Below are positions 1 to 64,000 of a DNA stretch of 64,000 bases, one piece after another (position 1 is the stretch's first letter; the number at the start of each line of letters is the position of its first letter). The position numbers and the translations under genes were made by a program. Origin of the DNA: Cephalotus follicularis (Eukaryota; Streptophyta; Magnoliopsida; Oxalidales; Cephalotaceae). The notes beneath the pieces are model-generated. The model was not told where the DNA came from and searched no databases. It saw only the letters and a program-made list of their open reading frames with translations. Where the stretch lies: the NCBI GenBank assembly GCA_001972305.1, contig BDDD01001461.1, positions 186,001 to 250,000 of the forward strand, written 5' to 3'.

Positions 1-382
1 TGTTTTTCCTTATGGTTTTGTTTTGAAAGGGCAGAGCCCAATATATTTATGATTCATGCTTGCTGATATGGTTGAGACAAAGCCCAACCCATGCATGTTT
101 ATTAGTTTAAACTGTTGATTCCTCATTCGGGAGTGTGTTTGTTGAGCCCATTTATAAAATGTGTTTTTCTTTACAGGCGGCATAGTCCGATAAACGGATA
201 CTACATGCCCGATTTTCATAAAAATTAAGAGTTAGAAAAATTTTCAGCTTTTTGCAAAAAGTTCAACTTTATGATGGTTTTTAAGAAGTTTCAAAACAGA
301 TTTTTAAGTTATCACGTGGAAGTTTCCGACAGGAGACTTGCCACGTGATGGTCACATCCGTCTCGGTTGGGTCGGTGTGACA
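1..382 (+). repeat. LTR X1, 3' end (start outside window)
   Basis: The segment ends in GGTGTGACA, as the other LTRs here end in GTGACA, and its last 50 bases closely match the inverted first 50 bases of the LTR at 41390. No primer-binding site follows at 383, so it is a 3' LTR or solo LTR reading on +. It carries a good acceptor-like stretch (GTGTTTTTCTTTACAG, 161-176), comparable with the acceptor-like sites of the other LTRs. A strong inverted repeat lies at 311-349. The 5' boundary and the left target duplication are outside the window. Confidence 0.6.
311..349. repeat. Inverted repeat with two G-boxes in LTR X1
   Basis: The arms ATCACGTGG (311-319) and CCACGTGAT (341-349) pair perfectly. 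Inside them AAGT pairs with ACTT and TCC with GGA around a GACA tip, giving a long stem. Each arm holds a CACGTG palindrome, the plant G-box core. The related LTR at 41390 has ATCACRTGG as a direct repeat. Confidence 0.7.
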
Positions 383-1102
383 GGTTCACGTGGTTGGGGA
401 AGCCATTCATAAGAGGATTAAACAAATTTATAAGGAGAAAACTTGTTTCCATTGTGGGAAATCAGGGTCCTGAAGAGAAATTGCAAACAATTTCTTGCTT
501 CCATTGCTGATGGTGCCTCGGGGTAAGGTACCGTCATATTTTTATATCCCATATAGCTTACAATGTAAGTTCAACTTGGGTAAAGAACTCATGTTGTGAG
601 ACTAATATTCGTAGCTCTTTGCATATGCTAAGAGGAGCTAGGCAGCTGGGAGCTAAGGATGTAATGGACCTATGACATGAAGATCGAGGATCTACTTTAA
701 TGTTGTAGGAAATTTTGATTTGTATATTTAAAGCAATGTGGCTTTTGTATATAGACTTAACCCTTGTAAATATTGTTGAGAACTTTTGTTCAAGACTTTA
801 ATTAGCATATCCAATGTATATTTTGTAAAGCTGGGAGCTTTTTGTTTTTTACATATGGATAGTGGTTATTATTTTCTGGTTAAGCATCAGTCGGCACTGA
901 TTAAGTAGTCTTAAATACTAATCAAACAATAGCACCAACTATTGAGCAAAGAATTAATAATAAAAGACTATGAGATATGATATAAACCCTTCGCAATCTT
1001 TTGCATTGTTGATTAGGTCAATCTTTTGCATTATCGAATGCCAAGAGGGTTAATGGTTGTTCAGCTTATGTAAGAAGGCGGAAACCTTCTAAGTTGGAGG
1101 CG
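383..1102 (+). pseudogene. Decayed Ty1/copia gag-protease-integrase remnant, left part
   Basis: A copia-type nucleocapsid zinc knuckle is visible at about 433-495 (CFHCGKSG, then KRNCKQFLA one frame over), broken by loss of one base. About 590-700 weakly resembles the copia protease region in broken frames. At about 1035-1102 the translation (CSAYVRRRKPSKLEA) matches the C-terminal part of copia integrase, and it continues across the inserted F and A elements at 12010 with RCRYVGFPKKCLGF. Most of the integrase core is missing. This is an old dead element, and its exact copia lineage is not assigned. Confidence 0.7.
1098..1102. repeat. Target site duplication of solo LTR F, left copy
   Basis: AGGCG here matches AGGCG at 12005-12009 exactly, on either side of the F LTR once element A is removed. 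Confidence 0.9.
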
Positions 1103-1323
1103 TGTACACCCAGAAATTTCCATGAACGTGCTAATGCAAATTTTATTGAAGGATTATCATAATTAATGAGAATGGTGGAATTCCCGACTTTGATGATGTT
1201 TTCCCATTTATAATGTTGGTTTGGAAGAGAAATGATGGAATTTCTATTTGATTATGTGGCAAATTGAGAAAGGAGATGCAAAGGAGTTTTATTGAATTGA
1301 AATGTTGAAATATTGGGCTAAAG
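1103..1323 (+). repeat. Solo LTR F, first 221 bp
   Basis: It begins TGTACACCCAGAAATTTCC, aligning by eye with the A LTR start on the - strand (TGTAACGCCCGGTATTTTCC). The LTR is cut at 1323 by element A and resumes at 9314. The combined LTR is about 2.9 kb and has no internal region, so it is a solo LTR left by LTR-LTR recombination. Confidence 0.85.
1319..1323. repeat. Target site duplication of element A, left copy
   Basis: TAAAG matches TAAAG at 9309-9313 exactly, directly outside the two LTRs of element A. Confidence 0.93.
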
Positions 1324-1679
1324 TGTCACGCCCCCGTTTCCCAAAACAAGACATCGTATAAAGTGGTAAGGCAATCAACAACAATAAGTCAGCTCATGCG
1401 ATAAAACGAATAAATAAAAAACCTTCTGTAGCGGAAGCAATAACATAATGAGCCGAATATAAATACGCATCACGCATCCCATACTACGTGATGCCCACAA
1501 TGTTTATAACGAATCCCAACATCAATGTCGATCGCCCAAAATGGAGCGTGAAATAATAATACAGTACGAGATAACAAAATATCCATTGTTACAATAATCC
1601 AAATACATAAATAAAAGAGATAACAAAGTCTTCTCTTTAAGTCTCCATGCATGCTCCATAACATATCCACTATGTCAAT

Positions 1680-3297
1680 CTGTTACAGTAGGGGTTAGCC
1701 TTTGTCCTCACTCGGCTTAGTGAATAAACCCATAAATACAGTTCGAGTCATATGATAATGAGTACCATGAATGAATGCATTGTGATGTAGTATGTAATTT
1801 TCACAATTATTTTATCTCCGTATGTACATATAAAAATATATGCATGTTCACAGTACAAGTATAACTCATAAGTTATATGCATGTTCACAGTACAAGTATA
1901 ACTCATAAGTTATATCAACACAAGCAGTAAATATGTTCCAAATAGGAACCAGACAAACCAATCGTCATGACCGTCGCCATCGCCTGGCCCCAACGTCATG
2001 CACTCTTACTCCATCCCCGTTTGCGAACGGTTTTGGAGCAAGTCCTCCGTAAGTTGTTTAGCACGACGGCTAAACCAACAGCTAGTTACCAGCACAGTGG
2101 CTAAGTAATCAAGAAGTTATCAGTACGGTGGCTAATAATCAACAGGCACAAGCATTGCACAGTACAAGTCAAGCAATAAAATATAATTACTTGATCAAAT
2201 ATATTTATTTAAAATATATTACTCCGTTCACAAGTTGTGATAAGTTATAAAACTTAAAACAATACATTTCTCCGTCTTTGGAAATACTTCCCCAATCATT
2301 TCGAAAAAATATATATATATATTCATATGTTGACAAATATACATTTTCTCACAATACATTTGATTGCATAATCAATCCTTTAAACATTTCTCCGTCTTTG
2401 GAAAATACTTTCCCAGCCAGTTCGAAAATATATAAAATCGTATGTTGACAAATATACATTTTCGTACACAAATGATTATACAAACTTTTCAAAATGGTTA
2501 ACACTTTTAGAAAGCAACCATAACGCAAATCACAGTAAAAATGCAACATATGCTCAGAATGCGTCTACGCTCGTTCCTAGAGTCGTTTCGGTTCTAGCGG
2601 GTCCCATTCAAGCGAAATTCCATTGATCAGGGGAAAAGGCGTCGATGTTTATCCTTAAGGCGCCGACGTCTTTACACTAAGGCATCGATCCCATGTATAA
2701 ATATTCCCAGGCATTCTTGGACCAAAGACGTCGATGTCTTTACAAAGACGTCGATGTCTTTATGATACCAGAGAGTATCAGTTCGCGAGTCTTGATTATG
2801 GAGGGTAGAATCCGGCCTTTTAATCCTTCATGTAAATGAATCTCACTCTCACAACGTGTAAGGCATGCTACTGGTTAACAGGAATATAACCAGAATATCA
2901 TTTCATGCATAAAACATGTAAACCCAAGGGTGATTTACCAACAACAGTAAGCACTACTGTTCTGTAATACCCAGAAAAGGCGTCGATGTCTATCAAAAGA
3001 CATCGATGTCTTTTACGTTTTTCACACGAAGGCATCGACATCTTCACCTATACGTCGATGTCTTTACAACCCAGAACGTCTTTTCCACAGTTTTAACACA
3101 CCAAGCCATTATCAAATCCATCCTTTACACAACAAATTCACGTATTCATGTAATCGTACATGCATAGTTAACTCCGTATATCACAGTAACACCACAACAA
3201 GTCCAGAATCATAATTCAACCATTAACATGCAATTCATCATGTTATTCATTAACTTAAAACCCAAAATACATGTATAAATCTATCACTTTCCCCTAC
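1680..3297 (-). other. Candidate leader intron inside element A LTR
   Basis: On the - strand the donor AAG|GTAGGG lies at 3298/3297. The 3' end is CTAAC, then CCCTACTGTAACAG|ATTGA ending at 1680. F and E have closely matching acceptors (CCCTACTATTCCAG|ATTGA and CCCTATCATTACAG|ATTGA). The predicted length is 1618 bp. Splicing is an inference from consensus and conservation; there are no transcript data. Confidence 0.45.
2638..3060. repeat. TCGA-core palindromes, A LTR cluster 1
   Basis: Units resemble AAAGACGTCGATGTCTTT, nearly self-complementary over 18 bp. The cores (TCGA or CCGA) start at 2642, 2663, 2685, 2731, 2751, 2983, 3003, 3035 and 3055. Successive gaps include 21, 22, 20, 20 and 20 bp, so neighbouring 18-bp units almost abut. 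Confidence 0.85.
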
Positions 3298-3824
3298 CTT
3301 ATTGTTCCAAGTTAGGAACTGGAAAGTCCACCTCTTTGAGTTCCCAAATTCTGGCCACCAGCAGCTCCAAGATCCTCTCAGCAACTGCTACCCACGAGTT
3401 CCAATCTCTAGCTCTAAGTAAGCTCAATAATGGTGGCTCACACACTCACTGGTTTTCCTCTCTTTACTCCCTTTGGTGTTTTAAAATGAGAGAGAGAAGT
3501 GGAGAGGGTCGTTCCTATGCAGGTGGCTTCCCCCAAACATCATTCTCCTAACATTTAATGGGCACTCTCATTCTCTCTCTCTCCTTCTTTCCAGATTCTG
3601 CACTTTTCTTTTGTTTTCTTTCCTTCTTTCTTTTGCAGATTGCATATGAGAATGGTATATTCCTTTGCATGTTCCATGTCAGGGGCACATTTTGAGCATG
3701 CCTGGCAACACACCAGCATGATCAACACGTCACAATGCACATGTTAAGGCGTCTGGTAAAGCCCCCAAAGATCCCATTGCATGTTACTCTGTCAGTGAAA
3801 AAAGTGACAGATGTTCTTTACAAA

Positions 3825-3975
3825 GGCATCGACGTCTTTCCTTAGACGTCGATGTCTTTTCCCTTTTAATAAGAAGGTGTCGATGCCTTTTCTCAATGTC
3901 AACATGCATGCCCATGCATTCACGTGTACCTCGGTTCCCATAGGCGTCGACGTCTTTAGAAAGACGTCGATGTCT
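3825..3975. repeat. TCGA-core palindromes, A LTR cluster 2
   Basis: Cores start at 3829, 3849, 3880, 3947 and 3967, again with two exact 20-bp pairs. The flanks keep the pattern AAAGRC..GYCTTT. This cluster lies upstream of the presumed leader in element orientation. The whole region is absent from the other A LTR. Confidence 0.85.
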
Positions 3976-4146
3976 TTTTCCTAAAACAGCATCGTTTAAG
4001 TTTTGACATACTCATTCCATTTCCAAAACCATAACTAGGGTTTGTAAGCATCTTTTGAGTTCAAAAACTCAACATTCTCATTAATTCAAGTTTAAGACTA
4101 CATCATAAATCAAAATATTACATTTAGGAAAATACCGGGCGTTACA

Positions 4147-4182
4147 TCCACCCCACCTTCAAGAAATTTTGTCCTCGAAATT
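4147..4182 (-). other. Element A polypurine tract and adjoining stem-loop
   Basis: The - strand reads AAGGTGGGGTGGA (4147-4159) immediately before the LTR, the second-strand primer site. Just upstream are AATTTCG and CAAAATT (4176-4182 and 4165-4171) around an AGGA loop, a 7-bp stem with one C/A mismatch. The other elements have an intact stem here. The stem overlaps the end of the chromodomain frame. Confidence 0.8.
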
Positions 4183-5590
4183 AACACAATAGTAGAACAA
4201 GTGTGGGTAACGTTCTCGGATGTCATCCTCACGTTCCCAAGTCGCTTCATCCGGTCGATGATATTGCCACTGAACCTTTACCATCGGAATGGACCAGTTC
4301 CTCAATACTTGTGTCTTCCAATCCAAGATTCTCACGGGTGACTCCTCGCAGGAAAGATCATCCCTCACCGTAACCGAGTCATAATCCAGGACATGTGATG
4401 GGTCTTGGATGTAACCTCGTAGCATCGATACATGAAAGACATCATGTACACTCTACAATGTAGGAGGCAAGGCTAGCTGATATGCTACCTCCCCAACCCT
4501 CTCTAGAATTTCAAAAGGACCAATATAGCGTGGCGCTAGCTTGCCCTTTTTCCCGAATCTCTGCACCCCTTTCCACGGAGATACCTTCAAGAACACGTAA
4601 TCTCCAACATTGAAGGTTAAAGGCCTTCTTTTCACACCGTCGGCATAGCTCTTCTACCGACTCTGCGCTGCAAGCAACTTTTGCCTGATGAACTTGACTT
4701 TCTCTGAAGTTTCCTCTACCAATTCTGACCCAAGCAATGGTCGTTCACCAACCTCGTCCCAACAGACAGGTGACCTACACTTTCTCCCATACAGTGCCTC
4801 ATACGAAGCCATACCAATACTCGAGTGATAGCTGTTATTGTACGAAAACTCAATCAGAGGGATATGGTCCTCCCAGGTTCCACCAAAATTGATCACGCAA
4901 GCCCGAAGCATATCCTCCAAGGTTTGGATGGTACGCTCCAACTGTCCGTCTGTCTGAGGGTGGAAAGCAGTACTGAGATTCAATCTTGTTCCGAAGGTTG
5001 TCTGAAATCTCTTCCAGAAGTTGGAAGTGAAGATCGAATCCCTATCGCAAATAATGCTCACCGGAGCACCATGTAGCCTTACAATCTCCTTCACATACAA
5101 TCGAGCCAACTTGCTCGCAGAATCAGTGACATGTGTGAGAAAGAAGTGTGTTGATTTGGTGAGTCTATCAACAATAACCCACACGGCATTATGTCGATGC
5201 CTAGTCAGTGGAAACCCATAAACAAAGTCCATCGTAATGAGTTCCAATTTCCATTCTACCACTGGTAATGACTGTAACAGTCCCGCGGGTCTCTGGTGCT
5301 CAGCCTTGACCCTCTGGCAAGTCAAACACTTCGCGACATATTCTGCAATCTCGCGCTTCATGCCGGGCCACCAGTAATTCTTCTTCATATCTTGGTACAT
5401 CTTGGTGCTACCAGGATGAATACAGTACAGGGATTTATGAGCCCCGCGGAGTAGCTCATCCTTCACTCCATGTTCATTCGGAAGACATACACGTCCCCGA
5501 TATCTCATAATACCATCATCATGTACTCTAAAATCAGACTCCGAATCCAGATTCTCTCGAATCCGCTGCAGTTCAGGATCATATGGTTAT
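4159..5590 (-). pseudogene. pol: Element A integrase and C-terminal chromodomain (dead)
   Basis: The frame at 4654-5508 keeps the integrase zinc-binding H2C2 arrangement (HPGSTKMY through CLTCQRVK) and the catalytic core ([24 protein letters not shown], supplying the D, D, E triad). The GPY/F-type C-terminal module is at 4453-4635 (KLAPRYIGPFEILERVG). The chromodomain is at about 4165-4330 (VQWQYHRPDEATWERE), which in this group is thought to guide insertion to heterochromatin. In-frame TAG codons near 4640 and 4453 sit where relatives have CAG, and a TAA lies near 5587, so no intact protein is made. Confidence 0.93.
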
Positions 5591-6150
5591 GCATCTTTGA
5601 TGTGATGCAGTAACACTGGTTCTACCCGCATGTCGGGTAGAAAGATCCTCGGCGACTGATTGAACGGAGATCACTCTTGGAAGTCTTCTAACATCTTCCA
5701 TTGCGACACCATTGTACTAGCAACCATAGCCTTGCGGCTCAAGGCATCAGCGACTACATTCGCTTTCCCCGGGTGGTACTGGATACTGCAGTCATAATCA
5801 TTGAAGAACTCTACCCACCTGCGCTGTCTCATGTTCAGTGTGTCCTAACAGAATAGGTACCTCAGACTCTTATGATCGATAAAGATCTCAAACTGCGCCC
5901 CATAAAGATAGTGTCTCCACTTCTAAAGGGCGAAGATAATAGCTGCAAGTTCAAGGTCATGAGTCGGGTAGTTTTCTTCATACGGCTTCAGCTTCCTAGA
6001 AGCATAAGCAATCACCTCTCCTCGTTGCATTAGCACGCAGCCCAAGCCCTTACCCGATGCATCACTATAGACTGCAAAACCCTCATTACCCTCGGGTAAT
6101 GCTAAGATAGGAGCGGAAACTAACCGGTCCTTCAGTTCACAGAAACTAGC
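5581..6150 (-). pseudogene. pol: Element A RNase H region (dead)
   Basis: Translation on - still shows RNase H blocks in order: [21 protein letters not shown], a Y-GAQFEIF stretch, [15 protein letters not shown] and a [12 protein letters not shown] stretch, all common to plant chromoviruses. Several in-frame stops interrupt it, for example near 5850, where the DTLNMRQRR block is preceded by a TAG. It lies between RT and integrase as expected. Confidence 0.85.
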
Positions 6151-6153
6151 TTC

Positions 6154-7060
6154 TCAATCATCATCCCAGACAAACAAAGTCTTCTTCTGGGTCAGTCTTG
6201 TCAAAGGCTCAGCTATTCTCGAGAAATTCTGGATAAATCTTCTGTAATACCCCGCAAAGCCAAGAAAACTGCGTACATCCATTACATTCCTCGGCTGTGG
6301 CCAATCTCGTACTACCTCTGTCTTTGACGGATCCACGGTCAAACCTTCTCCAGATACAATGTGACCAAGAAAGATCACACGGTCAACCCTAAATTCACAC
6401 TTACTGAATTTGGCATACAGCTGGTGCTCTCGGAGAATCTTTAAGGCCAACCTGAGGTGGCAAGCATGCTCTCCCTCACTCTTTGAGTATACAAGTACGT
6501 CGTCAATAAACACAACGACGAACTGGTCCAAGTACGGTCAGAACACATCGTTCATCAATGACATGAATGCAGTCGGTGCATTGGTAACACCAAAAGGCAT
6601 CACCAGGAACTCATAGTGACCGTATCTTGTCTGGAAGGCAGTTTTCTCAATATCTCCTTCCCTCACCCTCAACTGGTGATATCCTATTCTCAGATCAAGC
6701 TTCGAGAACACCCTCGCTCCTTGCAACTGGTTGGACAAATCTTCGATGTGGGGTAAAGGATATTTGTTCTTTACAGTTGCCTTGTTCAACATTCTGTAAT
6801 CGATGCAGAGCCTCATCGACCCATCCTTTTTCTTGACAAACAGTATAGGTGCACCCCACGGTGAAACACTGGGTCAAATGAAACCCTTATCGATCAGGTC
6901 CTATAACTGCAATTTCAGCTCTCTTAATTCTGCAGGAGCCATTCTATACGGTGATTTCGAAATAGGAGCTGTACCTGGTGTAAGATCGATAACAAACTCC
7001 ATATTTCTTCTCGGTGGCAAAGATCCCAAGTCATCCAGAAATACATCTGGAAATTTGCAC
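6154..7060 (-). pseudogene. pol: Element A reverse transcriptase (dead)
   Basis: RT motifs run from about 7060 (APISKSPYRMAPAELRELK) through [37 protein letters not shown] and [12 protein letters not shown] to the catalytic [11 protein letters not shown] at about 6500. Nonsense codons near 6535 (TGA for an expected CGA), 6873 (TGA for CGA) and 6903 (TAG for CAG) split the frame; all three are C-to-T type changes. The catalytic aspartates are still present. Confidence 0.93.
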
Positions 7061-7560
7061 ACCACTGGGATAAGTTCCAGGCTCAAACCCTTCTCCTTCC
7101 TCCGATCAATTACATAAGCAAGATACCCTTCACATCCTTTCTTGAGATACCTCGACGCACGGATGAAGGATACAATCGACGTAGAAAACCCCTTGTCTCC
7201 CTTAAACTGGAAAGCAGTACCATCAGGCAGACAAAAATCAACCGTCTTGCTGTAGCAGTCCATGTAAGCCTGATGTGCTGACAGCCAATCCATCCCCAAA
7301 ATAATATCAAATTCGTGGATAGGCAATACTATCAAATCTGCATACAAGGAATGCCTGTCATAGACATCTCACAACCCCTATATACAGTGTTTGTATACAT
7401 GGAAACTCCGACAGGTGTGCTCACATTGAAGGTATATGGCATACAGCCAGGTGTTACATCTAAACATGATGCAAAATGTGATGAAATGAAAGAATGTGAT
7501 GCTCCAGTGTCCATTAATACTCTAGCAGCAAAACCATAAATATACAGTGTACCTCCAACT
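7060..7560 (-). pseudogene. pol: Element A aspartic protease (dead)
   Basis: The catalytic motif LMDTGASHSFISSHF is at about 7475-7520, and the second half ILGMDWLSAHQAYMDCY is at about 7250-7300. A is the only element here with a canonical DTG; E and B have DPG and D has DPC. A frameshift near 7340 separates the two halves. Confidence 0.88.
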
Positions 7561-7669
7561 ACCGAGGTAGACTCCCGAACCTCTGTCTGTGAAAGGGTAA
7601 AAACTCTACCTTTCTCAATGCCCTTGCCGGTGTCCCTTCGCTGTGAAGGCCCTGCTGCGGCACCGCTGC

Positions 7670-8752
7670 TACTAGCTGGTCCAGTAGGTGCTGTAGCCTG
7701 ACTCTTCGAGCAATCTTTCTTTGAATGGCCAGATGCCCCACACCTCAAACATAGCCCGTTCATCCTCCAACAATCCTTCTGCAAGTGTCCCTTCCGACCA
7801 CAGTGATAACAAGCTCCGGTTCCGCATTACTCCCCTGACTAGGAGTCCCCAGTGTGGTAGTCTGCCCAGATCTGTTCTTCGATGATTTAGTCGGAGAACC
7901 ACTACCTTGCCATTTCGAAGAAGCTGGTCTTATCGGGTTCTGTTTAATTTGTTACGCCCGGGCCCTCTCTACTCGGTCCTCACTGGATATGCTCTACAAC
8001 AGTCTCGCCTTTTGAGCGACCTCCGAAAAATTACCCAGCTCCATAGCCCTAATCCTCGACCGAAGGTCCGGTCGCAAGCCCTTCAAAAACCTCCGTATCT
8101 TTTTCACATCATCAGCTACCAGATAGGGTGAATGTCGGGATAACTCCATAAACATGGCCTGGTACTCGGCCACAGTCATCTCCCATTGCCGTAACTCAAG
8201 AAGCTCTGTCTCCCTCCGCTCTTGCTCGATCTGAGATACATAGGAATTGAGAAACTCTGTCTGAAATCTCTCCCATGTAGCATCGAGCCCCAATGACTCC
8301 CACTTCGCTTTGACCATCTCCTACCAGTGAGTGGCCTCTCCCCATAGACGGTACACGACAAATTTCAGTTTCTGAGTATCAGTACAGTCCATCACTGCAA
8401 AAATCTTCTTCAAGTCTTGAAGCCATCTTTCAGCAATAGTGGCATCAAGTTCTCCCCGGAATCTAGGTGGATTCTGTCTCATAAACCTCTCGATGTCCTT
8501 CCCAAACTGGCTACCATCCTCTCCCGGGCAGTGATCGGGAGCTCTATGTTGCGGTCGAGCTTGCGCGTAATACTGACGCATCTCCTCCGCATTGGCCATA
8601 TTAAAGGTCATCTGTTGCTGGAAGTAGTCAGTAATCCGGGTCATCGGGTCCCTATCATCTTGGGGGACATTCACTCCTTGTGGCATGTTCACTGCCTCAG
8701 GGGCATTGGCTCCAACAGCTCTAGCCCTTCCACGAGTTCTCCTTCGGTCCAT
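7670..8752 (-). pseudogene. gag: Element A gag (dead)
   Basis: It starts at ATG 8752 (MDRRRTRGRARAVGANAPE), a basic N-terminus shared with E (MDPRRGRRGRRRAND). The retrotransposon capsid motif follows (NPPRFRGELDATIAERWLQDLKKIF at about 8415-8490, and TVAEYQAMFMELSRH at about 8120-8170). A TAG at about 8318 replaces TGG in the THWWEM block. The distal part with the zinc knuckle (CLRCGASGHSKKDC, about 7710-7755) is in another frame, so a frameshift lies between 7994 and 7784. Confidence 0.9.
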
Positions 8753-8848
8753 TGTTTCATATAAGAAGGACGTCGGTTAGTCACGACTTTAAGAAAACAG
8801 TTTATTGATTGCCAAGGAAAGTATCCTAGCTAAGCATATATGTAATAT

Positions 8849-8860
8849 GCTCTGATACCA
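8849..8860 (-). other. Element A primer-binding site (tRNA-iMet)
   Basis: The - strand reads TGGTATCAGAGC, three bases after the 5' LTR end. This is the standard complement to the 3' end of plant initiator-Met tRNA and fixes the element orientation. Confidence 0.95.
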
Positions 8861-8863
8861 CAT

Positions 8864-9308
8864 TGTCACGCCCCCGTTTCCCAAAACAAGAAATTGTATA
8901 AAGTGGTAAGGCAATCAACAACAATAATTCAGCTTATGCGATAAAACAAATAAATAAAAAACCTTCTGTAGCGGAAGCAATAACAAAATGAGCCGAATAT
9001 AAATACGTATCACGCATCCCATACTACGTGATGCCCACAATGTTTATAACGAATCCCAACATCAATGTCGATCACCCAAAACGGAGCGTGAAATAATAAT
9101 ACAGTACGAGATAACAAAATATCCATTGTTACAATAATCCAAATACATAAATAAAAGAGATAACAAAGTCTTCTCTTTCCATTTCCAAAACCATAACTAG
9201 GGTTTGTAAGCATCTTTTGAGTTCAAAAACTCAACATTCTCATTAATTCAAGTTTAAGACTACATCATAAATCGAAATATTACATTCAGGAAAATACCGG
9301 GTGTTACA
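8864..9308 (-). repeat. Element A 5' LTR, internally deleted (445 bp)
   Basis: Both ends match the 3' LTR, but the + sequence jumps at about 9179 from the equivalent of 1638 to the equivalent of 4013. The 2.38 kb lost held all palindromes, the presumed promoter, the donor and the acceptor. The junction does not coincide with the candidate splice sites, so it is a deletion and not a splicing product. Confidence 0.93.
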
Positions 9309-9313
9309 TAAAG
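9309..9313. repeat. Target site duplication of element A, right copy
   Basis: TAAAG, identical to 1319-1323. It directly abuts a CGTCGACGCC palindrome of the F LTR. Confidence 0.93.
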
Positions 9314-9442
9314 CGTCGACGCCTTGATTGAAAGCGTTGACGCCTATGAAGTAAAAATGCGCACATGAGATCATGCACATGTACGTAGACACCATTGCAT
9401 GAAATGCCCAAAGCATCGATGCCTGCATGTAAATGTCGACGC
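9311..9442. repeat. TCGA-core palindromes, F LTR cluster 1
   Basis: AGCGTCGACGCC-like units have cores at 9316 (TCGA), 9337 (TTGA), 9416 and 9436. Spacings within pairs are 21 and 20 bp. Confidence 0.85.
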
Positions 9443-10257
9443 TTAGTGTCAAATATCAAACACGTTCTGATGCTAACATGAAACGTGCAAGGAGGCAAGT
9501 AATCAGGCGCCATTGAATGTTGAATGAAACATGTTGGTCATGCTTGCACGGCGTCAGGCATGCACCATCACTCCCTGTCCTGCATGACTGAAATAGGAGG
9601 AAGATTATGACATGTGTGTATGCATGCAAACCTGCAGAAAACAAATAGAAAAGAGACGCCACCTGCATGCCATCTAGATCGAATTTGAGGAAGAAATGGA
9701 CATGTGGCGCATGCAGGCTGAGAAAAGGGGAAGGAAATGGCACCTGGACCATGCAAAGGTGCTGGGAGAGAAAAGAGGAAAGTTAACCTGCATAAACACT
9801 CTATTCATGTCTCTCTCTCGCTCAATACCTTAGAGAGGAAAGAACCAGAGAAGATAGAGAGAAGGAGGAGAGGATTTCCTCCATTGTTGAACACCATTGT
9901 TGGACCACACTTAGAGGTTATGGCTTGTAGCTGCAGGATTGATCGTGGAGCTACTGTAACCAGATTTTGGAACACAAAGAGGTGGACTTTCAAGGTTTCT
10001 AACTTGAAACCAGAGGTAGGGGAAGTTATACATGAAAAGTTTGAGTTCAAAATTAATGTTTGCCATTGATGAGATGCATGAATCGCATGTTGAATTCGGA
10101 TTGTTTGGATTGCTGGATTGTTTGCATGGCTACTTTGATGTGTAGATTGTCCATGCATATAGTGTTTTAAGTGTGTATTGAGACTGGATTGCATGATTAT
10201 TGGGTTGCATATCTCCCTAGTTATTTATATGATGAAAACAATGGTCTTGAACCGTGT

Positions 10258-10770
10258 GGCCGTTGATGCTCACTATGGGCATCGACGCTTTGACACTTTG
10301 AGGCTTTAAACTGTGGCAGGAACTGTAGTGTTCATTTGGATGAATGCTTGATTGTTTGGACAAGGGATTACTGATACGATTGTGTAAGCTGTGAACCTGT
10401 TATGTACGTTATATCCTGCGAAATGTGGAATGGGTTACATGAATGTTTGGGAATGGATTTGCCCTGGTCTTGTTGCTGTCAAAGAAGATGAGTACCTGGT
10501 ATGGCCTAACCGTCGACGCTTAAAGGAAAGTGTCAACGCCTTGAGTTCTGCATATGGGAATCGGACACGTGAGGCATCGACGCCAAGGTTCCTACCTTAG
10601 CGTCGACGCCATCAAATATACGTCGATGCTCAAGGATCCTAGCCTTGAAGCATCGACGCTAATGACAAGGATAGACGCGAAGGTTACTGCGCTAAGCGCT
10701 AACGCCTGGTATGGAAGCGTCGACACTTAGAGAACATAAACGTCGATGCCCAGGGATAAACGTCGACGCT
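10258..10770. repeat. TCGA-core palindromes, F LTR cluster 2
   Basis: GCGTCGACGC-like units have cores at 10263 (TTGA), 10282, 10513, 10533 (TCAA), 10577, 10603, 10623, 10653, 10673 (decayed), about 10699 (decayed), 10720, 10743 and 10763. Gaps of exactly 20 bp occur at 10513-10533, 10603-10623, 10653-10673 and 10743-10763. Confidence 0.85.
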
Positions 10771-11099
10771 TAAACCCCTGTTTTGGACGTTTTCGCTTAG
10801 ATGACATCGGTTCAGCCCGGATTGACCCTAGGTGCATCTGAGCATATGTTTGCATTGCATACTATTGTGAATTGAGTTGTTGTTTGAGCTACTACGTGAT
10901 TTCTAAAATGTTCTTCATTTGAGAAATGTGTATATGATTGTGTATGGAAATGAATATTTTCCAAAAGGATTGTAAAAATGATTTCAAATAATTGAAATTA
11001 TGTATACAAAAATAAGTATTTTTGAAGGATTAAATGATTTGCAAAATAACTAGTTATACATTTTAAATAAATGCAATATTGTCAAGTATTTTATAAAAT

Positions 11100-11360
11100 G
11101 TAATTTACTTGGAAATGGATTGTGATGGGAATTCCAAAGGTTACTAATCATAGTGTGTAAGGTAACTGGGGGTTTCATATATGTTTTCTACTAATCACTG
11201 TGTGTAAGGTAGTTAGGGTTTCTCATTGTGGCTATAAATCATTGTGTGCAAATTATGGAGACTCCCTTATGCGTTTATTACTAATCACGGTGTGTAATGT
11301 AATTGGGTTACTAATCACCAGTGTGTAATATGACCGGGTGCTAATCACAGTGTGTACGCA
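11100..11360 (+). repeat. Degenerate ACTAATCAC-GTGTGTAA repeats in LTR F
   Basis: The phrase TTACTAATCACNGTGTGTAA recurs at about 11144, 11189, 11278, 11308 and 11339 with variable spacing and GGT-rich linkers. It lies within the candidate intron. No function recognised. Confidence 0.6.
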
Positions 11361-12004
11361 TCCTCCTGGATTGTGTCTTATGGGTCCTTAGTGACCTGAG
11401 AAAATGGATTGTCTGGTTGTAGCCATTTGGCATGGTTGCAAACTATTATGTATTGTGGATATGCATATATATTTATATATTGTCATATATATGTAATGCA
11501 TCATGAATGCATTCATTACATGTCATTCATTATTTTGATCCCAAAATGTATTTATACTTAGCCAAGTGAGGACAAAGGCTAACCCCCTACTATTCCAGAT
11601 TGATGTAGTAGGGCAATTATGGACAAGCATGGATGAAGAAAATTTGTAATAATGTTATCAGATGGACTTGTACTTCTGTTAGAGTTATTGAACTTTTAAT
11701 GTATTGAGAGACATAGATTATTGTAACCTGGATTGATATTTATCGTAGTTGATGGATCATATTTTAATCACGCTCCGTTTTGAGAGCAATTAATGATGGA
11801 TAATTGTATCAATGTTATTAAATCATTGGTAACATGTAGTATGGGATACGTGTTGCGTTATCATATCAGCTTATGATTTAAATGCTTTCGCAAGAGTTTA
11901 TGTGATTGGAAAAGTTTTAATTTTTTCGTAAATTTTGTATAAGCCGAATATTTATGTTAATTGTTACCACGTAAAGGTTGTCCTATGAAAAACAGGGTGT
12001 GACA

Positions 12005-12009
12005 AGGCG
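12005..12009. repeat. Target site duplication of solo LTR F, right copy
   Basis: AGGCG, identical to 1098-1102. Confidence 0.9.
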
Positions 12010-13830
12010 TGAGCGGTTCGTTGTCGGTATGTGGGATTTCCTAAGAAGTGCTTAGGATTTCATTTCACCCATCCTAGCGAACAAATGATATTTGTTTCGC
12101 GTACTGCAAAATTCCAAGAGGGAGTACCTGTTTACAGGAAGCAGTGGGAGTAAGGTGTAACTAAGAGATTTATTACCTGGTGAATACCCACAGGACGATG
12201 AGCAATTAGATATTGAACCCTCTAAAGACAAGATTTGGGAAAGGATACCAGCCTGAGAAAGGATCTTAGTAAGGCATTCCTCGAAAGAAGAGATCAGGCA
12301 AGGTTTCAACAGCGCCTGAGAAATATGGTTTTCTCATGAAAGGCACTGATAAACCTAAAGTCCTCAATGATGACAAACTTGTCAGCTACAGTGGAAGAAA
12401 TGAAGAGAATTGATTTCACGGCATGGCTGGGAGTCATGAAATCCGAAAAGGACTCCATATACGCCAACCAAGTATGGATCTTGGTAAATGCTCCCTAGGG
12501 TGGGTTGCCCATTGGTTGCATTTAAGTATTCAAGAGGAAGATAGGCGTTAATGGAAAAGGTTGAAACCTTTAGATCGTAATGATTAAGTCCATTCGGATA
12601 ATGCTTGCTATTGCCGCTCATTGTGAAAATGAGCTATGGAAAATTGATGTCAAGATAGTCTACAAGAGTGGCTATCTTGAAGAGAACATCTAAATGTTCC
12701 AAACCTAAGGGGTTTACATCCAAGGGTATTATCATAGAGTGTGCAATCTCCTAAGGTCTATGTATGACTTTAAGCAAGCAACCCGTAGCTGAAACATATG
12801 TTTTTGATTTTATCAAAATAATGCTATTCCTTATGTTTACCGGAAATAGGATATCCCCGATATCACTTTCTTGGTACTGTATATAGATGACGTTCTACAC
12901 ATTGGTAATGTTATAGACATGTTATAGTACAATTAACCAAGAACTTCTCTAAAAGGATTTGGGAGAGACTTCCTACGTTTTGGGAATGAACATCTAAAGA
13001 GATAGATCAAGTAGGTTGTTTGGACTTTCCCAAAGCCAGTACATCAGTAGGGTGCTGATATAGTATGGACTTATGAATTTCACATTTGGCTTACTGCCAA
13101 TTAGCCAAGGAATTCATCTTTCCAAGAGGAAGTTGAAAGAGACCTCTAAGGAGAGTGTTGCATGAATGTACTACCTTAAGCTTCGGCTATAGGATACATC
13201 ATGCAATATCATACTTTGTACTAGGCCTGACGTCGTACAAGCCTAAGAGTTTAGCTAGTCGATCATCAGTCCAATCCCTGTGAGAGGCACTAGGAATTGT
13301 CAAAGAGATTTGAGAGTGACTCAGGATTTCTTCTTGACATCTGGAGAAGATAGTGAATTGAATAAGAGTTATGTTGACTCTGATTTCATCTGTGATCTAG
13401 ATGATCACGACATCATATCAGGATATGTGATTGTCCTGAATGAAGGTGCTGTGTGAGTTGGAAGAGTCTACAACAGTGAGATACTGTTGACTCAACCAGG
13501 AATAAGAGTATGTTATAACCTAGGATACTGAAAGTTGTTGTTTGGTAGCGGAAGTTCATTGTGGAACTTCATGTAGTTCCATCTATCGTTCGTCCAGTTG
13601 TGTAGAGTGACGACGATATGGGGCCTTTGCACAGGCTATGGAATCCAAGTCTCATTACCGCTCTAAAAATAAAGCAACGGTGTCATTATCTTATATGCTT
13701 TATGAGATCGTATATAGAGGAAACATTATCCTAGAGAGATTTGCGACGATAGCAAATTTTGGCAGACCCACTGACCAATGCCATGAGCATTAGTAGTACT
13801 TGAGCGACAGCGAAAGTGCGATGGGCTTAG
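12010..13830 (+). pseudogene. Decayed Ty1/copia integrase end, RT and RNase H, right part
   Basis: The reading continues from 1102: RCRYVGFPKKCLGFHF then IFVSRTAKFQEGVPVY is the copia integrase C-terminus. RT follows (MKSEKDSIYANQVWILV at about 12430, PIGCI, KSIRIMLAIAAH at about 12587, LVLYIDDVLHIGN at about 12871-12910, the catalytic YIDD). RNase H is seen at about 13375-13450 (SYVDSDFICDLDDHD, SGYVIVLNEGAV) and a degraded pol end at about 13715-13780. Stops and indels are frequent, so this is an ancient dead copy on +. Confidence 0.82.
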
Positions 13831-13833
13831 GCC

Positions 13834-13858
13834 TATATATATATATATATATATATAT
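13834..13858. repeat. (TA)n microsatellite
   Basis: About 12 TA units directly after the copia pol remnant. Confidence 0.95.
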
Positions 13859-14890
13859 GCACTCCTTAATTGGAGATATCTCTTTAAGGCGCGAGGCGAC
13901 TGCATGTGTGTATTATACAATCTGATTTCCTTTTCGTGTTTTATAGTGCATATTCAATCAACAATGGCAACCCGCTATATGCATATCCCAACACATCTCA
14001 ATGGATTAGTTGATCACCATGCCAACTAAGTACACATATAGTGCCATGTTGTTTGAGGGGTTGGATCTCATGCCTTGGAGGTTATGAGAATGAGATCCTT
14101 ACTCCCTTCTGAAAAAATGTTCTAAGTCATAGGTTCAGTTTTTTAGGGCAATTGATGAACCTCAAAAACTTGTCGTATTATGCTTGCCCTCTTGCATGTG
14201 GAGGATGGATCATCTCATTACCATTTGGATTTATCCTAAAGCTTATGTGGGGTTCATGCTAGAGAGCATGAGACTGAACAAACCCACCATAGGAAACCTA
14301 TTTGGAAAGCCATACCCATGTCAATAGTATTCCAATAGTCTCAGTAGTGTATAGTCTATGGTGACTAGTAGGTCTTAGTCTACGTTGTATCGTTAGACCT
14401 GAACGGCTGGCATGCATTGTGTTGTAACTGCTTGGCTTTGATTTCTGTCTTCCCTACCACTAGCCACATGCTGACAAAAGGGTTGTCTTTGGGCCTTGTG
14501 GGAACTTCATTGAGATGTATGGGCGAGTGCGCAATAAGGAATCGTCACACCCGTATGAAGGGTGATCATCTCTATATTATTTATGTCCATTGAGACTCTA
14601 AAACCCTGATCAGGTATAGGCAGACAAGAAATGGGGTTTCTGGGGATGTATGCCGAAAGTCTCGATGCGTACGTAAATTTATAGTTATCGCGACTTTACC
14701 TAGGGGTGACATTATTCCAAACTCTAGGTCACAGTCGGAGCTAAGAATGACGAAGGATACATGACACATATGCCGATGACTGGATAAAGTACTGGTTAAC
14801 CGGTTACGGATGATAGACGTGGTTTACAAGGATCCAGGGGATGATAAGAAATCATACCGTGGTCATTCTAATAGTCGGGGACTATCAGGG
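13859..14890 (+). repeat. Copia 3' region or LTR-like sequence, copy 1
   Basis: Noncoding sequence downstream of the copia pol end. From 14058 to about 14879 it is homologous, in the same orientation, to 37436-38265 (shared phrases TATGAGAATGAG, CAAGTCATAGGTTCA, TAGGAAACCTATTTGGA, CTATGGTGACTAGTAGGTCT). Position after pol and presence in two places suggest a copia LTR or its 3' flank. It stops at 14890, where element B begins. Confidence 0.6.
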
Positions 14891-15337
14891 TGTAATAGCC
14901 CTAAATATTATAAAGAATTATTATTGGGCTTTGTAATAATGTTCCCAGCTTATGCGTTGGATCCGAATTTTATGATGTATTTATTTGGGCCTTAATAGAA
15001 TATAATTTGTGAACTTGGGCTAAAGAGAATATGTTTTTCTTCTTGGGCCGGATTTAAGGGAATAATTGGATTTTTTTTTTGGCATGGAAGGTAGAAAGTG
15101 TAAGTTGGGCTAAGTGAGGGAGGCTGACCCAAGCCCAAGGTTGGCCCTTCACCCATAAGAATTGCCCACACAATTCTAGATTCTTCCTTGATGACTATAA
15201 AAGGTGAGAGGGATCTGGGAGCTACACTTTTAGCCATTCTCTTCACGTTTTGTTCCAAAAAATCGGGAGAGTGAGAGAGTGGGAAGAAGGAGACAAAGTG
15301 GGTGCCGTCTATAGAGCCCCTTTGTCCCCTGTACCCC

Positions 15338-15355
15338 AATGGTATAAATACCATT
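15338..15355 (+). promoter_or_regulatory. TATA box within a perfect inverted repeat, B 5' LTR
   Basis: AATGGTATAAATACCATT: 8-bp arms AATGGTAT and ATACCATT flank AA, with TATAAATA at the centre. The same 18 bp is in the B 3' LTR at 22851-22868. D has one arm change at 53389-53406 and 60872-60889. This is the best core-promoter candidate, with transcription expected to start about 25-30 bp downstream. Confidence 0.75.
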
Positions 15356-15889
15356 CTCTGGGAGCAAGGCTTAGTGCAAGGAGGAAGATTTAGTAAAGCC
15401 AAGTGTGTAGCAGACCTCTGCCAAGAAGGAAGTCAGTATTTTTGAGGATAGGAGAAAGCGTCTCCGTTTTCAACCTTACTCCAGGTAGGTTGCTCCATGT
15501 CCGAGTGCCTACCAGCATGATTGTGTGTGTTGTTTGTCTGTTGAGTGTTGTGCAATTGCCTGATTGTTTTGTGAAGTATGTGTGTGTGTTTTATTATTGT
15601 GGTATTGCTAGTGTTGATTGTAGTAATTATATTAGTTAAATGAATATTGAACACGTGACGTCGAGCTTGCATTATACGCACAAGGCATGCGTGTTATCCC
15701 TGTCCATGCATCCCTGAGCGCGCAATAGTGTGTTACGCACAGTGATGCAAATTACAGAGGTGCTGGTCGGAGTGGAGCTTCCCTGGCCATGTGTCCAAGC
15801 ATGGTAACTCGCCACGCCCTCACCGGCGGGTGTTGAGCTCCCTTTACAGCCAACACACACTGATCATGCATCCAGAGCATGAAACACAG

Positions 15890-15960
15890 GGCATCCGAGA
15901 CGAAGACACCATGAGCACACGAACTGCCAGGGCTGAGCACGAACTGCCAGGGCTGAGCGC
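15890..15960 (+). repeat. Short tandem GAGCACGAACTGCCAGGGCT repeat
   Basis: The 20-bp phrase GAGCACGAACTGCCAGGGCT and a GAGCACACGAACTGCC variant recur between about 15911 and 15955. The corresponding 3' LTR stretch (33268-33330) has a different copy arrangement. Confidence 0.6.
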
Positions 15961-16057
15961 CAGGGAAGGAGTGTTGTGACGCCAATGCTGAGCGCCAGGG
16001 ACGAGCGCCCGGGCTGCCATGGCTAAGCTGCAGTGCTGAGCCCCACTGTTCATGCCC

Positions 16058-16175
16058 GAGATGCCATGGTGGACGCCAGAGCTGCCGTGGTGGGACGCCT
16101 GAGCTGCCATGGTAGACGCCAGAGATGCCATGGTGGACACCCGAGCTGCCAGGGTTGAATGCCGAGCTCCACGCC
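16058..16175 (+). repeat. 21-bp tandem array with CCATGG cores, B 5' LTR
   Basis: Units beginning GAGMTGCC start at 16058, 16079, 16101, 16122, 16143 and 16163 (spacings 21, 22, 21, 21, 20). Most units hold a self-complementary CCATGG or its one-base variant, so short palindromes recur about every 21 bp. The 3' LTR copy (about 33425-33490) has fewer units. Confidence 0.85.
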
Positions 16176-16768
16176 ATGCCGAGCTCCATTGCAGGACGTA
16201 GCCGAGGTGATAGTGCCAGAGAGCAACGCGGCAGTGGAGGCCTGGGAAGATTTGTGACCATGATGACAAAAACCATGGCTTGATGTGAGATGCCAGGGGA
16301 GACGAATGCAGAGGGGATGACCTGCACAAGCTGCGTGCTAGGACACCGATACCAGAGGTGCCGACCTGGGCCTCCCTTGCCATGCATGCCCAGTAGCCTT
16401 CCCTGCTCTGTATCCACTGCACGCACTTTCCCTATCCATAACCGAATATGCAATTCTTGCCTACTGGCATGGTTCCCTGCTCTGCTCACCTTTTAAGCAA
16501 GTGTTATGTCAAGCTGCATGCACATCTCGTGTGCGCTTAAGTGGTTTATTAAGAGGCCAGCATGCGCCTTGCAACACGTCCATTTGCACGTTGGACGCCA
16601 AACAATTCCCTGCATGCGACATGCATGGGTAATGAGGTGAGCTGTGAGTGTGGGATAGCATCGTATACTCTCTTATGTTCATGACATACTAAGGGAACAG
16701 AATGAATATTAGAAATGAAACTAGGAAAGGGAATGCAAAAGGAAAAGACTTGGATAGATGGTCCCAGG

Positions 16769-16998
16769 CAGGTGAGCCCAACAGGGGAGAATTCCGCCGA
16801 GCAGGTGAACCCAAGGGGTGAACTCCGCGAGGCCGGTGATTTCGGGCGAATCCGCTAATGGTGAACCTAAGGGTGAATTATGCCAAAGCTGGTGATCCAA
16901 AGGGTGAACCACAGAGCAGGTGAGCATAGGGCGAATTCCGCTCAGCAGGTGAACCTGAAGGAGAATTTTGCGGGCTGGTGAGCCTAAAGGTGAACCAT
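16769..16998 (+). repeat. About 29-bp GGTGAACC-type minisatellite, B 5' LTR
   Basis: Roughly eight units of GGTGARCC plus GGGTGAATTCCGC-like sequence, 25-33 bp each. The same array is in the B 3' LTR (34082-34310) and both D LTRs (54741-54962, 62175-62396), so it predates the B-D split. Confidence 0.85.
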
Positions 16999-17209
16999 GT
17001 ACACTGACCAGACCATATGATGACCGGAATAGACTCCTCTGTATGTGATATGTATGGTTTGAGTAGAGTAGTCTGAGGACAAAGGATGAATAAAGGTTAT
17101 GTCATGGATTGTGATCTGCCTTCATGTTATGCAATTACGTATTATTATTTCTACTCTGCTTTTATTGTTTGTTCTCCTGGTATGTGCCCGTGTATGTGGT
17201 AACCTACAC

Positions 17210-17245
17210 AACCCTCAGGGTTGCTGACCCATTCTTTTGAATGGG
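17210..17245 (+). other. Paired stem-loops before the B acceptor site
   Basis: AACCC-TCA-GGGTT (17210-17222) is followed by CCCATTC-TTTT-GAATGGG (17228-17245). Both recur in the D 5' LTR (55170-55205). They sit between or beside the branch-point-like CTGAC and the acceptor-like GGTACAG. Confidence 0.6.
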
Positions 17246-17544
17246 CCAGGTACAGGGATAGGTAGTGGAGGCATATCACAGTAGCGGCAAGGATAAAGAG
17301 TACAGTAAGTTTCTCCTCCTCGACAGTACGCTTCCATGGACAAAGTTGCTAGAAATAAATTATTTATTTATTTTATTCGGCTTTATAACAGTGTAATTTA
17401 TATGATTCGAACTGGGTCTGTATATCCACACATTAAATAAAGGATTATGGTTATGATTTATTTTAAGTTTTAATTTTTTATGCTTAATTTTGATGACAAT
17501 TGTATGGATTGCCACGTGTCGAGTCGTGGGGGCGTGACAAGTTT

Positions 17545-17556
17545 TGGTATCAGAGC
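17545..17556 (+). other. Element B primer-binding site (tRNA-iMet)
   Basis: TGGTATCAGAGC, five bases after the LTR end. Confidence 0.95.
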
Positions 17557-17645
17557 CGTACTATTCTGGATATGCTGGGATAGGACCCTTGGCAAAGTGG
17601 AATTAAGATACATGTGTGGATATTGACCCATTTTTATGAACCAGA

Positions 17646-19110
17646 ATGGAAGGACGATGAAGTATAAGTGTACGAGGAGAGAGGTCAGGGCCGATGTCTA
17701 GACATACCCGTTCGTTTAGAGGTGCCGAAGAACAAGGAGAAGTTAATGCGCCTCAAGAAGTAGAACCTTTTGCTCCTGCCAGAGAGGAATGCAGAGGATT
17801 CATGAGGAGAATGCGCGCTATGATAAACCAAATGCATGAATTTCTTCAAGGACAACCTGATGAAGATGAACAACCACCTGTTGCTGTACCAGCTAGACGT
17901 GCAGCAGAGGCTTCTGAACAGACATCAGCCGCTCGACCAGCTAGGCGAGCTGTAGCTGCAAGGAGATCAGTTGACCAACCTTTGCAACGAGAGAACCCTT
18001 TGATCGGATTTCTGAAGTTAAACCCTCCAGCCTTCACGGGAGATCCTGATGGTATATCGGCAGAGAGGTGGTTAATGCAAATGGATAAGATCTTTCAAGT
18101 CATGGATTGTTCTGACTCTCAGAAGGTTGTGTTTGCGACGTACATGTTGCAAGGAGAAGCTGAACACTGGTGGAAGATGATAGAATCCCAGTGGGAGATA
18201 TCTATAACGACCTACTCTTGGGATACTTTTAAATCAGAGTTCAATGACAGATTCTATCCCGAGGTAGAAATTGACAAGAGAGAAGCTGAATTCTTACGAC
18301 TGACACAGGGAGATATGACTGTGGCCCAGTACGAGGCCAGGTTAATCGAGTTATCAAGGATAGCACCATACCTGGTGAATACTGAGTCACGAAAGGCTAA
18401 GAAGTTCCTTGCAGGACTTTGACCTGACATTCAAAAGAAGTTAGTGCCCCTACATCTATGATCCTTCTTTGAGTTATCTAATCGGGCACGTGAAGTGGAA
18501 GCCTTGGCCCAGCGATTCCAGAGTTTAGAGATCCAAACAGGTCAACGCAGACCTGTCCCTCCTGGTGATCAGTCAGGAAGGAGTTTTGGTAGTAGCAATA
18601 AATCCCGAAGGTTGGGATATCACAGCAGTCCGAGGCAGGGAGAATCTCCCCGCAGTATTGGTAACCCCACAGGACCTTCGAGGTTGGGAAGACAATCTCG
18701 TGGATCCCAACAGAGAAGACCCGGTCATGATGCACGACGGAGGCGACAATGAAGGACAGCTTCACAAGGCGATTCCTCTAGACCTGTCAATGATGAGCAG
18801 GTGTCTGTTGAACCCTGTATGCATTGTGGTCGTACCAACCATACTTCAGAGGATTGCTGGTGGAAGGATGGTAGATGTTTGACTTGTGGAGCTCCAGATC
18901 ATATATCTACACAATGCCCACAGAATCAGTTCAACCCAGTAGGTCAAACAGGACAAGATTCGAACCGACCTCAGGGAAGTTTCCAGAAAAGCCGCCCTAG
19001 CACTAGTTCACGTGGAGACTGCGGGAAACAGCCGATGGGATCTGCACCTACGGTACAAGGAAGAGTTTATGCTATGGATCAGCGAGCTGCAACTGGATCA
19101 CCCTCAGTGA
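17646..19110 (+). pseudogene. gag: Element B gag (dead)
   Basis: By comparison with D the start is ATG 17646, but the fifth codon is TGA (CGA in D). The longest open part is 17694-18422. It contains the capsid motif (NPPAFTGDPDGISAERWLMQ at about 18022, then ATYMLQGEAEHWW and DMTVAQYEARLIELSR) and two CCHC knuckles at about 18819-18920 (CMHCGRTNHTSEDC, CLTCGAPDHISTQC). TGA codons at 18420, 18460 and 18750 break it. The one at 18460 is shared with D. Confidence 0.92.
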
Positions 19111-19640
19111 TTGGAGGTAGGATTTATGTATCTCAGCTTTTGGCACAAACTCTGATTGATCCAGGCTCGTCCCATTCACATGTTGCTTCTCATTTTATAA
19201 GTCGTATGAATGTGGAGCCTGAGCCTTTACCTTTTATGATAGAGGTCAGCACACCGGTAGGAGAGTCGGTTACCTCCTGATGGATGTGTAGATCTTGTGC
19301 CGCTGAGATTTGTGGACATATCCTTCCGACAGATCTTATAGTACTGCCAATGGGCGAACTTGATTTGATTCTCAGTATGGATTGGCTGTCAATATACAAT
19401 GCATACATGGATTGTAATAGGAAGGTTGTAACCTTCCATTTGCTAGGACAGTCCCCGTTCCAGTTTATCAGGACGTTAGAGCATCAGTCAGTTTCTATGA
19501 TATCTGCTATCCAGACTGACAGACTCTTGAGACAGGGATGTGTTGCTTACCTGGCACATGTAACTGATAATAGCAAATGGATACCAGAATTGGAGGATTT
19601 TCTTGTGGTTTGTGAATACCCGAATGTGTTTCCGGAAGAG
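19110..19640 (+). pseudogene. pol: Element B aspartic protease (dead)
   Basis: LIDPGSSHSHVASHF at about 19152 is the catalytic region, with DPG in place of DTG as in E. The second part, [18 protein letters not shown], is at about 19365-19418. A TGA at 19278 stands where D has CGA. The frame is continuous with gag. Confidence 0.88.
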
Positions 19641-20450
19641 CTGACATCCTTACCTTCTGAGAGAGATGTGAAGTTTGCTATAGACCTTTTACCCGGGTCG
19701 GCTCCAATATCGACAGCTCCTTACCGAATGGGCCCTCTTGAGCTAAAGGAATTGAAAGTGCAATTACAGGAATTGTTGGATAAATGTTTCATCAGACCCA
19801 GTGTATCCCCCTGGGGAGCACCGGTCTTGTTTGTCAAGAAGAAGGATGGATCCCTGAGAATGTGTATTGATTAGCGGTAGTTGAACAAAGTGACAGTCAA
19901 GAACAAGTATCCACTGTCGCACATCGATGATCTGTTTGATCAGCTAAAGGGGTCTTTAGTGTTTTCTAAGTTGGATCTAAGATCCGGATATCGTCAGCTC
20001 TGAGTTAGGACAGAGGATATTCCGAAGACTGCTTTCAGATCACGATATGCACACTACGAATTCGTCGTGATGCCCTTCGGGGTGACCAATGCCCCTGCAG
20101 CATTTATGAGCTTGATGAATAAGATATTCAGTCCATATCTTGACCAGTTCATAGTGGTGTTCATTGATGACATCTTAATATACTCGAAGTCCATGGAAGA
20201 ACATGGTGAACACCTGCACTTGGCATTGCATACTCTCAGAGACCATCAGTTGTATGCCAAGTTCAGTAAAAGTGAATTCTAGTTATCAGATGTGACATTC
20301 CTTGGTCATGTTATATCCAGTGCAGGATTTTCAGTAGATCCTACAAAGATCGAAGCAGTGAAGAGTTGGCAGGATACTACCGTCAGTTTGTAGAAGGCTT
20401 TTCAAAAATAGCAACACCTCTGACTAGATTGACATAGAAGAATGTATCTT
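19640..20450 (+). pseudogene. pol: Element B reverse transcriptase (dead, 46-bp deletion)
   Basis: [64 protein letters not shown] and the catalytic [11 protein letters not shown] (about 20161-20193) are all readable. Stops lie at 19872, 19878, about 20002, 20280 and about 20437. Relative to D, 46 bp are missing at about 20369 between two TGG triplets, which shifts the frame. Confidence 0.92.
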
Positions 20451-20452
20451 TT

Positions 20453-20910
20453 GTGTGGGATGATGCTTGTGAATGGAGTTTCCAAGAGTTGAAGCATCGC
20501 CTGACTACTGCGCCAATCCTAGCCTTACCAGAAGGCAACGAAGGTTTCGTTGTATACAGTGACGCATCAGGCAGTGCCCTGGGATGTGTCCTTATGCAGA
20601 ATGGAAGGGTGATCGCATACGCCTCAAGGAAGCTAAAGTCCCATGAAGAAAACTATCCTACTCACGATCTTGAGTTAGCTGCGATAGTGTTCGCTTTGCG
20701 TAAATGGAGGCATTATCTATATGGTACCAAGTTCGAGGTGTATACCGATCACAAGAGTCTAAAGTACCTGTTTTCACAGAAGGACCTGAATATGAGACAA
20801 CGCAGATGGATGGAGTTGCTTAATGACTATAACTGTGAAATAAAATACCATCCAGGGAAAGCTAATGTGGTTGCAGATGCCCTTAGTCATCGATTAGCTT
20901 TCCTAACCAT
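20453..20910 (+). pseudogene. pol: Element B RNase H
   Basis: Intact-looking domain at the start of the 386-residue open frame 20453-21613: [75 protein letters not shown]. The element as a whole is dead, but this segment retains coding capacity. Confidence 0.9.
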
Positions 20911-22366
20911 TGCTCATATTCAAACACGTCCATGGCTAATGGACCGAATCCGTGAAGCTCAGAGCAACAACGGATATTTGCTTAAGATAACTTTGAGCGA
21001 CAATGGAAGTTTGAAACCGGATTTCTCTGTACAAGGTGATGGATTAATCCGATATCATGACAGAATATGTGTTCCTAATAACAAAGAGCTGAAGGATGAA
21101 CTGTTGACACAAGCGCATCGCTCTAATTTCTCCGTACATCCAGGAAGTACCAAGATGTACCGGGATCTAAAACTGGACTATTGGTGGAACAACATGAAAA
21201 GAGAGATATCAGAATATGTTGCTTCCCATTTGACATGCCAACAGGTTAAAGTAGAACACCAAAGGCCGACAGGATTGTTACAGCCGTTTCCTGTAGAGCA
21301 ATGGAAATGGGAACACATAACGATGGATTTCGTGACAGGACTGCTTGGAACAAGGAATGGCCGTGATGTTATATGGGTAATCGTCGATCGCTTTACTAAG
21401 TCTACACATTTCCTTGCGATCAAGACGAACTTTTCTATCACACGACTAGCAAATCTGTATATTGCTGAAATTTTAAGGCACCATGGAGTACCACTCAGCG
21501 TGGTGTATGACAGAGACCCCCGTTTTACATCGCGGTTTTGGAGAAAACTGCAGGAAGCATTTGGTACTCAGCTGAACTTTAGCACAGCTTTCCACCCCCA
21601 GACTGATGGATAGTCTGAGAGGACTATACAGACTCTGGAAGACATACTACGGGCGTGTGTTTTGGATTGGGGAGGTAGCTGGGAAGACCATCTACCCTTA
21701 GTAGAGTTCTCGTACAACAAAAATTTTCGTGCCAGTATTGGTATGGCGCCGTTCGAGGCTCTCTATGGAAGAAAATGCAGAACCCCGATCAGTTGGTTCG
21801 AAGTAGGTGAACAGAGTCTCGTGGGACCCAGACTTGTGCAAGACACAGTTGAGAAGGCAAAGGTTATCTGGGAAAGCCTCCGTACAACACAAAGCTGACA
21901 GAACAGTTATGCAGATCACCACAGGCGAGAGTTGGAGTTCGCTGTGGGCGATCATGTATTCCTTAAAGTCTCTCCGACTAAAGGAATTATGAGGTTTGAC
22001 AAGAAAAGAAAGTTGACCCCTCGGTTTATAGGACCTTTTGAGATTCTTGAGAGAGTGGGCGTTGTTGCTTATCGACTTGCCTTACCACCCAGCCTACCGG
22101 ATGTGCACAACGTGTTTCATGTTTCGATGCTGCGGAAGTACCATCCCGACCCTTTTCACGTTTTACAATGGGATCCACTGGAGTTGAGAATGGATTTGAG
22201 TTTTGAAGAGATACATATCCAGATTCTCGACCGGCAAGTTCAACAGTTAAGGAACAAGACCATTCCGTTAGTAAATGTATTATGGCAATACCACGGAGTG
22301 GAAGAAGCTACGTGGGAAACAGAAGATGATATGAAAGCTAAATACCCCCAGTTGCTTTCATCCTAG
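20911..22366 (+). pseudogene. pol: Element B integrase and chromodomain
   Basis: Zinc-binding region [15 protein letters not shown] to SHLTCQQVK: the first cysteine of the CLTC motif seen in A is H here. Core residues are in [22 protein letters not shown] and LVEFSYNKNF (D, D, E). Stops are at 21611 (TAG, glutamine codon in D) and 21896. The GPF module ([13 protein letters not shown], about 22022) and the chromodomain (NVLWQYHGVEEATWETEDDM, about 22275-22335) end at TAG 22364. Confidence 0.92.
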
Positions 22367-22367
22367 A

Positions 22368-22403
22368 AAATCTCGGGTAGAGATTTATGTAAGGAGGGGA
22401 GGA
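22368..22403 (+). other. Element B stem-loop and polypurine tract
   Basis: AAATCTC (22368-22374) pairs with GAGATTT (22380-22386) two bases after the pol stop codon. AAGGAGGGGAGGA (22391-22403) is the polypurine tract abutting the 3' LTR. Confidence 0.85.
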
Positions 22404-23327
22404 TGTAATAGCCCTAAATATTATAAAGAATTACTATTGGCCTTTGTAATAATTTTCCCACCTTATGGGCTGGGCCTGAATTTTATGATGTATTTATTTG
22501 GGCCGTAATAGAATATAATTTGTGAACTTGGGCTAAAGAGAATATCTTTTTCTTCTTAGGCCGGATTTAAGGGAATAATTGGATTTTTTTTTGGCCTGGA
22601 AGGTAGAAAGTGTAAGTTGGGCTAAGTGAGGGAGGCTGACCCAAGCCCAAGGTTGGCCCTTTACTCGTAAGAATTTCCCACACAATTCTAGATTCTTCCT
22701 TGATGACTGTAAAAGGTGAGAGGGATCTGGAAGCTACACTTTTAGCCATTCTCTTCACCTTTTGTTCCAAAAAAATTGGGAGAGTGAGAGAGTGGGAAGA
22801 ATGAGACAAAGTGGGCGCCATCCATAGAGCCCCCTTATCCCCTGCACCCCAATGGTATAAATACCATTCTCTGGGAACAAGGATTAGTGCAAGGAAGAAA
22901 AATTAGCAAAGCCAAGTGTGTAGCAGACCTCTGCCAAGAAGGAAGTCAGTATTTTTTAGGAGAGGAGAAAGCGTCTCCGTTTTCAACCTTACTCCAGGTA
23001 GGTTGCTCCATGTCCTAGTGCCTACCAGCATGATTGTGTGTGTTGTTTGTCTGCTGAGTGTTATGCAATTGCCTGATTGTTTTATGAAGTATGTGTGTGT
23101 GTTTTATTATTGTAGTATTGCCAGTGTTGATTGTAGTAATTATATTAGTTAAATGAATATTGAACACGTGACCCCGGGCTTGCATTATACGCACAAGGCA
23201 TGCGTGTTATCCCTGTCCATGCATCCCTCAGCACGTAATAGTACATTACGCACAGTGACGCCAATTACAGAGGTGCTGGTCGGAGTGGAGCTTCCCTGGC
23301 CATGTGTCCAGGCATGGTAACTCGACA
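22404..23327 (+). repeat. Element B 3' LTR, first part
   Basis: TGTAATAGCCCTAAATATT start, matching 14891 onward, including the TATA inverted repeat (22851-22868) and donor-like CAG|GTAGGT (22997/22998). It is interrupted by E after CGACA (23323-23327) and resumes at 33171. Confidence 0.94.
23323..23327. repeat. Target site duplication of element E, left copy
   Basis: CGACA, identical to 33166-33170. Confidence 0.93.
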
Positions 23328-23657
23328 TGTCACACCCCGTTATTTCAATCCATCCTTGACAGGCATATATGGTGATATCAGTATTAAACATACATTCTGG
23401 CATTTCATTAAACAGTATATAACAATATGCGGAAGCAGTCAATAAGCCAGAATATAAAGAAACATAAGTCTTCCGCACGCATCCCATACTACCAGCGGTT
23501 ACAGTTAACAATTATCCTTAACATAAGGAATACAATAAAACGAGGTATGAGTCGTTCGTTCATTACAATTCAAATACAGAACATGAATAACAACCTTAAA
23601 AGATAAAAGAAGCTCTCCCAAAGCTTCAGCGGCAAGTTTCGAATGTCCTTGCTCAAT

Positions 23658-25542
23658 CTGTAATGATAGGGGTTAGCCGTTGTCCTCACTTGGCTAAGCA
23701 GGAAGATAGTGTATGCAGAAGAATATATGAATGCAATTATGTATGACAGTTTATATCAAATATCATTTAATAGCCGATATGAGCAAACATGTCAAGTGGC
23801 CATAAACAGTTCATATGCAATAATACCTCACAAGAGTACAATCAATTCATTCAGTCGTTTGGGTGTCACATGTCGCTAACTCCTAGCCCCCAACTGTGCA
23901 CCACCTAACTATCACCCTACACTCCGAGAATGATAGAAAAGGTATCAGTTACTACCGGCGTTGGCGGGTAGTTTAACAGTAATTCTGCAATTGCAGACAG
24001 TAGGAGATACTCTGGCCAACTCCTGGCACCCAGAATCACATCCATAGTCAGTGATAACCTCCATCACCGAACTACGGCAGTAAGCATAGACAATCAATTC
24101 AATCAGTAGTAATATTACATATATAATTTATATGCAATATCAGATGTTTTCTTTAGAAACATATAACAGTTCAGTAATCGTGCATCTCATATGAGGAAAC
24201 GATATCAGTACAGTAGGGGTTTCCGATTCGAAAACAAAACAGTCAGTACCTCTCATGTGGAGGAAAACAGTAGTTTATCTTAACAATAAACTTCTTTTGA
24301 AAATGATAGTAAGTTATCATAATTTTGGGTTCAAGTCCCATAAACGGTTTCAATCTTTAAAATATCAGTAGTAGCGGTGTTAATAGCACCAAACAGTATG
24401 TATATACTAATATAAGTAGTATATACGGTAACATTAATCAAAACAGTAGTTTTGTAATCAATAGTCCCATTTGGAAATGATGTTTAAACCATAATTTGTA
24501 CATGTAGTACTTAGTTCGATCAATCATTGAAATATCAGTAAATAATGATGTTAACAACATCAACCAGTAGGTATATACTAACATAAGTAGTATATGCAGT
24601 AATATTAACTCAAACAGTAGTTTTCATAAATCATAACATTCACTTGGAATGGTGTTTAAGCCATAAATTGTGCATATAGCACATAATTCGTTCGATCAGT
24701 GAAATTTCAGTAGTAATGATGTTATCTAACATCCAACAGTATGTATTATATGATGGTATCATATACAAATCAGTAGCAATGTAATTCAGCAGCAATTTCA
24801 TTGATGTTATGCAATTTTCTGCCCAGAACAGTCGACTGCCTCAAGAACCAGTCGACTGTTGGGTTGAGTAGTCGACTGCTTTGGGTGGCAGTCGACTGGT
24901 TTTGCCCAGAAATGCAGGCAGACAGTTTTGTGTAATGCCATTTCAATGCCAAATCAGTCCAATGCAAGTAGAAATTAACATACATATAGTGCATGATCAT
25001 ATCTTCCAAAACATAACACTACCCCTACCTCAATTTGCTATCCCAAGATCAATTGAATGATCTTTCTCTTTAAAGCTTCCAAGCCTTTTCCGACCAATCT
25101 TCAATCCAATCCTTTTAATCTCAGCAAGTTACAATCTAAACATGTATGTTATGGATACATGCAATCAGTTTCAGTGGATTCAGTAATCATTCATAACCAT
25201 TCCAATCGGTAGCTTAATTCATTAGTTTATTAAGCATATATCAATTCCCTTTTATCACCATTATGCATTTCCACTATCTTAATTCATTTCCTCTTAGTGA
25301 TCAGTAGGTGTATCTATATATTCATGAGTAATTCAGTAGCTTATCATGGCACTAACAACAACCTTCTAACCAATTTAGAGATTGCATATTCATTTACTTG
25401 AACTAATGTGCCATATTGCATATCACTTCCATAAATCCTAGAAGATGTTTAATCAATCATGTTAACAGGAGATTAAACCTTCATCTAGATACATTACTGT
25501 TGGATTATAACACCACATTAACAGGTTCGGATTGGAACTTAC
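23658..25542 (-). other. Candidate leader intron inside E 3' LTR
   Basis: The donor GTAAGT (25537-25542, - strand) is a strong consensus. The acceptor CATTACAG|ATTGA lies at 23658 with CTAAC just upstream. In the 5' LTR copy the acceptor CAG reads CAT (about 30639), so a transcript from that LTR would lack this acceptor. A second donor-like GAG|GTAGGGG lies at about 25030. Confidence 0.4.
24829..24898. repeat. Four CAGTCGACTG palindromes at exact 20-bp spacing (E 3' LTR)
   Basis: Perfect 10-bp palindromes start at 24829, 24849 and 24889; the unit at 24869 is TAGTCGACTG. The 10-bp linkers are unrelated to each other, so only the palindromes and spacing are conserved. Confidence 0.92.
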
Positions 25543-25756
25543 CAGGAAATGCTCAAGCTTCACTTTTCCTTCTTTGAGCTTCAACTTCAAATTCCTCCAA
25601 TGTAAGCTCTCAATCAAAACTCTCAGCAATTCTCTTTAATGTTCAGTGTTTCTAACACTCCCAAATAGTAAGAATTGGACAATTAATTCAATTAAAATGT
25701 ATATTTATTATAATAATGGAAATCAATATACATTAATTGAATTTGCAGTTATTACA

Positions 25757-25792
25757 TTCCTCCCTCCTTAAAGAAAATTCGTCCTCGAATTT
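25757..25792 (-). other. Element E polypurine tract and stem-loop
   Basis: - strand TAAGGAGGGAGGAA (25757-25770) abuts the LTR. AAATTCG and CGAATTT (25792-25786 and 25781-25775) form a perfect 7-bp stem around AGGA, downstream of the pol stop. Confidence 0.85.
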
Positions 25793-25802
25793 AGCCTTTA
25801 CA

Positions 25803-27130
25803 TTACATTTCAAAAAGTTGGGGAAATGTCTCCCTCATTTCTTCCTCACGTTCCCACGTAGCCTCCTCCGCTCCGTGAAAATGCCACAACACCTTGACCA
25901 TAGGGATGGCCTTGTTCCTTAGAACCTTTTCCGTGCGATCCATAATCCTCGTTGGCCTTTCTTCATAAGTCAGCCTCGGGCTAATGAATCCAGGGTCGTA
26001 GCTCAAAATGTGAGATGGGTCGGGTATGTATTTCCGTAACATGGAAACATGAAATTTGTTATGCACATCCGACAAGCTAGGTGGTAGTGCAATCTGGTAT
26101 GCTACCTCCCCCACTCTATCCAGTATCTCGTAAGGTCCAATATACCTTGGAGCTAACTTCCCCTTGAGGCCAAAACGGTATATCCCCTTCGAAGGCGAGA
26201 TCTTCAGGAAAACATGATCTCCCTTCTCAAACTCTAGCTTTCTTCTCTTGCTGTCGGTGTAACTCTTCTGCCGACTCTATGCAGCTAGCAGTCTTTTCTT
26301 GATCATCTCCACTTTATCAGTGGTCTCTTGCACCAAGTCCGGTCCCAGCACCTGTCGCTCACCTACCTCATCCTAACAAATAGGTGATCTGCATTTTCTC
26401 CCGTATAAGGCTTCATAGGGAGCCATTCCGATGCTGGTATGGAAACTATTGTTGTAGGAGAACTCAATCAAGGCTAGATGATCCTCCCAACTCCCAGTAA
26501 AATCAATCATGCAAGCCCGTAACATATCCTCCAGAGTCTGGATCGTTCTCTCGGACTGTCCGTCAGTCTGTGGGTGAAATGCAGTGCTGAAACTCAAGGT
26601 GGTTCCCATAGCTATTTGGAACTTCTTCCAGAACCTTGATGTAAATCTAGCATCTCGGTCGCAGACAATACTGACCGGCACCCCATGCAATCTCACTATC
26701 TCCCGGACATATAATCGAGCAAGCTTCTCGATAGAATATGTCATGTTCATCGGAAGAAAGTGTGCGGACTTAGTAAGTCTGTCCACAACAACCCATACGG
26801 CATCATGCTGATTCCGTGACCTCGGCAATCCTGACACAAAGTCCATGGTCACGTGACTGTACCTCGATTTGTGAGCTTGTTGCAGTAGCTCATTCTTGAT
26901 AGTCTCATCATCAGGTACACATATCCTTCCCCGAAACCTCAGTATGCCATCAGTATGTACGGAGAACTCAGAATCAGTGTCAAGGTTCTCACGAACACTC
27001 CACAAATCGGTATCACTATACTGAGCAGTCAAAATACGCTCAAGAAGTTCCGGTTGTGCTCTCATACTTGCCACAATCACACCTCGGGAAACCATGAACG
27101 AATTCCATCTCTGAAATTCCTCCAATAGGT
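25803..27130 (-). pseudogene. pol: Element E integrase (zinc domain deleted) and chromodomain
   Basis: The catalytic core is readable ([33 protein letters not shown]). Upstream, the translation passes directly from AHKSRYS to HVTMDF at about 26855: about 60 residues holding HPG and the CLTC half of the H2C2 zinc finger are missing in frame. TAG codons near 26372 and 26278 precede the terminal frame 25803-26114 with the chromodomain ([20 protein letters not shown]). The loss should disable integrase multimer function. Confidence 0.93.
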
Positions 27131-27640
27131 TCCACTGTGAAACCATAGCTCCCGCAATCATCGCCTTGCGACTCAGCGCATCAGCTACTACATTTGCCTT
27201 CCCCAGGTGGTACTGAATATTACAGTTATAGTCATTGAAGAACTCCACCCATCGTCTCTGTCTCATGTTGAGCTCCTTCTGGGAAAACAAGTATTTTAAG
27301 CTCTTGTGGTCAGTAAAAATTTCGAACTGTGCTCCATAGAGATAGTGCCTCCATTTCTGTAAAGCAAATACTATGGCTGCCAGTTCCAGATCGTGTACGG
27401 GATAGTTTTCCTCGTACGGCTTCAGCTTCCTCGATGCGTATGCTATCACCCTGCCATGTTGCATCAGAACGCATCCCAATCCTTTCCCAGAAGCATCAGT
27501 GTAGACAGTAAATCCCTCATTACCCTCAGGTAATGCTAGCACTGGAGCCGAAATCAACCGACTCTTCAACTCCTGGAAACTTGCCTCGCAAGACTCGTCC
27601 CACACAAAGCTGGACTTCTTCTGCGTCAACTGTGTCAGCG
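27131..27640 (-). pseudogene. pol: Element E RNase H
   Basis: Part of the 590-residue open frame 26373-28145: [79 protein letters not shown]. No lesion seen within the domain. Confidence 0.9.
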
Positions 27641-28553
27641 GTGCAGCAAGTTTTGAGAATCCCTCGATGAATCTGCGGTAATAGCCAGCCAATCCCAAGA
27701 AACTACGCACCTCCGTAACGTTTCTCGGTTGGGTCCAATCAACAATGCTCTCAATCTTCGAAGGATCCACTGACAATCCTTCACTCGACACTATGTGACC
27801 TAAGAAAGTCACATGATCTAGCCAAAATTCGCACTTGCTGAATTTGGCGTACAGCTGTTCCTTCCGTAATACCTGCAATACAATCTGTAAATGCTGCATG
27901 TGTTCCTCAACGCTCTCTGAGTAGATCAAGATGTCATCTAAAAATATCACAACAAACTGATCAAGATAAGGTTGGAACACTCTGTTCATTAGACACATAA
28001 AAGCTGCAAGAGCATTCGTTAAACCAAATGGCAATATCAGAAACTCGTAGTGCCCATATCTGGTTCGGAATGCAGTCTTCTCCACATCACCTTCTCGGAT
28101 CCTCAGTTGATGATAGCCTGTTCTTAAGTCAAGCTTGGAGAACACAGTCGAGCCTTGTAACTAGTCGAACAATTCCTCAATATGTGACAGAGGATATTTG
28201 TTCTTCACCGTCACTTGATTCAGCAGTCTGTAATCAATGCATAACCGCATCGATCCATCCTTCTTCTTCACAAACAGAACCGGTGCTCCCCATGGTGACA
28301 CACTTGGTCTGATAAATCCTTTGTCAAGGTAGTCCTGCAGTTGAACTTTTAACTCCTTCAGTTCGGTAGGAGCCATTCGGTATGGTGCTTTTGATATAGG
28401 GGCAATCCCAGGCTGTAGTTCAATACTGAACTCAATATCTCTCTCCGGTGGCAGTGAAGTGAGATCATCGGGAAATACATCAGGAAAATCACATACGACT
28501 GGAACTTGCTCTATACTCGGCGTACCTTTCGTATGATCAATCACATACGCCAA
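27641..28553 (-). pseudogene. pol: Element E reverse transcriptase (one stop)
   Basis: [68 protein letters not shown] and the catalytic [11 protein letters not shown] (about 27920). A TAG at about 28160 (expected glutamine) is the only break visible in RT. Confidence 0.92.
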
Positions 28554-28589
28554 ATAGCCTTCACACCCTTGCTTGAGATACTTATGTGC

Positions 28590-29010
28590 TCAGGTATATG
28601 AAATGATCGGAGCAGTAACATTCTTCTCTCCGATAAACTTGCACTCTGTCCCATCTTTCAAGTAGAATGTCATCATCTTGTTGTAGCAATCAACACAAGC
28701 ATGATGAGCATATAACCAATCCATCCCCAAGATTACATCAAAATCTCGGATAGGCAACACTATCAGGTCAGCGGATAATTTAATCCCAGCTAACATGATT
28801 TCACAGTCATTCAGAACAGTATCGGATAAAAGACAAGTACCCGCAGGAGTACTCACCTCCAAAACATATGGCAATCTAGCAGTTAGACCATGCAACTTGC
28901 AAGCAAAACTAGATGCAATAAAAGAATGTGTTGCACCAGGGTCAATCAACGCATGTGCTAATATGCCAGATATGTAAATGGTACCTCCCACAACAGTAGT
29001 GGATTCTGGC
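28590..29010 (-). pseudogene. pol: Element E aspartic protease
   Basis: ALIDPGATHSFIASSF (about 28905-28950) and VILGMDWLYAHHACVDCYNK (about 28690-28750). The motif is DPG, not DTG, as in B. A TGA at about 28588 separates it from RT. Confidence 0.88.
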
Positions 29011-30205
29011 ACGTCACCTTTAGATAAGGTGTAGACCCTACCTTTCATGATCCCCTTTCCGGTGTCCTTCTGCGGTTGAGCTGCCGCAACACTACCACTC
29101 GCACCAGCACTCCCCTGTTGGCTGCGTGCATGATCTCTAATCATTGGACATTTACTCAGCATGTGATCTTGCGCACCACATCTCAAACACTTCCCCATTT
29201 TCTTCCAGCATTCGGCCTCATCATGGTTCTGACGACCGCAAAAAGTACATCCACTGGCGTTCTGCTGACTGTTTCGGCCAGGTGTCCTTGATCGTGTGCG
29301 TCGAGACCCACCTTGCCCTCTGTTATCAGACTTGTTTGATCTAGCAGGATTATTACTTCCCTGCCCTTGTGACTGTACGGCCCTTGATTGAGTAGCTCGA
29401 GACCGTTCTGTCCTTCTCTCATTAGCATCTTCCTCGAGAATCATTGCCCTCTCAGCAACTTCAACAAAAGATGTAAGCTGCAGCGCCAACAGTTTGGATC
29501 TGATATCAGGTCGAAGGCCTTTTAGGAACCTCCGGATCATCCATGACTCTCCCTCTACTAGATAAGGCGTGTGTCTGGCCAGCTCTATAAATCAAATCTG
29601 GTACTGAGCTACCGTCATGTCTCCTTGACGTAGCTCCATCAGATCTGTCTCCCATCTGTCACGCTCTATCTGCGGTACATAAGCATCCAGAAACTCGGAC
29701 TGAAATCTGTCCCAAGTTCTGTTGAGTCCACGGGATTCCCATTTAGTTCTGTTCTCTCCCACCAGTACGTCGCTTCGCCCCATAGGCGGTACACAGCAAA
29801 ACTGAGCTTCTGCTCATCAGTACAGTCTAGAGCAGTAAATATCTTCTCCAGATCTCGAATCCATCGCTCAGCTGCAGTGGCATTCAGCTCGCCATTAAAG
29901 GTCGGAGGATTCTGTCGCATGAACCGCTCCAGATCTCGGCCAAATCCGCCTGCATGACAAGCATCCGGTGCTGGTTGATATGCCCGGTTAGCCTCATACA
30001 TCTGTCGGATCTGCTCCATGTTTGCTGCATTTGATTGCATTTGCTGTCGGAAGAGATCAGCCAGGTTATCAAAATTACTCCGCTCCTCATGGACTGGAGG
30101 AACGTTCACCTCTTCATTCATTTGCGGAAAATTTTCGGGTACGGGCGGAGCATTGAATCCGTCGTTGGCTCTACGCCTTCCCCTCCGTCCTCTTCTTGGA
30201 TCCAT
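29011..30205 (-). pseudogene. gag: Element E gag (frameshifted)
   Basis: ATG at 30205 opens a basic N-terminus (MDPRRGRRGRRRAND). The capsid motif PTFNGELNATAAERWIRDLE lies at about 29850-29910. A small indel near 29750 shifts the frame, and a TGA near 29590 follows DMTVAQYQI. Two CCHC knuckles (CTFCGRQNHDEAEC, CLRCGAQDHMLSKC) lie at about 29145-29255, preceded by an R/S/Q-rich linker. It is otherwise the best preserved gag here. Confidence 0.92.
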
Positions 30206-30293
30206 TTAGTTTCCTATATGGAATGACAAAAATCATTAGGAAACATTTCATTAATTTCCGAGAAACTTATCCCAGCTAGCATATATGGAATAT

Positions 30294-30305
30294 ACTCTGA
30301 TACCA
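30294..30305 (-). other. Element E primer-binding site
   Basis: - strand TGGTATCAGAGT, one base off the usual TGGTATCAGAGC, three bases after the 5' LTR end. Confidence 0.93.
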
Positions 30306-31809
30306 TGCTGTCACACCCCGTTATTTCAATCCATCCTTGACAGGCATATATGGTGATATCAGTATTAAACATGCATTCCGGCATTTCATTAAACAGTATA
30401 TAACAATATGCGGAAGCAGTCAATAAGCCAGAATATAAAGAAACATAAGTCTTTCACACGCATCCCATACTACGTGCGGTTACAGTCAACAATTATCCTT
30501 AACATAAGGAATACAATAAAACGAGGTATGATTCGTTCGTTCATTACAATTCAAATACAGAACATGAATAACAACCTTAAAAGATAAAAGAAGCTCTCCC
30601 AAAGCTTCAGCGGCAAGTTTCGAATGTCCTTGCTCAATATGTAATGATAGGGGTTAGCCGTTGTCCTCACTTGGCTAAGCAGGAAGATAGTGTATGCAGA
30701 AGAATATATGAATGCAATTATGTATGACAGTTTATATCAAATATCATTTAATAGCCGATATGAGCAAACATGTCAAGTGGCCATAAACAGTTCATATGCA
30801 ATAATACCTCACAAGAGTACAATCAATTCATTCAGTCGTTTGGGTGTCACATGTCGCTAACTCCTAGCCCCCAACTGTGCACCACCTAACTATCACCCTA
30901 CACTCCGAGAATGATAGAAAAGGTATCAGTTACTACCGGTGTTGGCGGGTAGTTTAACAGTAATTCTGCAATTGCAGACAGTAGGAGATACTCTGGCCAA
31001 CTCCTGGCACCCAGAATCACATCCATAGTCAGTGATAACCTCCATCACCGAACTACGGCAGTAAGCATAGACAATCAATTCAATCAGTAGTAATATTACA
31101 TATATAATTTATATGCAATATCAGATGTTTTCTTTAGAAACATATAACAGTTCAGTAATCGTGCATCTCATATGAGGAAACGATATCAGTACAGTAGGGG
31201 TTTCCGATTCGAAAACAAAACAGTCAGTACCTCTCATGTGGAGGAAAACAGTAGTTTATCTTAACAATAAACTTCTTTTGAAAATGATAGTAAGTTATCA
31301 TAATTTTGGGTTCAAGTCCCATAAACGGTTTCAATCTTTAAAATATCAGTAGTAGCGGTGTTAATAGCACCAAACAGTATGTATATACTAATATAAGTAG
31401 TATATACGGTAACATTAATCAAAACAGTAGTTTTGTAATCAATAGTCCCATTTGGAAATGATGTTTAAACCATAATTTGTACATGTAGTACTTAGTTCGA
31501 TCAATCATTGAAATATCAGTAAATAATGATGTTAACAACATCAACCAGTAGGTATATACTAACATAAGTAGTATATGCAGTAATATTAACTCAAACAGTA
31601 GTTTTCATTAATCATAACATTCACTTGGAATGGTGTTTAAGCCATAAATTGTGCATATAGCACATAATTCGTTCGATCAGTGAAATTTCAGTAGTAATGA
31701 TGTTATCTAACATCCAACAGTATGTATTATATGATGGTATCATATACAAATCAGTAGCAATGTAATTCAGCAGCAATTTCATTGATGTTATGCAATTTTC
31801 TGCCCAGAA

Positions 31810-31879
31810 CAGTCGACTGCCTCAAGAACCAGTCGACTGTTGGGTTGAGTAGTCGACTGCTTTGGGTGGCAGTCGACTG
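31810..31879. repeat. Four CAGTCGACTG palindromes at 20-bp spacing (E 5' LTR)
   Basis: Starts at 31810, 31830, 31850 and 31870, identical to the set at 24829. Confidence 0.92.
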
Positions 31880-32911
31880 GTTTTGCCCAGAAATGCAGGC
31901 AGACAGTTTTGTGTAATGCCATTTCAATGCCAAATCAGTCCAATGCAAGTAGAAATTAACATACATATAGTGCATGATCATATCTTCCAAAACATAACAC
32001 TACCCCTACCTCAATTTGCTATCCCAAGATCAATTGAATGATCTTTCTCTTTAAAGCTTCCAAGCCTTTTCCGACCAATCTTCAATCCAATCCTTTTAAT
32101 CTCAGCAAGTTACAATCTAAACATGTATGTTATGGATACATGCAATCAGTTTCAGTGGATTCAGTAATCATTCATAACCATTCCAATCGGTAGCTTAATT
32201 CATTAGTTTATTAAGCATATATCAATTCCCTTTTATCACCATTATGCATTTCCACTATCTTAATTCATTTCCTCTTAGTGATCAGTAGGTGTATCTATAT
32301 ATTCATGAGTAATTCAGTAGCTTATCATGGCACTAACAACAACCTTCTAACCAATTTAGAGATTGCATATTCATTTACTTGAACTAATGTGCCATATTGC
32401 ATATCACTTCCATAAATCCTAGAAGATGTTTAATCAATCATGTTAACAGGAGATTAAACCTTCATCTAGATACATTACTGTTGGATTATAACACCACATT
32501 AACAGGTTCGGATTGGAACTTACCAGGAAATGCTCAAGCTTCACTTTTCCTTCTTTGAGCTTCAACTTCAAATTCCTCCAATGTAAGCTCTCAATCAAAA
32601 CTCTCAGCAATTCTCTTTAATGTTCAGTGTTTCTAACACTCATTCACACCACTCAACAGCTGATATAAGCCATGAATTCGCCAGAGTTCATTTGCTCTAA
32701 CACTTCTCTATTTTCCTCTCACTCACATGCCTTTGTTTCTTGTTAATTTCTCCTTTCAATGTTGCAGGTACAGGTCTGTCATTGCAGAGCACATGCAAGG
32801 GCATGCAAGGCATCACATAGCATGTTATGGTAGCTTAGGACACGTACCCCCCATGCATGCCACGCCCAAGATCAGTTGACACCTGCACAGACACATGTTC
32901 TGTCGAAATTA

Positions 32912-32991
32912 CAGTCGACTGGATTCATGGGACAGTCGACTGTCCTCAACACGCAGCAGGCAGTCGACTGATACCCTGTGTCAGTCGGCTG
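32912..32991. repeat. Second CAGTCGACTG cluster, present only in the E 5' LTR
   Basis: Starts at 32912, 32933, 32961 and 32982 (last one CAGTCGGCTG), spacings 21, 28, 21. The cluster lies in the 428 bp missing from the 3' LTR and upstream of the presumed leader in element orientation. Confidence 0.9.
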
Positions 32992-33165
32992 TCAAGGGTC
33001 AAATTAGGGTTTCTTAAATGGATTTCCACCAATTTGCATCACAATTCATTCCAAGTAAAATTACCAAACACAAATAGTAAGAATTGGACAATTAATTCAA
33101 TTAAAATGTATATTTATTATAATAATGGAAATCAATATACATTAATTGAATTTGCAGTTATTACA

Positions 33166-33170
33166 CGACA
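33166..33170. repeat. Target site duplication of element E, right copy
   Basis: CGACA, identical to 23323-23327. Confidence 0.93.
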
Positions 33171-34870
33171 CACCCTCACCAGCGGGTGCCGAGCTCCCTT
33201 TACAGCCAGCACACACTGATCATGCATCCAGAACATTAAACACAGGGCATCCGCGATGAAAACTCCATGAGCACATGAACTGCCAGGGCTGAGCACGAAC
33301 TGCCAGGGCTGAGCACACAAACTGCCAGTGTTGAGCGCCAGGGGAGCAGTGCTGTGACGCTAGTGCTGAGCGCCAGGGATGAGCGCCCGGGCTGGCATGG
33401 CTGAGCTGCAGTGCTGAGCCCCACAGTTCATGGCCAAGCTTCCATGGTGGATGCCAGAGATGCCACGGTGGTCGCCCGAGGGTTGAATGCTAAGCTCCAC
33501 GCCCGAGCTCCACGCCATGCCATGGTGGATGCGAAGCAACACGCCAGTGGAGGCCTAGGAATATTTGTGACTGTGATGACAAAAACCATGGCTTGAGTTG
33601 AGATGCCAGGGGAGACGAATGAAGAGGGGATGACCCACACATGCTGCGCGCTGGGACGCCAATACCAGAGGTGCCGACCTGGGCCTCCCTTGCCATGCAT
33701 TCCCAGTAGCCTTCCCTGCTCTGCATCCACTGCACGTACTTTCCCTATCCAGAACCGAATATGCAATTCCTGCCTACTGGCGTGGTTCCCTGCTCTGCTC
33801 ACCTTTTAAGAAAATGTTATGTCAAGATGCATGCGCATCTCGCGTGTGCTTAACTGGTGAATTAAGAGGCCAGCATGCGCCATGCAGCATGTCCATTTGC
33901 ACGTTGGACGCCTAACAATTCCCTGCATGCGACATGCATGGGTAATGAGGTGAGTTGTGAGTGTGGGATAGCATCGTATACTCTCTTATGTTCATGACAT
34001 ACTAAGGGAATGGAATGAATAGTAGAAATGAAACTAGGACAGGGAATAAAAAAGGAAAAGACTTAGATAGATGGTCCCAGGCAAGTGAGCCCAACAGGGG
34101 AGAATTCCGCCGAGCAGGTGAACCCAAGGGGTGAACTCCATGAGGCCAGTGATCCCGGGTGAATCCGCCAATGGTGAACCTAAGGGTGAATTCTGCCAAA
34201 GCCGGTGATCCAAAGGGTGAACCGCAGAGCAGGTGAGCAAAGGGCGAATTCCGCTCAACAGGTGAACCTGGAGGAGAATTCTGCGTGCTGGTGAGCCTAA
34301 AGGTGAACCATGTACACTGACAAGACCATAGGATGACCAGACTAGACTCCTCTGTATGTGATATGTATGGTTTGAGTAGAGTATTCCGAGGACAAAGGAT
34401 GAATAAAGGTTATGTCATGGATTGTGATATGCCTTCATGTTATGCAATTATGTATTATTGTTTCTCCTCTGCTTTTATTGTTTGTTCCCCTGGTATGTGC
34501 CCGTTAATGTGGTAACCTACACAACCCTCAGGGTTGCTGACCCATTCTTTTGAATGGGCCAGGTACAGGAACAGGTAGTGGAGTCACATCGTAGCAGTGG
34601 AAAGGATAAATAGTACAGTAAGTTTCTCCTCCTCGACAGTATGCTTCCATGGACAAAGTTGCTAGAAATAAATTATTTATTTATTTTATTCAGCTTTATA
34701 ACAGTGTAATTTATATGATTTGAACTAGGTCTGTATATCCACACATTAAATAAAGGATTATGGTTATGATTTATTTTAAGTTTTAATTTTTTTATGCTTA
34801 ATTTTTATGACAATTGTACGGATTCCCACGTGTCGAGTCATGGGCACATCCCACGGTTCGGGGAGTGACA
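33171..34870 (+). repeat. Element B 3' LTR, second part
   Basis: Continues the LTR interrupted at 23327 and ends CGGGGAGTGACA. It contains the 29-bp-type array (34082-34310) and the CTGAC/stem-loop/GGTACAG block at about 34532-34570. The 21-bp array is shorter than in the 5' LTR. Confidence 0.94.
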
Positions 34871-35631
34871 TGCCAGCCTTCTCTTCCACTGCCAGTGGTC
34901 TCTGTAGGTGGAGCCTTCTTGGCTCTACCTATGTTGATCCTATACTAGGTGATGTCATGCGTTGGTGGCCGGTTTTCACGCGTCTGAGTTGACCCTGGAG
35001 ACTCAGTGTGCTGTGCGTTGTGGCTTGGCGTTCTGGCCTGAGTCACGGTGAGTCTTGTGTCTCCATGTGAAGATCGCAAGATTTGATGGTCGGTTGTAGC
35101 GATGCGATGTCGCGGCAACCCTGTTTTAGCCAGGCGAGTTGACTCGCCGTGTTCGACTCGCTGGTCGCTGTGATCGCCGGTTCCATGGCGATTCACAGCG
35201 ATTCTCAGCCACCACCATGAAGATCGGGGTGTTGACATCCATATATGTCATGGTCGATCAATGATGCGTTGATCGAGACTCACTGAGTCTGAACTCATTG
35301 AGTCTCCGCCACTGTTCGCCGTGTTCCAGGGCGCTTCCCGGCGCGTCTCTGTCAAAAACGAGTAGATCGGGGCTTCAAGAGTCTGTTGATGTCTTGGTTG
35401 TTTTTTTAGTTGTACTGGCCAAAATCTGACAGTGGGGCTAATGACCAGCAATTGCTTCGACAAGCGCGTAACGGCAAAGTGATGGAGCCACCAACGTTGG
35501 TATGGTTCCTAATCTTTTGTATTTATTGTTTACCGAATTTGTTTCGGTTAAGTGGATGTATGCTTGACATTTCGTTTTGTTGGATTGAATATTAAACGGA
35601 GATCCTAGGCGGATTGATTATGGTAGTAAGA
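34871..35631. other. Unassigned, probably LTR-derived sequence
   Basis: No protein similarity seen. The sequence is rich in GACTCG/GAGTC words, with a near-perfect 16-bp palindrome GGCGAGTTGACTCGCC at 35133-35148, like the family-specific palindromes of other LTRs. The stretch 35420-35500 loosely resembles the R/U5 side of B-type LTRs. It abuts the B LTR without a matching duplication. Confidence 0.35.
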
Positions 35632-36913
35632 TGTAAGTGTGACCTTGACTTCGTGTCTTGGTGCTTTTGAAAAATTAAAATTATTCACACTTGTATCCTA
35701 GACCCAAAATCGACCAGGACCCTCCCGAGTTCCAATAAGTCGATGACAATACTGTGGTTTAATTAGTTAGTCAAGCAATCTATTGGTTGATGAATCAGTT
35801 AATCAATTGTGTCAATTGAAAGTGTTGTACAATCAATTAATCTACCGGAAGATCATGACCTACCTAACCAATGAGAAAACAGTTTGAAAAGAGCTTGAGT
35901 GATCTCAAATAAAATACAGTTAAGTGGTCATTTTGAAAACATATTGGAAATAATTTTAAAAGAGAACAAGGGCCTAAACGGTGACGTTTAAGAGCCTTAT
36001 CTCATTTCTGGAAAAAGGGGGCAAAGCGACGCCGCTTACAACCAAAGTGTTAGTGCTTTGATCGAGCTACGTTTAGTTTAAGTGTAAAATGAAGCTAAGT
36101 TGCGACGCTTATATAAAGCGCCAACGCTTTAACATAATAGAACATATTCTATTCTTCATTTTTTAAATCCAATTTCAATTCAATCTTTCGGTGAATGGTT
36201 TTCTTTCAATACCAGTAGTTCGTAAACATCATTTAGGGTTTATAAAACTGGTTTGTACCGATTAAATTCATCAATTTTATCCCTAGAGCATTCTAGGTCA
36301 AATCCAATGAATAACCCTAAAACTTAATCAATATCAATTCAATCCATTTTACAATCAATCTATCATTCAATACAATTCTATATGTGAATAATCATTAGCA
36401 TTTTAGGTAGAGATTTTCTACCAAATACTTTTAAACTTGTGGAGTTGAATATCTACAGAAATCATAGGTTAGACTCAAGTCTAAAGCTCCAAGCTCCAAG
36501 CTTCCATCAATGGTGGTGGTGTTGTGCTTGTAAGAGATGAAGAAATATGGGAGGGAAAGATGGGAGAGGCTGGTTGGCAGGAGAGAGAGAGAGAGTGAGC
36601 GAGAGTTGTGTTTGTTATGAGAAAGAGAAGAGAAGTGTCTGTTTATATAGGAGAATGAGTGGTCCAAAAGTGTTTAAAACGAGTGATTCGTAATGAACGC
36701 GACCTCACACTTCCGAAACTCAACTTAAATGCACCCGAACAATAAATGAAGTATGTATGCTCAATCAATATAATATGGATGAGTATATAAAATAATCTAA
36801 TCCTGTCAATAATCATATATCATGTATATATAAATACCCAAATTGATCAATACAGTACAATACAATAATGCATAATATAATAAAAATGTAATACAATAGT
36901 CTAGATCGTTACA
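35632..36913 (-). repeat. Possible solo LTR (boundaries uncertain)
   Basis: On - it would run TGTAACGATCTAGAC to GGTCACACTTACA, plausible TG..CA ends. It has TATATAAA (36642-36649, -) followed by a CT-rich leader, as in LTR promoters. AAGCG/CGCTT dyads occur at 36022-36035 and 36101-36130. The flanks TAAGA and CCATA do not match, so boundaries or integrity are uncertain. Confidence 0.4.
36642..36649 (-). promoter_or_regulatory. TATA box candidate
   Basis: TATATAAA on -, followed downstream by a CT-rich stretch with CTCTCTCTCTCTC (about 36600-36580), typical of an LTR or promoter leader. Confidence 0.4.
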
Positions 36914-37435
36914 CCATACAATCACTGTAGTTTTCATATTATTTTCTTGCATATCAAACTTGTTGGCTTTTTGCCGTTAATCTTGAAGTTTAACAAAGCT
37001 TGATTTTTGACAAAAGAAGAGTCCACTGTTTACACACAAAAATTCTGAAAAAATATTTTAAACTTACCAAATATATCTACAATGGCTATAATTTATTCTC
37101 AACATCTAGCTATATGACTTCTAAAGCTATATGAGGAGTATTTTGGAACATCTTTGAGGGGAGTAGAAACATTAGATTGATCATCAATCTTCAAAAACAC
37201 AAATCTAGAGAATCATGCAACCACACTTTTGTTAGGTTAGGGGTGTCTCTGTATGCCACAAAATGGCTCGTTTGTATATATACACTCTTGATTTATACAA
37301 TTATGAATTCCTTTTATATTGCATGTGCATATTTATTTAATGGAAAGGCTTGTGGCTCATCCCAACCAACCAAAAGGAACAAACTAATTATACGGAATTA
37401 ACTGTATGCCACAATAGCGCCCTATCACATCCAAA
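36914..37435. other. AT-rich sequence, nothing recognised
   Basis: No convincing frame, repeat or RNA gene is visible. The right part (37253-37435) may belong to the copia-like unit that follows. Confidence 0.4.
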
Positions 37436-38265
37436 GAGTTGGATCTCGTGCCAAGAGGGCTATGAGAATGAGGTCCTTACTCCCAGTGACAAATGTTCCA
37501 AGTCATAGGTTCACTTTCTTTGGGTCATTGATGAACCGCGAAGACTTGTCACATTAAGCTTGCTCCCGGGTTAGTAGTGGAGGTTCGTTATCTCATAGCC
37601 AATTGGGTTTATCCCTAAACCTAAATGTGAGGTGTATGCTAGAGAACAGGACACTGAACTGACCCACCAATAGGAAACCTATTTGGATAGTCAATACCCA
37701 ATGTCAATAGGATTCTTATGGTCTCGGTAGTGTATAATCTATGGTGACTAGTAGGTCTATAGCCTGCGTTGTCTCCTTTGACCTAAGCGGCTACCATGCA
37801 TTGTGTGGTGACTGCTTGACTTTGATTTCCGCCTTCCCCAGCACTAACTAGGTGCTGGAAAAAAGGTTGTCTTTGGGTCTTGTGGGAGCTGCATTGAGAT
37901 GTATGGGCAAGTGCGCAATAGGGGATCGTCACACCCGGGATGAGGGTGACCGGCTCTATTTTATCTATGTACGTTACAGACTTAAAAGTCCTGATCAGGC
38001 ATAGGTGGACCGGGAATGAGAGGTTCTCATAGGAAGTCTACCGATAGTCTTAGTGTGATCATAGATTCATAGCTATCACAGCACTACTAGAGGTGACATT
38101 TATCCAAACCCTAAGCTGTGATCGGAGCCATGTATGACGAGGGAAACATGACACATATGCCGATGACAGGATAAAGCGAATGGCTATTCGGACCATGATT
38201 GACAGACATGATAATACACAGATTCGGAGGGTGACTGGTGCTCACACCGGGGCTACTCTGATAGT
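37436..38265 (+). repeat. Copia 3' region or LTR-like sequence, copy 2
   Basis: Homologous by eye to 14058-14879 in the same orientation, with many substitutions and small indels. Homology ends close to where B starts in copy 1. No coding frame is seen. Confidence 0.65.
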
Positions 38266-38536
38266 CGGTGTAGTGTTAGAGTGGTCGTACCAGATAATGG
38301 GGTGTACTGGGAATTTATCATCATATTGTAGAACGACATGCTTTCGAGTCCTGCCTGACTTTGAACATGTTGATATGTGGCTGGACACATATCATTTAGT
38401 GAAGGACAACATCAGGGAAGATGTTGTTTTGCTAGTGAGTTTTTCATTTGATGGATTTAAGTCTATGCAATGCCACGATGAAATATTTCATCGAAGGTTT
38501 TTGAAAATAAAAGAGATTGTCTTTGTTCTTTGTCTT

Positions 38537-38957
38537 GGGCGTCAACGCTATGAGTACGCATCGACGCCAATGTCTAGTTGGGCCGCTGGGCGTTAACGCT
38601 ACAGATAGCATGGCGTTGACGCTGGGAAAACCAGTAGCTTTACGCATCGACGCCATGGGATTTAGGCGTTGACGCGAAGACAGGTGACACTATGCACCTG
38701 TCTCATATTATCTATGGCGTGGACGCCTTTTTTTTTCATAATGTGAGACGTATGACGTCGACGCCTTGATAACGTGTTGACGCCATGACAGGCTGATGCG
38801 CGCTACAGTATCAGAGAGAAAGTCAACAATATATATAGCTTGAGAGAAGCTTTCAAGACACACTTCAGACTTTCTTCCTTCTTTCTCCTCCCTACCATGC
38901 AATCTCTTCTTCTTGCTTGCATACACGTCGACGCCTATCGCCAACACGTTGACGCCT
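38537..38957. repeat. TCGA-core palindromes around the TATA box
   Basis: GCGTCGACGCC-like cores are at 38542 (TCAA), 38561, 38593 (TTAA), 38616 (TTGA), 38647, 38669 (TTGA), 38720 (TGGA), 38758, 38777 (TTGA), 38928 and 38949 (TTGA). Pair spacings are 19, 23, 22, 19 and 21. The last pair is downstream of the TATA box. Confidence 0.8.
38830..38837 (+). promoter_or_regulatory. TATA box candidate
   Basis: TATATATA followed by GCTTGAGAGAAGC, an inverted repeat with GCTT arms, then a CT-rich leader. Confidence 0.5.
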
Positions 38958-39640
38958 ACGTCGCCTGGTGCGGTTTTGCAGCCATTTTCAAGCCTCCTTT
39001 CACCACTCAAAGGTCATAATAGGTGGAGATACTTTGTACACTGCATCTTATCTACACCTAGAGTGATTTAGACTAGGTTAAACACTTAGCCTTGCATTCT
39101 CCCATCCGTGGCTTGTGGAGGAGCTTGGAGCTCTTAGAGAATTTGGGGATAAAGAGTAGAGGGAGCTATCTTGAAGGAAGGAGTCTTCACCTCTAGTAAG
39201 AATTATTTTCTTCCTCCCCTTTTGGTGCCATGGCAGTGGGTGTTCATGTGGGTGTGTGAACCCTTGCCAAACCTCCATGGTTCTCTTGCTTTGTTTTGTT
39301 TGTCATGCTTTAGGGTTAGGGATGATGTGGGTGAGGGTTGATTGGGCTATGGTTAGGGTTCTATGTGTTCTTCCTTGTGAGCCATTGTTAGTGTCCATTT
39401 CTAGGGTTTATGGCAACCCTAGCTTTATCGACCCGTTGTGCCCGATGCTTGGTTTTGGTATCGGTTTGTTTGAATGTTGATTAGAGTTCCTTGGCATTCA
39501 TTGGGATGATTCGGACTTTGATAGGGTATCCCATTGCTTGGGGATTAATCAATTGAAAGAAATTTAAAATTAATCAGCCATAACCCCTAAAGTCCGAGTT
39601 GATAATTCTTCCGCTGCGCTCGAGCCGAGCGTTCCCAACA

Positions 39641-41389
39641 ACTTTCACATTGCAATCCTTACTTAATGAGTGTTTTTGTTGTTGTTGTTGTTGTTGTTGT
39701 TGTTAGTACAAAACCAAACCTACATATGGTTGTAAACACATATCAAAACAAAAGTCATTGTATGCTCAATGGGTATTACCCTTGGTTGTTAGGTGTTGAC
39801 TTTACTCTTATAAATCAAAGTCAGTTAAGTGTTGGCTTTTTTTGGAAATTAGATTCTATTGTAAGATGTAGTTTTGCGTCCATTAATCAAAACGAGCTTG
39901 TAACGTGACGTTACAATGTTTAGTGAAAATCTCAACGACGTCTTTCAAAAGTAAACCTAGGTAAAGAGTTCGATCGAATAACTATAAATTGTTTTTACAT
40001 CTCAGTATCCTGAACTCTTTTATTTTAGTTGTTGCTTACTTGTATACTTGAGTTGGTTTGATTGCTGAATTGTTTTTTATTATTGTTGCATAATTTGTTA
40101 AAGATTTGCTTAAACTAGAAAAAGGTTTACTTTTGCATTAATCCTACTTCACCCTTTCTAGTTTCCCTAACACTTTGTTTTAGAGTTTTTGAGAGAAAAA
40201 AAAAGATAGAAAATAAATGTACTAATTAAAGAAAAGAAAGGAAAAGAAGAGATAAAAAAAATGTCTTATTATTTGTTTAGCTGTTATGAGAGAAAAGAAA
40301 AGAAATATTGTAATTTGGATTTGTTAAGATAGGAAGAAAAAAAATGAAATGATAACTCATAAATTTATTGTACCATTATAACATGTTTATATCTTTTGAG
40401 TAAAAAATGGGTAATATTGGACCATTAAAATAAAACATGAGCTATTTGGACCTATTAAAAGTTTTATTAGTACACAAGTTTCGTTTCTCTCACTTTCACC
40501 CCACTTTTGGGGGGATAATAAAACGAAGAAAAATGATCTTATTTATCCTTTCAATTCTTCTAATTTCTTTCTTTAAAAACTAACCAAACAAGAGTGAAAA
40601 GAAATAATCATACTTTTTCTTTTATTTTTCACATGAGTCATTCCATTCAAACAAGCTGCAAGTGATCCAACACAATATTATTTATTTAATATATGACATT
40701 TACTTTATTATAATATATGTGTTTTTATGTACAAAATATCTATCGTGATAATTATTATAATAAAGTCTATAGAATTAAAGTAGAGAAAATATCATCAAGA
40801 TGAAATATTTATAGTGAATTCATATAGATTTACACATGATATTTCACTTAGTTGGAGTATGATTAATCTCATGACCATTAATGTTGTGGACACTAGAACA
40901 TATATGCGTGTCTTTATTTGAGAATAAGTACTCACTGAATCAACCAAACCTAGAATACTTAAATGTCAGTATCAATACTTGTCAATAAGGAGTTCTTTTG
41001 TTACACTTATGCATGTGTTCCTTAGACTTGAGATACCGTGATTTTTGTATATATGATATCGTATTTTGGTACTACCTAAATAATTCTACGCACTACTATG
41101 AAGAAAGATATTTAAAAAGATTGATTATGTATGCATGTCAGTGATAAATAAGGAATTCATAATTGAGAGAATTTTAAATCAAAATATGATGCAAATTAGA
41201 AAAGCGGTTTTCTAATTTCATCAAGGGATTATGAAAATAATGACGATGTACATATGATTAAATTATTAGGTTTTGACAGAAAATCTATACCATATATTTA
41301 ATTAGAATACTATATGATGGAAGGATTAAATTTCATTGTAACTGTAATTTAAAAAGTTCACATATTTCATATTATCAGATAGTCATCAC
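39641..41389. other. AT-rich remnant sequence
   Basis: No coding region recognised. The stretch CCTACTTCACCCTTTCTAG to CCCTAACA near 40145-40172 resembles the 3' end of some copia LTRs. The rest is AT-rich with poly-purine runs and no clear structure. Confidence 0.4.
39678..39704. repeat. (GTT)9 microsatellite
   Basis: Nine perfect GTT units. Confidence 0.97.
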
Positions 41390-41423
41390 TGTCACACTCG
41401 TCCCAACCGAGGCGGATGTGACC

Positions 41424-41501
41424 ATCACGTGGCAATACTGTTTGCTATACTGCCAAATCACATGGAAATACTGTCTGCTATGTCGCCAAATCACATGGCA
41501 A
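41424..41501. repeat. 33-bp tandem repeat at the X2 LTR edge
   Basis: Units beginning ATCACRTGGNAATACTGT start at 41424, 41457 and 41490; the third is partial. They contain the ATCACGTGG word that forms the inverted repeat in X1. Confidence 0.8.
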
Positions 41502-43372
41502 TACAATCAACCACTGCAGCAATAATATAAATATAGGCAAATAGGCTACAGAATGTGATCATCATCCATCATACACCGGTGCAGAGTGCCTATGGTAAGC
41601 ATAATATCCATACCTCGACCGAGGGGACGTCGTTATTTCTTGGATCTGCCCTCATCGGAATCACATAGCAAACACGGTCAAATGGATGAGGGACGGAGCA
41701 TCTGCTGCACTCACACTCAGCATACCATCATAGACAATAGTATGCCGCAGATCCAGGTATGGAACCCGGGGTCAGTTCTCACATAACACCCCATCATAGA
41801 CCAATGAGCATGCTAGGGAAAGTTGATCGTCAAACGTCCCCTCACCATTGACCGGTAATACATATCCATAATCTCGGTACCCAGCATCAGAGTATAACAA
41901 TATAACGAGTCACAATAGCACAAATGTGAAAAGGTGACCAAGTCACCCAAAACATCGAGCATATACCCGCTCAGAATCACATCACAATAAACATGTCACA
42001 GAAAATAAGTGTGATATATTCTCAAACCATGTCACATATCATAAAACAATGGATACGTCAATAGAAGGACAACGGGATACAAATCCCAACCAATATCACA
42101 TATCATAAGAAAGCAGGGCATATATGAAACAACAGGACTCTCAATAATAAAGTAGAGGAAGAGAATGTCCCACTCACGGATATCTTAACAAAACACAGAA
42201 AAGAAGGTGACATTGTCACTAGAGTCAGAAATAATCATTCTATTCACAACAATAGTATCACATCAAGGAAGTGTCTCGACAACTCAATCAAATACGGAAA
42301 TCCAAATCCAACTCCAATTCCAAAACAAAGGTATCATAATCAATGGACAAGGAAATATCACACTTGATTGAACCAAATACCAGGGTATACATCACATCAA
42401 GGCATTCCCAAGAATAAACAAGATAAAAGAAGGGAATGTCTCACTCACAATAAGAATATTCAAAGGCACATAGCCACATAATCGTAATTTCCAACAATCG
42501 ATAAGTATAATCAAGAATGTCAAAAACAGGAACTCAATTATGACGATACGGAGATAGAAGAAGTAAATATATCTCTGCAGGAGCCCAAATGGATATAACA
42601 ACAATGACACTAATAATATATGTCCACAGGAGCCGTTGTGGATATAACAACAAGGATACAAAGTGAATATACAATCAATCAACGTGTCATATCAATATGA
42701 ACATTCAATCGAAATACCAATAAATGGTTCAAAGCAAACGTTTAAGGAATCGATTTCAAATCAAACTATCAACCAGTCATATCATATTTAAGAATCACAA
42801 TAATAGCAAAAATCAATCATCAAGAAATTCAAGAACAATTAAAGTAAAGGAAGGAGACATTCTACATACAAATATCAGTGCCAATTACTAAGCTTTGAAT
42901 CAACTATCGGATTCTTGTTATTGTTTCGAAAATCTATCATCCTTCACTCTGCATAAACAACACATATCCATTACACCCTACTCATATGAAACATAACATT
43001 GTCGTAATTGAAATTCTAGACAGATTCCTGCCAACCCGCTGAAGTTCCGACGACACTAAAAATCGACCCCCAAAACTGCCGATCTACACACAATTGCCAG
43101 AGAACTGCCATGACTCGGCGCAGAATCGCCCGGTCATAGACAAGTTCTAACCGCTTCACAAACAGGTGTCCACAAGGCTTATTCTACGCTTCTCTGTCTG
43201 TGACTCATTAAGAATCGACGGCTGTCGCCTCGCCGGAGCTCTGACCGAGTCGCCTCAGCTCCGGTCACACCATCCACTGGGCTCCATAACCTTCAGTCTA
43301 CACATTGGGGACCGAAACTCGCCGTGACTCGGCGCCAAACGTGGCATCACAGGATGCAGCGAGTCAGCTTGA

Positions 43373-43386
43373 CTGAGTTGACTCAG
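43373..43386. repeat. CTGAGTTGACTCAG palindrome
   Basis: Self-complementary apart from the central TTGA, one C-to-T change from a perfect GTCGAC core. The G LTR has the perfect form TGAGTCGACTCA at 63989-64000. Confidence 0.85.
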
Positions 43387-43551
43387 CCAGCTAAATTCGG
43401 TTGAAAACGACCGAAAAACACCCAATCTAACACCAAAACGGGTGTAGACGACCTTCACAATGAAAACCCGCGCCACCGGTGATGATATTGACGGTGGAGA
43501 ACGCACAGTAAATGGCAAGGCATCGGGAAAGAAAAAGAAGAAAAGAGAAGA

Positions 43552-46500
43552 TGTAACGCCCCAAACCCCAAGAGTCAACCCCCAAGGTCTGACGCGCTAC
43601 TAACAGTATCATTCATTATCCAATATTCAGCAAAGATTAAAAACATTTAAACAATATAATAATGCATGCGGATCATTCCAACAAAACATTTCTTACGTGG
43701 ATAAAACCCAATGTTATACAATACAGTCATAAATAAAGCTCTGCCACAAGCCGGTAGGTCATACAATAAGTCATCACTATACTTCGTGGGCTGTCGAACT
43801 GTAATAAGAGAGAGGAGGCTCACCTGGGGCTTCAAACCTTAGCTTGTTGCGAAGATCCACCTGTACCTGACTCATTACATTAAAATGCAATGGGTCAGTG
43901 ACCACTGGTCGTGGAGGAACTACCACCGTGCATTTATGAATGCAGATACAGCAAGCATATGCAATGCAAATGAGATGCAATACACCAGAATGATCCATTC
44001 AGTGCACAAAACGATTCATTCAGTTAGTAACAGTACGGTGCGATCAGTGTAACAGTCCATTCAGGCATTACGGTCACTAACAGTCATTCGCAATCATTAA
44101 CAATCACAATAAAACCTTCCACGGCATCCCCTACTAAAGGAGGAGTGATAACGCACTTCAGACGTTAAGGTAGAGGAGTCGGGACAGAAAGCAACATTAT
44201 ATTTTAGGCAGACCAGTTCCTCGGATTCCTCGGCTTTAGGAAGAGCAATATACGCGCTCTTGGCGTTAGGCAGAGGAGAGGCACATAAGCATTATACAGT
44301 GTCAGTAACAGTCATTCAATACACTATACAATAATAGTAACAATAACAGTAGCAGTTGGTGTGGCTCATCTCGGTCGGTGATCAGTCGGCTCATCTCAGT
44401 TGGTGATCCGACGGCTCACTCGGTCGGTGATCCATTGGGCTATCTCGGTGATCCCCTAGGCTCATCTCAAAAATAGCCTTGCCGGCTCATCTCAATCGGT
44501 GATTTGATGACTCATCTCAATCGGTGATCAGTCAGCTCATCTTAATTGGTGAGAATGCCAGTATCATACACCTCTGCGTCTGAGGACTCGCAGCCGAGGT
44601 GCTGTGTGCCCTAGCATGTCATGAAACGACATCGTGGCAATCTCTGCATGCTTCCCGAGTATGCCACAGTGCCGAAGCACTCTCCTCTGTCGTATGGCAC
44701 TGTCCTTGGACACTCACCTTCCTCTTCCATGAGCACTGTTTAGCATGCTTCCAGAGCATGCAACGGCATCGGACTCCTCACCGTATACCCCCTGCATGCG
44801 TCCTCTGCATGCTAAAGGGCCGAGATGGCTAGGCGCCCGAGGTGGCCATGTGCCAAGCACCTATGCGCCAAGGAAGCACCCTACCGTGCATGTGCCAGGG
44901 ATGACTGCGCCAAGGGTGCCTGTGCAGAGGAGCCACGCGACCGAGGATGACCACTACTCATGCATGACTGTGGCCGGGGATAGGCACCGGGGATGCACCA
45001 GTAATATTGTCCAAGGACACACATGCTGAGGACATCTCAAGTCACCATGCAATGCGTCCCGAGAATGGCATAGGTGTTGAGCTTCCAATGCCAGCCAATG
45101 GCCAAGTTCTCCTCTGCATGCTCTGAGTATGCCCAGTGACAGGACTGGGCTGCCTAATATATGCTCATAAGCCGAGCATGCATCCCCTGCATGCTTCGTC
45201 CCTCACAAATGCATCCCAGGCATGTAGTATTGTGTGCCATGCCATCCTGAGCATACATGGCGCCGATCTGACCTGCATGCATCTGAGCTCCACGTTGCAT
45301 GCGGTTTAAGCATGCCCAGGTGGCGAGAATGCTAGGTGATGTTCTCCACTACCCATACTAGACACTGAGGTCACCACTGTCTGCCGCTTGTGTCCGATAT
45401 GGCTACCGTGGCTTCCACTATTATTCCGTGGACGCCGTGGTGCCATCTCCATGAACTGAGGAGCCAGGCGTCCTGAGGAGCTATGTGCCGAGGAGCCTAA
45501 GCTTTCCATGTGCATGCATCCCGAGCATGCATCCTCACGCCTGAGCTCCCATGGTTAGTAGGCGTCGAGGAGTACAGGTGCTGAACTGCCATGCCTGGGC
45601 TGCCGAGATACCGAGCTCCACTGTTAATGGCCGCGCATGGCACATGCCGAACTCCACCGTCAATGGCTGAGGTGACAAAGCGTGGAGGTCTCCACTTCCA
45701 AAGTGCCAAGCTCTCCCTACAATGGCGCCGAAGGTTGCCATGCACACCATGCACTGTGGTAGTGCCGAGCTCTCTCTCTCTCCCTGCTAGCATGCGTTCA
45801 GACTTGTTATGTGGGGAGCTAAGCATGTTATTACGTGCCTGTGTGATAGGAAATGACTACCCAGAAGGTTGGCCATTGTGTATAGAAAATGATTATAAGA
45901 ATGAATTGACATTACAGTATTATAATAGTGATATATGTATACTGTTGTGTGCACTGTTATATGCCTACTGTTGTGTGCACTGTTATATGACTCCTCCGGT
46001 CTGCACGCTCAAAGCATGAAAGGAACGCCTAGTGCGCGACTCCCGCGCTGAGGACACTAATTTATATATATAATACTCATGACACAAGCTTGGCTCAACA
46101 CAAGATAAACGCCGAGCTTAAGAAAAGGGCCCACAATTTCACTCCACTTATCCTACCATTAATTATCTAATTCTAGCCAGAGGAGTCATATAACAGTGCA
46201 CACAACAGTAGGGAGGTACTGAGTAGGAAGTAGATCCTACTTGGAATCCAAGAGATTCCTCTCCTAGCCTTCAATCTGCATCCTTCTTTTGCTCATTCCT
46301 TGGTAGCTCTCCCATCTCTTTCTCCCAAATTTTTCAGCAGTCCCCACTCCACTCTCCACTTCTCTATTATAGCTACCAGTGGAATTCTCTAGAATTCCCT
46401 GCAGCATTCTCGCCATTCACATCACAGAATTGGGCTGAGGACTTGTGTGTTAGCCCAACACTCCCCTTTTTCCTCCTTTAATTTCTATTTAATCCAAGTC

Positions 46501-46705
46501 ATGCCTTCTTTATTTGGCCCAAAGCCATAGGGCCCAATTCTAAATTCAAATGCCATTTCTTCCTTAATTCAATTCCAACCCATCATATTTTAAGCCCAAT
46601 AGCAAATGAATATTTCAATCCCAATTCTCCTTTAAACAATTCGGCTCGACTTTCGGTCCAGTCCAATAGTCAGTCTTTTATATAATAAAAATTCCGGGTA
46701 TTACA
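43552..46705 (-). repeat. Element C 3' LTR (3.15 kb, with internal inversion)
   Basis: + strand TGTAACGCCCCAAACC to CCGGGTATTACA. Bases 43552 to about 44560 align directly with 50806-51815. Bases about 44668-45935 align only as the reverse complement of 51985-52945 plus 62952-63311. On - it shows a CTGACCCATT and GTCAGGTACAG acceptor-like block ending at 43861, as in B and D. Confidence 0.88.
44363..44556. repeat. 25-bp GGCTCATCTC repeats, C 3' LTR
   Basis: Units start at 44363, 44388, 44413, 44438, 44459, 44484, 44509 and 44534: seven steps, six of 25 bp and one of 21. Consensus GGCTCATCTCGGTCGGTGAT plus five bases. The same array is at about 51617-51810. Confidence 0.92.
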
Positions 46706-46742
46706 ATCCTCCCCCCTTAAAAGAATCTCGTCTCGAGATTCT
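46706..46742 (-). other. Element C polypurine tract and stem-loop
   Basis: - strand TTAAGGGGGGAGGAT (46706-46720). AGAATCTCG and CGAGATTCT (46742-46734 and 46730-46722) pair perfectly over 9 bp around AGA. D has GAAATCTCG and CGAGATTTC, so arm changes are matched on both sides. Confidence 0.88.
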
Positions 46743-47600
46743 AGACTCCGATCTGGCGAGGAAAGATACCTTTTCCATGTCATTGTCAACACACGGACAT
46801 TACCGTAACATTATCATTACACATTTGTCCTTCTAGAGGCTAACTAAATACATATACCGTCTCATACCTGCATATATAAATAGTTAATCATGCACACCAT
46901 TCAGACATAATATCAGTTCAATACAATTCAGTAACAGTACAATCCTTAGTCATATGCTCTATAACAGTACATTCTCCAATCATTCATCTCATATGCAGGG
47001 CCATTCGGCCCATAACCATACAATTCACAACAATTCTATCACTTTTCATTACCATTTCATCAATACAATACATTAAATCCATTTACTCATTCCAAAAGAT
47101 GTGGGTCCGTTACCGATTCATTCCCAAAAATTCCATCAATTTCGCCCACCGTTTCCATTATCACGCTTCCGTTTCACACCCCGATATCAAACTGGAGGCC
47201 AATAGGGAATTTCTCGGCCTTCCTGGTCTCCATTGTACTTTCCAGTTTCCTTATGCGTAATCCACATAACTCTTCTGCTCTGTTTCTCATTGGTAACAGC
47301 CTTTCTCCTAATTATTTAGCCTCTTTTTTTTTAGTTTTCAGCACCAACTTTGGTCCCAAAAGACTCCGTTCACCCACTTGAACTAACAAAATGGGGTTCT
47401 TTCATACTGATTATCAGTCTGGGGATGGAAAACAGTATTGGAACACTGTCGAGTACCAACAGTTGCTATTAATTTTTCTCAGAATCGGAACACAATAACG
47501 AGGGTCCATGTCAGACACCACGTGGATCGGCACTCTGTGAAGCCTTACATTCTCTGCAATGTACAAGGTTGTTATCCGTTCAAGAGAGTAGAGGGTTTTG
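46743..47600 (-). pseudogene. pol: Element C integrase remnants
   Basis: Only short blocks remain. About 47395-47530 reads VSDMDPRY then STVFQYCFPSPD, corresponding to the SDRDPRFTS and [10 protein letters not shown] blocks of integrase. About 47180-47290 shows EQKSYVDYA, the start of the integrase C-terminal module. Frames are broken throughout, and a chromodomain is not recognisable. Confidence 0.6.
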
Positions 47601-48440
47601 ACCGCAAGGAGAAGAGCACTTTTAGAGAGGCGGTAAGCAATTATTCATGTGACATTCAGGTTAGTCGTTGTTCTTGGTAAACAAAGACGCTTCTCATTGT
47701 ACTACTCTGATTTCACGGTATATACTTTTCCTTCCCGGGTAGGCATCGATCCCGTAAGTTGAGGGAAAGGCAAGCCCGTGGAAACGGTGCCTGCTCTTTC
47801 TTCGTATCATTCAACTAAATAAGCTTCAGGTCCAGTACATCTCGCTAAATGTCAGATGCACCGAAAATCTGGAGCGGTGAGCGCATGACAACAACTCGTC
47901 CTTTAATTCTATAAAGGGTACAAACTCTATCTCAGGATTCTATTAATTCGTCACCAGGAATCTAGAATCACATTTCCATTCACCTTGATCATTCATCGTA
48001 GTCTTAAGCAGCATTCCATTCGTACATTGAGTTTTCCAATAACATTGGCATAACTGTGTACGAGAAATCATTAAGCAGGCTAATTGGCGACTTAGTACGT
48101 CTGCCACAACATTACCTTTGCCTGGATGGTACTAGGTTTATAATTATAGTCATTGGGTAACTCCGTGAGGCGTATATGGTCACCTCTCCGTTTTTGCATC
48201 AAGACACAACTCAAGCCACTGCCTGATGCATCACTGTACACCACCAACCTTCACTGCCTTCTGGCAAAGCCAAGATAGGCGCAGAATTCAAATGATGTTT
48301 GAGCTCCATGAAGCTCCATTCATATTATCCATTCCATTCAAAAGATACATTCTTCTGCGTCAATCGAGTCAGAGGAGTAGCTATGCGCGAGCACCCTCCA
48401 ACAAAACGATAATAGCATCCTGCCACGCCAAGGAAGCTTA
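47601..48440 (-). pseudogene. pol: Element C RNase H remnants
   Basis: About 48187-48285 translates as [12 protein letters not shown] with ASGSGLSCVL in a neighbouring frame, as in the other elements. About 48340-48438 shows the RT-RNase H linker region. The segment 47601-48180 is poorly resolved. Confidence 0.6.
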
Positions 48441-48444
48441 TTCA

Positions 48445-49030
48445 CTTTATTGGGCATGCATGCAAGGCAATATTCAGGATTATAGCATGCTCAGTAGAGG
48501 GAATTCGTAGTTGCCAGAGGAGATCTCGGTGCTGCACGCTCACAATGTGAAGCACTCAGCATGCCTAGCAAAGCTCCGAACAGTGATCGGTACTATGCTT
48601 AGGGCACTAGATGTTCATCCTTGGCGCTAAACACCATTCGTAGTAGACGAGAGTTCTTATGCAAGGGAGCTACGGTGCACTTCACTGTTGTGTCCTCGGA
48701 TGCCTGGGTTGGAAGCTCAGGACACAGGCTCTGCATGCAAGGCAGAGAAACGCTTGGTGCATACTGGCACGTAGTTGCCACGTTTATCGTTGCCAGTGGA
48801 GAGCTTGGCATGGCATAACATGCTCGAGCGTTGCCAGAGGAGAGCCATACATGACACATCGACGCATGCCAGTGGGCAGTTATGCGAGGCACCTCGGTTG
48901 CAGGGCAGTGGTGCCTTGGGTGTATGACGATGGCTCCTCGGTGTTGTTAGTGGAGCTCAGAATAGAGAGCTCGATACTGTCACATGTAGAGGAGAGCCAC
49001 GCGCGGTACCATAGACGCATCGGCCCTCAG
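48445..49030. repeat. LTR-like insert within element C pol
   Basis: Pol similarity stops at about 49030 (VDSSKIEAGKIW, then MNVEEV) and resumes at about 48440 (SFLG-like). The intervening roughly 590 bp is GC-richer and uses the GAGCTC/GCATGC/GCCAGAGGAGA vocabulary of the B, C and D LTRs. No terminal duplication was found. Confidence 0.5.
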
Positions 49031-49079
49031 ACCTCCTCCACATTCATTGATCATTTCCAAATTTTACCAGCTTCAATCT

Positions 49080-49760
49080 TTGAAGAATCCACTTAACAAT
49101 CCGAGACTGAATATGATATATCCCAGAAAGGCTACCTTTGACAATCAGAATTTTCTTTCGCAGACTCTAGCATATGGCCGACACATCTCTGAGAATTTGC
49201 GATGCCAAATATAGATGTTCTCCATGCTCTTTCATTATCTTTAAGTACACTAGGATATCATTAATGAGGATTACAATAAATCAATCAAGATATGGATTGC
49301 ACACTTGATTCATCAAACTCATGAATATAGTAGGGCATCGGTCACCCCGGGCGGCATTACTACAATTTTCATAATGTCCATATTGTGACCTAAAAATTGT
49401 CTTAAGAATATCTTCCTTTCAGACTCTGAGCTAATGATATCCGGCTCTCAGATCCATCTTAGAGAACACCGTTGATTCCCCCCGTTGATCAAATAACTCA
49501 TCAATATGCGGCAACGAATATTTATTCTTAACAATAACTTTATCGCACTGCCGATAATTGATGCCCATTTGCAACAATCCGTCCCTCTTCTTTAACAAAC
49601 AAGACCGGTGCTTCACATGGAGAAGCACTCGGTCAGAGGAAATCTTTATCGAGTAACTCCAGCAATTTCACATTCAATTCCTTCAATTTAGGGGGAGCCA
49701 TTGGATAGGGAGCTCTCTATATAGGTGCTATTCCGTTATCAAGTCTGTAGAAAACTCTAC
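49080..49760 (-). pseudogene. pol: Element C reverse transcriptase remnants
   Basis: 49431-49628 contains KVIVKNKYSLPHIDELFD and STVFSKMDLRAGYH. About 49254-49400 gives YGHYEN, FMSLMNQVCNPYLD and VILINDILVY, where the first catalytic aspartate of FIDD reads N. Multiple indels and stops are present. Confidence 0.8.
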
Positions 49761-50789
49761 ATCTCTATCATGAGGTAGAAACGTTAGTTTCCTGGAACAC
49801 GTCCGAGTATTCACTAATTACCGGGTCAGCCTCTAATTTCGATACTCATCTGCTACTGTCCACAACATGTGCCAGGAAAGTATTACAACTTTGCCTTAAG
49901 AGCCTATGAGTCTTCATAGTGGACATTATTTGGTTCGGTTAGCATTCCAAGACTGGAAAGGAGACTGCTCTGGCACATTGAAGGTCACACCTTCCTGTCT
50001 CAATCCACGTACGCCTTACGTGCAAATAGCCCATCATTCCATAATCATTCCATGAGCGTACAATCCGTAATCATTTAATTCGTTCACTCACATACCATTC
50101 AATAACAGTCTATTCAATCGCGATTCATTCGTTCTAAGTCTATACAGTCTCATTCCAATATCTTAACATTCTATTGGGAATCTAAAAGCTGACTAGGTAT
50201 ATATATGTTGTCCCATACCAACATATATATGTAATCAACCCCTTCCCTCCTTTCCGGTCATTCTTTCGCTTAATTGTCCAATCAGTCAACCATCATTCAA
50301 TCATTCACTCAATCCATCACGCAAACAATCATTTACTAATTACTCATTAGCTAGTTTTCCGAGGGTTCTAGCTTAGAGTCCCTTAAACCATTCAGCTTAT
50401 CAATCAGTCAATCAGTCATTTATCATTTATTCAGCTAAACATTTACGCCTTTAGATCCATACAATCAATCATTCGTTCATTCCAGTCTGTACAGTTTGTC
50501 ACTTATCCATTCCTGTTCTTTCAATCAGTCACTTGTCCATTTCACACGTCATGGACCTCGATACCGTTTTATCCCCTTGGGTAACATTCGCTTCTTCTAC
50601 ATCTCTCAGAGTTCGAGTACGTCCATTCGATGTCTCGGTTCTTGCTCCTCGTGCAGTTATACCTCGATGACCGTCCATTTTCACCTTCTGTATAGCTTTA
50701 AGGGATTAATATCCACTTATGATTCTGCATGCATTTAACTTTATAAGCCAAGGACTCCTTACTGGGGTATCCAGAATAGGAGAATCGCG
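49761..50789 (-). pseudogene. Element C gag-protease region, almost unrecognisable
   Basis: Position between the primer-binding site and RT implies gag and protease. No knuckle or DTG-type motif is confidently readable. Much of 50010-50520 is low-complexity CATTCAATC-like sequence. Confidence 0.4.
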
Positions 50790-50801
50790 GCTCTGATACC
50801 A
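50790..50801 (-). other. Element C primer-binding site (tRNA-iMet)
   Basis: - strand TGGTATCAGAGC, four bases from the 5' LTR end. Confidence 0.94.
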
Positions 50802-51616
50802 AGTCTGTAACGCCGCAAACCCCAAGCGTCAACCCCCAAGGTTTGACGCGCTACTAACAGTATCATTCATTATCCAATATTTAGCGAAGATTAAAAACAT
50901 TTAAACAATATAATAATGCATGCGGATCATTCCAATAAAACATTTCTTACGTGGATAAAACCCAATGTTATACAATACAGTCATAAATAAAGCTCTGCCA
51001 CAAGCCGGCAGGTCATACAATAAGTCATCATTATACTTCGTGGGCTGTCGAACTACAATAAGAGAGAGGAGTCTCACCCGGGGCTTCAAACCTCAGCTTG
51101 CTGCGAAGCTCCACCTGTACCTGACTCATTACATTAAAATACAATGGGTCAACGACCACTGGTCGTGTAGGAACTACCACCGTGCATTTATGAATGCAGA
51201 TAAAGCAAGCATATGCAATGCAAATGAGATGCAATACACCAGAATGATCCATTCAGTGCACAAAATGATTCATTCAGTTAGCAACAGTGCGGTGCAATCA
51301 GTGTAACAATCCATTCAGGCATTGCGGTCACTAACAGTCATTGGCAATCATTAACAGTCACAATAAATCCTTCCCCGGCATCCCCTACTAAAGGAGGAGC
51401 GATAACGCACTCCAGACGTTAAGGCAGAGGAGTCGGGATGAAAAGCAATATTATATTTTAGGCAGACCAGTTCCTCGGGTTCCTCGGCTTTAGGAAGAGT
51501 AGTATACGCGCTCTAGTCGTTAGGCAGAGGAGAGGAACATAAGCATTATACAGTGTCTGTAACATTCATTTAGTACACTGTACAATAATAGTAACAATAA
51601 CAGTAGCAGTCGGTGT

Positions 51617-51812
51617 GGCTCATCTCGGTGGGTGATTAGTCGGCTCATCTCAGTTGGTGATCCGATGGCTCATCTCGGTCGATGATCCATTGGGCTATCT
51701 CGGTGATCCCGTAGGCTCATCTCAAAAATAGCCTTGCCGGCTCATCTCAATCGGTGATTTGACGGCTCATCTCAATCGGTGATCAGTCAGCTCATCTCAA
51801 TTGGTGATCAGG
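51617..51812. repeat. 25-bp GGCTCATCTC repeats, C 5' LTR
   Basis: Same organisation as 44363-44556, including the short unit. Confidence 0.9.
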
Positions 51813-51948
51813 CACAGTACAGTACATTGACACTACATTAACAGTACACTAACAATACATTTCCAGTCACTGTAGTGTCTGCCTTCCTTAATTTACACTA
51901 TGCTTTTTCATTCATTAATATATATTACACTTCCTTACTGCACTTGTC

Positions 51949-51974
51949 ATATATATATATATATATATATATAT
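51949..51974. repeat. (AT)13 microsatellite
   Basis: Uninterrupted AT units in the C 5' LTR. Confidence 0.97.
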
Positions 51975-54059
51975 CCCTGCACTTATCATACATATATCAC
52001 TATTATAATACTGTAACGTCAATTCATTCTTACAATCATTTTCTATACACAATGGCCAACCTTCTGGGTAGTCATTTCCTATCACACAGGCATGTAATAA
52101 CATGCTTAGCTCCCCACATAACAAGTCTGAACGCATGCTAGCTGGGAGAGAGAGAGAGAGCTCGGCACTACCACAGTGCATGGTGTCCATGGCAACCTTT
52201 GGCGCCATTGTAGGGAGAGCTTGGCACTTTGGCAGTGGAGACCTCCACACTGTGTCACCTCAGCCGTTGATGGTGGAGTTCGGCATGTACCATGTGCGGC
52301 CGTTAAAAGTGGAGCTCGGTATCTCGGCAGCCCAGGCATGGCAGTTCAGCACCTCTACTCCTCAGCGCCTACCAACCATGGGAGCTCAGGCGTGAGGATG
52401 CATTCTCAAGATGCATGCACATGGAAAGCTTAGGCTCCTTGGCACATAGCTCCTCGGGACGCCTGGCTCCGCAGTTCATGGAGATGGCACCATGGCGTCC
52501 ATGGCATAATAGTGGAAGCCACGGTAGTCATCTCGGACGCAAGCGGTGGACAGTGGTGACCTCAATGTCTAGTATGGGTAGTGGAGAACAACACCTAGCA
52601 TTCTCGCCACCTGGGCATGCTTAAACCGTATGCAACGTGGAGCTCAGACGCATGCAGGTCAGCTCGGCGCCACGTATGCTCAGGATGGCATGGCACACAA
52701 TGCTACACGTCTGGGATGCATTTGTGAGGGATGAAGCATGCAGGGGATGCATGCTCAGCTTATGAGCATATATTAGGCAACCCAGTCCTGTCACTGGGCA
52801 TACTCAGAGCATGCAGAGGAGAACTTGGCCATTGGCTGGCGTTGGAAGCTCAACATCTATGCCATGCTCGGGACGCATGGCATGGTGACTTGAGATGTCC
52901 TCAACATGAGTGTCATTGGACAATATTACTGGTGCATCCCCGGTGTATATTTTAAGAGCCCTAAATATTATAGAATATTATTAATGGGCTTTGTAATTAT
53001 TTTCTCACCTTTTGGGTTGGACCAAAATTTATGATGTATTTAATTGGGCCTTAATGAAAAATAAATTACGATTTTGGGCTTCGGAAACTGTTTTACTCTC
53101 TTTGGACCGAATTAAATAGGGCATATAACAACTGGGCTTAAAAATGTCAAGAAGAGAAGACCCATTTGTGGAAGTCGGCCCAAACCCAGCAGAACAGCCT
53201 GCATCCGTTGATATCTCTTAAAAATTCTGGAGGCTTCTTTTTGTGGGTATATATGGTGGAAAGTGGTCATGAGATATGCTTTTGGCATTTCTCACATACG
53301 CTGGTTCCAGAGAAATCGGGAGAAGAGAGAGTGGGAGAAGGAGACAAAGTGGGTGTTGTTCATAGAGCCCCCTTGTCCCCTGCACTCCAATAGTATAAAT
53401 ACCATTCCCTGGAGCAAGGCTTAGTGCAAGGAAGAATAATTGACAAGGTTAAAATTGTGTGGCAGACCTCAGCCGGGAAAGAGATCCAGAAATTAAAAGG
53501 AAGGAAGCTAATCTCCATTGTCAACCTTACCCCGGGTAGGTTGCTCCATGTCCGAGTGCCTACTAGATTATGTATGATTGTTGTGTGTTATTTTATTGCT
53601 TGCCTATTTGTGTGTTATGGTTTATTGTGTGAATTACTGTGTACAACTGCTAGCATAGAGAGTATACAGAAAGGAGAAATATAAGAGATGGCCCCTAATA
53701 TAATACACTATACGTCCATATACGTAGCAGTGGTGCGTCTTGCATGTGCGCCTCTTATGCCGAGTGTAGTAACATGCACCAGAGCCTGTTATATAATGCA
53801 CCTCATCATAAGTCTTGAAGCGCTCCCTTATGCGTGCATCTTGCGCGTATTGCCAAGCACGCAAGGACACACACCTGAGCTCTCCAACATGCTTCCCGAG
53901 CATGTATGGTGCCGACCCCTGCCTCACACGTACACCGAGCTCCTCAACGTGGTGCATGTCGAGCTCTCCATAGTAGGAGCAGGTCATGCCAAGCTCGCCA
54001 ATTACTGTATCATGCACTCGATTGTCATACGCGCGAGCTCCACGCCCGAGCTCCATAAT

Positions 54060-54205
54060 CATGCTGAGGTGCCAGGTTGAGCTGCCATGCTGAGGTGCCG
54101 AGCTGCCATGCTGAGGTGCCCAACTTTCCTGCCATGCCCGAGCTGCCACCATGCCCAAGCTGCCATGGTGCCGACCTCCCATGCCCGAGCTTCCATGGTG
54201 CCAGG
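54060..54205 (+). repeat. About 21-bp GAGCTGCCATG tandem repeats, D 5' LTR
   Basis: GAGCTGCCATG starts at 54079 and 54100 (21 bp apart), with further degenerate units to about 54200. The D 3' LTR has a shorter version at about 61550-61640, so copy number differs between the two LTRs. Confidence 0.75.
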
Positions 54206-54740
54206 TACCAAGGTGCCTTTGTTAAACGCCAGGGAGTCACATGCTGGAGCGCCAAGGCCAGAGGATATACGAGCTGAGAACCCATGCTTCCTGAGCATGC
54301 CATACGACATCGCCGAGCCCTCCTCTGCCTTCACCTTAGCATGTGGCAACAATGAGATCTTACCCTACCAGGCAGTCCTTGTGTGCGCCATGGTTGAGCG
54401 TGCATCCATAGCGCACGTTGTCCCCTGCCATACACTCCCAGCATGCGCCATGAGGAGTGGACAACCGATTGTGAGCATGCACACGTCCCCTGCATGGTGA
54501 ATGTCCCAACTGTACTTGTAAGTGTCCTCTGGCAAGAGTTATAAATGTCTATCTGCATGCGCCATGCATGCTTTGACGTGAACCTTGTGCACGGGAAGTG
54601 CCATGCACAATGGTGAGCCCAGGTCTGGCTTAAGAAATCGCTTAAGGAAGCCAAAAGAAAGAAAAAGGGAATAATTAAGGGAAGGAAATATAATTAGAAA
54701 ATTTAATGAAAAAGGAAAAGAATTAGATAGATGGTCCCAA

Positions 54741-54962
54741 GCAGGTGAGCCCAACAAGAGAGAATTCCGCCGAGCAGGTGAACCCAAGGGTGAACTCCGT
54801 GAGGCAGGTGATCTCGAGCGAATCCGCTAATGGTGAACCTAAAGGTGAATTGTGCCAAAGCTGATGATCCAAATTTGCAGAGCAGGTGAGCAAAGGGCGA
54901 ATTCCGCTCAGCAGGTGAACCTGGAGGAGAATTCCGCGGGCTGGTGAGCCTAAAGGTGAACC
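54741..54962 (+). repeat. About 29-bp GGTGAACC-type minisatellite, D 5' LTR
   Basis: Same array as in B (16769-16998), about eight diverged units. The matching D 3' LTR array is at 62175-62396. Confidence 0.85.
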
Positions 54963-55525
54963 ATGTACGTTGACCAGACCATAGGATGACTGGACTAGAC
55001 TCCTCTGTATGTAATAGTTTGAGTAGGGCAGTCCGAAGACAAAGAATGATGATGATTATGCTATGGATTGTGGTCTGTTTATATGGTATTTATGATTATC
55101 ATATTTATTTCTCCTCTGCTTATATTGTTTGTTCCTCTGGTATGTCCCCGTATATGTGGTGACCTACACAACCCTCAGGGTTGCTGACCCATTCCTTTGA
55201 ATGGGCCAGGTACAGGAAAAGGTACTGGAGGCACATCGCAGCAGCGGCAAGGATAAAGAGTACAGTAAGTTTCTCCTCCTCGCTAGTACGCTTTCATGGA
55301 CAAAGTTGCAGGAAATAAATTATGTATTTATTTTATTCTGGTTTAGAGCAGTTTAAATTATATGATTTGAACTGGGTCTGTATATCCACACATTAAATAA
55401 AGAATTATGGTTATGATTTATTTTAAGTCTTAAAAATTTTTATTCTTAATTATGATGATGATTGTACGGATTGCCACGTGTCGAGTCGTAGGGCCCATCT
55501 CACGGTTCGGGGCGTGACAGGTTTT

Positions 55526-55537
55526 TTGTATCAGAGT
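55526..55537 (+). other. Element D primer-binding site (mutated)
   Basis: TTGTATCAGAGT differs from TGGTATCAGAGC at two positions, so priming would now be weakened. Confidence 0.88.
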
Positions 55538-55630
55538 CGTACTATTCTGGATATGCCGGGATAGGATCCTTGGCAAAGTGGAATTAAGATGCATGTGTTG
55601 ATATTGACCCATTCTTTTATGTGAACCAGA

Positions 55631-57080
55631 ATGGAAGGACGACGAAGTAGAAGCGTACGAGGAGAGAGGTATGGGTCGTCAATTAGGCGTACCCGTTCAA
55701 TTAGAGGTGCCGAAGAACAAGGAGAATTTAATGCACCTTAAGAAGTAGAACCTGTTGCTCCTTCCAGAGAGGAACGAAGAGGATTCATGAGGAGAATGCG
55801 CGCTATGATAAACCAAATGCATGAATTTCTCCAAGGACAACTGGATAAAGATGAACAACCACCTGCTGCTGTACCAGCTATACGTGCAGTAGAGGCTTCC
55901 GAACAGACATCAGCCGCTTGACCAGCTAGGCGAGCTGTAGCTGCAAGGAGATCTGTCGACCAACCTTCACGTCGAGAAAACCCTTTGATCAGATTTCTGA
56001 AGTTAAACCCTCCAGCCTTCACGGGAGATCCTGATGGTATATCGGCGGAGAGGTGGTTAATGCAAATGGATAGGATCTTTCGAGTCATGGATTGTTCTGA
56101 CTCTTAGAAGGTTGTGTTTGCGACGTACATGTTGCAAGGAGAAGTTGAACACTGGTGGAAGATGATTGAATCCAAGTGGTAGATATCTGGAACGGCCTAT
56201 TCTTGGGACACTTTTAAATCAGAGTTCAATGACCGATTCTATCCCGAGGTAGAAATTGATAAGAGAGAAGCTGAGTTCTTGGGACTGACACAAGGAGATA
56301 TGACTGTGGCCCAGTACGAGGCCAAATTCATCGAGTTATCAAGGATAGCTCTATATCTGGTAAATACTGAGTCGCGAAAGGCTAAGAAGTTTTTTACAGG
56401 ACTTCGACCTGACATTCAAGAAAAGTTAGTGCCCCTACATATATGATCCTTCTTTGAGTTATCTAATAGGGCACGAGAAGTGGAGGCCTTGACTCAGCGG
56501 TTCCAGAGTTTAGAGATCCAGATAGGCCAACGAAGACTTGCCCCTCCTGGTGATCAGTCAGGAAGGAGTTCTGGTAGTACCAATAAATCCCGAAGGTCGG
56601 GATATCACAGCAGTCCAAGGCAGGGAGAATCTCCCCGCAGTATTGGTAGCCCCGAAGGACCTTCGAGGTTGGGAAGACAATCTCATGGTTCTCAATATAG
56701 AAGACCCGGTCGTCATGCACGACGGAGGCGACAACGAAGGACAACTTTGCAAGGAGGTTCCTCTAGACCTGTTGATGATGAACAACTGTCTGTTGAACCC
56801 TGCATGCATTGTGATCGTACCAACCATGCTTCTGAGGATTGCTGGTGGAAAGATGGTAGGTGTTGGACTTGTGGAGCTTCGGATCATATATCTACTCAGT
56901 GTCCACAAAATCAGTTCAACCCAGGAAGTCAAATAGGACAAAGTTCGAATCGACCTCAGGGAAGTTTCCAGCAGGGCCGCCTAGCACTAGTTCCCGTGGA
57001 GATCGTGGCAAACAGCCGATGGGATCTGCACCTACGATACAAGGCAGAGTTTATGCTGCGGATCGACGAGCTGCAGCTGG
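55631..57080 (+). pseudogene. gag: Element D gag (dead)
   Basis: ATG 55631 (MEGRRSRSVRGERYG) is the start that explains the B remnant. The capsid motif NPPAFTGDPDGISAERWLMQ and two CCHC knuckles (CMHCDRTNHASEDC, CWTCGASDHISTQC) are present. Stops are at 55739 (TAA), 55919 (TGA), 56105 (TAG), 56179 (TAG) and about 56443 (TGA, shared with B). One base is lost near 56980 relative to B, shifting the frame. Confidence 0.92.
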
Positions 57081-57640
57081 ATCACCCTCAGTGATTGGAG
57101 GTATGGTTTATGTATCTCAAATTTTGGCATAGACTTTGATTGATCCATGCTTGTCCCATTCATATGTTGCTTATCATTTTATAAATAGTATGAAGGTGGA
57201 GCCCGAGCCTTTACCTTTTATGATAGAGGTCATCACACCAGTAGGAGAGCCGGTTACCTCCCGATGGGTGTGTAGATCTTATGCCATAGAAATTTATGGA
57301 CATATCATTCCTGCAGACCTTATAGTACTGTCGATGGACGAACTTGATTTAATTCTCCGTATGGATTGGATGTCAATATATAATGCATATGTGGATTGTA
57401 ATAGGAAGGTTGTAACCTTCCATTTGCCAGGACAATCTCCGTTCCAGTTTAACGAGACATTAGAGCATCAGCCGGTTTCTATGATATCTATTATCCAGGC
57501 TGATAGACTCTTGAGACATGGTTGTACTGCTTTTCTGGCACATGTTACGGATGACAGCAAATGGATGCCAAAGTTGGAGGATGTTCCTGTGGTTTGTGAA
57601 TACTCAGATGTGTTTTCGGAAGAGCTGACGTCCTTACCTC
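57081..57640 (+). pseudogene. pol: Element D aspartic protease (active-site changed)
   Basis: The catalytic triplet reads DPC (IDPCLSHSYVAYHF, about 57139) where B and E have DPG, and a TAG precedes it at 57130. The second half, LILRMDWMSIYNAYVDCN, is at about 57352-57402. Confidence 0.87.
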
Positions 57641-58480
57641 CTGAGAGAGATGTGGAGTTTGCTATAGATCTTTTGCCAGGAACAGCTCCAATATCAATAG
57701 CTCCTTACTGAATGGCCCCTCCTGAGTTAAAGGAATTGAAAGTACAACTATAGGAGTTATTGGATAAAGGTTTTATCAGACCCAGTGTATCCCTGTGGGG
57801 AGCACCAGTCTTGTTCATGAAAAAGAAGGATGGATCCCTGAGAATGTGTATCGATTATCGGCAGTTGAACAAAGTGACAGTCAAGAACAAGTATCCACTA
57901 CCGCACATCGATGATCTGTTTGATCAGCTGAAGGGATATGTAGTGTTTTCTAAGTTGGATCTGAGATCAGGATATCACCAGCTCCGAGTTAGAGCAGAAG
58001 ATATCCCGAAGACTGCTTTTAGATCACGATATGGACACTACGAATTCGTAGTGATGCCGTTCGGGGTGACCAATGCCCCTGCAGCATTTATGAGCTTGAT
58101 GAACAAGATATTCAGTCCATATCTTGATCAGTTTATAGTGGTGTTCATCAATGACATCTTGATATACTCAAAGTCCATGGAAGAATATGGTGAACACCTG
58201 CACTTGGCATTACAGACTCTCAAAGATCATCAGTTGTATGCCAAGTTTAGCAAGTGTGAGTTTTGGTTGTCAGAGGTAACATTCCTTGGCCATGTTATAT
58301 CCAGCACAGGATTGTCGATAGATCCTACAAAGATTGAAGCAGTGAAGAGCTGGAAATGACCAACGAATGCGACGGAAGTCTGAACCATTCTTGGTTTGGC
58401 AGGATACTATCATCGGTTTGTAGAAGGCTTTTCAAAGATAGCTACACCTCTGACAAGATTGACGCAGAAGAACGTATCTT
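57641..58480 (+). pseudogene. pol: Element D reverse transcriptase (catalytic Asp to Asn)
   Basis: Frame 57760-58359 holds [34 protein letters not shown] and [14 protein letters not shown]. The catalytic FIDD reads FINDILIY; codon 58150-58152 is AAT where B has GAT. Stops are at 57709, 57751, 58358 and 58381. Confidence 0.93.
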
Positions 58481-58925
58481 TTGTGTGAGATGATGCTTGT
58501 GAATGAAGTTTTCAGAAGTTAAAGCATCGCTTGACAACTGCGCCAGTTCTAGCCTTATCAGAAGGCAACGAAGGCTTTGTGGTATACAGTGACGCATCAG
58601 GCAATGGCCTGGGATGTGTCCTTATGCAGAATGGAAGAGTGATCGCATACACCTCAAGGAATTTAAAGCCCCATGAAGAAAACTATCCCACTCATGATAT
58701 TTAGTTAACAGCGATAGTGTTCGCTCTGCGTAAATGGAGGCATTATCTATACGGTACCAAGTTCGAGGTGTATACCGATCACAAAAGCCTAAAGTACCTG
58801 TTTTCACAGAAGGACCTGAATATGAGACAACGCAGATGGATGGAGTTGCTTAATGACTATAACTGCAAAATACAATACCATCCAGGCAAAGCTAATGTTG
58901 TTGCAGATGCCCTTAGTCGTCGATT
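58481..58925 (+). pseudogene. pol: Element D RNase H (dead)
   Basis: [42 protein letters not shown] and [12 protein letters not shown] are readable. Stops are at about 58487, 58505 and 58702. Confidence 0.9.
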
Positions 58926-60396
58926 AGCTTGCCTAACCATTGCTCATATTCAGACACGTCCATGGCTAATGGACCGAATCCGTGAAGCTCAGAGCAACGA
59001 TGGATATTTGCTTAAAATAGCTTTGAGCGACAATGGAGGTTTGAAACCGGATTTCTCTGTACAAGGTGATGGATTAATCCAATATCATGGCTGAATATGT
59101 GTTCCTAATAACAAAGAGCTGAAGGATGAACTGTTGTCATAAGCACATCGCTCTAGTTTCTCCGTGCATCCTGGAAGTACCAAGATGTACCAGGATCTAA
59201 AGCTGGACTATTGGTGGAACAACATGAAGAGAGAGATAGCAGAGTATGTTTCTTCCTATTTGACATGCCAACAGGTTAAAGCCGAACACCAAAGGCCAGC
59301 AGGATTGTTACAGTTGTTGCCTGTAGCACAATGGAAATGGGAACACATAACGATGGATTTCGTGACAGGACTGCCCAGAACAAGGAACGGCCGTGATGCT
59401 ATATGGGTAATCGTCGATCGCTTCACCAAGTCTGCACACTTTCTCGCGATCAAGATGAACTTTTCTCTGACATGGCTCGCCAATATGTATATTGCTGAAA
59501 TTGTAAGACTCCATGGAGTACTAATCAGTGCGGTGTCTGACAGAGACCCCCGTTTTACATCGCGGTTTTAGAGAAAACTACAAGAAGCATTTGGTACTCA
59601 GCTGAATTTTAGCACAGCTTTTCATCCCCAGACTGATGGACAATCTGAGAGGAACATTCAGACTCTGGAAGACATACTCCGAGCTTGTATTTTGGATTGG
59701 GGAGGTAGCTGGGAGGACCATCTACCGTTAGTACAGTTCTCGTACAACAACGGTTTTCATGCCAGCATTGGTATGGCACCGTTCGAGGCTCTCTATGGAA
59801 GAAAATGCAGAACCCCGATCTGTTGGTTCAAAGTGGGAGAACAAAGTCTTATGGGACCCAGGATGGTGCAAGACACAGTTGAGAAGGCAAAGGTTATCCG
59901 GGAAAGACTCCGTACAGCACAAAGTAGACAGAAAAGCTATGCAGACCAACGCAGGCGAGAGTTGGAGTTCGCTGTGGGCGATCATGTATTCCTTAAAGTC
60001 TCCCCGACTAAAGGAATTATGAGGTTCGGCAAAAAAGGAAAGTTGAACCCTCGGTTTATAGGACCTTTCGAGATACTTGATAGGGTAGGCGTTGTTGCTT
60101 ATCGACTTGCCTTACCACCCAGCCTGGAGGATGTACATAATGTGTTCCATGTTTCAATGCTGCCGAAGTACCATCCCGACCCTTCTCACATTTTACAATT
60201 GGAGCCACTTGAGTTGAGAACGGATTTGAGTTTCGAGGAGATACCTATCCGGATTCTCGACCGACGAATTAAACAGTTGAGGAGCAAGACCATTCCGTTA
60301 GTGAAGGTATTATGGCAATACCACGGAGGGGAAGAAGCTACGTGGGAAAGAGAAGATGATATGCAAACTAAATACCCCCAGTTGTTTTCATCCTAG
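58926..60396 (+). pseudogene. pol: Element D integrase and chromodomain (dead)
   Basis: Zinc region [10 protein letters not shown] to SYLTCQQVK, where the first cysteine of the CLTC motif is Y. Core residues are in [10 protein letters not shown] and [11 protein letters not shown]; the third catalytic acid reads Q ([10 protein letters not shown]) where B and E have E. Stops are at 59092, 59141 and 59569. The open frame 59692-60396 has the GPF module ([13 protein letters not shown]) and chromodomain ([20 protein letters not shown]). Confidence 0.92.
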
Positions 60397-60433
60397 GAAA
60401 TCTCGGGACGAGATTTCTCTAAGGAGGGGAGGA
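60397..60433 (+). other. Element D stem-loop and polypurine tract
   Basis: GAAATCTCG (60397-60405) and CGAGATTTC (60409-60417) form a perfect 9-bp stem directly after the pol stop. AAGGAGGGGAGGA (60421-60433) abuts the LTR. Confidence 0.9.
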
Positions 60434-62951
60434 TGTAAGAGCCCTAAATATTATAGCATATTATTAATGGGCTTTGTAATTATTTTCCCACCTTTTGGGT
60501 TGGACCAAAATTTATGATGTATTTAATTGGGCCTTAATAGAAAATAAATTATGATTTCGGGCTTAAGAAACTGTTTTACTCTCTTTGGGCCGAATTAAAT
60601 AGGGTATATAACAACTGGGCTTAAAAATGTCAAGAAGAGAAGACCCATTTGTGGAAGTCGGCCCAAACCCAACAGAACAGCCTGCATCCGTTGATATCTC
60701 TTGAAAATTCTGGAGGCTTCTTTTGGTGGGTATATATGGTGGAAAGTGATCATGAGATATGCTTTTGGCATTTCTCACATACGCTGGTTCCAGAGAAATC
60801 GGGAGAAGAGAGAGTGGGAGAAGGAGACAAAGTGGGTGCTGTTCATAGAGCCCCCTTGTCCCCTGCACTCCAATAGTATAAATACCATTCCCTGGAGCAA
60901 GGCTTAGTGCAAGGAAGAAGAATTGACAAGGTTAAAATTGTGTGGTGGACCTCAGCCGGGAAGGAAATCCAAAAATTAAAACGAAGGAAGCTAATCTCCG
61001 TTTTCAACCTTACTCCAGGTAGGTTGCTCCATGTCCGAGTGCCTACCAGCTTATGTATGATTGATGTGTGTTATTTTATTGCTTGCCTGTTTGTGTGTTA
61101 TGGTTTATTGTGTGAATTACTTTGTACTACTGCTAGCATAGAGAGTATACAGAAAGGTGAAATATGAGAGATGGCCCCTAATATAATACACTATACGTCC
61201 ATATACGTAGCAGTGGTGCATCTTGCATGTGCGCCTCTTATGCTGAGTGTAGTAACATGCACCAGAGCCTATTTTATCATGCACCTCATCATACGTCTCA
61301 AATCGCTCCCTTATGCGTGCATCCTGCACGTATTGCCGAGCATGCAAGGAGACACACTCGAGCTCTCCAACATGCTTCCCGAGCATGTATGGCGCTGACC
61401 CCTGTCTCACACGTATGTTGGGCTCCTCAACGTGGTGCATGTCGAGCTCTCCATAGTAGGAGCAGGTCGTGCTGAACTCGCCGATCACTGCATCAAGCAC
61501 TCGATTGTCATACGCCCGAGCTCCACAATCATGCTGAGGTGCCGGGCTGAGCTGCCATGCTGAGGTGCCCAGCTTTCCTGCCATGCCCGAGCTGCCATGG
61601 TGCCGACCTCCCATGCCCGAGCTGCCATGGTGCCAGGTACCAAGGTGCCTTTGTTAAACTCCAGGGAGTCACATGCCGGAGCGCCAAGGCCAGAGGAGCT
61701 ACGAGCCGAGAACCCATGCTTTCTGAGCATGCCATACGACATCGCCGAGCCCTCATCTGCCTTCACCTTAGCATGTGGCGGCGATGAGCTCTTACCCTAC
61801 CAGGCAGTCCTTGTGTGCGCCATGGTTGAGCGTAAATCCATAGCGCACGTTGTCCCCTTCCATACACTCCCAGCATGCGCCATGAGGAGTGGACAACTGA
61901 ATGTGAGCGTGCACACGTCCCCTGCATGGTGAATGTCCCAACAGTACTTGTAAGTGTCCTCTAGCATGAGTTATAAATGTCTATCTGCATGCGCCATGCA
62001 TGCTTTGACGTGAACCTTGTGCACGGGAAGTGCCATGTACAATGGTGAGCCCAGGTCTGGCTTAAGAAATGGCTTAAGGAAGCCAAAAGAAAGAAAAAGG
62101 GAATAATTAAGGGAAGGAAATATAATTAGAAAATGGAATGAAAAAGGAAAAGAATTAGATAGATGGTCCAAGCAGGTAGCCCAACAAGAGAGAATTTCGC
62201 CGAGCAGGTGAACCCAAGGGTGAACTCCGCGAGGCAGGTGATCTCGAGCGAATCCGCTAATAGTGAACCTAAAGGTGAATTCCGCCAAAGCTGGTGATCC
62301 AAAGGGTGAACCGCAGAGGTGAGCGAAGGGCGAATTCCGCTCAGTAGGTGAACCGGGAGGAGAATTCCGCGGGCTGGTGAGCCTAAAGGTGAACCATGAC
62401 ACTGACCAGACCATAGGATGATCGAACTAGACTCCTCTGTATGTAATAGTTTGAGTAGAGCGGTCCGAAGACAAAGAATGGTGATGATTATTCTATGGAT
62501 TGTGGGCTGTTTATATGGTATTTACGATTATCATATTTATTTCTTCTCTGCTTGTATTGTTTGTTCCTCTGGTATGTGCCCGAATATGTGGTGACCTACA
62601 TAACCCTCAGGGTTGCTGACCTATTCCTTTGAATGGGCTAGGTACAGGAACAGGTAGTGGAGGCACATCGCAGCAGCGACAAGGATAAAGAGTACAGTAA
62701 GTTTCTCCTCCTCAACAGTATGCTTTCATGGACAAAGTTGCAGGAAATAAAATATGTATTTATTTTATTCTGGTTTAGAGCAGTGTAAATTATATGATTC
62801 AAACTGGGTATGTATATCCACACATTAAATAAAGAATTATGGTTATGATTTATTTTAAGTCTTAAAATTTTTTATGCTTAATTATGATGACGATTATACG
62901 GATTGCCACGTGTCGAGTCATGGGGCCCATCCCACGGTTTGGGGCGTGACA
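60434..62951 (+). repeat. Element D 3' LTR (2.52 kb)
   Basis: TGTAAGAGCCC to GGGGCGTGACA. It carries the TATA inverted repeat (60872-60889), donor-like CAG|GTAGGT (61018/61019), shortened GAGCTGCCATG repeats and the 29-bp-type array (62175-62396). Confidence 0.94.
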
Positions 62952-63311
62952 TCTATCCCCGGTCACAGCCATGCATGAGTAGTAGTCATCCTCGGTCGCG
63001 TGGCTCCTCGACACAGGCACCCTTGGCGCAGTCATCCCTGGCACATGCACGACAGGGTGCTTCCTCGGCGCATGGGTGCTCGGCACATGGCCACCTCAGG
63101 CGCCTAGCCATCTCGGCCCTTTAGCATGCACAAGACGTATGCAGGGGGTATACGGTGAGGATTCTGACGCCGTTGCATGCTCTGGAAGCATGCTAAACAA
63201 TGCTCATGGCAGAGGAAGGTGAGTTTACAAGGACAGTGCCATACGACAGAGGAAAGTGCTTCGGCACTGTGGACGACAGAGGAGAGTGCTTCGGCACTGT
63301 GGCATGCTCGG
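62952..63311 (-). repeat. Element C 5' LTR, portion after element D
   Basis: Continues the sequence cut at 52950 (GCATCCCCGG...TATCCCCGGTCAC). It matches the reverse complement of about 44668-44985. It ends at 63311, where LTR G begins. A 30-bp tandem duplication lies at 63243-63302. Confidence 0.85.
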
Positions 63312-63624
63312 TGTAACTCCCCGAATTTCATAAATAATTATTATGAAATTGGTGCGTGTACGATCGTAATAAAATCGATAGAGCCCAGAGTAATAAAAAG
63401 GCACTAAGCATTTAAGTCGTAATCGTGTTAGCTAAGACGGCTAATAAAATCTATTTTTAATGTGTGACAATAAAGCCCAAATGTTCGCAATATTATTGCG
63501 ATTATTTTTGTGGTCGTTTGGATAATTTATGTCGCGATTTGCGGAAAAATCGGGACTCGTACCTTAGTATTTTACCAGAAATACTAAGGAGGAAGCAAAG
63601 AATAAAGGGAGGGAGAGACCACAC

Positions 63625-63679
63625 ACGGGCGCATCACGCGCCCGTGCAAGAAAAGAACGCAGGCGCTCTGTGCGCCTGC
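63625..63679. repeat. Two successive GC-rich stem-loops in LTR G
   Basis: ACGGGCGC-ATCAC-GCGCCCGT (63625-63645) and GCAGGCGC-TCTGT-GCGCCTGC (63659-63679). Both have 8-bp perfect arms and 5-base loops, with starts 34 bp apart. Confidence 0.93.
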
Positions 63680-63988
63680 AGGGAGAGATGGCGAGAGAGT
63701 GTGGGAGAGAGATCGGCAGAGAGAACGGGAGAGGGCGCCGGGGGCAGCTACCGGACCGGGAGAGCACGCCGGTCAACCCAGGGCCTCCAACCGACGGTAA
63801 CCTCCACCCCCTTCTTCTCTTTTTCTTCTTTTTTCTTCTCCTTGTCCCCACTGTCGCGCCTCTTTCCCTGCGTTTCCCGGCGCCGTTAGCGTCGCGGGAG
63901 GGGTGGGTTATGGTGCAGGAGGTCCGCTCTTCCCATTTCCACCACCGGTGAGGCATGATTTGGCCGGAATCGGCCGGAATGGCTTGAC

Positions 63989-64000
63989 TGAGTCGACTCA
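63989..64000. repeat. TGAGTCGACTCA palindrome at window end
   Basis: A perfect 12-bp palindrome with GTCGAC core, preceded by GGCTTGAC. The X2 LTR has AGCTTGACTGAGTTGACTCA at about 43367-43385. Confidence 0.9.

Follow-up and report, generated by a model that had tools for sequence, protein, structure and literature searches.

LTRs of two retrotransposon superfamilies in the genome of Cephalotus follicularis carry arrays of short palindromes whose near-constant part is RTCGAY, mostly GTCGAC, and these cores recur about every 10.24 bp, at odd and even helical turns alike, across 200–600 bp per array. The carriers are Ty3 chromoviruses, presumably of the Tekay lineage, and Sireviruses (Ty1/copia). 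We think it rather probable that the palindromes are clustered candidate sites for a dimeric, probably host-encoded DNA-binding protein that would act on LTR transcription. The window analysed, to which the coordinates below refer, is a 64,000-nt stretch of the assembly GCA_001972305.1 (contig BDDD01001461.1, positions 186,001–250,000, forward strand). It contains the following features.

1324–4146, minus strand: 3' LTR of element A, a Tekay-like Ty3 chromovirus; 2823 bp, with three TCGA-palindrome clusters
2635–2761, minus strand: palindrome cluster of the A 3' LTR; cores at 1393, 1413, 1459 and 1502 of the sense LTR
2976–3065, minus strand: palindrome cluster of the A 3' LTR; cores at 1089, 1109, 1141 and 1161 of the sense LTR
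3822–3977, minus strand: palindrome cluster of the A 3' LTR; cores at 177, 197, 264, 295 and 315 of the sense LTR
8864–9308, minus strand: 5' LTR of element A, shortened by an internal deletion (about 2.37 kb; self-BLAST, junctions read)
9309–9446, unstranded: F-type palindromes at the A insertion site; GCGTCGACGC at 9313–9322, further units to 9446
10506–10774, unstranded: another F-type cluster, some 1.1 kb away from that at the A insertion site
23328–25756, minus strand: 3' LTR of element E; cluster at 24825–24902 retained
30309–33165, minus strand: 5' LTR of element E, a Ty3 chromovirus; 2857 bp, with CAGTCGACTG-type clusters
38535–38936, unstranded: the 38.5-kb region, mostly decayed F-type units; GCGTCAACGC, GCGTTGACGC, GACGTCGACGCC
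52953–55519, plus strand: 5' LTR of the G element, a contrast case; RTCGAY is missing, and the single TCGA palindrome, close to the end, is at chance level

The A 3' LTR has TG..CA ends, as read from the sequence, and the element is bounded by a 5-bp target duplication, TAAAG, at 1319–1323 and 9309–9313; this duplication plus one base adjoins the GTCGAC at 9315. AAAGACGTCGATGTCTTT is found at 2724–2741, 2744–2761 and 3960–3977. All three palindrome clusters are missing from the A 5' LTR through its deletion of about 2.37 kb. A solo-LTR insertion as the source of this difference was rejected: the ends lack TG..CA, and loci L034 and L032 carry A-type LTR sequence, arrays included, from the LTR start. 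A deletion is therefore likelier. Element E (23328–33165) is flanked on both sides by the target duplication CGACA. Its 5' LTR has clusters at 32908–32994 (sense LTR cores 198, 226 and 247) and 31806–31883 (cores 1289, 1309, 1329 and 1349), and the LTR-proximal cluster is gone from the 3' LTR through a deletion of about 0.4 kb. The F-type cluster at 10506–10774 was assigned to no element type. Ordinary short tandem repeats without helical phase occur at 54060–54197 in the G 5' LTR.

Palindromes were counted as TCGA centres with at least three of five arm pairs matching and compared with 500 dinucleotide shuffles per LTR. The original prediction had placed them in all the LTRs it named. Their density exceeds that of the shuffles in the A LTR (12 palindromes; shuffle mean 0.88, maximum 5), the F region at 9310–10900 (8; mean 0.49, maximum 5) and the E 5' LTR (7; mean 0.54, maximum 4), whereas the 38.5-kb region has 2 (mean 0.32, maximum 2; not significant) and the X2, G and C LTRs, tested in full, have 0 or 1 each, within chance. 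Pairs of palindromes 19–22 bp apart number 4 in A, 1 in F and 4 in the E 5' LTR, with none in 500 shuffles of each. The X2, G and C LTRs contain one RTCGAY in total, and the palindrome attributed to X2 and G, GAGTYRACTC, has just three occurrences in the window, at 35136, 43375 and 63990, all of them outside the X2 and G LTRs. The 38.5-kb LTR, which had been described as an F-type TCGA carrier, has mostly TTGA/TCAA forms.

The observation is confirmed, and it is larger than first noticed. At least four of five arm pairs match at 20 of the 202 TCGA centres in the window, compared with 0–7% for the 15 other self-complementary cores. In 200 kb sampled at random from the 1.58-Gb genome, where TCGA is the outlier among the 16 self-complementary cores, the corresponding figures are 66 of 657 (10.0%) and 1.0–3.3%. 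Genome-wide, CAGTCGACTG occurs 197,377 times (reversed control, 939) and GCGTCGACGC 73,186 times (control, 121), and mixed half-sites are scarce by comparison with either (12,715).

The central TCGA had been called constant; the constant part is wider, RTCGAY. The arms had been said to differ between families while staying self-complementary, which holds between types: among 286 distinct clustered units, the inner flanks are A..T in 75, C..G in 98, one of each in 37 and other bases in 76. Arm complementarity peaks between matching positions (z 8.4, 6.1 and 5.8 at positions 4–6), with z at most 3.4, and often negative, between unmatched ones. Within types, covariation is weak: p is 0.16, 0.10 and 0.10 at positions 5–7 of E-type arms, and in C..G-type arms p is 0.0002 at position 6, 0.03 at position 5 and 0.04 at position 9, while positions 7 and 8 show none and position 3 pairs less often than expected. 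Across six E-related LTR copies, identity is 0.84 in the core, 0.68 in the arms and 0.66 outside; 14 of 16 control hexamers lie at 0.44–0.75, and the other two reach 0.86, on 6 and 18 columns. These two hexamers, the weak within-type covariation, and the arms of E relatives being conserved no better than background count against a dimer model. In the same six copies, the block in which units are gained or lost spans about 22 or 47 columns. The commonest unit, AAAGACATCGACGCCTTT in sense orientation, is represented by 38 Tekay A-type units and by 52 Sirevirus units, its 14th base in the latter being no more than the most frequent one. In the AAAG type, the commonest unit departs from symmetry at two of nine pairs.

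The predicted spacing of 19–22 bp, most often exactly 20, stands for the window, where 14 of the 35 neighbour spacings up to 120 bp are 20 bp (both E LTRs counted). In the genome the mode is 21 bp: among the 100 listed GTCGAC pairs 10–40 bp apart (all on one contig, of 224,538 genome-wide), 48 have this spacing and 81 are spaced 19–22 bp. E-type spacings of 28 and 49 bp, which are not whole turns, are also common (7 and 23, each among 100 pairs listed separately) and count against a dimer model. In 250 kb of random genome sequence, TCGA has the strongest periodicity in the 10-bp range among 255 4-mers (power 207.5 at 10.25 bp), and the 4-mers ranking next overlap it. When spacings below 28 bp are left out, the power is still 154.5 at 10.25 bp and at most 9.3 anywhere in 19–23 bp. 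Odd-turn spacings are as common as even-turn ones, the third turn excepted. The signal belongs to the RTCGAY hexamers (mean cosine 0.38–0.54; other NTCGAN, at most 0.23), and a bootstrap over loci places the 10.24-bp period at 10.18–10.29 bp.

With one representative for each of 15 BLAST groups (78 cores), the mean cosine over 222 pairs, of which 105, 30 and 28 come from three loci, is 0.612, and the null maximum in 2000 trials is 0.159. Gaps of at least 25 bp, taken from independent groups, hold phase as well (n = 34, Rayleigh p 0.0005). Single arrays also keep register, two instances being 18 sites within 604 bp (R 0.83) and 16 sites within 514 bp (R 0.88), and 12 of the 14 arrays with at least seven sites reach p < 0.05 at their own best period. 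Phasing is found in Tekay E-type LTRs (best period 10.22 bp, mean cosine 0.67; jitter-null maximum 0.20) and in the Sirevirus or Sirevirus-like arrays L013, L017 and L027 (10.24 bp, 0.56; null maximum 0.09). The proposal of a shared function, at the DNA level and with two-turn spacing, is supported. Tekay A-type arrays are weakly phased (best period 10.48 bp, cosine 0.25; at 10.25 bp 0.11, p 0.04). Phasing at 10.25 bp is absent from the window taken alone (mean cosine 0.04, 91 pairs), and the F cluster at 10514–10764 alone has no helical phasing (p 0.09). These weak and absent signals count against a dimer model. Tandem repeats of other kinds, in the corresponding part of X2-like and G LTRs, were considered as a second phased motif and rejected, as they are not phased.

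Pfam scans found RVP, RT, RNase H, integrase core and, below the cut-off, Chromo (E 0.0019) in E, and zinc knuckle, RVP, H2C2, integrase core and, again below the cut-off, Chromo (E 2.3e-5) in A, where the scan covered regions other than RT. Because a chromodomain of one kind terminates A, E, X2 and G alike, these elements appear to form a single Ty3 chromovirus lineage, and no chromodomain difference was seen between array-bearing and array-free families. From their Ty3-type gag-pol and chromodomain, we take A and E to be Tekay elements. Relatives of the E RT–integrase piece come from many flowering plants; among the matches listed, the best-covered are 52–63% identical, and the most identical has 74% over 73% of the query. 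A and E are not Sireviruses, having Ty3 domains with a chromodomain, and the window has a single AGGGGGAG, at 49690. L013 is a Sirevirus (AGGGGGAG tracts, AT/TG LTR start, copia gag PF14223), as is L017 (CA/ATTGG junction, Pol_BBD, gag_pre-integrs); L027 has AGGGGGAG tracts only, and its Sirevirus identity is less sure. The claim that the palindromes recur in unrelated LTRs fails for A and E, which both look Tekay, and holds genome-wide through the Sirevirus loci outside the window.

The A LTR has 14 RTCGAY cores, one L013 LTR has 12, each L017 repeat copy has 15, and the E 5' LTR has only 7 intact ones. In the Tekay LTRs seen, arrays lie at about 180–320 and 1040–1500 bp from the LTR start (cores at 177–315 and 1089–1502 in A, 198–247 and 1289–1349 in E, 179–298 and 1092–1384 in L032, 199–295 and 1228–1291 in L033), and the L013 Sirevirus array lies at about 125–465 bp. 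The first sense TATAWAW past the last core of the second cluster is 212 bp downstream in A and 704 bp in E. A Tekay LTR family and the Sireviruses share an almost identical 18-bp unit, which has the same sense orientation in both. ORFs that overlap the A and E LTRs reach at most 120 aa, and those of at least 150 aa inside the two elements are gag-pol by domain or position. Their first ORFs (8324–8776 in A, 29669–30205 in E) have no significant Pfam match and are probably, by position, the start of gag.

Since the boxes keep helical register, they would act as double-stranded DNA on one face, and the near identity of an 18-bp unit between Ty1 and Ty3 elements suggests a factor external to both. 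Taken together, these patterns suggest that one plant protein docks onto both retrotransposon kinds. An element-encoded binding factor seems less likely, since A and E show no recognised spare ORF; the host is the probable source, although the first ORFs of A and E, which lack a significant Pfam match, might still encode such a factor. Each putative site would be a 10–18-bp dyad with a nearly fixed RTCGAY centre; neighbouring dimers two helical turns apart would be in contact and bind cooperatively, and such cooperation would keep further sites in register on the same DNA face. The arrays, in the 5' half of LTRs, would most likely recruit a plant nuclear factor controlling LTR transcription, with activation as our first guess and nucleation of silencing as the second. 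A small family of paralogues differing in arm preference could stand in place of a single factor. Barley CBF is reportedly linked to GTCGAC, and a literature search on this link gave no useful paper. Overall, the original interpretation is partly supported.

The main rival, to which we give a modest chance, is nucleosome rotational phasing or DNA bending, in which RTCGAY steps set histone wrapping without a sequence-specific protein. Nucleosomal DNA has about 10.2 bp per turn; the observed 10.24 bp (10.18–10.29) is close to this value and, by the usual figures, nearer to it than to free DNA, which counts against a dimer model. Beyond the units, WW dinucleotides stand at 0.23 in phase with the cores and reach 0.44 on the far side of the helix (p 0.035), with SS showing the reverse trend (p 0.005), although decayed, unmasked units may be the source of both signals and TA steps have no phase (p 0.90). 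Bending, moreover, needs no 10–18-bp dyads, the preferred step is two turns rather than one, and coherence up to 600 bp exceeds one nucleosome. RNA hairpins are improbable as the function. The arms would pair in LTR transcripts around a UCGA loop and serve packaging, RNA dimerisation or small-RNA triggering; a later Sirevirus paper by Bousios and colleagues in 2016 reportedly argues for hairpins and small RNAs. A perfect 18-mer would fold (−8.0 kcal/mol), and each of the nine arrays folded exceeds its shuffles in stability on either strand (sense z −2.6 to −6.9), but sense-strand A-C mismatches occur in the AAAG-type unit, whose 18-mer does not fold in sense (0.0) and does in antisense (−3.5). 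The same asymmetry is found in L027, L013 and L017 (sense −142.6, −129.2 and −122.3 versus antisense −234.9, −206.9 and −182.0), the gap being smaller for the A LTR of the window (−132.7 and −63.6 versus −147.5 and −66.0). Helical phasing, moreover, would be meaningless in single-stranded RNA.

Neutral tandem duplication of a 20–21-bp unit, with the symmetry inherited from one founding unit, would account for the block-wise expansion and contraction of units and for the 20-bp units that TRF detects in the A and E LTRs. We consider it unlikely, given that odd turns match even ones in frequency apart from the third, that gaps of at least 25 bp in independent groups are in phase, that other tandem repeats in X2-like and G LTRs are unphased, and that the core outlasts its surroundings in E-related copies. 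That the arrays are integrase landing sites drawing insertions of the same or other families seems very unlikely. A-family LTR ends do peak exactly 6 bp before GTCGAC, in 15 of 94 distinct cases (among 100 listed of 158 matches) versus 3 expected (p 3.6e-7 for one of 31 gaps), element A of the window sits at this spacing, and plant LTR elements are reported to have a weak palindrome preference (PMC6911290). Nevertheless, the counts at 0–30 bp and at 31–60 bp from A LTR ends are nearly equal (158 and 142), so the arrays as a whole are not insertion targets. Symmetric cytosine-methylation targets are the reading we credit least, and barely at all. Every core has a CpG at its centre, and TTGA and TCAA variants follow the core phase weakly (mean cosine 0.25 and 0.20), which fits decay of methylated CpG; yet CpG methylation requires neither 5–9-bp arms nor two-turn spacing, and the CpG-centred ACGT, CCGG and GCGC have no symmetry excess in 200 kb of random genome sequence.

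To return to the dimeric protein, a stronger form of the proposal is possible but doubtful: one host dimer would coat the LTRs of both superfamilies as a one-faced cooperative array hundreds of bp long, the elements would have converged on or exchanged its sites, and the A-C mismatches in AAAG-type sense strands would keep the transcript free of hairpins and, in this way, out of reach of small-RNA silencing. If true, sites for a single such factor would number several hundred thousand in the repeats of this plant. The sharing suggests that a single host protein may be an object of competition among plant retrotransposon families, or may keep them in check, and the helical register and shared unit provide bait for finding the protein that would bind LTR boxes.

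It had been stated that no described element class has this feature. Palindromic, family-specific LTR boxes have in fact been known since 2010 for Sireviruses, in the repeated motifs (RM boxes) that the main text of Bousios et al. 2010 (PMC2829016) presents as palindromes with dyad symmetry and element-specific arms. According to that text, RM boxes occur in many copies, mostly in the first LTR half starting 200–400 bp in, and also upstream of an additional gene; a conserved TATA box lies shortly downstream of them; they are Sirevirus-specific within a Ty1/copia data set, the other Ty1/copia elements lacking them; CGG-CCG is the core they have in common, with 2 of the 13 motifs TCGA-centred (CGGTCGACCG and ACAATCGATTGT); and the sections consulted mention no known binding factor. 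A term search of the same main text returned no 'apart', 'periodic' or 'phased' and a lone 'spacing' in a reference title. The units described here are likewise palindromic boxes with dyad symmetry, A, L013 and L017 each have at least eight copies, as RM-bearing elements do, and Sirevirus loci of this genome carry such arrays. In contrast to RM boxes, the core here is RTCGAY, and the arrays also fill Ty3 Tekay LTRs.

Among titles and abstract starts, with most subscription papers lying outside the search, we found no prior report of helically phased LTR palindromes; the Tekay occurrence, the common TCGA core and the helical phasing appear to be new. By its title and the start of its abstract, the work on CENH3 nucleosome positioning on maize repeats (PMC3053214) concerns centromeric nucleosomes. 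Jedlicka et al. 2019 (PMC6911290) also tie palindromes to plant LTR retrotransposons, as a weak effect at insertion target sites rather than as arrays within LTRs. A further parallel is provided by the VANC target motifs of Arabidopsis VANDAL elements, described as dense short motifs in non-coding transposon parts (Hosaka et al. 2017, PMC5735166) that evolve via tandem repeats into family-specific variants (PMC5735166; Sasaki et al. 2023, PMC10398659). The arrays of C. follicularis resemble them as short, densely repeated motifs in non-coding transposon parts with family-specific variants. VANC motifs, however, have a single orientation and are bound by a transposon-encoded protein (PMC5735166), whereas the sites here are phased dyads in elements, A and E, with no spare ORF recognised.

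Element A is a Ty3 chromovirus of what we take to be the Tekay lineage, marked by its LTR ends, a TAAAG target duplication and a chromodomain. Its LTRs in the window, which derives from a 1.577-Gb assembly, are as follows.

1324-4146, minus strand: 3' LTR of element A, holding the region 2638-3975 in which palindromes were initially noted
8864-9308: 5' LTR of element A, in which a loss of about 2.37 kb took out every palindrome cluster

The original observation that TCGA-core palindromes recur in several LTRs of the window held for A, F and E, where they lie far above dinucleotide shuffles (500 shuffles each), but not for the 38.5-kb stretch, which had no significant excess over 500 such shuffles, nor for X2 and G, whose LTRs, like those of C, contain 0 or 1 TCGA palindrome each in both copies tested, the chance level.

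Deletion has removed sites from one LTR each of element A (5') and element E, another Ty3 chromovirus, whose 3' LTR lacks about 0.4 kb with the LTR-proximal palindrome cluster (25660-25662 against 32642-33070). Each E LTR also contains a tandemly repeated 171-bp unit in 2.3 copies (24350-24746, 31331-31727). The C LTRs (44363-44552, 51617-51811) carry a different array without TCGA palindromes, whose unit (GGCTCATCTCGGTCGGTGATCAGTC) measures about 25 bp. Tandem repeats of 13-21 bp (CTGCCATGG and similar) occur in X2-like and G LTR regions (15912-16168, 33268-33336, 54060-54197, 61530-61649) and showed no helical phasing when tested; those of G sit about 1.1 kb into the LTR, the place of the second palindrome cluster in A and E.

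The palindromes are abundant throughout the genome. We sampled 30 random stretches (250 kb, including 11,060 N bases). In the first 200 kb, TCGA was the outlier of 16 self-complementary cores, with at least 4/5 arm pairs at 66 of 657 centres; for the other cores the proportion was 1.0-3.3%. Exact whole-genome counts gave, per strand, 18,614 and 18,817 occurrences of AAAGACGTCGATGTCTTT (reversed control, 86 and 75) and, in all, 197,377 of CAGTCGACTG (control, 939) and 73,186 of GCGTCGACGC (control, 121). The mixed word CAGTCGACGC occurred 6,335 and 6,380 times (control, 174 and 185), whereas random joining of half-sites would give an arithmetic estimate of about 240,000, a shortfall much of which family structure alone can explain. 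GTCGAC pairs numbered 224,538 at 10-40 bp (control, 3,925) and 206,352 at 41-70 bp (control, 4,059).

Core-to-core distances follow the helical repeat. When every TCGA site is counted, palindromic or not, the distances peak every ~10.25 bp out to ~250 bp, the third turn being weak, and TCGA ranks first of 255 4-mers for periodicity in the 250-kb sample. The period is 10.24 bp (bootstrap over loci, 10.18-10.29). After removal of spacings below 28 bp, the 10.25-bp power remains 154.5 and nothing at 19-23 bp exceeds 9.3; thus, odd turns are occupied as readily as even ones. The signal is carried by the four RTCGAY hexamers, with a mean cosine (strength of helical register) of 0.38-0.54, against at most 0.23 for other NTCGAN words. 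Because the repeats are related, 44 clusters were reduced to 15 BLAST groups, each represented by its richest cluster. These representatives gave a mean cosine of 0.612 versus a jitter-null maximum of 0.159, and their gaps of at least 25 bp were likewise in phase (n=34, Rayleigh p 0.0005). Phase is kept across 200-600 bp in single arrays, and 12 of the 14 arrays with at least seven sites, each taken at its own best period, reached p<0.05; the exceptions were L027 7001-7316 (0.10) and the window F cluster (0.09). Counting against phasing are the window by itself (mean cosine 0.04), the weak phasing of Tekay A-type arrays, and the 28- and 49-bp spacings of the E-type, which are off register and common among the matches listed.

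Left and right arms are most complementary at matching positions (z 8.4, 6.1 and 5.8 at positions 4-6; unmatched, at most 3.4), mostly through differences between unit types. Arm covariation inside a unit type, a check originally proposed for families, was seen in the C..G class, clearly at position 6 (p 0.0002) and slightly at 5 (0.03) and 9 (0.04), with pairing under expectation at position 3; no position was significant in the E-type. Six LTR copies related to E, drawn from five loci, were 84% identical in core columns, 68% in arms and 66% in the remainder; 14 of 16 control hexamers lay at 44-75%, and two, with 6 and 18 columns, at 86%.

Tekay LTRs carry the E-type arrays, at ~180-300 and 1040-1400 bp counted from the start of the LTR. 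AAAG-type arrays have two kinds of carrier, Tekay LTRs (window A, L032, L034) and Sirevirus loci outside the window: L013 (copia gag, an AT/TG LTR start at 7317 and numerous AGGGGGAG tracts), L017 (CA/ATTGG junction, copia domains) and, less surely, by tracts only, L027. At E 1e-8, no extended homology was found between the A LTR and these three. The commonest sense unit, AAAGACATCGACGCCTTT, is nevertheless common to both, with 38 Tekay and 52 Sirevirus units (22 in L013 and 30 in L017, where two copies with 96% similarity contribute; in Sirevirus units the 14th base is a plurality call). Either convergence towards a single host factor or the transfer of a small module can account for this. 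All three PF20167 ORFs found have an upstream palindrome array (L013:4902-6256, L027:2615-5268, L027:7001-9688). PF20167 is a putative plant transposon protein, and two of these three arrays are individually phased to a significant degree.

Among the matches listed genome-wide, 15 of 94 distinct A-family LTRs end exactly 6 bp before GTCGAC (3 expected), as does window element A (9308-9323). Overall GTCGAC density near A-family LTR ends is barely raised, with 158 occurrences at 0-30 bp and 142 at 31-60 bp.

In sense, positions 3 and 5 of the commonest AAAG-type unit are A-C mismatches, so that the sense unit cannot form the hairpin that the antisense can; the antisense AAAG-type 18-mer folds and the sense does not. 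With respect to transcription, this asymmetry points the same way in Ty1 and Ty3 elements (L013, L017, L027, window A). Sense RNA is 60-92 kcal/mol less stable than antisense in the L013, L017 and L027 arrays and only 2-15 kcal/mol apart in the window A LTR, all folded arrays, these included, being more stable than shuffles. For L024, a minus-strand LTR folded on the plus strand, the sense and antisense values must be read interchanged. E-type units show little strand bias. The sense-strand folding deficit and the helical phasing together favour a role as double-stranded DNA.

We infer that a dimeric protein, probably host-encoded, would occupy the arrays cooperatively on one face of the DNA, and that bound arrays would affect LTR transcription in a direction we likewise infer. 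The strongest rival is a rotational code for nucleosomes, because the 10.24-bp period is close to the nucleosomal repeat and WW/SS dinucleotides outside the units share the phase of the cores, a phase that could also stem from decayed units.

The kind of feature is already known, since Sirevirus LTRs bear palindromic repeated motifs whose arms vary between elements; according to Bousios et al. 2010 (PMC2829016), their core is CGG-CCG, with a TCGA centre in 2 of 13 motifs. The original statement that no described element class has such palindromes is thus superseded. As far as our literature searches show, the occurrence in Tekay, RTCGAY as common core, the helical register, and one unit in two superfamilies of one genome are new. 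Published Sirevirus boxes also lie upstream of the ENV gene, and the L013 and L027 arrays before PF20167 ORFs resemble them.
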